Shown here: positions 1 to 47,159 of the stretch, piece after piece
How the letters are laid out: each line of letters begins with the position of its first letter
Position numbering within the stretch: position 1 is the stretch's first letter
Virus record (IMG/VR): IMGVR_UViG_3300001097_000006
Span: 1 to 47,159 of that record
Source of the DNA: a virus
Length of the DNA: 47,159 nucleotides
Direction: 5' to 3' (one strand)
Notes under the pieces: generated by a model
Told to the model about the DNA's origin: nothing
Databases searched by the model: none
The model's input: only the letters and a program-made list of their open reading frames with translations
Made by a program: the position numbers and the translations under genes

Positions 1-132
1 TCAATTGGTTCTGGAAGAAATCCAGCATTTGGTCTTAATGGTTCAACTTGGGGTTACGGTCCAAATGGGTTAGGTATGATCAATTATACACATCCAAACA
101 CGTCTTTAAACGTAGGTCAAGTAATTATTTAA
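1..132 (+). CDS. C-terminal fragment of an unidentified protein
   Basis: An open frame runs from the window edge to a TAA at 130-132 and encodes 43 residues rich in Gly, Asn and Thr. Such composition is common at the ends of phage structural proteins, but no family can be named from so little. The next gene begins two bases after the stop, so the two are probably cotranscribed. The real start lies outside the window. Confidence 0.6.
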   Translation, partial: SIGSGRNPAFGLNGSTWGYGPNGLGMINYTHPNTSLNVGQVII

Positions 133-133
133 T

Positions 134-598
134 ATGAAGCTTTACAATCTTTTTAATGAGCTTATATTTGAAAGTATCAGTACACGTAAGTTGTTAACTG
201 AAGGTGTTGCTGATGCAGCAATTATCGATTCAATAGATGGTAAGCTAACTAAAGATAATCGTGTTGCTAGGTATAATGTTAATATAACATATAAAGATGG
301 GGAAAATGGTGTAGTTGGTTCAAGATATATTCAAGTGTATGCATTAGGTTCAACATCAACTGGAAATAAAGCTATTAGGGCTTATCAAATCAATGGTGCT
401 ACTAAAACTGAAAATGCTAAATGGAAAACTTTTTTAGTTGATAACATTATTAGCTGGGTACCAACTAATATGGCATGGTTTGAACCAATACCTAGTTATG
501 ACTCATCAATACCATCATATAATAATAATGGTGATGGATCATTTTCATCAATAATCACTCAAGTTAAATTTGAGGGTGGGACAAAAGGAATTAAATAA
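134..598 (+). CDS. Small phage protein, possibly WYL-like beta domain
   Basis: This is a 154-residue protein with no signal peptide or membrane segment. Residues about 40-110 show alternating beta-type stretches: an Arg-Tyr-Ile-x-Val-Tyr-Ala-Leu-Gly run, then Gly-Asn-x-Ala-Ile-Arg-Ala-Tyr-Gln, then Trp-Lys-Thr-Phe-Leu-Val-Asp. That order (YxxVYALG, IRAYQ, KxFxVDxI) resembles the small ligand-binding fold of WYL-type domains seen in other T4-like phage accessory proteins. The match is from memory of patterns and is weak. The C-terminus is Ser, Asn and Gly rich. It starts two bases after the preceding stop. Function unknown. Confidence 0.55.
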   Translation: MKLYNLFNELIFESISTRKLLTEGVADAAIIDSIDGKLTKDNRVARYNVNITYKDGENGVVGSRYIQVYALGSTSTGNKAIRAYQINGATKTENAKWKTFLVDNIISWVPTNMAWFEPIPSYDSSIPSYNNNGDGSFSSIITQVKFEGGTKGIK

Positions 599-605
599 AG
601 TTAAA

Positions 606-1181
606 ATGGAAATGCCAAGTCAAATACCAGCAAGTGCGTTAAGTAAAATGTTGGGTAACGCAAAAAAAATAATGGATAAAGTAAATAATACTAATCCAAT
701 TGTATTATCTGAACAGTCACTTAAGGGTTCAGAATACGATAGTGTTGAAGAACCAATACAATATAATGATCAAATGGGTGATGTGTCTTCTTATGGGCCA
801 TCAGATTATACTGATGAACAAGTAATTAATTCCAGATTACCTCAAAATATAAAAGAAGCGATGATGAAAAATCGTATACCGCAAACTACTATGAATTCAA
901 CGTTTACACTTGAGGATGTAAGTGATTTAGACGATATAAAAATGACACCAAATAAAAGAAACCCTATACTTAAAACTCCACAAGTTAATATAAATGAAAG
1001 AGTAATAAATAATTCGGATATGGTTACGATAAGTCGAACAGAGTTAAAGGATTTAATCCAAGAATCATTGATAAGTTTTTTAAAGGGTAGTTATGAAAAA
1101 AACTTAACTGAAGCTACCATAACAAAAACAATAAATCTATTAATTAGTCAAGGTAAAATAGGTGTTAAAGATAAAAAATAA
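606..1181 (+). CDS. Conserved hypothetical phage protein
   Basis: A 191-residue protein I do not recognise. I place the start at the ATG at 606, eight bases after the preceding stop and behind an A-rich leader. An in-frame TTG at 570 would add 12 residues overlapping the upstream gene and is less likely. The protein is hydrophilic and Asn/Ser rich in the middle. It ends in a predicted helical segment (about residues 140-185) with the run RTELKDLIQES, the kind of helix found at the ends of phage assembly or scaffold proteins. It is the last gene before a terminator at 1194-1226. Confidence 0.6.
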   Translation: MEMPSQIPASALSKMLGNAKKIMDKVNNTNPIVLSEQSLKGSEYDSVEEPIQYNDQMGDVSSYGPSDYTDEQVINSRLPQNIKEAMMKNRIPQTTMNSTFTLEDVSDLDDIKMTPNKRNPILKTPQVNINERVINNSDMVTISRTELKDLIQESLISFLKGSYEKNLTEATITKTINLLISQGKIGVKDKK

Positions 1182-1193
1182 AAAATAAAAAAT

Positions 1194-1226
1194 AAAAAAA
1201 AAAGCTCTAAATAGGGCTTTTTTTTA
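1194..1226 (+). terminator. Rho-independent terminator
   Basis: A-rich left arm ending AAAAAGCTC, loop TAAATA, right arm GGGCTTTTT followed by more T. The stem has one G-U wobble. It lies directly after the stop of the 606-1181 gene and before a 110-base gap with no convincing gene. Confidence 0.85.
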
Positions 1227-1335
1227 TGTTAATTTTTTCATGTATTATATTTTTTAATAAGCTTTACTTAGCCAAAGAAATGGTTATAATTGTGAAGTAG
1301 TTTGGAAATCAGATTATAGAAAAAATTAAAAAATT

Positions 1336-2651
1336 ATGAAAGAAAATAAAAACTATACCACCCCAGTAGGTCGTAAAACTAGAGTACTTGTAGTACCTAG
1401 TGACCGTACTGGGGTGGGCTAATTGGTCACTTTAGGTCTATAGGGCCACACATCGCATTAGAAAATCAATATCCAGATGAGTTCATGATAGATATTGATT
1501 TTGAACCAAATTTAAATGATGATAATTTCTTAAAACAATATGATATAATTCATTATCATAGAACTATTGGTGATTACGCTCAAATGGAATCACTTAATGT
1601 TAAACTTAAAGATTTAGGTATTATATCGATAATGGATTTGGATGATCATTGGGCACCTGGTGTTCACCACCCAGCTTACCATCTAATTAAACAACACAAA
1701 TTGGATGAAAAGATATTAAACAACATTAAATTAGCTCAAAACGTAACAACAACTACACCTATTTTTGCTGAGGAAATTTCAAAATACAATAAAAATGTTT
1801 TTATCTTACCTAATGCCATAGATCCAACTGAAACACAATTTATACCTAACTTAGAACCGTCTAATGGACGACTTAGAATTGGTTGGTTAGGTGGTAGTAG
1901 TCATTTAGTTGATCTACAAATACTTAAAGGTATTGTTGGTAGACTTAAAAGTGATGGTTTGATCGATAAGGTACAATTTGTACTATGTGGTTTTGATATT
2001 AGAGGGACACATACGCAAATAAACCAAGACACTGGTGAACAAATAGTAACTAATATTACACCAAAACAAAGTGTTTGGTATCAATATGAGAAACTATTTA
2101 CTGATGATTATAAAACAGTTAGTCCAGAATATAAAGATTATCTAATGACTTTCAAGCAAGATGATTTTGTTGGTGTTGAAAACGAACCATACCGTAGAGT
2201 TTGGACCAAACCGATTTCAACATATGCGTCTAACTATAATCTTTTTGACGTATCTTTAGCTCCTATTGAAGAAAATATTTTTAATAAGGTTAAAAGTCAA
2301 TTAAAAGTTATTGAAGCTGGTTTTCACCATAAAGCAATTATTGCCCAAAATTATGGTCCATATAAAATTGATTTAATTAACGCTATTGATTTCGGTGGGG
2401 TTATTAATCAATCAGCTAATGGTATACTAATTGATACACTTAAAAACCATAAAGATTGGTATTCAGCTATTAAAAAGTTAATTAAAAATCCAGATTTAGT
2501 TAAAACTCTTCAAGATAATTTACATGAAACAATTAAAGATACTTATTCTATGAATAAAGTCACTGAAAATAGACGAAATTTGTATTTAGATTTGATTAAT
2601 AAAAGTAAAGTTATTTCAGTTACAAATGAAACTGAAAAGGTTATGAACTAA
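1336..2651 (+). CDS. GT-B glycosyltransferase, reading frame interrupted near N-terminus
   Basis: The body of this gene is open from 1404 to 2651. Its most downstream plausible ATG is at 1485, but the family N-terminus lies upstream. From the ATG at 1336 the frame reads 28 residues ending RVLVVPSDRTGVG, then meets TAA at 1420. The rest of the motif, HFRSIGPHIALE, resumes at 1428 in another frame. Joined, this gives about 435 residues. The C-terminal half has a GT-B donor domain with GRLRIGWLGGSSH and a KVIEAG run, typical of GT4/GT1-type enzymes. The interruption may be programmed bypassing, a frameshift, or a mutation or assembly error. Glycine codons ggg and ggc at the break are rare in this genome, which prefers ggt. 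The promoter is not clear; a TATAATTG-like box lies near 1300. Confidence 0.7.
1358..1431 (+). other. Nested GC-rich inverted repeats at the glycosyltransferase frame break
   Basis: CCACCCCAGTA at 1358-1368 pairs with TACTGGGGTGG at 1407-1417. Inside it GGTC (1369-1372) pairs with GACC (1402-1405), and ACTAG plus GTAC (1378-1387, one bulged A) pair with GTAC and CTAGT (1393-1401). The hairpin ends at the base of the glycine codon that precedes the TAA. A competing stem pairs AGTGACC (1399-1405) with GGTCACT (1425-1431), looping out the stop. The GC content is far above that of the surroundings. All of it lies inside a conserved coding motif. Confidence 0.8.
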
Positions 2652-2685
2652 AAAAATAATAAAATAAAAAAAAAATCTTCTGACC

Positions 2686-2716
2686 TTGTTTTTTATTGTT
2701 TTAATGTGTATATTTG
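2686..2716 (+). promoter_or_regulatory. Bacteroidota-type promoter candidate
   Basis: TTG at 2686-2688 and TATATTTG at 2709-2716, spaced by 20 bases, match the TTTG/TAnnTTTG layout known for Bacteroidota housekeeping sigma factors. It stands in a 97-base gap, 32 bases before the ATG at 2749. Confidence 0.5.
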
Positions 2717-2748
2717 TGTAAATAAATAAGTTAAAATAATAAAAAACA

Positions 2749-3309
2749 ATGGCATTAGATCAAGAAAAAATTGTTGCAAACGTAATGAAATTTTACGCAA
2801 CGTTAGAAAAAATTGGTGTACCAACATCAAAATTAGTTGAAGTTTTAGGTGAAAATTTCATTAAAGCTCCAGCATCAACACAAAAAAACTATAATAATGC
2901 ATTTGAGGGTGGTCTAGTTGATCACTTATTGAGAGTAGGTAAATACTCCGTAATGATAAATAATTCATTACCAGATGATGAAAAGGTAGATCAAAATTCT
3001 TTACTTAAAATTTGTTTATTACACCAAATCGGTAAATGTAATATGTTTAAACCTAACACATCTGATTGGCACGTTAAAAATTTAGGTAAAGCTTATGAGT
3101 TTAACACTGAGGAAACGTCAATGCGTGTTAGTGAACGAAGTGTTAAGATAATCTTATCTTGTGGTATTGAATTAACTGAAGATGAATATGTTGGTATTTT
3201 AAATATGGATTCTGATACTGAATCATCTAAACACCATAACTCTATGGTTGGGGACGTTGTTAAAATGGGAAGTATTTTAGCGATTAAAAATGAGAAAAAA
3301 AATGTTTAA
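2749..3309 (+). CDS. HD-domain-like phage protein with altered HD motif
   Basis: A 186-residue protein. Residues 53-65 (EGGLVDHLLRVGK) and 87-96 (KICLLHQIGK) have the shape of an HD-superfamily phosphohydrolase: a first His in GGLVDH (His59), then the LLHxIGK signature. The Asp of the HD pair is Gln (His92-Gln93). That may remove metal-dependent catalysis, or it may be a family-wide variant; I have an impression of similar HQIGK proteins in other phages but cannot verify it. A later SxWHVKNLGKxYEF region is also typical of that group. It follows its own promoter candidate and overlaps the dUTPase gene by 20 bases. Confidence 0.65.
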   Translation: MALDQEKIVANVMKFYATLEKIGVPTSKLVEVLGENFIKAPASTQKNYNNAFEGGLVDHLLRVGKYSVMINNSLPDDEKVDQNSLLKICLLHQIGKCNMFKPNTSDWHVKNLGKAYEFNTEETSMRVSERSVKIILSCGIELTEDEYVGILNMDSDTESSKHHNSMVGDVVKMGSILAIKNEKKNV

Positions 3310-3871
3310 TATTGAATTGATGAAACAAAGAGTAATAGATATTAGCGACTCTAATATCGATTACACCCAAGATGATTTTAATGCCGAATTTAGTGTTAAT
3401 TTATTTGATGAAGTAACATTAGACCATAAAATAGGTATTAATTTCGTTAATACATCAGAAAATTCTGACCCAGAATATGCCACTGATGGTGCATCTGGTT
3501 TTGATATTAGATCAAATGAGACTACGGTTTTAAAGGCTAAAGAATTTAAAGCTATTGGTACTGGGTTATATTTTGAAATCCCAGATAATTTTGAGATCCA
3601 AATACGTTCTAGAAGTGGTCTATCGATTAAACATGGTGTTGTTGTTTTAAATTCACCTGGAACCATTGATAGTGATTTTTTAGGTGAAATTAAAGTCATC
3701 CTTATCAACCATAGCGATATTGATTTTACTATTGAAAAAGGTGATCGTATCGCTCAAGCTGTTATTTCAACTGTCCTTAGTCTAAGGACGATTACCTTAA
3801 AAAAAATTACTGAAATAACTAAAATAACTGATAGAAATATTGGGGGTTTTGGTAGTACTGGTATCAAATAA
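3290..3871 (+). CDS. dut: dUTP diphosphatase (dUTPase)
   Basis: Hydrolyses dUTP to dUMP and pyrophosphate, keeping uracil out of phage DNA and feeding dTMP synthesis. All five trimeric-dUTPase motifs are visible in order: SGFDIRS, RSRSG, GVVVLNSPGTID, KGDRIAQAV and the C-terminal NIGGFGSTG that closes over the active site. The core is preceded by about 45 extra residues. Start choice: the ATG at 3290 overlaps the upstream gene by 20 bases; the ATG at 3302 (four residues shorter), with an A-rich leader, is equally plausible. The protein is cytoplasmic. Confidence 0.95.
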   Translation: MRKKMFNIELMKQRVIDISDSNIDYTQDDFNAEFSVNLFDEVTLDHKIGINFVNTSENSDPEYATDGASGFDIRSNETTVLKAKEFKAIGTGLYFEIPDNFEIQIRSRSGLSIKHGVVVLNSPGTIDSDFLGEIKVILINHSDIDFTIEKGDRIAQAVISTVLSLRTITLKKITEITKITDRNIGGFGSTGIK

Positions 3872-3879
3872 ATAAATAA

Positions 3880-4122
3880 ATGGACGTTCAAGATTTAATC
3901 GTGGTAATTGAAAATCATTCACGTAAAGCTGGTTTATTCAGTGGTCGGTTTGTTAAAATATCTGATTGTGTTTATAGATGGAATTTACCGTCAGTAGATT
4001 TATCTGAACCAATAATAACTTTAACTGAAAACGTCATTAAACATTCACATTTGGTGTATTCAGATGAAAAAATAACTTGGTTAACTTATGATGAGTTAAT
4101 TACAAGATATCCCTTAAAATAA
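3880..4122 (+). CDS. Hypothetical 80-residue protein
   Basis: An 80-residue protein beginning eight bases after the dUTPase stop, behind the A-rich leader AAATAAATAA. It is acidic to neutral with no membrane segment and no motif I recognise. It probably belongs to the same transcript as dut and the glycosyltransferase that follows 15 bases later. Confidence 0.6.
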   Translation: MDVQDLIVVIENHSRKAGLFSGRFVKISDCVYRWNLPSVDLSEPIITLTENVIKHSHLVYSDEKITWLTYDELITRYPLK

Positions 4123-4137
4123 AAAAAAATATTAAAT

Positions 4138-5787
4138 ATGATAAGTGTAGTCTGTTCTTCACAATACCCATTAGATGAGTTTAAAAAACATGTGATAAAA
4201 ACATCTGGTTTACATAATAAAATAGAGTTTTTAGGTTATGAAAATAAAGGTGAATATTCGTTAACTGAAATATATAATCGTGGGTTAAAAGATAGTAAAA
4301 ATGATATTGTTGTATTTTTACACCATGATTTAACTATTGAAACTAAACAATGGGGTAATAAATTATTAAAACAATTCACGAAAAACCCAGAATTCAGTAT
4401 AATTGGTGTTGCTGGTGGTAAAAACATGCCAGTATCTGGTCAATGGTGGGAATCAAAAAAACAAATGTGTGGTAGAGTTTCACATACACATGAAGGTAAA
4501 ACTTGGTTATCCTCATACTCAGACGATATGGGTGTTGGGTTAACCGAAGTAGTGGTTGTTGATGGGGTGTTTTTTGCTGTTGATAAAACAAAGATAAAAT
4601 CTACCTTCAATGAAGATGTTAAAGGGTTTCACTTTTATGATATGACATTTTGTTTTGAAAATTATCTTAATGATTGCAAGATAGGTGTTTCAACATTAAT
4701 TAGAATTAATCATCAATCAATTGGTCAAACTAACGAATCTTGGGAGAATAATAGGGTTTTATTTGCTGAAAAATTTAAAGATAATTTACCAGTAAACATT
4801 AAACGTGTATTAATTAAAGGTGAAAAATTAAAAGTTTTAATTGGTTGTTTAAGTTTCGCAAATTATACTGGATCTGAATTGTATGTTTTTGAGTTAGCTA
4901 AACAATTAATTAAAGAAGGGTGTGAGGTTTCAATATCTTCAACGATAGGTAACCCTCTAGCTAGTGCAGCTAAAGCTATTGGTATTAAACTATATACTTT
5001 ACAAGAACCACCAGGTTTTAAATTGGGTGACGGTAAATGGTTATTAAAAACAACCAATGGCGATATTGAATCCCAACTAAACACACTTTATAAGGTTAAT
5101 GATGTTAATTTTGATGTGATTCATCTGAACCATAAACCAGTAACTGAACATTTGTTGCGGCTTTACCCAGACACACCAGCTGTATGTTCAATACATTCAG
5201 AAGTTATAGCTCTTGAGGATCCAGTTATTTCTGAACAAATTAAAAAGTATATTGCTATACGACCAGAGATTAAAGATTATCTTGTTTCTAATTTTAATAT
5301 CCCAACTGAAATAGTCGATGTAATTTATAACCCAATTGATAATGATAAATTTAAATTGGTTGGTAATCGTGTTAAAGTGGATAAAAAACGTATTTTATTT
5401 GTTGGAACGATAGATTATCTAAGAAAAAATACGATTAAATCTTTGATTGATACAACTAAAGAAAATGGTGATGAACTTTGGATTGTTGGTAAAAAAAATG
5501 AAGAATATTTAGATGGTATGATGATAAATCAAACACATGTTAAGTATTTCGAACCAACGTATAATATTGAACACTACATCCATCAATGTGATGAAACCGC
5601 TGGTATCCTTCTTGGTCGAACAACTATTGAGGGTTGGTTATGTGGTAAGAAGGGTTGGATATATGTTGTTGATAATATTGGGAACATTTTATCTAAAAAA
5701 CTACATGGTATACCTATTGATATTGATAAATTTAAATGTGATAACGTTACTAAAGAAATAATTAGTATTTATAAATCTTTAATTTAA
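4138..5787 (+). CDS. Two-domain glycosyltransferase (GT2-like plus GT4-like fusion)
   Basis: 549 residues. The first 220 look like a GT-A, family 2 type transferase domain: an opening MISVVCSSQYP strand, then SLTEIYNRGL and DIVVFLHHDL (the DxD-like metal site region), and later VVVDGVFFAV and HFYDMTFCF. From about residue 230 a GT-B fold begins: KVLIGCLSFANYTGSELYVF, NxDVIHLNH, then a GT4-like donor half with RILFVGTIDYLRKN and ELWIVG. The usual GT4 EAxxxG donor signature is replaced by TTIEGWLCGKKG. Two transferases in one chain suggest that consecutive sugars are added. It lies downstream of dut and six bases from the next gene. Confidence 0.8.
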   Translation: MISVVCSSQYPLDEFKKHVIKTSGLHNKIEFLGYENKGEYSLTEIYNRGLKDSKNDIVVFLHHDLTIETKQWGNKLLKQFTKNPEFSIIGVAGGKNMPVSGQWWESKKQMCGRVSHTHEGKTWLSSYSDDMGVGLTEVVVVDGVFFAVDKTKIKSTFNEDVKGFHFYDMTFCFENYLNDCKIGVSTLIRINHQSIGQTNESWENNRVLFAEKFKDNLPVNIKRVLIKGEKLKVLIGCLSFANYTGSELYVFELAKQLIKEGCEVSISSTIGNPLASAAKAIGIKLYTLQEPPGFKLGDGKWLLKTTNGDIESQLNTLYKVNDVNFDVIHLNHKPVTEHLLRLYPDTPAVCSIHSEVIALEDPVISEQIKKYIAIRPEIKDYLVSNFNIPTEIVDVIYNPIDNDKFKLVGNRVKVDKKRILFVGTIDYLRKNTIKSLIDTTKENGDELWIVGKKNEEYLDGMMINQTHVKYFEPTYNIEHYIHQCDETAGILLGRTTIEGWLCGKKGWIYVVDNIGNILSKKLHGIPIDIDKFKCDNVTKEIISIYKSLI

Positions 5788-5792
5788 GTTTT

Positions 5793-6740
5793 ATGATTAG
5801 ATGGTTAAAAAATAAAATTGCGATGTTATCTTTTGCATTTGGTAGTGTTGAGAAAAATGCTTTAAATCAAAACGGTGGTGTGTTAACTGAAAAAGCTGGT
5901 GAAGAACGAAGAGTTAACCAAGGGACCTTAGCTGATGATCTTAAACAAGGTATAATTTCGCAAGAGGTTAAAGATTTGCGTTGGAGAACATATAAAGTAA
6001 TGAAAGCAGCTGAAGGATTTTCATCTAGTATTATTGGTTACGATAAAGATGGTTTTCCAATTACTAATTCTAAAAAAAAAAATAAAAATATTGGTTTAAA
6101 TAAAATTAAAATTGATGGGTTTGACACATATAGTGTTCAACTAGTTGTTGATAATTCTGAAATAACCGCAGATAGCAAAACAGTAATTAATAATGATATG
6201 ATTGATATGTTTGATCAGTGTGTTATTAATTATGATAATAATGGCGAGGTTTTATCAGCTACGCACGGTGAGATTACTGGTGAAGAATATTTTGCAACAA
6301 CAAAACCTACTTTCCCTATTATTATAACAAGGGATAGTATTTCTAAATTTGATATTGAACAATACACTAAGAAAATGGTTGTTAGGTCTGTAAGTGATAC
6401 AATAAAATTATTGGAATTTTATGTTAGTAAATACCCAGATGAATACAATCGTACCTCAAGGCTTTTTATTAGTGATATAAAAAAAGCTATTATTGAACCA
6501 AGTAAATCAACAATTCTACAATTTAATGAAGTTAATTTTATTTCAAATAAAACACTAGGTACTTATGACTTAATGGAGTATAAATATAAAATACTTTCTT
6601 TTGATAAGATCATTGATTTCAATGGCCATTATGTTATCAAATTTTTATCTGAAGTAATTATTGATGGTGGTGATATAGTTAATCAATATCGTGAAGAAAT
6701 GTTAGAAGAAAGGTATAAAAATAAAACTGAAAAAAAATGA
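5793..6740 (+). CDS. Conserved hypothetical phage protein
   Basis: A 315-residue protein I do not recognise. It opens with MIRWLKNKIAMLSFAF, an amphipathic stretch, followed by a charged region with Asn, Gln and Gly runs. After about residue 110 it has mixed alpha/beta character. There is no catalytic motif. It overlaps the following glycosyltransferase by four bases (ATGA), so it belongs to the sugar operon by position. By its N-terminal style it could instead be a virion or assembly protein captured within that operon. Confidence 0.65.
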   Translation: MIRWLKNKIAMLSFAFGSVEKNALNQNGGVLTEKAGEERRVNQGTLADDLKQGIISQEVKDLRWRTYKVMKAAEGFSSSIIGYDKDGFPITNSKKKNKNIGLNKIKIDGFDTYSVQLVVDNSEITADSKTVINNDMIDMFDQCVINYDNNGEVLSATHGEITGEEYFATTKPTFPIIITRDSISKFDIEQYTKKMVVRSVSDTIKLLEFYVSKYPDEYNRTSRLFISDIKKAIIEPSKSTILQFNEVNFISNKTLGTYDLMEYKYKILSFDKIIDFNGHYVIKFLSEVIIDGGDIVNQYREEMLEERYKNKTEKK

Positions 6741-7396
6741 AACTATTAATTAAATTCCCAACTAGAAATAGACCAGAAAAATTTTTATCTGTATTAGATA
6801 AATACATTAATTTCTTAGATGATAAAACAACAAAAATTATAGTCAGCTGTGACTCAGATGATATTACCATGAATAATGATTTTATTAAAGACGTTATTGG
6901 GCAATACGAAAATGTTTTATTATGTTATGGTGAAAATAAAACAAAGATTCAAGCGGTTAACGCTGATATATCTGATGATGATTTTGATGTTATTTTATTA
7001 GCTTCTGATGATATGATACCAGTTATTAAGGGTTATGATTTAATTATAAAAGAAAAGATGTTAGAAAAATATCCAGATACTGATGGTGTATTATGGTTTA
7101 ATGATGGTTATCAAGGTGATAACCTAAATACTCTTTGTATATTAGGTGTGAAATATTATAATAGATTTGGGTATATTTATAATCCAGAATATATTTCTGT
7201 GTGGTGTGATAATGAATTTATGGATGTGGCCAATATATTGGGTAAGCAAACGTATTTCAATAATACAATAATTAAACATGAACATCCAGATTATGGTCAT
7301 GGTGTTAGGGATTTGGTTCATTCATTAAATTCTAAATACGAGTCTACTGATAAAAATACTTATAATAAAAGGAAATTAATAAATTTTGAAATATGA
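6737..7396 (+). CDS. GT2-like glycosyltransferase (GT-A fold)
   Basis: A 219-residue protein. It starts MKLLIKFPTRNRPEKF, the first strand and loop of family 2 transferases, followed by KIIVSCDSDD and DVILLASDDMIP, where the acidic cluster fits the nucleotide-sugar and metal site. A late HEHPDYGHG segment supplies histidines. It is shorter than typical 250-300 residue enzymes. It is translationally coupled on both sides by four-base overlaps. The donor and acceptor cannot be told from sequence. Confidence 0.75.
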   Translation: MKLLIKFPTRNRPEKFLSVLDKYINFLDDKTTKIIVSCDSDDITMNNDFIKDVIGQYENVLLCYGENKTKIQAVNADISDDDFDVILLASDDMIPVIKGYDLIIKEKMLEKYPDTDGVLWFNDGYQGDNLNTLCILGVKYYNRFGYIYNPEYISVWCDNEFMDVANILGKQTYFNNTIIKHEHPDYGHGVRDLVHSLNSKYESTDKNTYNKRKLINFEI

Positions 7397-8226
7397 TAAC
7401 AGCATTTAACACAATGTTTAAAAATGAAGAAAAATTATTAGGTGAGGTATTAAAAATTTGGAAAGAATACCCTATTGATTTATTCATTTTTTATGATGAT
7501 AATTCAACCGATAATTCAATTAATGTTATAAGTGAACATTTAAATGAATTTAGGTATATAATTATTAATGATAAACTTATTAACTTTAATGAAGGTTATC
7601 AAAGACAGAGAATGATTGAAGTGTCTAGGCAAATGGATGTTGATATTGTTTTTTCTCTTGATTGTGATGAATTATTATCAGCTAATATTATTAGTGATTG
7701 GAATAAATTTTTAGGTGTTTATGAAACTACAGATATGTTATTATATTGGTATAATTCAGTTGGATCTTTAACTAAACACCGTAACGATCCACAATATGTT
7801 AATAATTATAGGAGTTTTGTTTTACCGTTAAAGTATTGTGGGGATTTAAATAAAGATGAACATAAATACCATACCCCAAGAACACCATATGTTAATCTAC
7901 CTAAAACTTATACTAGTGAATATGGTGTGATTCATTTACAATCTATTAATAAGAAATTTTATGCTATTAAACAATTATGGTATAAACATTATGAATTTGT
8001 TAATTATGGTCACTCAGTTGAGGAGATCAATCATAGGTATGATAATGTTGTTAATAATTTTAATTTTAATGAAGTTGTAACACCATATAATATAGTTGAA
8101 GGTATTACATTTAATATTGATATTTTTGATGAATTAGAAAAAGAAAAAGGATATTATGATTTTATACGTCATAATTATAATGAAGAATTAATAACATTTG
8201 GAAAAGAATATTTATTATGGGTTTAA
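7393..8226 (+). CDS. GT2/GT92-like glycosyltransferase
   Basis: 277 residues. The opening MITAFNTMFKNEEKLLGEV matches the NExxxL start of family 2 enzymes, and FYDDNSTDNS is the classic second motif. VDIVFSLDCDELL gives a D-x-D-E metal-binding site. Downstream VIHLQSINKKF and YKHYEF runs are typical of small phage and capsule enzymes of this group. The gene overlaps its neighbours by 4 and 10 bases. A cytoplasmic enzyme with unknown donor. Confidence 0.8.
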   Translation: MITAFNTMFKNEEKLLGEVLKIWKEYPIDLFIFYDDNSTDNSINVISEHLNEFRYIIINDKLINFNEGYQRQRMIEVSRQMDVDIVFSLDCDELLSANIISDWNKFLGVYETTDMLLYWYNSVGSLTKHRNDPQYVNNYRSFVLPLKYCGDLNKDEHKYHTPRTPYVNLPKTYTSEYGVIHLQSINKKFYAIKQLWYKHYEFVNYGHSVEEINHRYDNVVNNFNFNEVVTPYNIVEGITFNIDIFDELEKEKGYYDFIRHNYNEELITFGKEYLLWV

Positions 8227-8960
8227 CTATTGGTATTACAACGTTTTCAAAAAGGTTTGAGTTAGTTAGTGAGTTAATTAAACAAATAAGGTATATTAAT
8301 AAAACCGATAAGATTTTATTATGTATAAATGGTGAAAAAGATGGTGATTTTGATGATAACTATAGGGAAAAAATACTAAAACTATGTATTAGTTACCCTA
8401 ATGTATACCCAACTTTTTTTATTGAAATTAGAGGATTGAGTAAAATGTGGAACACATTAATTGTAAACTCGGATAAAGAGAATATTTTATTATTAAACGA
8501 TGATTTAGTAATAACTGATAGAACTATTTTCGACCAAATTAATAACCATATTAACTCAGATAAATTTAATGGGTTCACTAGGATAAACCAGTCATTTTCA
8601 CATTTTTTAGTAAATAAAGATGTTATCGATAATTTAGGATACTTCGATGAAAGATTATTAGGTTTTGGAGAGGAAGATGGTGATATATATTATCGTTGTA
8701 TTAAAAAAGGTGTTAATATAGTTGACATTAATGTTAATGGTTTCAACAATCTGATATCAAATATACGACATGATGAAGTTAAAAATGGTATCGGAAAATA
8801 TTCTAAATTTAATCGAGATTTTATCTATTCATCAAAATATCAAACTGATATGTTAAGCCCATATAAAGGAATGTTTGATACCCCAATGAAACAGATAATT
8901 GAGGATATTAAGTTGTACCCATATGAAAAGTTCTTTAACGAAAATAAATCTGAGTTATAA
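8217..8960 (+). CDS. GT2-like glycosyltransferase
   Basis: 247 residues. It opens MGLTIGITTFSKRFELV, with a central LSKMWNTLI and NILLLNDDLVI acidic site, then NLGYFDERLLGFGEEDGDIYYRC. The last is the family 2 acceptor-side motif in which the ED pair lies near the catalytic base (ED-x-D form). The C-terminal 60 residues are charged and unassigned. It begins inside the preceding gene (10-base overlap) and ends one base into the next start (TAATG). Confidence 0.8.
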   Translation: MGLTIGITTFSKRFELVSELIKQIRYINKTDKILLCINGEKDGDFDDNYREKILKLCISYPNVYPTFFIEIRGLSKMWNTLIVNSDKENILLLNDDLVITDRTIFDQINNHINSDKFNGFTRINQSFSHFLVNKDVIDNLGYFDERLLGFGEEDGDIYYRCIKKGVNIVDINVNGFNNLISNIRHDEVKNGIGKYSKFNRDFIYSSKYQTDMLSPYKGMFDTPMKQIIEDIKLYPYEKFFNENKSEL

Positions 8961-10186
8961 TGGAAATTAACGGATTAGATGGTAGTATAAAGTTTAAGTT
9001 ATTTGATGAAGATAAAAATGGTCGTGAAATAAATATCTACACCCTACAAAATGTTATTGCGACAGGTGAATCGCTTTTATATCCAAATATACTTTTTTTT
9101 TGTGATAAAACTAAATCTAGTTTGGTTAGTCCTTTAGATGAAAAAATAATGTCATTAGAAAATATTACTAAAATAACTGATTTTAGTGATGAAAAACTAC
9201 TTAATTTAGGTGAAAATATGGATATTGAAGTTAATCCAGTGTTTTTTTTCATCTATAATACTGAGAATTATTATCATTTCGTTTATGACACACTACCATA
9301 TTTAATTTCGTATTTTGAGTTAAAAAAAACTAACCCAAAACTTAAATTGTTAATGAGTTTACCTAATTCTAATAAAGTATCATTTTATCAGTTCGTCATT
9401 GAATTACTAATTATTAACGGAATTGAAGACGATGATATATTAATGGTTAACCCAAATACTCTGTATAAAAATGTGTTTGTATCTAATTCATATACACACG
9501 GTATCGATTCTAACCTACAACCAAGATATGAAGTTAATTATTTATATGAAAGTATTGTAAATAAGGTAAAAAATAATAAGGTTTACCCTAAAAATATTTA
9601 TATATCTAGGAGAAGTTGGATTCATGGTGATGTCACTAATATTGGAACAAATTATACAAATAGGCGTAAATTAATTAATGAGGATGAATTAGTTTCAACA
9701 CTAGAAGAACATGGTTTTATTGAAGTTTTTACTGAAACTATGAGTATGGTTGATAAAATTAATTTATTTGCTAATGCTGATAACATTATCGGACCAATAG
9801 GTGGTGGGTTAGTTAATGTGTTGTTTTCTAAATCAGACTGTAATTTAATAGCTATAATATCACCAGAATTTTTAAATATTAATAAAAGGTTTATTTTTTC
9901 ATTTAATTGTGTAACTTTAAATATGTTCGAAGATGTTGAACATGTTGAAAAAACTGAGTTTAAATTATATATGAGAGTTGAAGTTGATAATATTGTGGGT
10001 GAGATAATTGAGATAACTGGAGATAAGTGTAAAATATTATATAGTGACACCTCTGTTTCTGGTTGGAATAGTGAAAGTGACTATAACCAAAAAGAATGTT
10101 ATCTTTCGGATTGTGTAAAATTGGATAACGGTTTAAATTCATCATGGGTAATTGATTTGGATAAATTTAAAGAAAAATACTTATGA
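8960..10186 (+). CDS. GT61-family glycosyltransferase
   Basis: 408 residues. The signature of GT61 (DUF563) is clear: an N-terminal YNTENYYHFVYDTLP segment, YISRRSW near residue 215, KLINEDELVSTLEEHGF, and the donor-side NIIGPIGGGLVNVLFS. The family includes xylosyl- and GlcNAc-transferases of GT-B type. The usual domain ends near residue 330. A further 75 residues, with short beta-like strands and a DNIVGEIIEI run, resemble a small SH3-like appendage and are unassigned. The gene is four bases overlapped with its successor. Confidence 0.85.
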   Translation: MEINGLDGSIKFKLFDEDKNGREINIYTLQNVIATGESLLYPNILFFCDKTKSSLVSPLDEKIMSLENITKITDFSDEKLLNLGENMDIEVNPVFFFIYNTENYYHFVYDTLPYLISYFELKKTNPKLKLLMSLPNSNKVSFYQFVIELLIINGIEDDDILMVNPNTLYKNVFVSNSYTHGIDSNLQPRYEVNYLYESIVNKVKNNKVYPKNIYISRRSWIHGDVTNIGTNYTNRRKLINEDELVSTLEEHGFIEVFTETMSMVDKINLFANADNIIGPIGGGLVNVLFSKSDCNLIAIISPEFLNINKRFIFSFNCVTLNMFEDVEHVEKTEFKLYMRVEVDNIVGEIIEITGDKCKILYSDTSVSGWNSESDYNQKECYLSDCVKLDNGLNSSWVIDLDKFKEKYL

Positions 10187-10992
10187 TTAATTATATTATT
10201 TACAGCCATACATCATATTTAGATGTATTAAATATTCAGAGTGACCATATGGGAAATTATGAAAACACTACATTATTTATCAATACTAATAATGATGATA
10301 ATATTGGTCAAATTTATGATAAGTTCAATCGAGTTATATTTTATGATGATTTACAACCATACGCAAAGCGTTTAATTGAATGTATTGAACAAATTGACGA
10401 TAAATATTTCTTACTTATTCACGATATTGATATTTTATTATATGTTGATGAAGAATTAATCTTAAAATTATATGATTTTATTGAATATAAATGTATTGAT
10501 AGGATTGATTTAAAACAAGCACCCAACTTGAATTCAATTGAAGTAATTAAATTTGGTCACGACATACCAATCGATAAGATGGTATCAACACTACCTTCTG
10601 AAATTATTGATGGTACATATCTAATTAAACAAGAAATTCCAGAGGATTACATTTACAATGTTAATCCATCAATATGGAATAGAGAATCTTTTTTAACGTT
10701 ACTTAATCTTTTCCCAAATAAAACTTATCGTGACATTGAAGGAATGGATGTTCAAAGATATTCCACTAATTTATTGATATATAAATTATTTTCGTTAAAA
10801 CCAATTAAATGTGGTTATTTTGAGTGTTTAGATCTATTTAAATTTTTACATATAAGCCATAGTGGGAAATTATTGTTACTTAATGAAAAATATGAAACAG
10901 AATATGGTCAATCATACTTAGATATTGGTAATGAATATTTAAATATAGTTAATAAGTATAATCTTAATACATCAGATAAATGGGTAAATTAA
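10183..10992 (+). CDS. Glycosyltransferase-like protein, paralogue A
   Basis: 269 residues. It shares a whole-length pattern with the 260-residue protein at 11905-12687: NYxIYSH at the start, FYDxxxxYxxxL, LxHDIDIL (a D-x-D site), YIYNVNPSIWxRE, and FKFLHISHS near the end. The family is not one I can name. The DIDIL site and the operon context suggest a GT-A type transferase. The two copies flank the exostosin-like gene, pointing to duplication followed by divergence. Confidence 0.6.
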   Translation: MINYIIYSHTSYLDVLNIQSDHMGNYENTTLFINTNNDDNIGQIYDKFNRVIFYDDLQPYAKRLIECIEQIDDKYFLLIHDIDILLYVDEELILKLYDFIEYKCIDRIDLKQAPNLNSIEVIKFGHDIPIDKMVSTLPSEIIDGTYLIKQEIPEDYIYNVNPSIWNRESFLTLLNLFPNKTYRDIEGMDVQRYSTNLLIYKLFSLKPIKCGYFECLDLFKFLHISHSGKLLLLNEKYETEYGQSYLDIGNEYLNIVNKYNLNTSDKWVN

Positions 10993-10993
10993 T

Positions 10994-11908
10994 ATGAGTT
11001 TAGAAGAAATCAAAAACTGTAAATACATTTCAAGTGTTGGAATGTTAAAAAGATTGGATGAAAATGAAATAATAACATACGATGCTGCGCCAGATAAAAT
11101 AACCCATAACTTCAATAAGTTATTAAACGGTAAAAACGGCTCAATTATATATATTAAATTTGCATTTATTAGGCAATTCATATATCAAGTACTACCAAGT
11201 ATAAATTATAATTTTATATTAGTAACTGGTGATGGTGACGAAACAATGCCAAATGACATATTTGACCAAAACACATTTAATTCTATAATTAATGATACTA
11301 GGTTAATACATTGGTATTCTGTTAATTGTAATGAAGAATTACATACAAAATTTTCGTTAATACCTATTGGTGTTAATTTTCATTCGTTATCTTATGGTGA
11401 ATTTTGTGGGTGGAATGAAACAGCTCTAACTCCGTTAGAACAAGAAAATATAATTGAAAATATAAAAAATAATTCGTTACCGTTCTATGAACGAAAAGTA
11501 ATGTGTTATTCTAATTTTCATTTTCTAATACATAACGAATTTGGGAACCCTAGACAATCAGCTATTGATAATGTACCTAAAGATTTAGTTTATTATGAGC
11601 CAGTATTTAAACCAAGATTAGAATCTTGGGAAACACAATCAGAATACGCATTTGTGCTTTCACCTATGGGACATGGGATGGATTGTCACAGAACTTGGGA
11701 AGCGTTAATTTTAGGTTGCATACCAGTTGTTAAAAAGTCACAATTGGATAGCTTATATGAAGGTTTACCCGTATTAATTGTTGATGAATGGTGTGATATA
11801 ACTGAAAAACTGTTATTTGAAACTATTGAGAAATTCAAAAATATGGATTTTGATTATGATAGAATAACTGCTGAATACTGGGTGAATAAAATAAAAAACC
11901 TTAAATGA
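10994..11908 (+). CDS. Exostosin-like (GT47-type) glycosyltransferase
   Basis: 304 residues. The C-terminal half carries FVLSPMGHGMDCHRTWEAL, then LGCIPVVKKSQLDSLYEGLP and a final LIVDEWCDI. This arrangement (HGxDCHRTWEAL followed by a CIPVV strand) is characteristic of exostosin-type and related GT-B transferases in phage and algal-virus genomes. The first 100 residues are divergent. It starts one base after the preceding stop and is coupled by ATGA to the following gene. Donor unknown. Confidence 0.75.
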   Translation: MSLEEIKNCKYISSVGMLKRLDENEIITYDAAPDKITHNFNKLLNGKNGSIIYIKFAFIRQFIYQVLPSINYNFILVTGDGDETMPNDIFDQNTFNSIINDTRLIHWYSVNCNEELHTKFSLIPIGVNFHSLSYGEFCGWNETALTPLEQENIIENIKNNSLPFYERKVMCYSNFHFLIHNEFGNPRQSAIDNVPKDLVYYEPVFKPRLESWETQSEYAFVLSPMGHGMDCHRTWEALILGCIPVVKKSQLDSLYEGLPVLIVDEWCDITEKLLFETIEKFKNMDFDYDRITAEYWVNKIKNLK

Positions 11909-12687
11909 TAGATTATAAAGTACATAAACATATAACTAAAAATAGTGATGGTGTAATAAATTACATGATTTACAGTCATAGTACATTCATAGATATATTA
12001 AAAATTCAAATTGATTACATTTCTGGAAATGGTCATTTAACACTATGTATTGATAAAAATGATTTAGATTTAGAACATATATATAATAAGTTTGATAATG
12101 TAGTATTTTATGATAGTAACCAAACCTATGGTCAAAAACTACTAAGTTGTATAAAACAAGTTGATCATGAATACATTTTATTAATGCATGATATTGATAT
12201 ATTATATGACATCGATAAAACAAAGGTGCTAGAACTTCAGAACTTTCTAATAGAAAATAAATATGATAGAGTAGATTTTCAATTAGCTTATGATTTTGAT
12301 AGCACACATTACGATACTATAAATGATGATGATTTATATCTAATTAAATCATCAAATACAGATACTAGAAATAAGGGTTATATTTATAATGTAAACCCAT
12401 CAATATGGAAACGAGAAACGTTAGAAACGATATTAGATAAGTTTAGTCATTTAGACTATAGAACTATCGAACAAGATAGTGTCCAAGAATTTTCATCTCA
12501 GTTCAATATTTTTAAATTATATTCTAAAGTCAGATATAATTGTGGGTATTTTACGTGTTTAGCACCTTTTAAATATTTACATATAACACACAGTAGAGTA
12601 TTATTTAACCCTAATACTTTACCCACAGAAGATAGTAAAGATGTTATTGATGAATATAATAAAATAATAAAAAAATATAATTTATAA
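11905..12687 (+). CDS. Glycosyltransferase-like protein, paralogue B
   Basis: 260 residues, homologous throughout to the protein at 10183-10992 (shared LMHDIDIL, YIYNVNPSIWKRE and FKYLHITHS). It has about 15 extra residues at its start before the common NYMIYSH. Retention of the acidic DID site in both copies suggests that both are functional rather than decaying. ATGA-coupled to the exostosin-like gene upstream. Confidence 0.6.
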   Translation: MIDYKVHKHITKNSDGVINYMIYSHSTFIDILKIQIDYISGNGHLTLCIDKNDLDLEHIYNKFDNVVFYDSNQTYGQKLLSCIKQVDHEYILLMHDIDILYDIDKTKVLELQNFLIENKYDRVDFQLAYDFDSTHYDTINDDDLYLIKSSNTDTRNKGYIYNVNPSIWKRETLETILDKFSHLDYRTIEQDSVQEFSSQFNIFKLYSKVRYNCGYFTCLAPFKYLHITHSRVLFNPNTLPTEDSKDVIDEYNKIIKKYNL

Positions 12688-12692
12688 AAATA

Positions 12693-13469
12693 ATGGATAA
12701 TAATAAACCAGTGTTCATAATTGCACATAAATATTTTAGAGGATATGATAGTTATGTTGAATATTACATAAATAACATTAGAGAGTTCTATGAGGATTCA
12801 TTGATTATTGTTGTTGATAACAATTCAATATATAAAGACGATATTTTTAATAACTTAAAGAAATATGATAATGTCATATTGTTAGATAATAACATTGAGT
12901 GTAAATTTGAATTAGGTGCCTACCAAGTCGGTGTTAAATATTTGATTGATAATGACTTATTAGATAAATACACTTATGTTGTTATGACGCAAGATAATTT
13001 TATTATTAAAAATAAATTAGATTTCAATCAATTATCTGAAGCTAACGTAAAGGCTTGTCCATTAAATGGGTGTGACCAAAATGTTGATTCACCAGAATAT
13101 TTTAACATACAACAAAGTTGTACTGATGTTTCAATACCAGTTCTAGATAAATTAGGGTTAAACGATAATTGGGATAAAATTTCATTTTGTTGGTGCAATA
13201 GTTTCATTTTATCAACAGATAAGTTGTTACAGATGTATGGGTATCTGCAACAAATAGTAATTAAAATTAGATGGGAAAGTTGTGCATCTGAAAGATATTT
13301 AGCTAGATTACTGTGGGAATTAAATGATAATGTAAATTATGATATTGATGGTGATATTAGAGACTTAAAACATAAATACGACTGTTGGAATGTAGATTTA
13401 AGTGTACCTCAACTAACATTTTTCGTTAAAAAATTACAACAAAAAGATGAAAGAACCTTGGATCAATGA
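12693..13469 (+). CDS. GT-A type glycosyltransferase-like protein
   Basis: 258 residues. It starts PVFIIAHKYFRGYDSYVEYY, then DSLIIVVDNNS (the VDNNS motif of family 2 transferases) and YVVMTQDNFII at the position of the metal site. A WCNSFILSTDKLL segment and a SCASERYLARLLWEL helix follow. The fold looks like GT-A but the subfamily is not clear. It begins five bases after the previous stop and overlaps the next gene by four bases. Confidence 0.65.
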   Translation: MDNNKPVFIIAHKYFRGYDSYVEYYINNIREFYEDSLIIVVDNNSIYKDDIFNNLKKYDNVILLDNNIECKFELGAYQVGVKYLIDNDLLDKYTYVVMTQDNFIIKNKLDFNQLSEANVKACPLNGCDQNVDSPEYFNIQQSCTDVSIPVLDKLGLNDNWDKISFCWCNSFILSTDKLLQMYGYLQQIVIKIRWESCASERYLARLLWELNDNVNYDIDGDIRDLKHKYDCWNVDLSVPQLTFFVKKLQQKDERTLDQ

Positions 13470-14362
13470 TATTAGAAAGTGTAAATAATGGTTTCATATA
13501 TTATAATAATAATCAAGTGATACACACTAAGGTATATTACGATTATTGTGTTAATTTATTAATTAGTTGGTTAAATAATAGTGGTGAATACGTAAATATA
13601 ATTTTTGGTGATTATGATATAAACTTAAATAATAATTTTAAAGTTATTAGATTAGATATACAAGTTGAGCACACATTAGTTAAAGATGGCGGTAGAGGTA
13701 TTAATGAACGTATATATGGCACAACTAATACTGATAATGGTGACTTATACTTAGTTAGGATTGATAAATTTAAATATTATAATTCATTGGATTATGTTAT
13801 TGAATATAGTTACCCTAATACCCATAATATTAAATCTTCTGGTTATTTTTCTGAATTTTCAAGTAAAATAATTAATATTTCACCATTGATTTATGAACCA
13901 AACTTTGATAATATTAATAAAGTTAGTACAATAACTTTATTTACCGAAAACTCCAGTCAACGTAGGGATAATATAACCAAAGAATTAGATGATAAAAGTG
14001 TTGAGTATATAAATATAGTTAATTGTTTTTCTTACAATGATTTAGTCAATCAATATAGTAATACTAAGATTATGGTTAATGTTCACCAAACTGATCATCA
14101 TCATACTTTTGAGGAATTAAGAGTGTTACCAGCACTAATTAATGGTGTTATAATAATTAGTGAGAATGTTCCTTTAAAGGAACATATACCATATAATGAA
14201 TTTATAATATGGTGTGAATATGATAAATTAGTTGACACTATCATTGACGTTCAAAAAAATTATGTTAGTTATTATGATAAACTATTTAATAATGAATTAA
14301 ATAGTTTATTATTAACATTAAAAGAAACTAATTATAAAAACTTAAATCTATTAAACAAATGA
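13466..14362 (+). CDS. GT-B-like glycosyltransferase
   Basis: 298 residues. The C-terminal half reads KIMVNVHQTDHHHTFEELRVLPAL, then GVIIISENVPLKEHIPYN, matching the donor-binding end of GT-B capsule and phage transferases, where the EELR helix plays the role of the E-x7-E motif. The N-terminal acceptor half is divergent. ATGA-coupled on both sides. Donor and acceptor unknown. Confidence 0.65.
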   Translation: MILESVNNGFIYYNNNQVIHTKVYYDYCVNLLISWLNNSGEYVNIIFGDYDINLNNNFKVIRLDIQVEHTLVKDGGRGINERIYGTTNTDNGDLYLVRIDKFKYYNSLDYVIEYSYPNTHNIKSSGYFSEFSSKIINISPLIYEPNFDNINKVSTITLFTENSSQRRDNITKELDDKSVEYINIVNCFSYNDLVNQYSNTKIMVNVHQTDHHHTFEELRVLPALINGVIIISENVPLKEHIPYNEFIIWCEYDKLVDTIIDVQKNYVSYYDKLFNNELNSLLLTLKETNYKNLNLLNK

Positions 14363-15816
14363 AAGTCGCATTATTAATATCTGGGTATTTAAGAAGTTAC
14401 GATATCAATCTTAAATTTATTGAAAATGAGATATTCAATAAATTTGAACATGTTGATGTTTTCCTTCATATCACCAATAATGAAAGAAAGGAAGATAAGT
14501 ATATCAATTCAGTCAGTGACGAAGAAGCTATTAATAATTTTACAGCTGCTTTAAACCCATTAAGAACTATTATTGAAAGTAACGCACACTACTATGATGA
14601 TAGTAACCTTAACGATCTTATTAATCAATGGAGTAAACTTTCTAAATTAAATGATTTAAAAAAAAAACATGAAGAAATTAATGGTGAAAAATATGATTTA
14701 GTTATTAGGTATCGACCAGATTTAACCATCAACGATAAGGGTATATTTAGTGATTTAATTAAAGGGGTAATTTCTATACCAAGTAATAGTAAAATCGATA
14801 ACACTAAATTACGTAATCCAACTGATTTACATATATGTGATGCTTTAGCTTTTGGTGATTCTACGTCTATGGATAAATATTTTAGTATCTATGAACACAT
14901 ATTAGATTTGGTTTACGAATATGGTTATGTTTCAGAAACGATACTATATTGGTATTTAACTAAAAATAAAATAAACTATAACGTTGTTGATATTGATTAC
15001 GGTTTCACATTATCTAAATGTAATGTATTTGCTATTGCTGGTGACTCTGGTTCTGGTAAAAGTACCTTAGGTGAATTACTTAAGGGAACTTTTACTAATT
15101 CTTTTATGTTAGAGTGTGACAGGTACCACAGATGGGAACGTGGTGATAAAAATTGGGATAATGTAACCCATCTAAATCCAAGTGCTAATTATATTACAAA
15201 GATGAGTGAAGATATATTTAATTTGAAATTAGGTAAAGATATTTACCAAGTTGATTATGATCATCACAGCGGTAAATTTACTGATAAACAAATTATTAAT
15301 TCATCAGATAATATAATTGTTTGTGGTCTTCATAGTTTATATACTGATTCTATTTACGATCTAAAGATATTTATTGATACTGAAGATAAACTTAAAAAAA
15401 AATGGAAAATAAGACGTGACGTTATAGACAGAGGTTATTCAATTCAAAAAGTGTTAGATAGTATAGAAAAACGTGAAAGTGATTTTAATGAATTCATAGC
15501 ACCACAAAAGGATAGTGCTGATCTGATAATTAAATTTTTTAGTCTAGATAAAATTGATTTTAACGACTACAATAAACCAGAACGATTAAGTCTTGAGTTG
15601 ACAATTAATGAAAAATTTAACCTTACTGAAATATTAGCTAGATTAGATGAAATTGGTGTTGAATATTTTATTAAAAAGGGTAATTGTTTTAATAAAATAA
15701 TTTTTAACGAATATAATAACTTGGTCTTATTTAAAGACGATAAAATTCCAAGAACCAATACATTTTATGATTATATTATGTATTTTATTTTTAATTTAGT
15801 CTTTACAAATAAATAA
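14359..15816 (+). CDS. Fusion of glycosyltransferase-like domain and uridine-kinase-like domain
   Basis: 485 residues. Residues 1-215 start MKVALLISGYLRSYD and contain YDLVIRYRPDL, a pattern found in capsule and phage transferase-like proteins. From residue 222 a P-loop kinase begins: FAIAGDSGSGKST (P-loop 228-236), then ECDRYHRWERGD, DYDHHSGKFT, NIIVCGLHSLY and an RRDVIDRGYS lid. This is the phosphoribulokinase/uridine-kinase layout. The final 90 residues are an unassigned tail. The likely role is phosphorylation of a nucleoside or sugar linked to the transferase half. It is the last tightly coupled gene of this run; a 23-base gap follows. Confidence 0.75.
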   Translation: MKVALLISGYLRSYDINLKFIENEIFNKFEHVDVFLHITNNERKEDKYINSVSDEEAINNFTAALNPLRTIIESNAHYYDDSNLNDLINQWSKLSKLNDLKKKHEEINGEKYDLVIRYRPDLTINDKGIFSDLIKGVISIPSNSKIDNTKLRNPTDLHICDALAFGDSTSMDKYFSIYEHILDLVYEYGYVSETILYWYLTKNKINYNVVDIDYGFTLSKCNVFAIAGDSGSGKSTLGELLKGTFTNSFMLECDRYHRWERGDKNWDNVTHLNPSANYITKMSEDIFNLKLGKDIYQVDYDHHSGKFTDKQIINSSDNIIVCGLHSLYTDSIYDLKIFIDTEDKLKKKWKIRRDVIDRGYSIQKVLDSIEKRESDFNEFIAPQKDSADLIIKFFSLDKIDFNDYNKPERLSLELTINEKFNLTEILARLDEIGVEYFIKKGNCFNKIIFNEYNNLVLFKDDKIPRTNTFYDYIMYFIFNLVFTNK

Positions 15817-15839
15817 ATTTTAATTATTTTTAAATAAAA

Positions 15840-16517
15840 ATGGGTAAAATCTCGTCAAATTTATTAAAATTAGCTTCGAATGTTTCGAAATACTGTGTTG
15901 GTATGGAGGGAAATATATCTGGACTTGTTGAAGATGGATCAATTCTAATAAAGGCTAGTGGGTCAAATTTGTCTAAATTAACCGAACATGATTTAATACC
16001 ATTTGATATAGATGGAAATCAAATTGGTAAAATGGATAAACGTGGTAGTATTGAATTAAGTTTCCATTTATTTCTTTTAGGTTTTGAGGGTATAAATTAT
16101 ATCTCCCATACTCACCCTATTAATAGTTTAAGGATTTTATGTGGTAATTATATCACAAAACAATTATTTAGTACCCGTAGGTTATTTCCAGACCAAGTAA
16201 TATTTAATGGTAAAGAATCTTGTTTAGTCCCATATGCTAAACCTGGTAAAGAATTAACTAATAAAATCAAAGAAAAAGTTAATTATTTTATTGATAAAAA
16301 TGGGTGTTTCCCAAAATTAATATTGTTGGAAAATCACGGTATTATTAGTTGTGGTAAAACAATTGAGGAATGTATTATAATTAATGATATATGTGAAAAA
16401 TCAGCTGATATTTTTAATGGTAACGAAATAAATGATTTAACTTTTTTAACCAGTGAAAATATTAATGAGTTAATTATAGATAAAGGTGAGGAATACAGAC
16501 AAAATTTAGTAAAATGA
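15840..16517 (+). CDS. Class II aldolase/adducin family protein
   Basis: 225 residues. The fold and catalytic set of fuculose-1-phosphate-type aldolases are present: EGNIS at 23-27, KASGSNL (38-44), SIELSFH with Glu72 as the likely catalytic acid, zinc ligands His90 and His92 in SHTHP, and His166 in ENHG. The family cleaves or forms sugar phosphates by zinc-assisted retro-aldol chemistry; some members are decarboxylases or dehydratases (MtnB). In this operon it may make or remove a sugar-phosphate precursor. Overlaps the next gene by four bases. Confidence 0.85.
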   Translation: MGKISSNLLKLASNVSKYCVGMEGNISGLVEDGSILIKASGSNLSKLTEHDLIPFDIDGNQIGKMDKRGSIELSFHLFLLGFEGINYISHTHPINSLRILCGNYITKQLFSTRRLFPDQVIFNGKESCLVPYAKPGKELTNKIKEKVNYFIDKNGCFPKLILLENHGIISCGKTIEECIIINDICEKSADIFNGNEINDLTFLTSENINELIIDKGEEYRQNLVK

Positions 16518-17284
16518 AATCAACAGGTATAAGTTTAGGTTGGAACTGTTCAGCGGCACAAGACGGGTTAAGGATGGGGTTAAGGGGTGTAAAATCAGAT
16601 GGATATAAAACATGCCCATTTGATATGATGATAAGTAACTATCTTGGTATGTGTGAATGTATTAAAGATGATTTTAAATATTTTTGTGACCCTAAATATT
16701 TAGTGTTAAGGGATGCACCAGACATGTCAATGCATTTTCCAAATCAAAAGGAGGGTGAAAAATGGATATATAATACTTATTATGATTTTACGTTTAATCA
16801 TGAATCACCATATCATGGAAATTTATATCTTAATGAACAATGGAGTGGGGCAAACCATTTTGTTGATAACAATTATGAAAACTTTATTAAAAGGTATGAA
16901 ACTAGAATAAAGGCGTTTATGTTTTACATTAATTCTGGTGAGTTTATTAATTTTGTCTTATGGAGATATAACGCAATTCCTCATGAGTTAGAAACAATAA
17001 TTAAAGATAAATATCCAAACTTAAGATTCAACATTAATTCGATCATTGATTTTGGACCACACACACTTAACGCTTTGATAAATAATAATCCAGAAGCCGC
17101 AAAGTCACAAGAAATCGATTATTTAAAATATATGAATGTACCACATTCAGAATATGATAGATATTATTCTGAACATATAAATAAATTTGATGAAACAAAT
17201 AAAGACGTTAAGGTTACTGAGAATATAACTTTAATTGAACCAAAAAATAATAAATTTTTAAATGACCCGAATTATTTACGTTGA
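16514..17284 (+). CDS. DUF1796 family protein
   Basis: 256 residues. It opens with STGISLGWNCSAAQDGLRMGL and continues CPFDMMISN, the SLGxNC...FD signature of DUF1796 (sometimes called putative cysteine-peptidase-like, also found in poxviruses and giant viruses). Cys12, with later His residues such as those of the MHFPN and FNHE segments, could form an active site, but no activity is established. It sits in the sugar operon, overlapping the aldolase gene by four bases and the HAD gene by 23. Confidence 0.75.
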   Translation: MKSTGISLGWNCSAAQDGLRMGLRGVKSDGYKTCPFDMMISNYLGMCECIKDDFKYFCDPKYLVLRDAPDMSMHFPNQKEGEKWIYNTYYDFTFNHESPYHGNLYLNEQWSGANHFVDNNYENFIKRYETRIKAFMFYINSGEFINFVLWRYNAIPHELETIIKDKYPNLRFNINSIIDFGPHTLNALINNNPEAAKSQEIDYLKYMNVPHSEYDRYYSEHINKFDETNKDVKVTENITLIEPKNNKFLNDPNYLR

Positions 17285-17558
17285 TATAGACGAAACAATA
17301 TGTGTGACACCTTCACCAAGGAATTACCATAACGCTAAACCATTAATTGAAAATATTGCAAAAATAAATAAATTATATGATGAAGGTAATACAATTGTTT
17401 ACTGGACTGCTCGTGGGAGTCGAACACAAATTGATTGGTATAAACTAACTAAATTACAATTAGATGAATGGGGTGCCAAACATCATGAATTAAATGTAAA
17501 TAAACCATATTATGATTTATTTATAGACGATAAAACACTTAGAATTGAAGAAATTTAA
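17262..17558 (+). CDS. Small HAD-superfamily phosphatase (capsule-type)
   Basis: 98 residues. It contains the HAD motifs: YVDIDET with Asp8 nucleophile and Asp10 acid, WTAR with Thr49, Lys81 after the NVNKPYYD turn, and FIDDK (Asp89-Asp90). There is no cap domain. Small enzymes like this dephosphorylate sugar phosphates in capsule and lipopolysaccharide precursor pathways. That fits the aldolase and nucleotidyltransferase nearby. Its start lies within the DUF1796 gene. Overlaps the next gene by 14 bases. Confidence 0.85.
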   Translation: MTRIIYVDIDETICVTPSPRNYHNAKPLIENIAKINKLYDEGNTIVYWTARGSRTQIDWYKLTKLQLDEWGAKHHELNVNKPYYDLFIDDKTLRIEEI

Positions 17559-18477
17559 TAAAATTATACTATTACCACCAAATATTTCTTTTGGCGATTC
17601 TATGTCTGTTATTGGGTTGGTTTATTATTTATTAGAATATTACGAGACAGTATATTTTTATATCGGTCCAACTTATATTAACGGATATACAATATCGGAC
17701 AGAACAATAAACGATGTTACAAATTATATTACAGAGTTTTTTAAAAACGATAAATTATTTAATGATCAAATCAACATAATATCAAATGTTGAGAAATTAA
17801 TTAATGAAGGTGTGTATGGTGAATACCATGTATGTAATACATTAACTGGTGATTGGTCTGAACCAAATAGAACATTTATTAATTTACCAAACATTGATAA
17901 AGGTTATTATTTTAATGATGAAAACCCAATATTTAATAAATTACCGATTCCAGATAACCACAAATGTTCACCAAATAAACATTTACCATCCACAAGTATT
18001 CAAACTAATCATTTATTCTACTATGAGTTGGTTGGGTTAAATAATACTGTTAGTATGGAATTTTTTAATTATGTTAGGGATGTATCTAGTGAACAAACAC
18101 TTAAATTATTAACATTAGAAAAATATTATATTATTAATGATAAATATAATATAGTCAATGACCCAATAGATATGTCTGATAGAATAAAACCATTTATTTT
18201 AAATGATTACCCAATAATAAATATTAATCACTTATCAAGCAACCCTTGTAACTTGATTACTTTATTGGAGGGTGCGGAAAGTATTCATTTTATTGAAGGG
18301 TCTAATGTTAATTTTTTTTACCACGCTCAACATAAAAATATTTTTAAATATGATAAATTAATTACATTTCATATCTGGGCTTGGAATAGAAACTGGCCAA
18401 GTCCATCTATGAACCTAGATTATGCTTGGACCATGATGAATACACCAAAATTAAATAACTGGATTTTTAAATTTTAA
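17545..18477 (+). CDS. Glycosyltransferase-like protein (GT-B type suspected)
   Basis: 310 residues beginning at a TTG at 17545, inside the HAD gene; no upstream ATG is available. The first strand and loop KIILLPPNISFGDSMS matches GT9-like N-termini, where a glycine-rich loop follows the first strand. Near the end NPCNLITLLEGAESIHFIEGSNVNFFYHAQ resembles the GT9/GT-B donor half, in which the segment ending EGS holds the nucleotide. The middle is divergent. Confidence in the class is low. Confidence 0.55.
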   Translation: MKKFNKIILLPPNISFGDSMSVIGLVYYLLEYYETVYFYIGPTYINGYTISDRTINDVTNYITEFFKNDKLFNDQINIISNVEKLINEGVYGEYHVCNTLTGDWSEPNRTFINLPNIDKGYYFNDENPIFNKLPIPDNHKCSPNKHLPSTSIQTNHLFYYELVGLNNTVSMEFFNYVRDVSSEQTLKLLTLEKYYIINDKYNIVNDPIDMSDRIKPFILNDYPIININHLSSNPCNLITLLEGAESIHFIEGSNVNFFYHAQHKNIFKYDKLITFHIWAWNRNWPSPSMNLDYAWTMMNTPKLNNWIFKF

Positions 18478-18482
18478 ATATA

Positions 18483-18962
18483 ATGAAAATAATATCACAC
18501 AGAGGAAATATTGTTGGACCAAACGCAAGTCGTGAAAATAAACCATCTTATATTGATACAGCAATTTCAGCTGGTTTTGATGTGGAAGTAGATATTACTT
18601 TCAATAATGGTAAATTCTATCTTGGTCATGATACACCAGATTATGAGATTACTGAAAAATGGGTATCCAGTAGAAAAGATAAGTTATGGTTACACTGTAA
18701 AAATTTGGATGCCGCAACTAGGTTACATGAATTAGGTGATTCCCATCAATTTTTCTGTCATTCTTCAGATTCTTATGTTTTATGTAGTAATGGTAAAACA
18801 TGGGTTCATGATTTAAAACTTAATATTTCTAAAACAACCATAATACCTCTTTTAAGTTATGAGGATGTAAATAATTATAATGGGTTAATACCCTATGCTA
18901 TATGTACTGATTTTGTTTCATTTGCTGAATATAGTTTAAATCAAAAAGGATTATATAAATGA
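18483..18962 (+). CDS. GDPD-like (PLC-type) phosphodiesterase
   Basis: 159 residues. MKIISHRGN carries His5-Arg-like residues of the TIM-barrel glycerophosphodiester phosphodiesterase family (HR pair at 6-7). GFDVEVDI gives the Glu35/Asp37 metal ligands, and LGHD at 48-50 the second catalytic His. It is far shorter than the usual 230-300 residues, so the barrel is truncated. The same short form occurs in phage and capsule clusters and may act on phosphodiester-linked sugar or lipid head groups. Overlaps the next gene by four bases. Confidence 0.75.
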   Translation: MKIISHRGNIVGPNASRENKPSYIDTAISAGFDVEVDITFNNGKFYLGHDTPDYEITEKWVSSRKDKLWLHCKNLDAATRLHELGDSHQFFCHSSDSYVLCSNGKTWVHDLKLNISKTTIIPLLSYEDVNNYNGLIPYAICTDFVSFAEYSLNQKGLYK

Positions 18963-20524
18963 CTAATAAACCACAAATAATAATACCTATGTCTGGTATT
19001 GGTAAACGATTTATTGATGCTGGGTATAGTGTACCTAAACCACTAATTGAAGTCGATGGTTTACCGATAATCGAACATGTGGTAAACCTTTTCGGTAGAC
19101 CTAATGATGTTATTTTTATATGTAACGAGAATCATATTAAAGAAACAAACATGGTTGAGGTACTTAAAAGAATATCACCTAACTGTAAAATTTACCCAGT
19201 GTCAAATGATAATCGATGTGGTCCAGTAGATGCAGTTTTAAAAATATCAGATGAAATTGATGATGACAGAGAAGTAATTGTTAGCTATTGTGATTATGGG
19301 ACTGTATGGGATTATGAATTATTTATTAAAGAAACTAGAAAATATAATTCTGATGGTGCAATTTCATGTTATACTGGGTTTCACCCTCACATGTTAGGTT
19401 CTGATAATTATGCTTTTGTTAAAGTTAATGGATCAAAAGCGACCGATATTCAAGAGAAGAAACCATTTACCGATAACAAAATGAACGAATTAGCGTCTAA
19501 CGGTACTTATTACTTTAAAAATGGTTCAATAGTTAAAAAATATTTTAGTTTATTAGTTGATAAAGAAATGGATATTAACGGTGAATATTATGTTAGTTTA
19601 GTTTATAAACTTTTAATTGAAAATAAACTTTTAGTTACAACATTTATTATAAATAAAATGTTACAATGGGGAACACCGTATGACTTGGAAGTTTATAATA
19701 GTTGGTCAAATTATTTTAAAAATATTAAAACAAAACAACCAATAGTTAAAAACCCAAAAGGTACGACATTAATATTACCAATGGCTGGTAAAGGTAGTCG
19801 ATTCGCTAAAGAAGGTTATTTGTTACCTAAACCATTACTTGACGTTGATGGAAAATCAATGATAATACAAGCAGTAAATTGTTTACCAGAATGTGATGAA
19901 AATACTTTTATTTGTCTATCGGACCATATTGATAAATTTAATATTTATGATACGATTAAACAAAATTATTCTAACGCCAAAATAGTTGGTATTGATGATA
20001 CAACTGATGGGCAAGCTTGTACTTGTGAGATAGGTATATTGGTTAATAATATTGATTTAGAAAAACCAATATTAATTTCTGCGTGTGATAACGGAGTTTA
20101 CTACGATACAAAAAAATATGAAGAAATGGTTAACGATGAGAGTATTGATGTTATCGTATGGTCTTTTAGAAATAACCAATCCAGTAAAACTAACCCAAAT
20201 GCCTATGCTTGGTTAGACGTGGATGATGAAGGTTTTGTTAAACATGTGTCTTGTAAAAATTTTATATATGATGACCCATTGACAACACATGCGATAATTG
20301 GTACAATGTTTTTTAGGTTAGGGCGGTTTTTTTATGATGGGTTATTAAAAAACTACGAAGAAAATATTAAAACAAACGGGGAATTTTATGTTGATGATGT
20401 ATTAAACCAAAATATAAAAGATGGGTTAAAAATTAAGGTTTTCGAAGTTGAAAACTATATTTGTTGGGGGACACCTAATGATTATAAAACTTATAACTAT
20501 TGGTTAGATCATTTCACAAAATAA
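18959..20524 (+). CDS. Tandem sugar-phosphate nucleotidyltransferase
   Basis: 521 residues made of two homologous halves. Each begins with the nucleotidyltransferase signature: MSGIGKRFIDAGYSVPKPLI at the N-terminus and MAGKGSRFAKEGYLLPKPLL at about residue 275. Each half also has a CDYG or CDNG strand-end at the metal site and ends with GTPxDxxxYxxW. Such enzymes transfer NMP from NTP to a sugar 1-phosphate. Duplication within one chain is unusual; the two halves could use different sugars or one could be regulatory. Both keep the GxGxRF...KP core. This is the last gene of the sugar operon. Confidence 0.9.
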   Translation: MTNKPQIIIPMSGIGKRFIDAGYSVPKPLIEVDGLPIIEHVVNLFGRPNDVIFICNENHIKETNMVEVLKRISPNCKIYPVSNDNRCGPVDAVLKISDEIDDDREVIVSYCDYGTVWDYELFIKETRKYNSDGAISCYTGFHPHMLGSDNYAFVKVNGSKATDIQEKKPFTDNKMNELASNGTYYFKNGSIVKKYFSLLVDKEMDINGEYYVSLVYKLLIENKLLVTTFIINKMLQWGTPYDLEVYNSWSNYFKNIKTKQPIVKNPKGTTLILPMAGKGSRFAKEGYLLPKPLLDVDGKSMIIQAVNCLPECDENTFICLSDHIDKFNIYDTIKQNYSNAKIVGIDDTTDGQACTCEIGILVNNIDLEKPILISACDNGVYYDTKKYEEMVNDESIDVIVWSFRNNQSSKTNPNAYAWLDVDDEGFVKHVSCKNFIYDDPLTTHAIIGTMFFRLGRFFYDGLLKNYEENIKTNGEFYVDDVLNQNIKDGLKIKVFEVENYICWGTPNDYKTYNYWLDHFTK

Positions 20525-20547
20525 TAACATATTTATAATTAAAACGT

Positions 20548-21411
20548 ATGACGAGAAAAACATCGGTAACAACTAAAGAACCAGCTACAAGAACACCAAG
20601 AGTAAGTAAAACTAATGTTACTGAAATTAAAGATAGTGTTAGTTTATTAAATCAAATTAAATTAGAATTCAAATGTAAGAATGAACGACAAAAACAGTTA
20701 ATTAATTCAATAAAAGATAATGATGTGACAATTTGCGCTGGACCAGCTGGTACTGGTAAGTCGATCAGTTCTATGTATATGGCTATTAAATTATTAAAAG
20801 ATAATGGTGATATATATAAAAATATTATTTTGTTAAAATCAATAACACAATTAAAAGATGAACAATTACCATCACTACCTGGTGATGCTATGGAAAAAAT
20901 GTATTTCCAGAATTTATCATTTATGGATTCATTAATTCAATTAATTGGTAAAAAAAATACTGATGATTTAGTTTTAAGTGGTGTAATTTCATTTGATGTA
21001 ATTGGATCATTAAGAGGTCGTTCATTAAAAAATACGCTAATTGTGGTAGATGAGTGTCAGAACATCACCAATAGTAATATGAAAACTATATTAACTAGGT
21101 TATCCGAAAATTCTAAATTGATCTTACTTGGTGACCCAGAACAAATAGATATTAAAAATATTAATGAGAGTTCATTATCACCTTTAATTAATAAAGTTAA
21201 ACGAAACCCTACTGATGGTGTAGCAGTTATTGAGTTTGATGAAGAAGATATTGTTAGACATAGATTAACTAAATATTTTATAGGTTTATATAAAGAAGAT
21301 CAAGTGAAAATTATAAAACCAATAAAACATAATATTGTAGTAAAGAAAAAAGATAGTTTTAGTTTATTCAGTAAAATGATTTTATGGGTTAAAACTAAAT
21401 TTAAAATATAA
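20548..21411 (+). CDS. phoH: PhoH-like ATPase
   Basis: 287 residues. A hydrophilic N-terminus of about 40 residues is followed by RQKQLINSIKDNDVTICAGPAGTGKS, with the P-loop GPAGTGKS at 65-72. Then come LPGDAMEKM, FDVIGSLRGRSL and the Walker B VVDECQN. SKLILLGDPEQID supplies the sensor. PhoH-like proteins are widespread phage ATPases of uncertain role, linked to RNA metabolism or phosphate stress. Its ATG follows a TATTTATA motif at 20530-20537. A terminator comes next. Confidence 0.93.
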   Translation: MTRKTSVTTKEPATRTPRVSKTNVTEIKDSVSLLNQIKLEFKCKNERQKQLINSIKDNDVTICAGPAGTGKSISSMYMAIKLLKDNGDIYKNIILLKSITQLKDEQLPSLPGDAMEKMYFQNLSFMDSLIQLIGKKNTDDLVLSGVISFDVIGSLRGRSLKNTLIVVDECQNITNSNMKTILTRLSENSKLILLGDPEQIDIKNINESSLSPLINKVKRNPTDGVAVIEFDEEDIVRHRLTKYFIGLYKEDQVKIIKPIKHNIVVKKKDSFSLFSKMILWVKTKFKI

Positions 21412-21420
21412 TAACTATAT

Positions 21421-21453
21421 AAAAAAAGCTATCTTTTAGGTAGCTTTTTTTCG
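21421..21453 (+). terminator. Rho-independent terminator after phoH
   Basis: A run of A, then GCTATC, loop TTTTA, GGTAGC and a T run. The six-pair core has one wobble, extended by A/T pairs. Located ten bases after the phoH stop. Confidence 0.9.
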
Positions 21454-21528
21454 TTAAAACAATTAAAAAGTTAATCCATTTTATTTAATTAACCTTTTAA
21501 TTCAATTATAACATTTACATTCACTAAA

Positions 21529-21576
21529 AATTAATTAAAATTAGTAATAAATAATAAAAACTAATTTTAATTAATT
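21529..21576 (+). promoter_or_regulatory. 16-bp perfect inverted repeat abutting a start codon
   Basis: AATTAATTAAAATTAG at 21529-21544 is the exact reverse complement of CTAATTTTAATTAATT at 21561-21576, separated by 16 bases. The right arm ends one base before the ATG at 21577. It could form a hairpin that hides the start, or be a binding site for a dimeric repressor. Confidence 0.7.
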
Positions 21577-22188
21577 ATGGCTATAATAGGTATATCACTG
21601 AATGAAGTGGTCCGTGATTTTATCGAACATTTCACTTACACTTATAGTAAGTATATCGGTGATACCGATATAAAAGAAGGTGACGTAACTTCACTTAATT
21701 TAATCGATTTCTTCCATTTTGAAGATATAAATGAACTTAATAGTTTTTTATATTTAGAAGCACCATTAGAAATAATGGGACATGCAGATGAATTAACATC
21801 TGGTATCATGAATCAACTGAATACGTTTATCATGGATACAATTGATGAAGAAGAAAATTCAATTGTGATTGTTAGTCGTGAGATTAATAAAAGTATCCCA
21901 GCAACTAATTTCTTTTTATCTAAAACTGGTTGTCGAGCAACAGATATTAGATACCCTAATACTAACGCTAAAGAGTGGGATGGTATTGATGTTTTGATCT
22001 CTGCCAACCCAGAAGCGTTAATCGCTAAACCAAGTGGTAAAATAAGCGTTAAGGTTAATGCATCATACAATAAAGATGTTCCAGCTGACTATACAATTGA
22101 TTCTTTATTAGATTTTATTAAAGATCATGTTCTTAGGGAAAAAATACTTAATACTAAAATAACAATTTACGAAGAAATAAAAAAATAA
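21577..22188 (+). CDS. Unknown protein, possible degenerate HAD fold
   Basis: 203 residues. The opening MAIIGISLNEVVRDFIEHF has the layout of a HAD first strand, but the catalytic D-x-D positions are Ser and Asn (ISLNEV). A second strand IVIVSREINKSIPA, and WDGIDVLISANPEALIAKP with a later VKVNASYNKDVPADY, follow the rest of a deoxyribonucleotidase-like fold. If so it is a non-catalytic relative. This is an inference from order and hydrophobicity. The start sits directly behind a 16-bp inverted repeat. Downstream neighbour at a seven-base gap. Confidence 0.6.
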   Translation: MAIIGISLNEVVRDFIEHFTYTYSKYIGDTDIKEGDVTSLNLIDFFHFEDINELNSFLYLEAPLEIMGHADELTSGIMNQLNTFIMDTIDEEENSIVIVSREINKSIPATNFFLSKTGCRATDIRYPNTNAKEWDGIDVLISANPEALIAKPSGKISVKVNASYNKDVPADYTIDSLLDFIKDHVLREKILNTKITIYEEIKK

Positions 22189-22194
22189 AATAAA

Positions 22195-22554
22195 ATGATT
22201 GAATTTGGTGGGCTTATCTATTACGTAGATATGGATGAATTAGAAAAAAATATTGTATCAGTAACTGAAAATGATATTGATACAATTACAGAAAAAAAAA
22301 TATACTATGATTTATCTGGTGTTGTAACACACAGTGAACTACATAGTAAAGAATCACCAAAAAGTCGTGAGATTAACGGTGCTAGATATGAATTACTTAG
22401 AATGATGCTTGATGTAGTATTGATTGATAATGGTAACGAAGAAACTGATGATACTATGGGGGCTGAAAGAGCATTAGGTGGAATGACTTTATCATATAAA
22501 ATAGCTTTTAATACATTATTAAAATATAATGTGATAAAAGAGGTGGAATTATAA
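22195..22554 (+). CDS. Hypothetical 119-residue protein
   Basis: 119 residues, acidic, no membrane segment. It has a Tyr-Tyr-Val-Asp start and a helical ending (LGGMTLSYKIAFNTLLKY). I do not recognise a family. A six-base gap from the upstream gene suggests cotranscription and perhaps a functional pairing. A short run of AAT repeats (about 22551-22566) follows it before the next glycosyltransferase. Confidence 0.6.
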   Translation: MIEFGGLIYYVDMDELEKNIVSVTENDIDTITEKKIYYDLSGVVTHSELHSKESPKSREINGARYELLRMMLDVVLIDNGNEETDDTMGAERALGGMTLSYKIAFNTLLKYNVIKEVEL

Positions 22555-22585
22555 TAATAATAATAATATAAACAATAAAAATAAA

Positions 22586-23737
22586 ATGGAAGATCAAAAA
22601 AAACAAATTGACGAACAAGTAACTAATATAAATTCAGTTATATCTAACTTAGAAACTAAAAAATTTAACTTATATTTTTTTACGTTAGATACTAAGGGTA
22701 ACCCTACTGCTGGTATTGCAAATATTTATGAGCACGTTAAATTACTTAACGAATTAGGTTATAACGCAGTTATTCTTCATGAAAAAAATGATTATAAATT
22801 AGTTGGTGATGAAAATCAAAACGGTGTCGGTGATTGGCTAGGTATGGAGTACACTAAGCTTCCTCACATTTCAATTGAATCACAAGAACTTAACGTAACA
22901 CCAGCTGACTTTATTATAATCCCAGAGATTTTCGCTAATATAATGGATCAAGTTAAAGCATTCCCTTGTAAAAAAATAGTTTTTTCACAAAGTTACGATT
23001 ACTTATTAGAGTTATTACCAATTGGTAAAAGATGGAATGTTGATTACGGTTTCAATGATGTGATCACAACAACAACAAAACAAGCCCAATATATATCAAA
23101 TCTATTCCCTTCTATAGTTACTCACGTAGTTCCTGTTTCAATCCCATCTTATTTTAAAGATAGCGATAAACCTAAGATTCCAGTAGTTGCGATACACACA
23201 AGAAATCAAGGTGATGCAGCTAAAATCGCAAAATCATTTTACTTACAATATCCAGTTTATAAATGGGTTACTTTTAAAGAACTAAGGGGTCTTACTAGAG
23301 AGCAATTTGCTGATGAATTAGGTAAATCTTGTTTAGCTGTTTGGATTGATGAAACATCTGGTTTCGGTACATTCCCAATAGAAGCGATGGAGTGTAATAC
23401 GCCAGTTATAGGTAAAATACCTAACCTTATACCAGAATGGATGGAACATACAAGTGAAGATGGTAATATTTCGATCAAAAACAACGGTATCTGGACTAAC
23501 ACTACTATAAATATTCCCGAATTAATCGGCACGTATTTGAAAGTTTGGTTAGAGGATTCAGTACCAGAAGATTTAATAAACGGTATCAACGATAGTAAGG
23601 GTAAATACACTGAAAATAGACAAAAAGACGAGTTAGCCGCTGTTTATCATGGAATTGTTGAAAATAGAAAAATGGAATTAAATAACTCGTTAATGAGATT
23701 AGCTGAACAAACACAACAATTGACGGTACAAGCTTAA
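22586..23737 (+). CDS. GT4-like glycosyltransferase (GT-B)
   Basis: 383 residues. An N-terminal 30-residue helix precedes NLYFFTLDTKGNPTAGIANI and the GT-B acceptor half. The donor half includes VVAIHTRNQGDAAKI, an ETSGFGTFPIEAMECNTPVIG segment (the E-x7-E type donor motif, EAMEC) and NLIPEW. It is closer to GT4 than to GT9. It follows an AT-rich gap with an A-rich leader. The donor is unknown. It is separated from the main sugar operon by phoH, two unknown genes and a terminator, so it may be expressed differently. Confidence 0.8.
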   Translation: MEDQKKQIDEQVTNINSVISNLETKKFNLYFFTLDTKGNPTAGIANIYEHVKLLNELGYNAVILHEKNDYKLVGDENQNGVGDWLGMEYTKLPHISIESQELNVTPADFIIIPEIFANIMDQVKAFPCKKIVFSQSYDYLLELLPIGKRWNVDYGFNDVITTTTKQAQYISNLFPSIVTHVVPVSIPSYFKDSDKPKIPVVAIHTRNQGDAAKIAKSFYLQYPVYKWVTFKELRGLTREQFADELGKSCLAVWIDETSGFGTFPIEAMECNTPVIGKIPNLIPEWMEHTSEDGNISIKNNGIWTNTTINIPELIGTYLKVWLEDSVPEDLINGINDSKGKYTENRQKDELAAVYHGIVENRKMELNNSLMRLAEQTQQLTVQA

Positions 23738-23780
23738 AATTTTGTATTCTACTTACGAATTAAAATATATAAATAAAATT

Positions 23781-24587
23781 ATGAAAAAAGAAAAATTAAA
23801 TGGGATAACAGTTATAATTCCCGTACATGAGTTAAATGATGAAACAAAGGTATTGTTTACTAATGCTGTTTTAAGTGTGACAGAACAATCGGTTAGACCA
23901 GATAAATTGATTATAGTAACACCTAAAGGTAGTGAAGTTACTTCTTATATGAAATCATTCGATTTTGGTGATTATAAAGAATCAGTAACTATTGCTGAGA
24001 ATGATGGACTAACTGATTTTTCATCTCAAATAAATTACGGTGTAAGCGTATGTGAAACCGAATGGTTCTCAATCTTAGAATATGATGATGAATACGCTAA
24101 GATTTGGTTTAAGAATGTTATTGACTACAGAGCAGCACACACAAATGTTGATTTATTCATGCCTATTATTGTTGATGTTGATCAAACTGGTCAATTTATT
24201 GGTTTTACCAATGAAGCAGTTTGGGCTAATAGTTTCTCCGATCAATTAGGGTTATTAGATAATAATGCGTTATTATCGTATCAAAATTTTAATATTGATG
24301 GAATGGTAATTAGAAAATCCACATATGATACATTTGGTGGTTTTAAAGCAAGTATTAAATTAACATTTATATACGAATTTTTACTTCGTATGACATTTAA
24401 AGATGCTAAGGTAATGGTTATACCAAGATTCGGTTATAAACACGTGAATCAAAGGCAAGGATCGTTATTCGGTAATTATAGAGAAACACTTGATCCAGTA
24501 GAAGCTAAATGGTGGTTATCTGTTGCTAAAAAAGAATATTATTTCCAGAAAGATAGAAACATAACGTATTCATCAGAAGTTATCTAA
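23781..24587 (+). CDS. GT2-like glycosyltransferase
   Basis: I use the ATG at 23781 because it follows the A-rich leader ATAAATAAAATT; a TTG at 23742, five bases after the preceding stop, would add 13 residues. 268 residues. The GT-A first strand is GITVIIPVHELNDETK, and ILEYDDEYAKIWF gives the acidic metal site. VWANSFSDQLG, a FNIDGMVIRKSTYDTFGGF acceptor-side motif and YEFLLRM follow, all standard for family 2. It ends one base into the next ATG. Confidence 0.8.
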   Translation: MKKEKLNGITVIIPVHELNDETKVLFTNAVLSVTEQSVRPDKLIIVTPKGSEVTSYMKSFDFGDYKESVTIAENDGLTDFSSQINYGVSVCETEWFSILEYDDEYAKIWFKNVIDYRAAHTNVDLFMPIIVDVDQTGQFIGFTNEAVWANSFSDQLGLLDNNALLSYQNFNIDGMVIRKSTYDTFGGFKASIKLTFIYEFLLRMTFKDAKVMVIPRFGYKHVNQRQGSLFGNYRETLDPVEAKWWLSVAKKEYYFQKDRNITYSSEVI

Positions 24588-25318
24588 TGGTTAATAAAAG
24601 AGGTCGGAAAAGAGTTAATGATATTTATTTTGGACCAGAAGAAGAAGAAGCTGTTGTTAAATTTTTAGAATCAGAAGATGATATCGAAAGAAATCTTGTT
24701 TTTAATGAATGGCTTAAAGCACCTCTAGATAAGATGGTTGAATCAATTATTAGAAGATACAAGTTATATCGAAAAGGCTTCACGTTTGAAGAACTTCAAT
24801 ATGATACAATATCGTATCTAATGACAAAAGTTCATAAATTTGAAACTGGTAGAGGGAAAAAAGCTTATTCTTATTTTGGTACTATAGCTAAACATTATAT
24901 TCTTGGGTTATTAATCAAAGACGATAAACTGTTAAGACAAAGTGTTTCATATGAAGATATTTCAGATAATATTGAGGAAAGGGAAGATTTAACCTACTCA
25001 ATTGATAATGAAGAACCATTTTCAATGGCTGAATTAATTAAAACACTTAAAGTTAGTATTAAACTTGAGTTAGATGATGAGGAATTACCAACTAAAAAGA
25101 AATTAAACGAAAATGAACGAAAAGTTGGTTATGGTTTAATGGCGATATTAGAAAGTTGGGAAACAACGTTCGAAACTATGAACGGTGGTTCAAAATATAA
25201 TAAAAATTGTTTTTTATTAACAATGCGAAATTATACCAATTTATCAACTAAAGATATTAGACTTGGTATGAAAAGATTTAGACAACTATATGATTTTTTA
25301 AAATTAAGTCATATTTAG
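24587..25318 (+). CDS. Sigma-factor-like protein, T4 gp55 type
   Basis: 243 residues. Residues about 60-110 contain KGFTFEELQYDTISYLMTK, then FETGRGKKAYSYFGTIAKHYI. This is a sigma-70 region 2 type block (core-binding helix, then the A/S-Y-x-x-x-I-A helix for the -10 region), as in the T4 late sigma factor gp55. It lacks a visible region 4. The C-terminal part is a second helical bundle ending TNLSTKDIRLGMKRFRQLYDFL. It probably directs host RNA polymerase to phage late promoters, and the late-type structural genes follow directly. Confidence 0.75.
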   Translation: MVNKRGRKRVNDIYFGPEEEEAVVKFLESEDDIERNLVFNEWLKAPLDKMVESIIRRYKLYRKGFTFEELQYDTISYLMTKVHKFETGRGKKAYSYFGTIAKHYILGLLIKDDKLLRQSVSYEDISDNIEEREDLTYSIDNEEPFSMAELIKTLKVSIKLELDDEELPTKKKLNENERKVGYGLMAILESWETTFETMNGGSKYNKNCFLLTMRNYTNLSTKDIRLGMKRFRQLYDFLKLSHI

Positions 25319-25389
25319 TAAAAATAATAATTAAAAATATTATTCTATCTATTTATTATAAATAACGAATAACTAAAAAATTAGAAATT

Positions 25390-25773
25390 TTGCCTAGAAA
25401 AAAAAAACAAGACATAAAAATTAATGATAGTGATTCATTATCTGGTCTTATACAAGAAACATATAATGATGCTTGTCTTCAAATAAATGATACACAAAAA
25501 ATCATCAATGAATTATCGGCTGGTGTTACACCAGCCGATGTTGATGAACACGCTAAAATAGCTAAGGAAAAAGGTGGTCTACTTAAAATAAAAGATTCAG
25601 CTATTAGAATTAAGTTAGAGATAGCTAAATTACAAAGTGACATTATTAAAAACAGTGGGGATATTTCACCAACTATTTCTGAACGAAGTGATGGTACTTC
25701 ATCCTTAGATGATTTTAAGTATATGCGAAACCTACTTAAAAATGGTGGTGTTGATAAAAATGAGGATGAATAA
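25390..25773 (+). CDS. Small helical protein, possible small terminase subunit
   Basis: 127 residues starting at a TTG (25390); no ATG is usable and MPRKKKQDIK looks like a natural start. It is a nearly all-helical, basic-then-acidic protein with a central IKLEIAKLQSDIIK coiled-coil-like stretch. Its size and position ahead of structural genes would suit a gp16-like small terminase, or a small assembly factor. It lies 24 bases downstream of a TATAAATA at 25358-25365. Not certain. Confidence 0.6.
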   Translation: MPRKKKQDIKINDSDSLSGLIQETYNDACLQINDTQKIINELSAGVTPADVDEHAKIAKEKGGLLKIKDSAIRIKLEIAKLQSDIIKNSGDISPTISERSDGTSSLDDFKYMRNLLKNGGVDKNEDE

Positions 25774-25775
25774 TT

Positions 25776-27182
25776 ATGTCAATAGTTGGAAAAAAACAAA
25801 AGATATTTGGGTCAATAGCTGCCGCAAGAACACTTACTGATGGCTTTCCAAAAATTAAAAAAAGTAATTCTTTTAAATCAGTTAATAATGATGGTAACTC
25901 AATTACTTTTTTAACCGATTTAATTAAATCATTGATCGGTTATAATAAATTAATAACTGTTGTTGTTGATTTTTTAACTTACTCTATACCAGAAATTGAA
26001 AAAATCATTAAAAGTTCACTTAAAAGTGAATTAAAAACAATCGTTAGTTGTGGGGTAAATCCAAGTACCCCATCATTTATGTCAACAACTGGGTTAGTTA
26101 TTGAACTTAAAAAAATAGATTTTTTGGATATGTTCAAAACAGATCCAAACTCAGAATTTGGTCCATTATTATACAACGATATTACCCCAATTTTAACTAA
26201 TAGTACTGATTTTAACACTTTTATTTACGGTCTTATTCAAGATGAAGGAGTTATTTATACTTGGAGTAATATGTTGGATATAAAATTTAATTCAATAGGG
26301 ACTGGTGGGAACCCAAATAATATTTTAACCATTAAAACTAGTGCTAGTTTTAATGGTAATGATTTAACTAACTTAAATAATAATTTTATAGATAGTCTTA
26401 ATGTCTTAAATACTACTAAATTAGTTAATTGTATAATTGATAGTTTATTCGGTTCAATTTCATCAGCGATTAAAAAAACAACAAAACAATTAGAGCGTGA
26501 GGCTAGAATTAATAATGTTATTGATAGTATTAGTAGTTCTGATTCTGAAATTGATGATAGTTATTTTACGTTTTCAAATGAAGATGTTATTAACCATGAA
26601 AAGGAAGCTAACCTTAGACGAAATGGTTTGATGGTATTAGATGTAGCGACACCAATTGATGCAAGTATACCTTATACGTTTTTAACTGATTTTACCAGTC
26701 AAATGATGGTATCAAACTCAACATTAAATAATAAAACAATAATTATTAATAATTTAAATGAAATGGCTGAACAAACAACAGCTAATTCAAATAATAATGT
26801 TGATAATTTAACAATAAAACTTAATTTTATACAAAGTATAATAAACAAATTAGTTAGGGGTATAACCAATTCAATAATATCACCTAAAATAATACTTATA
26901 TTTTTAATTAATTTTAAAATAGTTTATGGAACCACAACTGATTTTAAAGATGGTGTTGATTTTATCAAATTAACTAAAAATTTATTTAAAATGATAATTA
27001 AAAAAATAACACAAATGTTGGTTCAAAAATTAATTAAAATTGTATTAAAAGAGATTTCAATATTAGTTGGTAAATATACCGTTAAAAAAAATATTGAAAA
27101 AAATAAATCAACAAAAGCTCAACTATTAAGTCTTGTAGGTGTTCCTCAAGAAGCGATAAGAGTGATAAAAGGATTATTATGA
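25776..27182 (+). CDS. Hypothetical phage structural protein
   Basis: 468 residues. It is rich in Asn, Ser, Ile and Leu with long hydrophobic-looking beta and helical stretches, in particular a C-terminal 120 residues that are Ile/Lys-rich. I recognise no motif. It begins two bases after the preceding stop and overlaps the next gene by four. Its place ahead of the gp5-like baseplate gene suggests a baseplate or tail role. Confidence 0.55.
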   Translation: MSIVGKKQKIFGSIAAARTLTDGFPKIKKSNSFKSVNNDGNSITFLTDLIKSLIGYNKLITVVVDFLTYSIPEIEKIIKSSLKSELKTIVSCGVNPSTPSFMSTTGLVIELKKIDFLDMFKTDPNSEFGPLLYNDITPILTNSTDFNTFIYGLIQDEGVIYTWSNMLDIKFNSIGTGGNPNNILTIKTSASFNGNDLTNLNNNFIDSLNVLNTTKLVNCIIDSLFGSISSAIKKTTKQLEREARINNVIDSISSSDSEIDDSYFTFSNEDVINHEKEANLRRNGLMVLDVATPIDASIPYTFLTDFTSQMMVSNSTLNNKTIIINNLNEMAEQTTANSNNNVDNLTIKLNFIQSIINKLVRGITNSIISPKIILIFLINFKIVYGTTTDFKDGVDFIKLTKNLFKMIIKKITQMLVQKLIKIVLKEISILVGKYTVKKNIEKNKSTKAQLLSLVGVPQEAIRVIKGLL

Positions 27183-27589
27183 GTGAGTTTAAATTAAATA
27201 GTATAAGTGGTGTTTTAAACCTTATACTAGCAGCTTTTTCGATGCCAGATGAACCAATAAGTGCTTTACCACCACCACTTATATTATTGGGTGCAAAATT
27301 AAGACCAGGTTTATCAGCAAGTGCCATCGCATCTAGGGTTATATCTAGACAATCAGAAGCTGGGTTACCAGTCGGTGATGTATTCGATGACGGACCAAAT
27401 TCAAACGAGTTGATGATCGTAATAATGGTTGAAGAAATAATTAATGCAATGCAAACAGAAGCTGTGGTAAACGTTGTTATACCATTAGGTGTTTCTGTTT
27501 CAACTACTGGTATAGGTAATTTAGGTATACCAGTAGTTTCACAAGGTGTAACAACATCATTAGGTATTGGTAATGGAATAATTAGATAA
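27179..27589 (+). CDS. Hypothetical structural protein
   Basis: 136 residues. Starts MSEFKLNSISGVLNLILAAF and is rich in Gly, Val, Ile and Ser in its second half (GVSVSTTGIGNLGIPVV), typical of phage structural proteins. No signal peptide cleavage motif is clear. The start overlaps the previous stop by four bases; the stop overlaps the next ATG by one. Likely baseplate or tail associated from context only. Confidence 0.5.
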   Translation: MSEFKLNSISGVLNLILAAFSMPDEPISALPPPLILLGAKLRPGLSASAIASRVISRQSEAGLPVGDVFDDGPNSNELMIVIMVEEIINAMQTEAVVNVVIPLGVSVSTTGIGNLGIPVVSQGVTTSLGIGNGIIR

Positions 27590-27777
27590 TGGAAAAAGAA
27601 AAAGAAAAAATTGAAAATTTATCAAATAATGAGTTATTATTTAAGGTAAAGCAACTGGAGGCTGATCATGAAAGCGTTAAACTTAAAATGATTAAATCTT
27701 TTGATGAAATGGTTGAAATTGAACAACAATTCGATAAGATTAATAAATTAATTGTTAAAAGGTTAAAAGGGGAATAA
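27589..27777 (+). CDS. Small coiled-coil protein
   Basis: 62 residues, mostly charged helix with heptad-like leucine and isoleucine spacing (LSNNELLFKVKQLEADHESV through FDKINKLIVKRL). It overlaps the upstream gene by one base and lies one base before the OB-fold gene, so it is probably translationally coupled. It could be a small chaperone or a connector; no family is recognised. Confidence 0.6.
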   Translation: MEKEKEKIENLSNNELLFKVKQLEADHESVKLKMIKSFDEMVEIEQQFDKINKLIVKRLKGE

Positions 27778-27778
27778 T

Positions 27779-28756
27779 ATGATTGGGAGTAGTAATAAAA
27801 GAGAAGCTAATTTAATTAAAAATGATTACAAATTAGGGTCTTCGTTAAATAATGTTTTTGTTGGTGAAGTAGTATCGGTTATCGACCCTAATTACCTTGG
27901 TAGAATTCAAGTTAGGATAAAGGGTGCGACTGGTAAAGGTGGTGATGATGGAATCTCAGATAAAGATTTACCTTGGTGCTTCCCAATGATACCTAAATTT
28001 TTAGGTGTTATACCAAAAATTAAAGAAGCTGTTTATCTATTTGTTTTTAATACTGATAAACAACACGCTGATAGGTTATACTTCGGGCCAATTATTTCAC
28101 AACCACAACAATTAAAATTTGATCCATATTATTATTCAGCGTTAGCTGGGTTTAGTTTTGGAGCGGAAGCACCAACAACAAATCCGATTATGGACCCATT
28201 AATCGTTGGTGTGTTTCCAGATCAAAAATATATCACAATTCAAGGTAGAAGTAATACCGATATTATACAAAAAGATAATGAGGTTCTTATTAGAAGTGGA
28301 AAATTTGTATTAACAAATGATAATGATTTTGGTTTAAAATTTAATAATTTAACACAAGGTTATATACAGATTAAAAATGATGTTTCACTTACCAATTCAA
28401 GTGATATTAAATTTAAAGGTACCGTTACCAATGTCGTTTCAAATAAAATAAATCTTATTACACATAGTGGTGATAAATCATATGATATTATAGCGCAAAA
28501 CGCTGAAAATGATCCAATAAGTGATGAAGTAATGACTAAATTAATAGATGAAGCACAACAATTACCATTTGGTAATATTTTACTTGAATATTTAATTTTA
28601 CTAAAAAATGCGTTTTTAAGTCACGTACACAACGGAAACGGAAATCAACCAACCGATCTAACCATATCTGGTGATAAAAAACCATTATCAATATTTAAAA
28701 CACAAGCGGAAAATCTAGAAAGTAGAATGTTAAGTAAAAATATTAGGATTAATTAA
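27779..28756 (+). CDS. Baseplate hub/spike protein with gp5/VgrG-type OB fold
   Basis: 325 residues. From about residue 23, VFVGEVVSVIDPNYLGRIQVRIKG, then DLPWCFPMIPKFLGVIPKIKEAVYLFVF, form the N-terminal OB domain of T4 gp5-type proteins, which sits at the centre of the baseplate. The lysozyme domain of T4 gp5 is absent. A beta-rich region follows (about 150-240), and the C-terminal 80 residues are helical. It is followed by a terminator-like hairpin. Confidence 0.8.
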   Translation: MIGSSNKREANLIKNDYKLGSSLNNVFVGEVVSVIDPNYLGRIQVRIKGATGKGGDDGISDKDLPWCFPMIPKFLGVIPKIKEAVYLFVFNTDKQHADRLYFGPIISQPQQLKFDPYYYSALAGFSFGAEAPTTNPIMDPLIVGVFPDQKYITIQGRSNTDIIQKDNEVLIRSGKFVLTNDNDFGLKFNNLTQGYIQIKNDVSLTNSSDIKFKGTVTNVVSNKINLITHSGDKSYDIIAQNAENDPISDEVMTKLIDEAQQLPFGNILLEYLILLKNAFLSHVHNGNGNQPTDLTISGDKKPLSIFKTQAENLESRMLSKNIRIN

Positions 28757-28797
28757 ATATCAAAAAAATCAATTAAATTAATTTTTTTTGATATTTA
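28755..28797 (+). terminator. Hairpin terminator after the baseplate gene
   Basis: AAATATC followed by A's and T pairs with a T run ending GATATTT. The arms are at 28755-28769 and 28781-28796, and the loop is about 11 bases. The left arm overlaps the stop codon. The right arm is T-rich, as expected for intrinsic termination; being symmetric it could act in both directions. Confidence 0.7.
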
Positions 28798-28810
28798 TTA
28801 ATAAAAGAAA

Positions 28811-30217
28811 ATGATAATAAGAACATACTTTGATAAAAATAACACAATAGTTAGTAATACAAGTGTTAACACTGGACTTAACCCAGTAACAGAAATCTTT
28901 TATGGTGGTGCTGGTGGTCAAAACGCTTATAGTAGATTCTTATTTAAATTTGATGAAACAAGACTAGTATCACTATATACTGGTGGTACCTTTACTGATT
29001 TAACTAAACTTAAACACACATTAAGACTTACAAATACTGGTTCTTTTGATACAAGCCTTTTAAATACTGGTATGGGATCAAAAGATAGAACTTCATCTTT
29101 TGATCTTATCGTTTTTAAAATTGGACAACCTTGGGATAACGGAGTTGGTTATGATTATGATATAGCAAATACACTTACTGGTAATATTTCATATAGTATA
29201 GCAGCATCAAATTGGACCAACGCTACAACAACAAATACTTGGAATGGTGGAACTGGTGTTTATTCTGGATCATCTAGTGCAATCACTATTACAACACAAC
29301 ATTTCGATAAAGGTAATGAAAATATAGAAATGGATATAACTAGTTATGTAAACGGATTATTAACTGGTGATACAAACTATGGTTTAGGTATAGCCTATGC
29401 GCAAGGTTATGAACAACTTAACACTACAATTCTTCAATATGTTGGGTTCTTTACTAATAACACACAAACTTTCTATGAGCCATTTGTTGAAACTGTATAT
29501 TCAAACCATATTACTGATGATAGAAATAATTTTTATTTAGATAAAAATAATAAATTATATCTATATGTTAATATAGCTGGAAATCCAACTAATTTAGATG
29601 TATTACCAACGGTAAATATTTTTGATCAAAATGACCTACTATTTTCAGCATACACATCGTCAGCTGTTACCCATGTAACATTAGGTGTTTACTCAATAGA
29701 TATTAAAGTACCAACGAACGCTTCTAACGACTGTACTATGTATTCTGATATTTGGAGTGGTATAACAATTGGCGGTGTCTCTAGACCTCTTATTTCACTT
29801 AGTTTTAATATCAATGGATCTGATGGGTATTATAATATTGGTGATTCAGATCTATTACCTAAAGATATAGCTGTTAACATTAGTGGTATTCAAAATAATG
29901 AGAAAATAAAAAGAGGTGATATTCGTAAGGTAATAGTATCAGCTAGAATACCATACACTATTAATCAAACACAAAATATTAGTGGTATGAAATATAGATT
30001 ATGGGTTTCAGAGGGTGCATCACAATTAACTATTGTGGACTTTCAACCAATCGAAATGGCTAGTAATCGTTATTATTTTTTAGTTGATACCGAAAGTCTT
30101 ATACCTAATACTTATTATTTAGATGTACTTGTAACGTCTAATCTTGAGGTAACCACACTACAACAAAGACTACAATTTGATATAGTTAACCAAGTTGATT
30201 TAAGAAAAGGTCAATAA
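28811..30217 (+). CDS. Tail/virion protein with beta-sandwich character
   Basis: 468 residues, almost all beta-type, rich in Asn, Thr, Ser and Gly. Residues about 100-230 (ending YGLGIAYAQGYEQ) resemble the DNRLRE-like carbohydrate or adhesion modules of tail proteins, and residues 240-460 look like repeated Ig-like strands. It is probably a tail fibre or head-tail decoration protein. It has a TATTTATT motif 11 bases before its ATG. Receptor and exact role unknown. Confidence 0.6.
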   Translation: MIIRTYFDKNNTIVSNTSVNTGLNPVTEIFYGGAGGQNAYSRFLFKFDETRLVSLYTGGTFTDLTKLKHTLRLTNTGSFDTSLLNTGMGSKDRTSSFDLIVFKIGQPWDNGVGYDYDIANTLTGNISYSIAASNWTNATTTNTWNGGTGVYSGSSSAITITTQHFDKGNENIEMDITSYVNGLLTGDTNYGLGIAYAQGYEQLNTTILQYVGFFTNNTQTFYEPFVETVYSNHITDDRNNFYLDKNNKLYLYVNIAGNPTNLDVLPTVNIFDQNDLLFSAYTSSAVTHVTLGVYSIDIKVPTNASNDCTMYSDIWSGITIGGVSRPLISLSFNINGSDGYYNIGDSDLLPKDIAVNISGIQNNEKIKRGDIRKVIVSARIPYTINQTQNISGMKYRLWVSEGASQLTIVDFQPIEMASNRYYFLVDTESLIPNTYYLDVLVTSNLEVTTLQQRLQFDIVNQVDLRKGQ

Positions 30218-30232
30218 TTTTAATTTATCTAT

Positions 30233-30261
30233 TGACTTTTTAACTTTATAGTGTATATTTA
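30233..30261 (+). promoter_or_regulatory. Promoter candidate ahead of the zinc-ribbon gene
   Basis: TTGAC at 30233-30237 and TATATTTA at 30254-30261, with 18 bases between TTG and the second box. It stands in a 143-base gap before the ATG at 30361, leaving about 95 bases of leader. A further TATATTTG at 30278 could be an alternative -7 element. Confidence 0.5.
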
Positions 30262-30286
30262 ATATTACGTTAACAAATATATTTGC

Positions 30287-30326
30287 ATCGAGTCATTAAT
30301 CTGACTTTAGAATCGTCAAGGCGATA
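30287..30326 (+). ncRNA. Structured 5' leader with two hairpins
   Basis: AGTCA (30291-30295) pairs with TGACT (30302-30306). ATCGT (30312-30316) pairs with GCGAT (30321-30325), closing a CAAG tetraloop. The segment is richer in GC than its surroundings and noncoding. It could be a translation or mRNA-stability element of the downstream gene, or the end of a small RNA. No known riboswitch is recognised. Confidence 0.4.
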
Positions 30327-30360
30327 AAGATGTTGGTATAAATTAAAAATAAAGTTAAAT

Positions 30361-31149
30361 ATGTATAAACAAATGAATGAACCGATATCGGTTCCTACAG
30401 CTAAAATTGCTGTAAATAAAAGTATAATTAAAATATACAAAAATGTTGGAGTATTACCAACATACTATCTACAAAAGGGACAAGAGTTCCAAATTGAGAT
30501 TTTTAATCCAACAACTAATGTTATATTAGCTAAAATTTCACTTAATGGTGAAGCTATTTCACAAGGTGGTTTAGTTGTTAATCCAGGTCAAAGGGTATTT
30601 CTTGATCGATATCTTGATGTAGCTAAAAAATTCTTATTTGATACTTATGAAGTTGGTAATTCAGCTGAAGTTAAAAAAGCTATAGTTAATAATGGTGATT
30701 TTAGTGTTGAGTTTTTTCGTGAAACTAAATTAAGGTCTCACCAAAGGTATATGGGATTTTTATCTAGTCGCAATGATAACATAGGGTTTACTACTACTAG
30801 TATTGGTAGTAGTAGTAGTAGTAGTAGTAGTAGTATTAATAATTATAACTATAACGCTAGTACTACTAATAACGCTAGTACTAACATTATTACCCCATTA
30901 ACTAGTAATTTCAGTAAATCAATTGAAACTGGAAGGGTTGAAAAAGGTAATGATTCTGATCAAAAAATTATTACCGTAGATAAAGAATTTGAATATATAT
31001 CGTTTCATTCGGTAGAATATTCAATGTTACCGATATCTCAGAAAATAAATACTAGTGAAGATATTAATATTAAAGTGTATTGTAATAATTGTGGGTCAAA
31101 ACTAGGTAAAACAGATCGTTTTTGTGGATCTTGTGGATGTAAAAAATAA
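30361..31149 (+). CDS. Virion-like protein with poly-Ser linker and C-terminal zinc ribbon
   Basis: 262 residues. The first 130 form a beta-rich domain (EFQIEIFNPTTNVILAKIS, then NPGQRVFLDRYLD), a pattern seen in large-virus structural proteins. A linker with nine consecutive Ser, followed by Asn/Thr-rich residues, joins it to a second beta region. The C-terminus is a CX2C...CX2C zinc ribbon at Cys241, Cys244, Cys255 and Cys258, with an extra Cys260. The gene has its own promoter candidate and a terminator. Confidence 0.65.
   Translation: MYKQMNEPISVPTAKIAVNKSIIKIYKNVGVLPTYYLQKGQEFQIEIFNPTTNVILAKISLNGEAISQGGLVVNPGQRVFLDRYLDVAKKFLFDTYEVGNSAEVKKAIVNNGDFSVEFFRETKLRSHQRYMGFLSSRNDNIGFTTTSIGSSSSSSSSSINNYNYNASTTNNASTNIITPLTSNFSKSIETGRVEKGNDSDQKIITVDKEFEYISFHSVEYSMLPISQKINTSEDINIKVYCNNCGSKLGKTDRFCGSCGCKK
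30808..30834 (+). repeat. AGT trinucleotide repeat (9 units)
   Basis: Nine AGT codons in a row encode nine serines in the linker of the zinc-ribbon protein. A short ACT run just upstream (30790-30798) can pair with it. In-frame units mean that length changes would alter only linker length. Confidence 0.95.
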
Positions 31150-31170
31150 AATAAAAATGTTGTTAACGTA

Positions 31171-31206
31171 AAAAAAACCAAAGGTATTGAATCTTTGGTT
31201 TTTTTT
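31171..31206 (+). terminator. Rho-independent terminator after the zinc-ribbon gene
   Basis: AAACCAAAG pairs with CTTTGGTTT around a nine-base loop, followed by T's. It lies 22 bases after the stop at 31149. Confidence 0.9.
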
Positions 31207-31217
31207 GTGTATATTTG
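31187..31217 (+). promoter_or_regulatory. Promoter candidate for a 50-residue gene
   Basis: TTG at 31187-31189 and TATATTTG at 31210-31217, 20 bases apart. It overlaps the preceding terminator, so read-through control and initiation share this DNA. The ATG it would serve is at 31257. Confidence 0.45.
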
Positions 31218-31256
31218 TAATGTTGACTATGTTAACGATATAGTAAATGTAATTAT

Positions 31257-31409
31257 ATGAGAAAAGAAACAATAATAAATATTGGTTTGGCGTTAACAGT
31301 TAAAAACTTAGTAATCGAAAACCCAAATGATGCTGATTTAGGGGAATTGGTTAGATTACTAGTAAGAGAAACTAACGAAAAAATAGAAAAAGTTAATAAA
31401 ACTAAGTAA
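31257..31409 (+). CDS. Small 50-residue protein
   Basis: An open frame from ATG 31257 to TAA 31407-31409 encodes 50 residues, mostly helical (LTVKNLVIENPND, then ELVRLLVRETNEKIEK). It follows a promoter candidate. It faces the HD-hydrolase gene, with 14 bases between the two stop codons and no terminator. Small charged helical proteins of this sort are common early phage regulators, but the function is unknown. Confidence 0.55.
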   Translation: MRKETIINIGLALTVKNLVIENPNDADLGELVRLLVRETNEKIEKVNKTK

Positions 31410-31423
31410 TTTAAATATTACTA

Positions 31424-32098
31424 TTATTTCATTATTTCTTCCAATATAGTGTATTCTTTCATAACCTTTTTAAAATATTTATTTTTTAATTCATTACCGT
31501 ATTTAGTTAGAAATGTTAGTGATTCTAAAAATTTTCTTTGGTTTGGTAAGAAATCAATAACATTAGTTTTTAGTTCACTAACTAATCCTAATATATTTTG
31601 TTTTAACCAATCGTATTCAAAAATTTGACACATATCTGCATCTCTAATTATTTTTTGATAAATCGTTAAATCACTTTCTTGAATAACGTATGGATATTGT
31701 GTTGAGTTGATTATCGAATTAATAAAATCAATATCTAGATCTATTTCTTCATCTTTAATAAATTTAACAATACCTTTTTTAGTTTCTTCTATATTATAAT
31801 CATCTTTTTTTGAACCCATAGAATGGTTATAATCATGAAATAACGCTGCTAACAGCAAAGCCTCAACATTATTATCGTTTAACATATCCATATATTTTAA
31901 AGCCTCATATGTGTGTTTAGTTACTGTTAATAAGTGGTTTAAATTGTGATATGGCGCATAATTGGATTTATTGTTTAATATTATATATTTTAATCCCTTT
32001 TTTAATGATTGGTATTTATCTAATATTTCTAATATTGATAAATTATCCTCATCAACTGATATAGATTCCCTTAGTATTTTTTTTATCTCATTTTTCAT
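31424..32098 (-). CDS. HD-superfamily phosphohydrolase (cNMP phosphodiesterase-like)
   Basis: 224 residues. The metal-binding His and Asp residues are visible in order: His51 and His55 in YHNLNH, His62, His88-Asp89 in LFHDYNH (the HD pair), and His92. The layout HNxxH...HD...H resembles class I cyclic nucleotide phosphodiesterases and related HD hydrolases. It may degrade a host signalling nucleotide or phage-induced second messenger; that role is inference. It is the last gene of the minus-strand block, downstream of the capsid terminator. Confidence 0.8.
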   Translation of the reverse strand: MKNEIKKILRESISVDEDNLSILEILDKYQSLKKGLKYIILNNKSNYAPYHNLNHLLTVTKHTYEALKYMDMLNDNNVEALLLAALFHDYNHSMGSKKDDYNIEETKKGIVKFIKDEEIDLDIDFINSIINSTQYPYVIQESDLTIYQKIIRDADMCQIFEYDWLKQNILGLVSELKTNVIDFLPNQRKFLESLTFLTKYGNELKNKYFKKVMKEYTILEEIMK

Positions 32099-32160
32099 TA
32101 TATATGATAATTAAATTTTTACTTAAGTAAAGGGTTCTAATTTTAATAGTATAAAAACAA

Positions 32161-32190
32161 AAAAAGTCTAACCTTTCGATTAGACTTTTT
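32161..32190 (-). terminator. Terminator after the major capsid gene
   Basis: AAAAAGTCTAA at 32161-32171 pairs with TTAGACTTTTT at 32180-32190, with an eight-base loop. It lies just past the stop of the capsid gene at 32213, with poly-T tails in both directions. Confidence 0.9.
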
Positions 32191-32212
32191 TATTTTATGT
32201 TATTAAAATTGA

Positions 32213-34072
32213 TTATCTCAATTCATTTACGTTAAACGTTGGAACTCCATCAACACGAACATGTCCGTAGAATCTGTTATTTACAACTTTCTTAGCGTAA
32301 CGAGTCATTATTCCTTTCACTGGTGCGAAATTGAATGGGTTATACATTGTTGGTGTCAATTGTAAAGGTACGTATGGTGCATAAATGTACCCAGTATCTA
32401 ACAATGATTTCCCTTTATGTCCTATGATTATTGAATATGCTGGTGCATAAGGATCACGGTATACTTGGAAACGTCCAGATAATGTACCAATTCTTTCGAT
32501 ACCCATGTTGTAAGAATCTTGTTCTGGGTTAGCATCACTTACGTGGAAGTATTCCAAATCATCAAAGATAGCTGATATTTCAGAAGATACAACAATAAAG
32601 TTAGCCCCACCTCTTAACGTAGATTTATGGATTTGAGCAGAAGTTTGGTTCAATCTTGTGATAAGTGTTTGATTCCAATCTTTTTGTGTGTATGGACTAG
32701 CAGCAGTAGATGCTTTTCTCCAACCATTGTAATCCCAACGTAATTGCCATGCAGCACCTACACGTAAATCTCTAAGGATTTCACGGTCAATTTCAGCAGC
32801 AACTTGTTCAGACAACATAGCAGTTAATTCAGCCTCAGCATCGATATTGTGGAATGCACTAACATCTTGAGCTAATTCTGGAGACCATGTAGCACGTAAT
32901 TTTCTTTCTTCAACAGCAACAACAACTTCATCCAATTTGAATGAAACTTCTCCCATCTCAGTTTCAAGCTCCAAAGAAGCATATTGAGCCCAAGCACAAG
33001 TAAAGTTAGCATTAACGTGAGTAGAAGCAGATACAGTGAATGAAGATACAGCACCAACATATCCATCATAAGTAGATGTTCCAGCAAAAGAAGCACCAAC
33101 AGAAGTTCCCACTGGGTGAGATAAATCTAAAGCAACATAACATGTACCAGTAGCATCAGTTAATGAAGTATAAGTAACGATACCTTTACCATATTGTTGT
33201 GTAACTAAACGGAAAGGGATTTCTTTACCAGCAGCGATAATTGTATTACCATCAACATCTTTAATATCGTTTACAGTTAAAACATGTAAAGAAGCTAAGA
33301 AAGATTCAGTATCCATTTGGTTACCATCAGCACCTGTCATAACAGCTTTATTCGTAGCATTTGGAGAGAATCCAGATAAACCCAAAACAACAGATCTAAC
33401 AGAACCATCAGTAGCCGTAGCTAATGCAGCACCATTTGCAATTGCAGTGTATTCACCATTAGTACCTAAAGCCCATGGAGCGTAAGCACCAGTAACGATT
33501 GAAAGTGTACCTTTAGAGTTATCAAATAAACCATCATTATAGAACGCATCATACAAATTTTTAGCTTGCATAGTAGTTACAGCACAGTTACTTGAAGAAA
33601 TACAAGATGGTAAAGCAACACCAGTCGCAGAACCATTGTTCATACCATTTAATCCTGTGTGTGCAGAGAAAGTTGTACCATAAGCACCACCGTTATTGTT
33701 ATAATCATTACCAGCAACACCAGCAGAGTTAACTCTAGAAGAAGTTTGTGGAACAAAGAAGAACAATTTACCGATAGGCATGTTCATAGCTTGTACTGAT
33801 ACGATATCATTAGCTAATAATTTAGAGAAAACTCTACGAACGATAGGGAAAACTACAGTTTCAAATGAACCAGAGTTAGTCGCTGTCGTTGATTCATTCA
33901 ACAATGTAGACGCTTGGTTTTCATATAATTGAGCGATGTTTTCTTTAACGTGACCTCTAAGACCCTCTAAGAATCCTAATGAATCCCATTTTGACTGAGT
34001 TTCTTTACGGATAGCCTTCATGTGGTTCATTCCGATATTTCCAACTTGTCCAGATGTTAATAAATGTGACAT
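32213..34072 (-). CDS. Major capsid protein, T4 gp23-like
   Basis: 619 residues. The N-terminal region HMKAIRKETQSKWDSLGFLEGL, then YENQASTLLNE and FETVVFPIVRRVFSKLLANDIVSVQAM, is the hallmark of T4 gp23 major capsid proteins. T4 gp23 is 521 residues, so about 100 residues are extra. They fall mainly in a Gly/Ala/Ser/Thr-rich stretch (about 120-350), where a surface domain would be inserted. The C-terminus ends DGVPTFNVNEL. Its order after protease and scaffold is that of T4. The prohead protease probably trims its N-terminus during maturation. Confidence 0.93.
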   Translation of the reverse strand: MSHLLTSGQVGNIGMNHMKAIRKETQSKWDSLGFLEGLRGHVKENIAQLYENQASTLLNESTTATNSGSFETVVFPIVRRVFSKLLANDIVSVQAMNMPIGKLFFFVPQTSSRVNSAGVAGNDYNNNGGAYGTTFSAHTGLNGMNNGSATGVALPSCISSSNCAVTTMQAKNLYDAFYNDGLFDNSKGTLSIVTGAYAPWALGTNGEYTAIANGAALATATDGSVRSVVLGLSGFSPNATNKAVMTGADGNQMDTESFLASLHVLTVNDIKDVDGNTIIAAGKEIPFRLVTQQYGKGIVTYTSLTDATGTCYVALDLSHPVGTSVGASFAGTSTYDGYVGAVSSFTVSASTHVNANFTCAWAQYASLELETEMGEVSFKLDEVVVAVEERKLRATWSPELAQDVSAFHNIDAEAELTAMLSEQVAAEIDREILRDLRVGAAWQLRWDYNGWRKASTAASPYTQKDWNQTLITRLNQTSAQIHKSTLRGGANFIVVSSEISAIFDDLEYFHVSDANPEQDSYNMGIERIGTLSGRFQVYRDPYAPAYSIIIGHKGKSLLDTGYIYAPYVPLQLTPTMYNPFNFAPVKGIMTRYAKKVVNNRFYGHVRVDGVPTFNVNELR

Positions 34073-34108
34073 AATTTTTGTTTTTTTTTTTAGTTATTAT
34101 TATTGTTA

Positions 34109-35416
34109 TTATTTTTTATTTTGGTGATGCATCAATTCGATAATTCTTCTTGTTGATTCATCAACATAAGCTGTATTTTCGTTTAATTGTTTAGAACTAC
34201 TAGTAGCAACTTCTTTGATAATTTTATTTTCAATTGATTCATTCATTGGTTTTCTAGTTGCCAACTCATTAACAATAGTTTTATAAAGTCTTTGTGATTC
34301 AGTGATATTTGATACTTCAGAATCAAAACGTTTAAAGATGTTTTCTTTTTCAGCTTTAGTTGTAGAATGTTCCATAAACAACTTAGTTGCGTATGTAAGG
34401 TTACTGTTAAAAACAACTGTCTCAGCTATTTGTTTTCTAAAAACTTTAAGTGCTGCTCTGAATTCATTGTTTTGTACTTTGTATTCATTGTTTTCAGCTT
34501 TTAATTTTTTAGCCTCAGTAAGTAGAGTGTTATATCTTTGTTTTGTTTCAGTAACTAATTTTTGTGATTCAGATATTAAGTCACCATCAGCTCCAGCTCC
34601 TTTAGGGTTATTACCTAAATTAGCTTTACCACCAACACTCATTCCTATTCCAATTGCAATTTTTTCATCCAATTGTTCTTCCTCTTGTTCTTCCTCTTCC
34701 GTATCATCAGCAGCATCAGCAGCAAATGGGTTACCACCTTCTTCTGATTCAACTTCTTCTTCTTCTGATTCACCACCTTCTTCGTCACCCATTTCGATAT
34801 CATAAGATACGTCCATCCCAAGTTCAGTTCCACCATCCATTTCAGTGTCCATATCCATATCCATATCCATATCCATTCCAAGATCGTCACCTGTTGGTGC
34901 TACACTTGTTGGTGCTTTAATGACATATTGACCTGGTTCAGTGATATTTAAGTGAATTTCATCACCAATTACTTCAATTTCGTCTTCACCACTTAATTTT
35001 TTATAAATTGCGATAACGTCATCATCAGATGCTCCTGTCATATCCATATCGTCTCCACCTAACTCTAATGAGTCCATTCCTAATTCTGAATCCATTTCTG
35101 AATCCACTTCTGATGAGTCTATGCTATCTATTGCATCTAAGTTTGAAGTGTCTACGTCAGTATCATCAACTGATGAATCTAAGTCTAAGTTAGCTTCTGG
35201 TTCCCCAGTTGCTTCTCCACCCATATCATCAATTTCAGTTTCTTCAGCTTCTTCTTCGGTATAACCAACTTCGTTAAGAATTGATTCTTTCACCACACTA
35301 TCAATTTCTTCTCTAGCTACGCTACGAAGTATTTCTTTTGTGTTGGCATTAAGAGCAGATTGGATATTTTTAATATCTAATAATGCTTCTTCAAGTATTG
35401 ATTTTTTGTCAGCCAT
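34109..35416 (-). CDS. Acidic prohead scaffold, T4 gp22-like
   Basis: 435 residues. Very acidic through residues 55-240, with long Glu and Asp runs and Met-Asp repeats. A coiled-coil section follows (about 280-370, for example ETKQRYNTLLTEAKKLKAENN). The C-terminal region ends HHQNKK. Position between protease and capsid, acidic bulk and coiled coil fit a scaffold that is digested and expelled during head maturation. It is longer than T4 gp22 (269 residues). Confidence 0.75.
   Translation of the reverse strand: MADKKSILEEALLDIKNIQSALNANTKEILRSVAREEIDSVVKESILNEVGYTEEEAEETEIDDMGGEATGEPEANLDLDSSVDDTDVDTSNLDAIDSIDSSEVDSEMDSELGMDSLELGGDDMDMTGASDDDVIAIYKKLSGEDEIEVIGDEIHLNITEPGQYVIKAPTSVAPTGDDLGMDMDMDMDMDTEMDGGTELGMDVSYDIEMGDEEGGESEEEEVESEEGGNPFAADAADDTEEEEQEEEQLDEKIAIGIGMSVGGKANLGNNPKGAGADGDLISESQKLVTETKQRYNTLLTEAKKLKAENNEYKVQNNEFRAALKVFRKQIAETVVFNSNLTYATKLFMEHSTTKAEKENIFKRFDSEVSNITESQRLYKTIVNELATRKPMNESIENKIIKEVATSSSKQLNENTAYVDESTRRIIELMHHQNKK
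34848..34876 (-). repeat. Hexanucleotide repeat encoding Asp-Met units
   Basis: ATATCC is repeated four times with flanking partial units. On the coding strand it gives alternating Met-Asp. It sits in the scaffold gene where length variation would change only acidic linker length. Confidence 0.8.
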
Positions 35417-35520
35417 TTTCTTTTTTAGTTTATTTTAAAAATCGAGAAATTATCTCATTTGTTAATAAATATATATATTTTTACCAAAAACCATAATTAG
35501 GTAAAAAAAAATAAATATTC

Positions 35521-36240
35521 TTATTCAAATAAGAATTTATCTAACCCATTATTTAAGTTTTCTTTTATTATTGGTTTATTGATTATAGTATTTTCAACGT
35601 ATGGTTTAGTTTCTTCTTGTGATCTAAAAATCCAAGCATCTGGTGTAGATGGTGCAGTAACAACATCCCAACAAATTATTTCAAAATCTTCTTGAACGAT
35701 TTGTTCACCGTTTTTACCTTCTTTTAATGAACCTACACCTCTAGATGAAACACCTATTTTTATTCTATTTCTAAGTAAGTTAGCTACTTCATCACCTTTT
35801 GTTGATACTATACCATAATTGATAAAACCAGGTGTCATAAGAATTTCCATCTTACCCATAAGTGTTTGACCTTCCCACCATGTTTCAGTTATATTATGTG
35901 ATATCCTATCGATTGATATGACTGAACTCTCTGGGTGGTCACATTCACCTAATGCTCTACGTTCCCTAATTGCTTGTTGATATAGTTGGTCTTGTTTCTT
36001 TAAAATTACTTCTGGATAAATTCTACCATTTCGATTAAGTATTCCATATTTTTGTAATACAACCCAAACCACAAGTGGTTCCATTATAGTTAACCTACCA
36101 GTGTCAATTTTTTTTATCTCATTAATAAATGGTTGGTTTCTAGGTTCATCTGGGCTAATATACCCAGCATCATGTTCGATCAAACCTCCCCAGCCAGTTT
36201 CACCACGTTTTAATATTTTAAAATCTTTATAGTTGTCCAT
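35521..36240 (-). CDS. Prohead maturation protease, T4 gp21-like
   Basis: 239 residues. Contains NRNGRIYP, then GECDHPE with His102 and IGVSSRGVG with Ser165/Ser166, matching the His and Ser of the gp21-type (S77-like) prohead proteases. The C-terminal part after CWDVVTAPSTPDAW is a short tail. It cleaves scaffold and capsid precursors inside the prohead. Its start lies 13 bases from a TATTTATA motif. A 48-bp perfect palindrome separates it from the gene upstream. Confidence 0.9.
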   Translation of the reverse strand: MDNYKDFKILKRGETGWGGLIEHDAGYISPDEPRNQPFINEIKKIDTGRLTIMEPLVVWVVLQKYGILNRNGRIYPEVILKKQDQLYQQAIRERRALGECDHPESSVISIDRISHNITETWWEGQTLMGKMEILMTPGFINYGIVSTKGDEVANLLRNRIKIGVSSRGVGSLKEGKNGEQIVQEDFEIICWDVVTAPSTPDAWIFRSQEETKPYVENTIINKPIIKENLNNGLDKFLFE

Positions 36241-36268
36241 TATTATATTTACTTATAAATATAATAGA

Positions 36269-36316
36269 TATATAAAAAAACCCTTGATATTTAAATATCA
36301 AGGGTTTTTTTATATA
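36269..36316 (-). terminator. 48-bp perfect palindrome, bidirectional terminator
   Basis: The two 24-base arms (36269-36292 and 36293-36316) are exact reverse complements with no loop. A CCCTTGATATTT core is flanked by runs of A or T. It lies right after the gene ending at 36318 and before the protease start at 36240. Symmetry allows termination on either strand. Confidence 0.8.
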
Positions 36317-36317
36317 A

Positions 36318-36812
36318 TTATTTTTTCTTTTTATGGAACTTAAATGATTTATTATCTTTAAAAATTGAGTTAATAACTAAACCAATTACTTTATCTAAGT
36401 TTGGTCTCATTCGTATATCACTTAATTGTGTTTCATTTTTTAAAAATAAAGTTATTTCATTACACATAAAACTTCGTTTACCATATTTTATTCCAGATTC
36501 TCTTATGTCTAAATCAACAATTGTTTTATCTTTTACAAATTCAGTGTCAATGTTTAAATTAAATGAATCGAATAGTGTTTGTTTTAAATTCTTATTAATT
36601 TCTTTAATTACCCGATTATAATTAATATCAGCGTTAATTTTTGGTTCAGCCCATGCTGAAATGTTAATGTATATTGCTTGAGTGTGTTTATCATTTACAC
36701 TACCAAAAACAACATTATAATCTTCATAATTATCTATTTTTACTTCTTTTCCTACCTTCATTCTTACCTGGTTATTTTTAACTAAAATAGCTATTTTTTT
36801 CCAGTAAGTCAA
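36318..36812 (-). CDS. Hypothetical 164-residue protein in the head block
   Basis: 164 residues with mixed alpha/beta predicted structure and a Lys-rich end. I recognise no motif. It sits where T4 carries the small prohead genes 67 and 68, between portal and protease. The palindrome terminates it. Basic C-termini of this kind are common among core proteins, but assignment is by position only. Confidence 0.55.
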   Translation of the reverse strand: MTYWKKIAILVKNNQVRMKVGKEVKIDNYEDYNVVFGSVNDKHTQAIYINISAWAEPKINADINYNRVIKEINKNLKQTLFDSFNLNIDTEFVKDKTIVDLDIRESGIKYGKRSFMCNEITLFLKNETQLSDIRMRPNLDKVIGLVINSIFKDNKSFKFHKKKK

Positions 36813-36818
36813 GTGATA

Positions 36819-37586
36819 TTAGTTATTTTTTAAATTAGTTCTTAGTTCAGATAATTTAGTCATGTTTTCAAAGAAAACCTCATTAACTTCTTGTTTATCG
36901 TTTAATAGTTTATCCTTAACACGCAATAGTTTATCTTTTGATTCTAAATCTGAATTAATTAGTTTTTCGTTGATTAAATCTAAACACTCTCTTAATGTGT
37001 TTGAATAAACCGCTTTTTTATCCTCATCAGATGAATCAATTAACACTTTTAGTATTGATTTATCTGATTCATCTAAGTCAGAATATTTTTCATTATATTT
37101 ATCAACCATTATACTAGATAACATACTTGATGGTAAATCTATACTTTCAATAACTATTTTAGTTTTATTATTTAATATATATTTAATTACCTCACTAGTT
37201 GCCTCAACTATCACATCAATGTTATGCGCTGTTTTTTTCGTGAAAATCAACTTACTTATATTTTCATATAAATCTATTTTTTCGTGGATTATTTCTTTTT
37301 CATATAAAATTGGTAAAGCTAAATTAGCGTTAGCTTTAAAAATTTCATTTTTTTTGAAATTATTAAATAAATTAATGTTCTCTTTGAGAAATAATGTAGC
37401 TTTCGCCACATCAGACTCAATTTTATTTTCAATATTATCATAAACTAAAAATTGTGTTTTTAACATTTCACACTCTTTTATTGATTTAATGTAACCTTTA
37501 AATAACGATTTACTATCATTTTCAGACATTAAACTTTTAGCTAACATTTCATTGTATATAATTTTTATTTTACCAAAATTTTCCAT
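36819..37586 (-). CDS. Hypothetical helical protein, head block
   Basis: I place the start at the ATG at 37586 (255 residues) because it has a good A-rich leader and a TATTTATA motif 17 bases ahead. An ATG at 37640, overlapping the portal stop, would add 18 residues. The protein is nearly all helix and highly charged, with heptad-like stretches. It occupies the place of the small T4 prohead genes and may be a core protein. Six bases separate it from the next gene. Confidence 0.6.
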   Translation of the reverse strand: MENFGKIKIIYNEMLAKSLMSENDSKSLFKGYIKSIKECEMLKTQFLVYDNIENKIESDVAKATLFLKENINLFNNFKKNEIFKANANLALPILYEKEIIHEKIDLYENISKLIFTKKTAHNIDVIVEATSEVIKYILNNKTKIVIESIDLPSSMLSSIMVDKYNEKYSDLDESDKSILKVLIDSSDEDKKAVYSNTLRECLDLINEKLINSDLESKDKLLRVKDKLLNDKQEVNEVFFENMTKLSELRTNLKNN

Positions 37587-37632
37587 AGTATCTTTTTTAT
37601 ATATATAAATATGTTTATTTAAATGAAAATGA

Positions 37633-40600
37633 TCAATCACCTAACATTTTATCAATATCGTTAATCATGTTATCAATATTTTTACTTATTTTTACATTTT
37701 TATCGTATATCTTAACCTTAACATCTTTTGTTTTATCAACTGGTGTGATCGATTCCAATAACTGGTTAAATTTATTTTGGTGTTTAACTTTTCGTTCAGT
37801 TAATTTTTTAGTTAAAACATCTTTTCGTTCAGTTAATAATTTATTTGCACGTTTAATTGTTTCAGCTAATTCCTCAACATTTACATCAGCTGTTTCATCC
37901 TCTGGGTCTGCACTTTCACCAGTGTCATCAGTTCCCCCATCATCACCAATCTCCACATCACCTTCTTCTTCATCGCCAAAATCTAAATCTTCACCACCAA
38001 CACCGCCACCGCCAAAGGAAGCACCACCGCCACCGCCAACACCACCAGTTGCACCACCTTCACCTTCACCTTCACCTTCACCGCCAGCGGAACCACCTTG
38101 TAGTGCTGCTTCAAAATCACCATAAAGTCGATCAACATTATCGAACATACCAGTATGTTTAATAACGCTAGAAGTATTTTCTAATTCAGCTGATGCGGCT
38201 TTTTCAAGTCTTTGTTCAAGTAAATCTTGTTTTATATCATCATCAGACCAACCTAGTATCTCTCTATGTGCTCTAGTCATAGACATTGGAGCGAAACCAT
38301 TACCTAAATCAGATGTTGCATCTTTAAATAAAGTTACCTTCAATTGTAGGTGTTCAATCTTAAGCATTTCAGCTTGTGTAGATGGATTATTAAGTGTTAA
38401 GGTGAAATTATCTAAATCCTCTTCAAATCCAAGTATATATAAATGGATAATAGCTATTTTATTTAATTCTTGAAGCATAGCTTGTTGAATACGATTAATA
38501 GTTCTTGAAAACCTAATATCTTGCATCGCCAAATTGCTACCTTCACCAGATGTTTCTTCAAACCCTAAAAATGGTTTTGGTACACGTAAAGCAGTAAAAA
38601 GATTTCGCTGAAGGTATTCTATATCAGCTATTTGATCTAAATTACTGTTTTTCAAGTAGTTACCAGCTTCTGTTGCAAATGTATGATAATTATGGTATAA
38701 TTCATCACCATCTACGGTAATTGTACCAGTATCTTCTTTAACCTTTAACCATTCAATATTAACTATTTTATGATTATAGTTGGCTCCTTCAACAGATTTA
38801 TTAGACTTTTCAATATAATATCTCCAAGCTATTACGTTCTTATAACCTAATTCTTCAGCTGTTACTTTACACCAGTCTCTGTAATTATTAAACCCACGTT
38901 CTTTAATCATCTTATCTAGATGATTACGTGTAAATTCATTTAGGTTTGTTAGTGAGCTTCTAATGTCTTTATTTGAATCCGTAAACTCAGTCATGAAATC
39001 TTCATTTGAATTTAGTTCAACCAATGTCAAATCAGCTTTACCACAAAGTTTAAACATTTCAAAGAACATATTATAAAGTTTGTCACTAAATGTGATTGTT
39101 TGTTTCTTACTAAATACTTTACGTCTGTATTCGTCAGATTCCCAGTTTTCTTTGGCTATCTTAGAAAAACTTTCTTTAAATTCATCAGTTGATTTAGCTT
39201 TACTAATGGCTTCACCTCTTAACTTAATAATCCCATATTTATTAAGATTATTATTAAATGTTTCATTAGATTTAATTCTAGAATTAATTGAATTTAATTT
39301 AGATTGTTCACCTCTAATTGATTTCTCATCTTCTGTTTGATTAGAGATGAACTTATTAATACCTTTAGTTATTTTACGTATGTTTTCTTTAGCCTTATCT
39401 GGAGTAGACCATAACTCATGCCTATGGTATTGATAATGGTCTCTTGAATTCATTAACGTTAAATTTTTAGGTACATTATTAAATCTATCGTTATCAACAT
39501 GGTGAATAGTTTTCATCTTAGTTTTATAATAATCACCTTCAAATGTAAAATAATTTTCTTTATTTTTATCTTTCATAAAACTATTAACCATTCTATGTGT
39601 GAACACCCATTCTTGTTTTAACGAATCCCATACTCTTTCATATTTTTTAGAATATTTCTTTTTTAGTATATATTCCTCATCTCTATAGAAAGGCATTAAC
39701 GAATCACCAATAACTAAATCTTGAGCTTCAACGAACCCTTTGGTTCTATGTACCCATTTATGGTCTGGTGTAGTTGTAATCGACTCACCATTATCCAATG
39801 TTATTTTCATAACCTCTGCATTTTTACGGGTTTCACCAGCCCAAGTAATAATACCTGGAGCTAAAGCACCTGTATTCGGGTCGCAAGAATATACCCAAAG
39901 GTCTCGATTACCATTATCCCATTCACTTATTATTTCATTTAACTCTAATGTTCTTCCATCTAATAATGGTATGCGAGTATCTAATGCAATACATGCTCCA
40001 GGTAATGTATCAATAGGTGTAGGTGCGTCCTCACTTCTAACAGGTATAAAATAATCTTGATCGTTAGCCAATTGGTTGTAACGTAAATCCATTTGACCAG
40101 TTTGTGGATCAGTAATTGGTGAACGTTTAAAACGATCAGCTATTTTATTTACATAATCCTCAACATCGGCATCGTCAATATTACCAACATAAATTTTATA
40201 CACACGTCTTTCTGGTGCTCTAGTTACACGATATACTAACATTGAGTCTTCGGATAATAATAATTGTTTCCAAATTCTTCTAGCTTTCTCTAACACAGAA
40301 TTATGGACCACAATACCATTAGCGTAGAAATTGTGATTATCATTTTCAACATATATATCATATGTTTCATGTTCACCACTCTCCTCAATTGATTTAATTG
40401 GTTCTAATGTATAATCATCAGTTACCCTATTATTTTTAATAACTAAAAAATCACCTACCTTAAAATCTAAGGTATTTTTATAGCTGAATTTTTGTAACTC
40501 AGTATCATAATACATAATTTTATGTTCCTTAGAAGCATCAATAGAGTTATCTTTCGTGCTAAGTTTGTATGTTTTTTTTGTACCAGAATTAATCGTATCT

Positions 40601-41442
40601 AATACTTCTGATAATACTCTTTTCTGTGTTAACCCATCAAATGAATAAACTAAGTCACCTTTAACGATATCTTTAATTTCTTTATGACCATCCTTAGTTT
40701 CAACACTAGTGTTATATTTTAAACAAGTACCATACGGTAAACGTCTATCATCACCTAACAACCTAAAATGCGCTATTTGCCATGAATTGAATTCAACGTT
40801 ACCACCTCTCCAATAAAACTTAGTTTTATTATCTTCTGAATCATCTTCACTTCTAGTTGTGATCATATCTAATAAATCGTTTTCTCTACGTTCCATTTCA
40901 TAATTTGGCATCTGTTTACCACCAACAATACCATGTTTATCATCTATTTTTAAGAATAAAAAATTATCACCATATTTACATGTATTCCTTGTCATCATTG
41001 GTAATATTGAATGGATATCTAAACGATTATAAAATAGATCCTCAAGTATAGTTTTAACTCTTTTACTATCTGAATAAACATTAAGCATCCTACCATGTTC
41101 ATTTAGTGTAGTTGATTCCTCTGACATAACATCTAATGCGGCAGCTATAGTTGGGTAAAACTCCATATTTTCAAAATCAGTATATGAACCAATACGTGTT
41201 GTTTCATAATTCATTGTTTGTTGGTAGAGTCCACTTTCAACCTTCTTCCACATTCCACCCAAATATTTATTTTGTTGGGCTTGTAATTTTTGTGTTTCGT
41301 ATTCAGCTTTATTATTTGTTTTAAGTAATTCATTATTACCTATATTATATCTCTGTGTTTGTTGTTCAATTTGTTTAATTGGAGCATCTGGTCCAATTAT
41401 TCTACCTAATTTTTGAAATACCGTTAAATTTTTATTTGCCAT
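37633..41442 (-). CDS. Portal protein, T4 gp20-like, with two inteins
   Basis: 1269 residues in the precursor; about 678 after removal of two inteins (142 and 449 residues). Extein landmarks: HSILPMMTRNTCKYGDNFLFL (about 144-164), WQIAHFRLLGDDRRLPYGT just before intein one, then SVLEKARRIWKQL, YRVTRAPERRVYKI, PIDTLPGA before intein two and NLDQIADIEYLQRNLF after it. These follow gp20 of T4, which is 524 residues. The C-terminus is extended by a Gly/Glu/Asp-rich stretch (about 1116-1190) and a charged coiled coil. The portal forms the DNA channel and head nucleator. Confidence 0.92.
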   Translation of the reverse strand: MANKNLTVFQKLGRIIGPDAPIKQIEQQTQRYNIGNNELLKTNNKAEYETQKLQAQQNKYLGGMWKKVESGLYQQTMNYETTRIGSYTDFENMEFYPTIAAALDVMSEESTTLNEHGRMLNVYSDSKRVKTILEDLFYNRLDIHSILPMMTRNTCKYGDNFLFLKIDDKHGIVGGKQMPNYEMERRENDLLDMITTRSEDDSEDNKTKFYWRGGNVEFNSWQIAHFRLLGDDRRLPYGTCLKYNTSVETKDGHKEIKDIVKGDLVYSFDGLTQKRVLSEVLDTINSGTKKTYKLSTKDNSIDASKEHKIMYYDTELQKFSYKNTLDFKVGDFLVIKNNRVTDDYTLEPIKSIEESGEHETYDIYVENDNHNFYANGIVVHNSVLEKARRIWKQLLLSEDSMLVYRVTRAPERRVYKIYVGNIDDADVEDYVNKIADRFKRSPITDPQTGQMDLRYNQLANDQDYFIPVRSEDAPTPIDTLPGACIALDTRIPLLDGRTLELNEIISEWDNGNRDLWVYSCDPNTGALAPGIITWAGETRKNAEVMKITLDNGESITTTPDHKWVHRTKGFVEAQDLVIGDSLMPFYRDEEYILKKKYSKKYERVWDSLKQEWVFTHRMVNSFMKDKNKENYFTFEGDYYKTKMKTIHHVDNDRFNNVPKNLTLMNSRDHYQYHRHELWSTPDKAKENIRKITKGINKFISNQTEDEKSIRGEQSKLNSINSRIKSNETFNNNLNKYGIIKLRGEAISKAKSTDEFKESFSKIAKENWESDEYRRKVFSKKQTITFSDKLYNMFFEMFKLCGKADLTLVELNSNEDFMTEFTDSNKDIRSSLTNLNEFTRNHLDKMIKERGFNNYRDWCKVTAEELGYKNVIAWRYYIEKSNKSVEGANYNHKIVNIEWLKVKEDTGTITVDGDELYHNYHTFATEAGNYLKNSNLDQIADIEYLQRNLFTALRVPKPFLGFEETSGEGSNLAMQDIRFSRTINRIQQAMLQELNKIAIIHLYILGFEEDLDNFTLTLNNPSTQAEMLKIEHLQLKVTLFKDATSDLGNGFAPMSMTRAHREILGWSDDDIKQDLLEQRLEKAASAELENTSSVIKHTGMFDNVDRLYGDFEAALQGGSAGGEGEGEGEGGATGGVGGGGGASFGGGGVGGEDLDFGDEEEGDVEIGDDGGTDDTGESADPEDETADVNVEELAETIKRANKLLTERKDVLTKKLTERKVKHQNKFNQLLESITPVDKTKDVKVKIYDKNVKISKNIDNMINDIDKMLGD
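38647..39993 (-). mobile_element. Intein 2 of portal, HNH homing endonuclease
   Basis: 449 residues from Cys484 to Asn932, followed by Ser933. Block A is ALDTRIPLLDGRTLELNE, block B has TTTPDHKWVH (T-x-x-H), and the C-terminal block is HNYHTFATEAGNYLKN. The residue before the terminal Asn is Lys rather than the usual His. The insert contains an HNH endonuclease: IHHVDNDRFNNVPKNLTLM with His647/His648 and a His at 669 or 673. The joined portal sequence would be LPGA-SNLDQI. Confidence 0.85.
40300..40725 (-). other. Mini-intein 1 of portal (no endonuclease)
   Basis: 142 residues from Cys240 to Asn381, followed by Ser382. It has N-terminal block A (CLKYNTSVETKDGHKEIKDI), a STKDNSIDASKEH segment in the block B position, and a C-terminal ANGIVVHN with the His-Asn pair. 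There is no room for an endonuclease. The joined portal sequence would be PYGT-SVLEKARR, as expected for gp20. Confidence 0.9.
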
Positions 41443-41488
41443 GATTTTTTTAATATTAATATAATGTTTTTTTTAGTATAAATAAAGC

Positions 41489-41746
41489 TTATTCCCAATA
41501 ACCACACTCAACATATGCTGATCGTTCTTGTATTCCGTTAATAACTAATAAATCATATGCGTAAGTTGTCGTCCAATCTTGACCTTGTGAATAAGGTGTT
41601 GCGTTACAAAATGAATTTCTGTTATTATTTATCATACCGTTACCACTAACATTACTCTTAGTCTTTGAATTTGGTATTACCTTCCATTGGTATATTTCAG
41701 CACCAAGTGATTTACTAACTATTATTTTTTTCTTATTGAACCCCAT
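41489..41746 (-). CDS. Hypothetical 85-residue protein
   Basis: 85 residues between the terminase and portal genes. It is rich in Asn, Ser, Gly and Tyr and has two Cys residues (in NSFCN and VECGYWE) that could pair. I recognise no motif. Start is an ATG behind an A-rich leader, 28 bases after the terminase stop. Position between packaging genes may mean a small structural accessory. Confidence 0.6.
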   Translation of the reverse strand: MGFNKKKIIVSKSLGAEIYQWKVIPNSKTKSNVSGNGMINNNRNSFCNATPYSQGQDWTTTYAYDLLVINGIQERSAYVECGYWE

Positions 41747-41774
41747 TTTTTTATTGTTTTAATGTTTTATTATT

Positions 41775-44700
41775 TTATCGTTTACCACCAAATAACCAAT
41801 TGAACTCACCTCTAGGGTCTTGTACATTTTTGTAGGCTATATGTTTTTCGTTTATTTTTGTTTCTACATTCCCTTTTTCATTAATTACTTTAATAGTTGG
41901 TGAGGTGGATGAACTACCAACCCAACTATTTAAAATAGCTTTTGTTTGTTTTTCCATTCTTTCAAGGTTTTTAAAAGAATGTTCTAATACCCATAACCCC
42001 ATCCCCATAGCCATTATGCAATTATGGACAACAATACCATTAGCTATGAATGATTCATCTTCAGCTACTTGTAAATTATATACTATACCACAAAAATTAC
42101 TTTTCTCAATTGAGACTGTTTTCGTCCCATACTCAAAATCACTTAATTGTTTAAGTCTATCACCAGACCTTATATCTTCTCTAATGTGAACCCAGTATTG
42201 GTCTTTTGTTTTAACACCATATCTATGTCTTGTGTTTTTATTAATAACTGCGTATTTACCAATTGACCAAGCGATATCACGCATTGATAAGGCTAATATC
42301 TTGCTAGTACTAACACCAATGGAATCATAGTTACCACGAGTATCTTGCCAACCATCACCTTTTAACCAATATTCTAAAACATATTTTAGGTCATCACCTA
42401 AATATTTCGAATAAATTGGTAGTATTTTTTCTCGATCATCATTATAACAATCATTTAGAATATACCATAATAATTTGCTTGATGTTAATAATGAAAAACC
42501 TTTACCTTTAACTTTACTTCTATTGTGCCCTATCTCTAACTTATTTAGATATCTTTCAATATCTAAACATAATTCTTCATCTTTAGTGTGGAATGCGATA
42601 CTAATTAGATATGAATTATTACCTATCCTTGTAGAATTTTTAACTGAGTGACCATCAGCTAAAAACAACCCTAAAAATTTGGAAAAATCAGTATCTAATA
42701 TTATTTCAGATAGTTTATTAGAATTTTCACATTTACTTTTTATGTAATAATCATCATCAGATAAAACTTTATTAATGTTATTACCTAGTGTTTCTTTTAT
42801 TGATATTTGCCTAGGCTTGTGTCCATTTGAATAAAGTTTATCACCAGTTTTACTCATTCCCCAATTACTAGGTAGTACCCAATCTCGTTCATTTAGTTTA
42901 TCATCATTAAATCGTTTCAAACTATTTGGTGCAGAATACAGTGGGTGGTTATATGATAACCCAAGTGATAATTGACCTTGGAAATTCATATCATACCAAT
43001 CTCCATCAAATATTTTTTCAATTAACGCTTCAACTTCTCTATATCTACCCTTATGTGTCATAACCATATCACCAACATTAATATTTTCAATCGGTTTATA
43101 ACCATCGATTGTTTTTATTAATGTTCCTTTTTTCAAGCAATCATCATGGTATCCATCCATATGATCTGGACGACCTTTTTTATATACAAATGTTAACATT
43201 TCAGAGGTAAGACGATTAGATCTAATTTTTATACCGTTTGTTCTAATTTGATATTCTAGATTTGCTATCATTGGTAAACGGACATTTGTTGCTTGAAAAC
43301 CTGGTGTTTTATCACCTTTATTAAAAGCGACCATTTCCTTTTGCTTAGATGAAAGTATTCTACCATTTGGTGATTCATAATGAAGTCTTTTATAACCGAA
43401 TTCCAACAATTTCAAAACAGTACTAACACCCATACCTCCAGTTATATCCACAACAGTGTATGCTTTATATAAATTTCCGTATTCTTCAATTATTTGGGCT
43501 AATAAATCTGGTGCAATCATTCCTTTATACTCCATTACTTGTTCCATAGTAGTGAAATTTATTATTGTGATTGTTGATGAATCTTCACCATCACCTCTAG
43601 CGACATCAGACGATAAAATATATTGGTGACCTTCTATTGGTTCTTCCCATATCCATATTTCACCTTCACCACCAGCGGTGTATTTAGGTTCTCTTACATT
43701 AAATTTATTTTGGAACTCAATATATTCTTCACTGATAACATTACCCCCAGAACCAATGAATGATACATCAAGCTCTTGAGCGATCATTTTAGCGTCATTA
43801 TTCATACCACGACACATTTCTTCATACCAATAAGATGTCGGTTTAAAACCATCTGAAACCATTCTATTATAAGATTCAAATGTGAATTCAACCTCACTAA
43901 TTTCTAATTCAGTTTCACCATCTTTTTTTAACCATCTAAGACCTTTATTATATCTTAAATCCTCATACCATTTCATTTCAACGACATTAAAACTATTCTT
44001 TTTTTGTTTTGATTGATCGTATGTTTTATAGTATAAAGGATCCATACCGTTTGGGGTTTGGTGACCCAATATTCCGTTATATATAACTGAGTGACACCAG
44101 AAATCATCAGTCTCTGGTAAAGAAAAATCATATGTATTATTTTCACCTTCAACTAGACTTAATATCGGAACCCATTTAGAATTATCTAATAAAATTTTAT
44201 CTATATTATATTTAGTTAAATCTAATTTTAATACATTTATAAAATAATCGATAAATTTTGTAAACTTATCTGTCGAAATATTTGCGGTTTTATTCCTTTT
44301 ATCAACTCGTATATCATTTAGTGATAACCCAGTATTTGATAATGATTTAACTAGCTTGAAAACATTTATTATTTCTCGTAGAATAACCTTACCATTTGGT
44401 ATTATTATAAACCTATTAGATAGATTAACGTTAGTAAGTGCTTCTTGTTTAATTTGTTTTCGTTCAAATCTAAACCCAATAACATCATAATATTTTTTTG
44501 CGTCAATAGATGTTGCTGATATTCGATAATTATCACTACTAACCTTAACTATTTTTGTTGGTTTAGTTATACCCTCGACATAATCAGTAAGTATCCCAAA
44601 ATTTAATAGTAAAAATCTAATTTGTTGGCATAATTTTTTAGATGAAAGGTTTATACCAATTATACCTTTAACTTTATCTGAATAACCATTACCATCCATA

Positions 44701-47135
44701 ATACCTTGTAACATGGCTACCATATTTTCCTTACCTAATTCTAGTAACCTATTAGGTATATATTTTTTTGGTGCTTTTAAACTTAAATCAAAACCTAGGT
44801 GTTCTAATAACGAACCAAAATATTTTGACGATATAGTATAATGTAAATTATCGTAACTTGAAAAGTTAAATCCAGCCATTTCTATTGCCGAAGATATATC
44901 ATCACCACAGGTAATTGTTATGTCACAACCCACTATTATATTATTTTCATTAATTGGTTCGTAACAAGATCCTTCGGATATATACAAACCAATTAGATAA
45001 GCTAAATCAGTTGTTATTTTATCGTAAATTATTTTAGGTTTATGTTCTTTATTATTAAATTCGTACTTAAAGTCGATTAAGTCGTTATTACCAAATATAT
45101 TAAAACTGTGTTGTATATTAACATAATCACCGATAGATAAATCACCAAGCTCAAACCAATCATAAGTTTTACTAGCGTTAGAAAAACCCCATAATTTATG
45201 TTTAAATGTACCTTCTAAGTCACCATTTGTTGTTGTTAATTTAATCGTTTTCTGTAACCCATTATTAACTAAGATATTTGATTCTCTATTTTTTTGATTA
45301 CCACGAACAGAATAGTTTTCTGTATAATAACCTATTTCTGGATTATTTGGTTGTGTATAATCAATTAAATCTGATAGTTGTTTCAACCCCTTATCCGTAA
45401 ATATAAATGTGTCATCAGTAACACAAGAGATTAACATACATTTTCCCCCAGTATTATGACTGATAACACCATTTGAAATAAATGAATTTGTGATTGGTAC
45501 ATGTAAGTCGTAAGTATAGTCTTCCGATTCGGTTATCGTATCTATTACATCAATATAACGTGTTTCATTTTCTAGTATTTGTGTTTTTAACGATAATAAA
45601 AATTCTTTTTTATTTTGTTTTCTTTTTAACCTAAAACCTATTTCATCGTAAAATTTAATTGCATTTTTATCGTAAATTTTTAAATTATAAATTTTACGTA
45701 TATGTTTTTTATTTGTTTTTTGTTCCTCATATTTTATGTGTGATATTATTCCGAAATTTAATAAAAGTATTTGTAATGTTTTTATTAATTTTTTTGATGT
45801 GCTAGCGTATTTAATACCTTTTATTGTACTTACACCATCACCATCAAACATACCTTGTAAAAACGCTTTAATTACTATCTTTGGCATCTTTAATAATGCT
45901 AACGGAATTTCTTTATCACTAGCATTATATTTTTTAAGACCAACCTCATTAAACCAATTAACTAATTCTGTTGATGACAACATAAAATGTCTGTCATCAA
46001 CTTGTTTAAAGCTAACACCCAAATTAGCTTTATCATTGATTAAAAAATCGCAAATAGATTCATCTATATTTGTAATTCTTATACCACCATTAAAAAAATT
46101 ACCTCCAGCTAAAAATAACCCTAATAAATAAACAAAATCTATATTGTCTTCTAATTTTTTTGGTATATTAATTAATTTACAATTATTATGTTTTTCATAT
46201 TCGATTAAAATATTACTATCAGAACCAAAATAATTTTGACCATATTGTATTATGGGTGTATCACCAACCACTAATTCATTCATTCTAACCCAAACATCTT
46301 GATCACCCCTATTAATTAATATTGGGTGTTTCCAACTACCTTCTAATTCTATACCTAATTTTGTTTTTATTTTAAAGGTTTGACCATACTCACTAACAAA
46401 TGTTTGTGTTGCGTTTACGATGTTACCATCCATGTTACAAACTTTATGTGGTGTTATTAAATCAGTAAAACCAATATTATCTTTATCGTAAACTAATTCA
46501 TTCATTTCAACTAAACCATTTTCAGTTAATATTAGTGAATCTTTAGTTAAACAACCAAGTGCTGTAAGTGCCGCCCCAAATAATACGGCACCGTTTTCAA
46601 TATACGCAGCCTCATCCATGATAAGATATGTTGGGGTAAAACCCCTCAAAGCATCTTTAGATGTAGCTACAGCTTTTACCCTACATTTATTTGGTAATCT
46701 AATTTCTTTTTTTGAATTTGTTAAAAATATATCTTTAGCTTCTTTTTCTGGCGTACCGTAATATTCATCACCCCAAACCCATCTAGGTAATTGGGTTAGG
46801 AAGTCTTTTATTTTTGCTAAAAATTCGAAAGCTAAATCTTGTTTGTTCGCTACAATAAGTATATTTTCTGGGTTATCGTAATCAGCAAAACCAACCTTTA
46901 TTGCCATATATGCGGCAGTTGTTGTTGATACACCAGCTTGTCTTGGTTTTGTTACTAAATTAAACCTATGTTTTTCATAAGCATTTATAATTTCTTTTTG
47001 TCTTGGGAATAATTTAAACGAAACAAAACCCTCTTGTGTTTTATCAAAAGTTTCTAAGAATGTTTCAATTGCGTATGTTGGACTACATAAACATTTGAAA
47101 TACTCTTCATTAATTTCTTGTCTTGTTAAACTCAT
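41775..47135 (-). CDS. Large terminase (T4 gp17-like) with three inteins
   Basis: 1786 residues in the precursor; about 590 after excision of three inteins, matching gp17 (610). Residues 62-72 hold the Walker A-like TKPRQAGVSTT, 171-178 the Walker B LIMDEAAY. LIS-TPNG is the coupling motif, split by intein two. The RuvC-like nuclease has SSDVARGDGED (Asp1177), VVDITGGMG (Asp1230) and GYHDD (Asp1331-1332), interrupted just after by intein three. The enzyme pumps DNA into the prohead through the portal and cuts the concatemer. It is the first gene of the head block. Confidence 0.95.
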   Translation of the reverse strand: MSLTRQEINEEYFKCLCSPTYAIETFLETFDKTQEGFVSFKLFPRQKEIINAYEKHRFNLVTKPRQAGVSTTTAAYMAIKVGFADYDNPENILIVANKQDLAFEFLAKIKDFLTQLPRWVWGDEYYGTPEKEAKDIFLTNSKKEIRLPNKCRVKAVATSKDALRGFTPTYLIMDEAAYIENGAVLFGAALTALGCLTKDSLILTENGLVEMNELVYDKDNIGFTDLITPHKVCNMDGNIVNATQTFVSEYGQTFKIKTKLGIELEGSWKHPILINRGDQDVWVRMNELVVGDTPIIQYGQNYFGSDSNILIEYEKHNNCKLINIPKKLEDNIDFVYLLGLFLAGGNFFNGGIRITNIDESICDFLINDKANLGVSFKQVDDRHFMLSSTELVNWFNEVGLKKYNASDKEIPLALLKMPKIVIKAFLQGMFDGDGVSTIKGIKYASTSKKLIKTLQILLLNFGIISHIKYEEQKTNKKHIRKIYNLKIYDKNAIKFYDEIGFRLKRKQNKKEFLLSLKTQILENETRYIDVIDTITESEDYTYDLHVPITNSFISNGVISHNTGGKCMLISCVTDDTFIFTDKGLKQLSDLIDYTQPNNPEIGYYTENYSVRGNQKNRESNILVNNGLQKTIKLTTTNGDLEGTFKHKLWGFSNASKTYDWFELGDLSIGDYVNIQHSFNIFGNNDLIDFKYEFNNKEHKPKIIYDKITTDLAYLIGLYISEGSCYEPINENNIIVGCDITITCGDDISSAIEMAGFNFSSYDNLHYTISSKYFGSLLEHLGFDLSLKAPKKYIPNRLLELGKENMVAMLQGIMDGNGYSDKVKGIIGINLSSKKLCQQIRFLLLNFGILTDYVEGITKPTKIVKVSSDNYRISATSIDAKKYYDVIGFRFERKQIKQEALTNVNLSNRFIIIPNGKVILREIINVFKLVKSLSNTGLSLNDIRVDKRNKTANISTDKFTKFIDYFINVLKLDLTKYNIDKILLDNSKWVPILSLVEGENNTYDFSLPETDDFWCHSVIYNGILGHQTPNGMDPLYYKTYDQSKQKKNSFNVVEMKWYEDLRYNKGLRWLKKDGETELEISEVEFTFESYNRMVSDGFKPTSYWYEEMCRGMNNDAKMIAQELDVSFIGSGGNVISEEYIEFQNKFNVREPKYTAGGEGEIWIWEEPIEGHQYILSSDVARGDGEDSSTITIINFTTMEQVMEYKGMIAPDLLAQIIEEYGNLYKAYTVVDITGGMGVSTVLKLLEFGYKRLHYESPNGRILSSKQKEMVAFNKGDKTPGFQATNVRLPMIANLEYQIRTNGIKIRSNRLTSEMLTFVYKKGRPDHMDGYHDDCLKKGTLIKTIDGYKPIENINVGDMVMTHKGRYREVEALIEKIFDGDWYDMNFQGQLSLGLSYNHPLYSAPNSLKRFNDDKLNERDWVLPSNWGMSKTGDKLYSNGHKPRQISIKETLGNNINKVLSDDDYYIKSKCENSNKLSEIILDTDFSKFLGLFLADGHSVKNSTRIGNNSYLISIAFHTKDEELCLDIERYLNKLEIGHNRSKVKGKGFSLLTSSKLLWYILNDCYNDDREKILPIYSKYLGDDLKYVLEYWLKGDGWQDTRGNYDSIGVSTSKILALSMRDIAWSIGKYAVINKNTRHRYGVKTKDQYWVHIREDIRSGDRLKQLSDFEYGTKTVSIEKSNFCGIVYNLQVAEDESFIANGIVVHNCIMAMGMGLWVLEHSFKNLERMEKQTKAILNSWVGSSSTSPTIKVINEKGNVETKINEKHIAYKNVQDPRGEFNWLFGGKR
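42021..43139 (-). mobile_element. Intein 3 of terminase, LAGLIDADG endonuclease
   Basis: 373 residues, Cys1333 to Asn1705, followed by Cys1706. Starts CLKKGTLIKTIDGYKPIENI and ends ANGIVVHN. LAGLIDADG motifs: FLGLFLADG with Asp1494 and LEYWLKGDG with Asp1594; both acidic residues are present, so the homing endonuclease is probably active. The insertion is directly after the nuclease HDD motif. The joined sequence is DGYHDD-CIMAMGMGL. Confidence 0.92.
44058..45425 (-). mobile_element. Intein 2 of terminase, LAGLIDADG endonuclease, terminal Gln
   Basis: 456 residues, Cys571 to Gln1026, followed by Thr1027. It starts CVTDDTFIFTDKGLKQL; its last residues are NGILGHQ, so the terminal Asn is replaced by Gln. 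LAGLIDADG motifs: LIGLYISEG with Glu721 in place of Asp, and LQGIMDGNG with Asn816 at the second acid position. The insertion is within the ATPase coupling motif (LIS-TPNG). Confidence 0.9.
45453..46553 (-). mobile_element. Intein 1 of terminase, LAGLIDADG endonuclease
   Basis: 367 residues, Cys195 to Asn561, followed by Thr562. It starts CLTKDSLILTENGLVEMNEL and ends NGVISHN. The first LAGLIDADG motif is LLGLFLAGG, with Gly344 at the acid position, and the second is LQGMFDGDG with Asp433. Endonuclease activity is therefore doubtful. Only nine extein residues (TGGKCMLIS) separate it from intein two. Its C-terminal part is similar to that of intein two. Confidence 0.92.
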
Positions 47136-47147
47136 AGTTTGTTTACA

Positions 47148-47155
47148 TATAAATA
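47148..47155 (-). promoter_or_regulatory. TATTTATA motif before the terminase start
   Basis: On the coding (minus) strand TATTTATA stands 12 bases before the ATG at 47135. The same motif, or a one-base variant, occurs 10-17 bases before several other starts. A role as promoter box is unproven, since such sequences are frequent in this AT-rich genome. Confidence 0.3.
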
Positions 47156-47159
47156 TGTT

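Follow-up and report, generated by a model that had tools for sequence, protein, structure and literature searches.

A glycosyltransferase gene of phages very probably contains a programmed short translational bypass that was left by a mobile homing-endonuclease cassette. This assessment rests on sequence comparison alone, without support from reads, ribosome profiling, proteomics or a reporter. For 37 alleles of the gene, both sides of a break are conserved, from which we infer, without having observed the fusion, that one protein would be made from two segments split by untranslated bases. One of these alleles lies in the window, that is, the whole stretch of DNA analysed (47,159 nucleotides). 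The window is part of a virus record of 65,222 bases, which carries genes for a T4-type capsid, portal and terminase. Flavobacterium phage vB_FspM_immuto is among the nearest named relatives of its capsid, and a Bacteroidota host is inferred.

The ORF starting at 1336 reads MKENKNYTTPVGRKTRVLVVPSDRTGVG and ends with TAA at 1420-1422. The layout of the break at 1417-1430 is GGC / TAATT GGT / CAC. From CAC at 1428, another 407 codons are open (HFRSIGPHIALENQYPDEF...; stop at 2649-2651) in a frame that differs from that of the 1336 ORF. The respective features are as follows.

1259 to 1326, + strand: decayed 3' end of an endonuclease gene (KLYLAK... / GYNCEVVWKSDYRKN, frame broken), from hmmsearch and DNA comparison with L026, L121 and L069
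1336 to 1419, + strand: first coding segment of 28 codons, an N-terminal extension followed by KVLVVPSDRTGVG-type sequence
1358 to 1368, + strand: 5' arm of the outer hairpin stem, CCACCCCAGTA (folding, covariation)
1369 to 1405, + strand: inner helices GGTC/GACC and GTACTTGTAGTAC (folding, covariation)
1407 to 1417, + strand: 3' arm of the outer stem, TACTGGGGTGG, whose last base is the first of the take-off codon (folding, covariation)
1417 to 1419, + strand: putative take-off codon GGC (Gly), from the allele table
1420 to 1427, + strand: coding gap TAATTGGT of 8 nt, with TAA immediately after take-off and the landing codon as its last 3 bases
1425 to 1427, + strand: putative landing codon GGT (Gly), synonymous with the take-off codon, from the allele table
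1428 to 2651, + strand: second glycosyltransferase segment, 407 codons plus stop, PHROG 7162 (similarity searches)

An earlier note on this DNA had claimed a break at GGC/TAA with resumption after GGT, which the sequence confirms at these positions. Its arithmetic for the 8-base gap, as well as for a -1 alternative that adds Leu-Ile-Gly, is correct. It had also called GGC rare in a genome that prefers GGT; the downstream ORF, counted from 1485, indeed uses GGC 0 times and GGT 16 times. The glycosyltransferase has no Pfam family, and the assignment is by matches to PHROG 7162.

Positions 4138-20524 of the window hold a long series of additional glycosyltransferase as well as sugar-nucleotide genes, among them one for a two-domain glycosyltransferase and one for a nucleotidyltransferase. 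Intein/Hint domains are found in both the portal and the terminase gene (37633-41442 and 41775-47135, - strand).

Similarity searches returned at least 424 relatives of the glycosyltransferase in viral contigs, 80 of which were kept for analysis. Most are intact and read M(K)KLKVLVVPSDRTGVSYFRST..., while a large subset is broken at the same place. The homologue comparison proposed by the earlier note thus gave a split outcome, many relatives being without the extra bases and a large subset having the break. Four broken alleles were found by protein similarity, with neither stop nor hairpin required (L005/L006, L009, L077, L111). After hairpin and degenerate-motif scans, the set comprised 37 distinct bypass alleles in phage contigs plus 2 more with TAG. 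All bypass alleles have the extension, which is missing in nearly all intact relatives, and a first segment of 26-29 codons. They read ...SDRTGV[G/S]-stop and then resume the conserved FRS motif. The later scans demanded that a stop follow the take-off position directly and, for the most part, that the take-off codon be of the Gly/AGY type, so these two features are partly given by construction. The landing-codon match was not built into the scans, and the hairpin was not required in part of them. Since the alleles are mutually related, counts overstate their independence. No bypass allele was found in cultured phages, and scanning bacterial and archaeal genomes for the pattern turned up only two hits, both due to chance.

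The gap lengths of the 37 alleles are 6 nt (17 alleles), 8 nt (5), 11 nt (5), 7 nt (3), 5, 12 and 13 nt (2 each) and 9 nt (1); both TAG alleles have a 5-nt gap. All three values of gap length modulo 3 are represented, with 20/37 alleles in frame 0 (6, 9 and 12 nt). Independent of this, the resumed motif is always [Y/F/H/K/S][F/Y]RS with zero extra residues.

We defined the landing triplet solely by its place ahead of the resumed protein motif. In 36/37 alleles, corresponding to 22/23 distinct gap sequences tabulated, it belongs to the codon box of the take-off codon. The exception is L009/L029, where AGA at the landing position does not match the AGC take-off, which counts against bypassing. 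Alleles with a Ser take-off codon land on AGY (8/9) and never on TCN, while the Ser codons of intact genes at the same position are TCN in 18 and AGY in 11 cases (n=29; p about 0.003). This suggests that a single tRNA re-pairs and that constraint on the protein is not the whole reason.

A -1 frameshift at GTG GGC TAA, which would insert Leu-Ile-Gly ahead of HFRS, is very unlikely, although the window's 8-nt allele taken alone would fit it too. The frame arithmetic also suits the other 5-, 8- and 11-nt alleles, and a frameshift could accommodate the unmatched landing triplet of L009/L029. The 7- and 13-nt alleles, however, require the other frame, and those with gaps of 6, 9 or 12 nt stay in frame 0. 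Furthermore, there is no slippery X XXY YYZ heptamer at GGGGTGGGC / GGGGTGGGCTAA, and intact relatives lack the extra residues at this conserved spot.

The two parts might also act separately, i.e., a 28-aa leader terminates and reinitiation makes the rest. Such a split gene would have precedent, as homing endonucleases split other phage genes (PMC2988022). We consider it highly improbable, because no conserved start codon is found near the junction in the resumed frame (the first ATG of the window is 57 nt beyond the junction, past conserved codons) and the matched codons and the variable gap would be left without a role.

Phylogeny bears on the question whether the frame-0 alleles are a separate phenomenon. 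Taken alone, the 6-, 9- and 12-nt alleles, i.e., 20 of the 37, fit stop-codon readthrough too, with unrelated events in the others. This is hardly credible, given that several mechanisms would be needed for one conserved architecture and that alleles with 11- and 12-nt gaps are sisters. That is, L158/L161 (12 nt) cluster with L159/L163 (11 nt) in the tree, with both halves open in all of them, so indels inside the gap are tolerated. Neither frameshifting nor readthrough would allow such gap indels. On the whole tree, the bypass label changes 12 times, with at least 6 changes forced by well-supported branches. There is one all-bypass clade, and several bypass alleles stand beside intact sisters. 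This distribution is consistent with repeated gain and loss of the bypass.

Next to the take-off codon, the alleles have an RNA hairpin in common. For the window, the 66 nt ending at GGC fold at -37.6 kcal/mol, while 200 synonymous recodings reach -14.8 +/- 3.7 kcal/mol and none equals the native stability. The hairpin is present in 37/37 alleles, with its 3' arm ending at the end of the take-off codon or a few bases earlier. The mean z across alleles is -5.9 relative to synonymous recodings of each allele's peptide. All 200 recodings are less stable than the native sequence in 36/37 alleles; for L155, one recoding is as stable. Intact genes show no hairpin (mean -6.5 kcal/mol over the same positions). 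Among the 13 window-type alleles, 92.7% of cells are paired, and double changes occur in 8 pairs; all four Watson-Crick forms are seen for the pair at columns 6-63. Their covariation score of 0.263 exceeds those of shuffles (0.131) and of slid partners (0.118 at most). For SPLNGREK-type alleles, fixed-register covariation is weaker but consistent (2 pairs with double changes), since the stems vary little and some loop lengths differ. Rfam gave no match to the hairpin.

At the protein level, the extension peptide is unconserved (pN/pS 0.89), in contrast to the peptide immediately before the stop (pN/pS 0.26). Thus, RNA is what the extension keeps, although 28 residues could still act as a nascent-peptide signal in the exit tunnel. 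We also looked at a 7-bp inverted repeat, AGTGACC/GGTCACT (1399, 1425), which spans the take-off site of the window within 1399-1431. None of the other alleles that were read has this repeat, and it was dropped.

In view of these data, the strong hairpin that the earlier note had seen nearby is real, and its argument that the break is not random holds, since the same break, hairpin and codon match recur across many independent phage contigs. Its bypass reading gains support from gaps of 5-13 nt in all three frames, matched codons and a covarying hairpin, while translation has not been shown experimentally. The simple alternative it had left standing, a random 8-base insertion, cannot explain varied gaps together with matched codons and a covarying hairpin. 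It had not recognised the hairpin as a 5' element that is conserved, nor had it seen the extra segment at the N-terminus or the homing endonuclease.

The ORF after the gap evolves with dN/dS of 0.04-0.13 between related bypass alleles (dS near or above 1 for most pairs, up to about 2). That the gene is simply broken, as a pseudogene or by sequencing error, would agree with the metagenomic origin of the contigs and with the decayed endonuclease adjoining it in the window, but given this purifying selection on open second halves, the conserved pre-stop peptide, the covarying hairpin and an architecture shared by dozens of contigs from different samples, we attach next to no weight to it.

Linkage to an endonuclease is another property that sets bypass alleles apart. 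Directly upstream, 28/38 bypass but only 1/48 intact alleles have an endonuclease gene or remnant (Fisher p about 3e-13, alleles non-independent). In most bypass alleles this is an ORF of about 200-320 aa, or a remnant, and the ORF overlaps the first 14-68 nt of the downstream gene in another frame. It carries a NUMOD3 motif, and there is a match to the I-TevI DNA-binding domain (E 1.5e-4). For its C-terminal part, the predicted fold is nearest to the I-Bth0305I homing-endonuclease domain (3R3P) and Vsr, with a TM of 0.75-0.78 by target length for 3R3P (Foldseek E 1.7e-3, domain level). By fold and DNA-binding modules, the upstream ORF qualifies as a Vsr/I-Bth0305I-type homing endonuclease; that it cuts intact alleles and favours its own inheritance is a conjecture with only the insertion pattern and the scattered distribution behind it. 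The remnant in the window matches positions 268-290 of the endonuclease profile (hmmsearch i-E 1e-4). The lone intact allele with a remnant, L069 (start near 4001), also has the extension, in an uninterrupted frame. It is likely a reverted allele and serves as a control showing that the extension can occur without bypass.

The insertion site can be read from alleles that keep the original 5' end. The DNA of L021 is colinear with that of the intact L008 into the gene up to GTAAGCTACTT. There follow the endonuclease and a diverged second 5' end that has a hairpin and a stop. Next come AGCTACTTCCG and the remainder of the gene, which is nearly identical to L008. Like L021, the alleles L117, L120 and L125 retain a truncated original 5' end ahead of the endonuclease. 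Together, this places the entry of the cassette at the codons where the ribosome would now land, i.e., those for TGV[S/G]-[Y/F]-F.

The same glycosyltransferase gene hosts inteins at two sites, after IGWLGGS and inside NKVK/SQLKVIE. They are seen in L027, L117 and L125 and also in L020 and L021, several of which are bypass alleles. In Tenacibaculum phage PTm1, a DNA polymerase gene is split by an intein, and a related VSR endonuclease (L171, 170250-170492) is located between its two halves.

We propose the following course of events, the first part of which can be read from the sequences. The cassette, made up of the gene for the endonuclease and a second, diverged 5' end of the target gene, was inserted within the glycosyltransferase gene. 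Its replacement 5' end closes with the take-off codon and the stop, and past the gap a same-box codon and the remaining gene follow. In the window, the endonuclease has decayed to a remnant with the bypass retained. The further steps are inferred. A ribosome arriving at GGC would have the stop in its A site, and the peptidyl-tRNA-Gly would let go of its codon. The hairpin is presumed to refold behind the ribosome and to draw the mRNA back, as proposed for the 5' stem-loop of T4 gene 60 (PMC5009743, PMC11194080), such that the tRNA could re-pair with GGT 8 nt downstream. Decoding would then restart at CAC 1428 and yield ...SDRTGVG-HFRSIGPH... with no added residue. The altered junction may shield an occupied allele from the endonuclease. 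Inexact insertion would be tolerated because the inferred hop works over 5-13 nt in any frame. Going further, we lean, with reserve, towards a class of translationally self-healing mobile elements, in which an endonuclease and a replacement 5' segment sit inside a gene and the hairpin of that segment makes the ribosome hop a short distance past the 3' junction whatever the frame, such that insertions in any frame would be harmless and the junction immune to re-cleavage.

T4 gene 60 combines a 50-nt gap, a take-off stem-loop, a nascent peptide signal and a 5' stem-loop and lies near the homing endonuclease gene mobA (PMC5009743, PMC3014915, PMC2988022). Like gene 60, the glycosyltransferase alleles have a stop immediately after the take-off codon, a 5' stem-loop upstream of it and a tie to a homing endonuclease by which a phage gene was split (PMC5009743, PMC3014915, PMC11194080). 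In contrast to gene 60, their gaps are 5-13 nt long and without room for a take-off stem-loop built largely of gap bases, the hairpin ends at the take-off codon, take-off codons are Gly or Ser, and the extension peptide is not conserved (pN/pS 0.89). Gene and endonuclease family also differ, the cassette brings a second copy of the gene's 5' end, and the alleles number in the dozens, where gene 60 is a single case. Synthetic stop-hops (Weiss et al. 1987, cited in PMC5009743) have matched codons around a stop as well (e.g., GGT TAA GGC, 6-nt gap), while the alleles reported here are natural and conserved, with a hairpin and gaps of up to 13 nt. The byps of Magnusiomyces mitochondria (PMC5009743) are likewise short mobile inserts made harmless by bypassing. 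They are mitochondrial and described as apparently independent of mRNA context, whereas the glycosyltransferase bypass has a conserved hairpin, a single target gene and a linked endonuclease. That endonuclease resembles I-Bth0305I/Vsr-type enzymes in catalytic domain fold, NUMOD3 and I-TevI-like DNA-binding region and differs in being free-standing, in overlapping its target gene by 14-68 nt and in its pairing with a bypass.

So far, T4 gene 60 is the sole well-studied programmed bypass in a phage, and counterparts with shorter gaps have long been presumed (PMC5009743). We found no report of this bypass family in the open-access literature (subscription papers were outside the search). The natural allele series with 5-13 nt gaps, different codons and covarying hairpins makes it possible to compare directly what hairpin, codon match and gap length each contribute. 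For annotation, it means that gene callers will truncate or miss genes of this kind. It also connects bypassing with homing endonucleases for a second time, through an unrelated gene and another endonuclease family, such that one can test whether bypassing evolves to neutralise the damage done by mobile elements.
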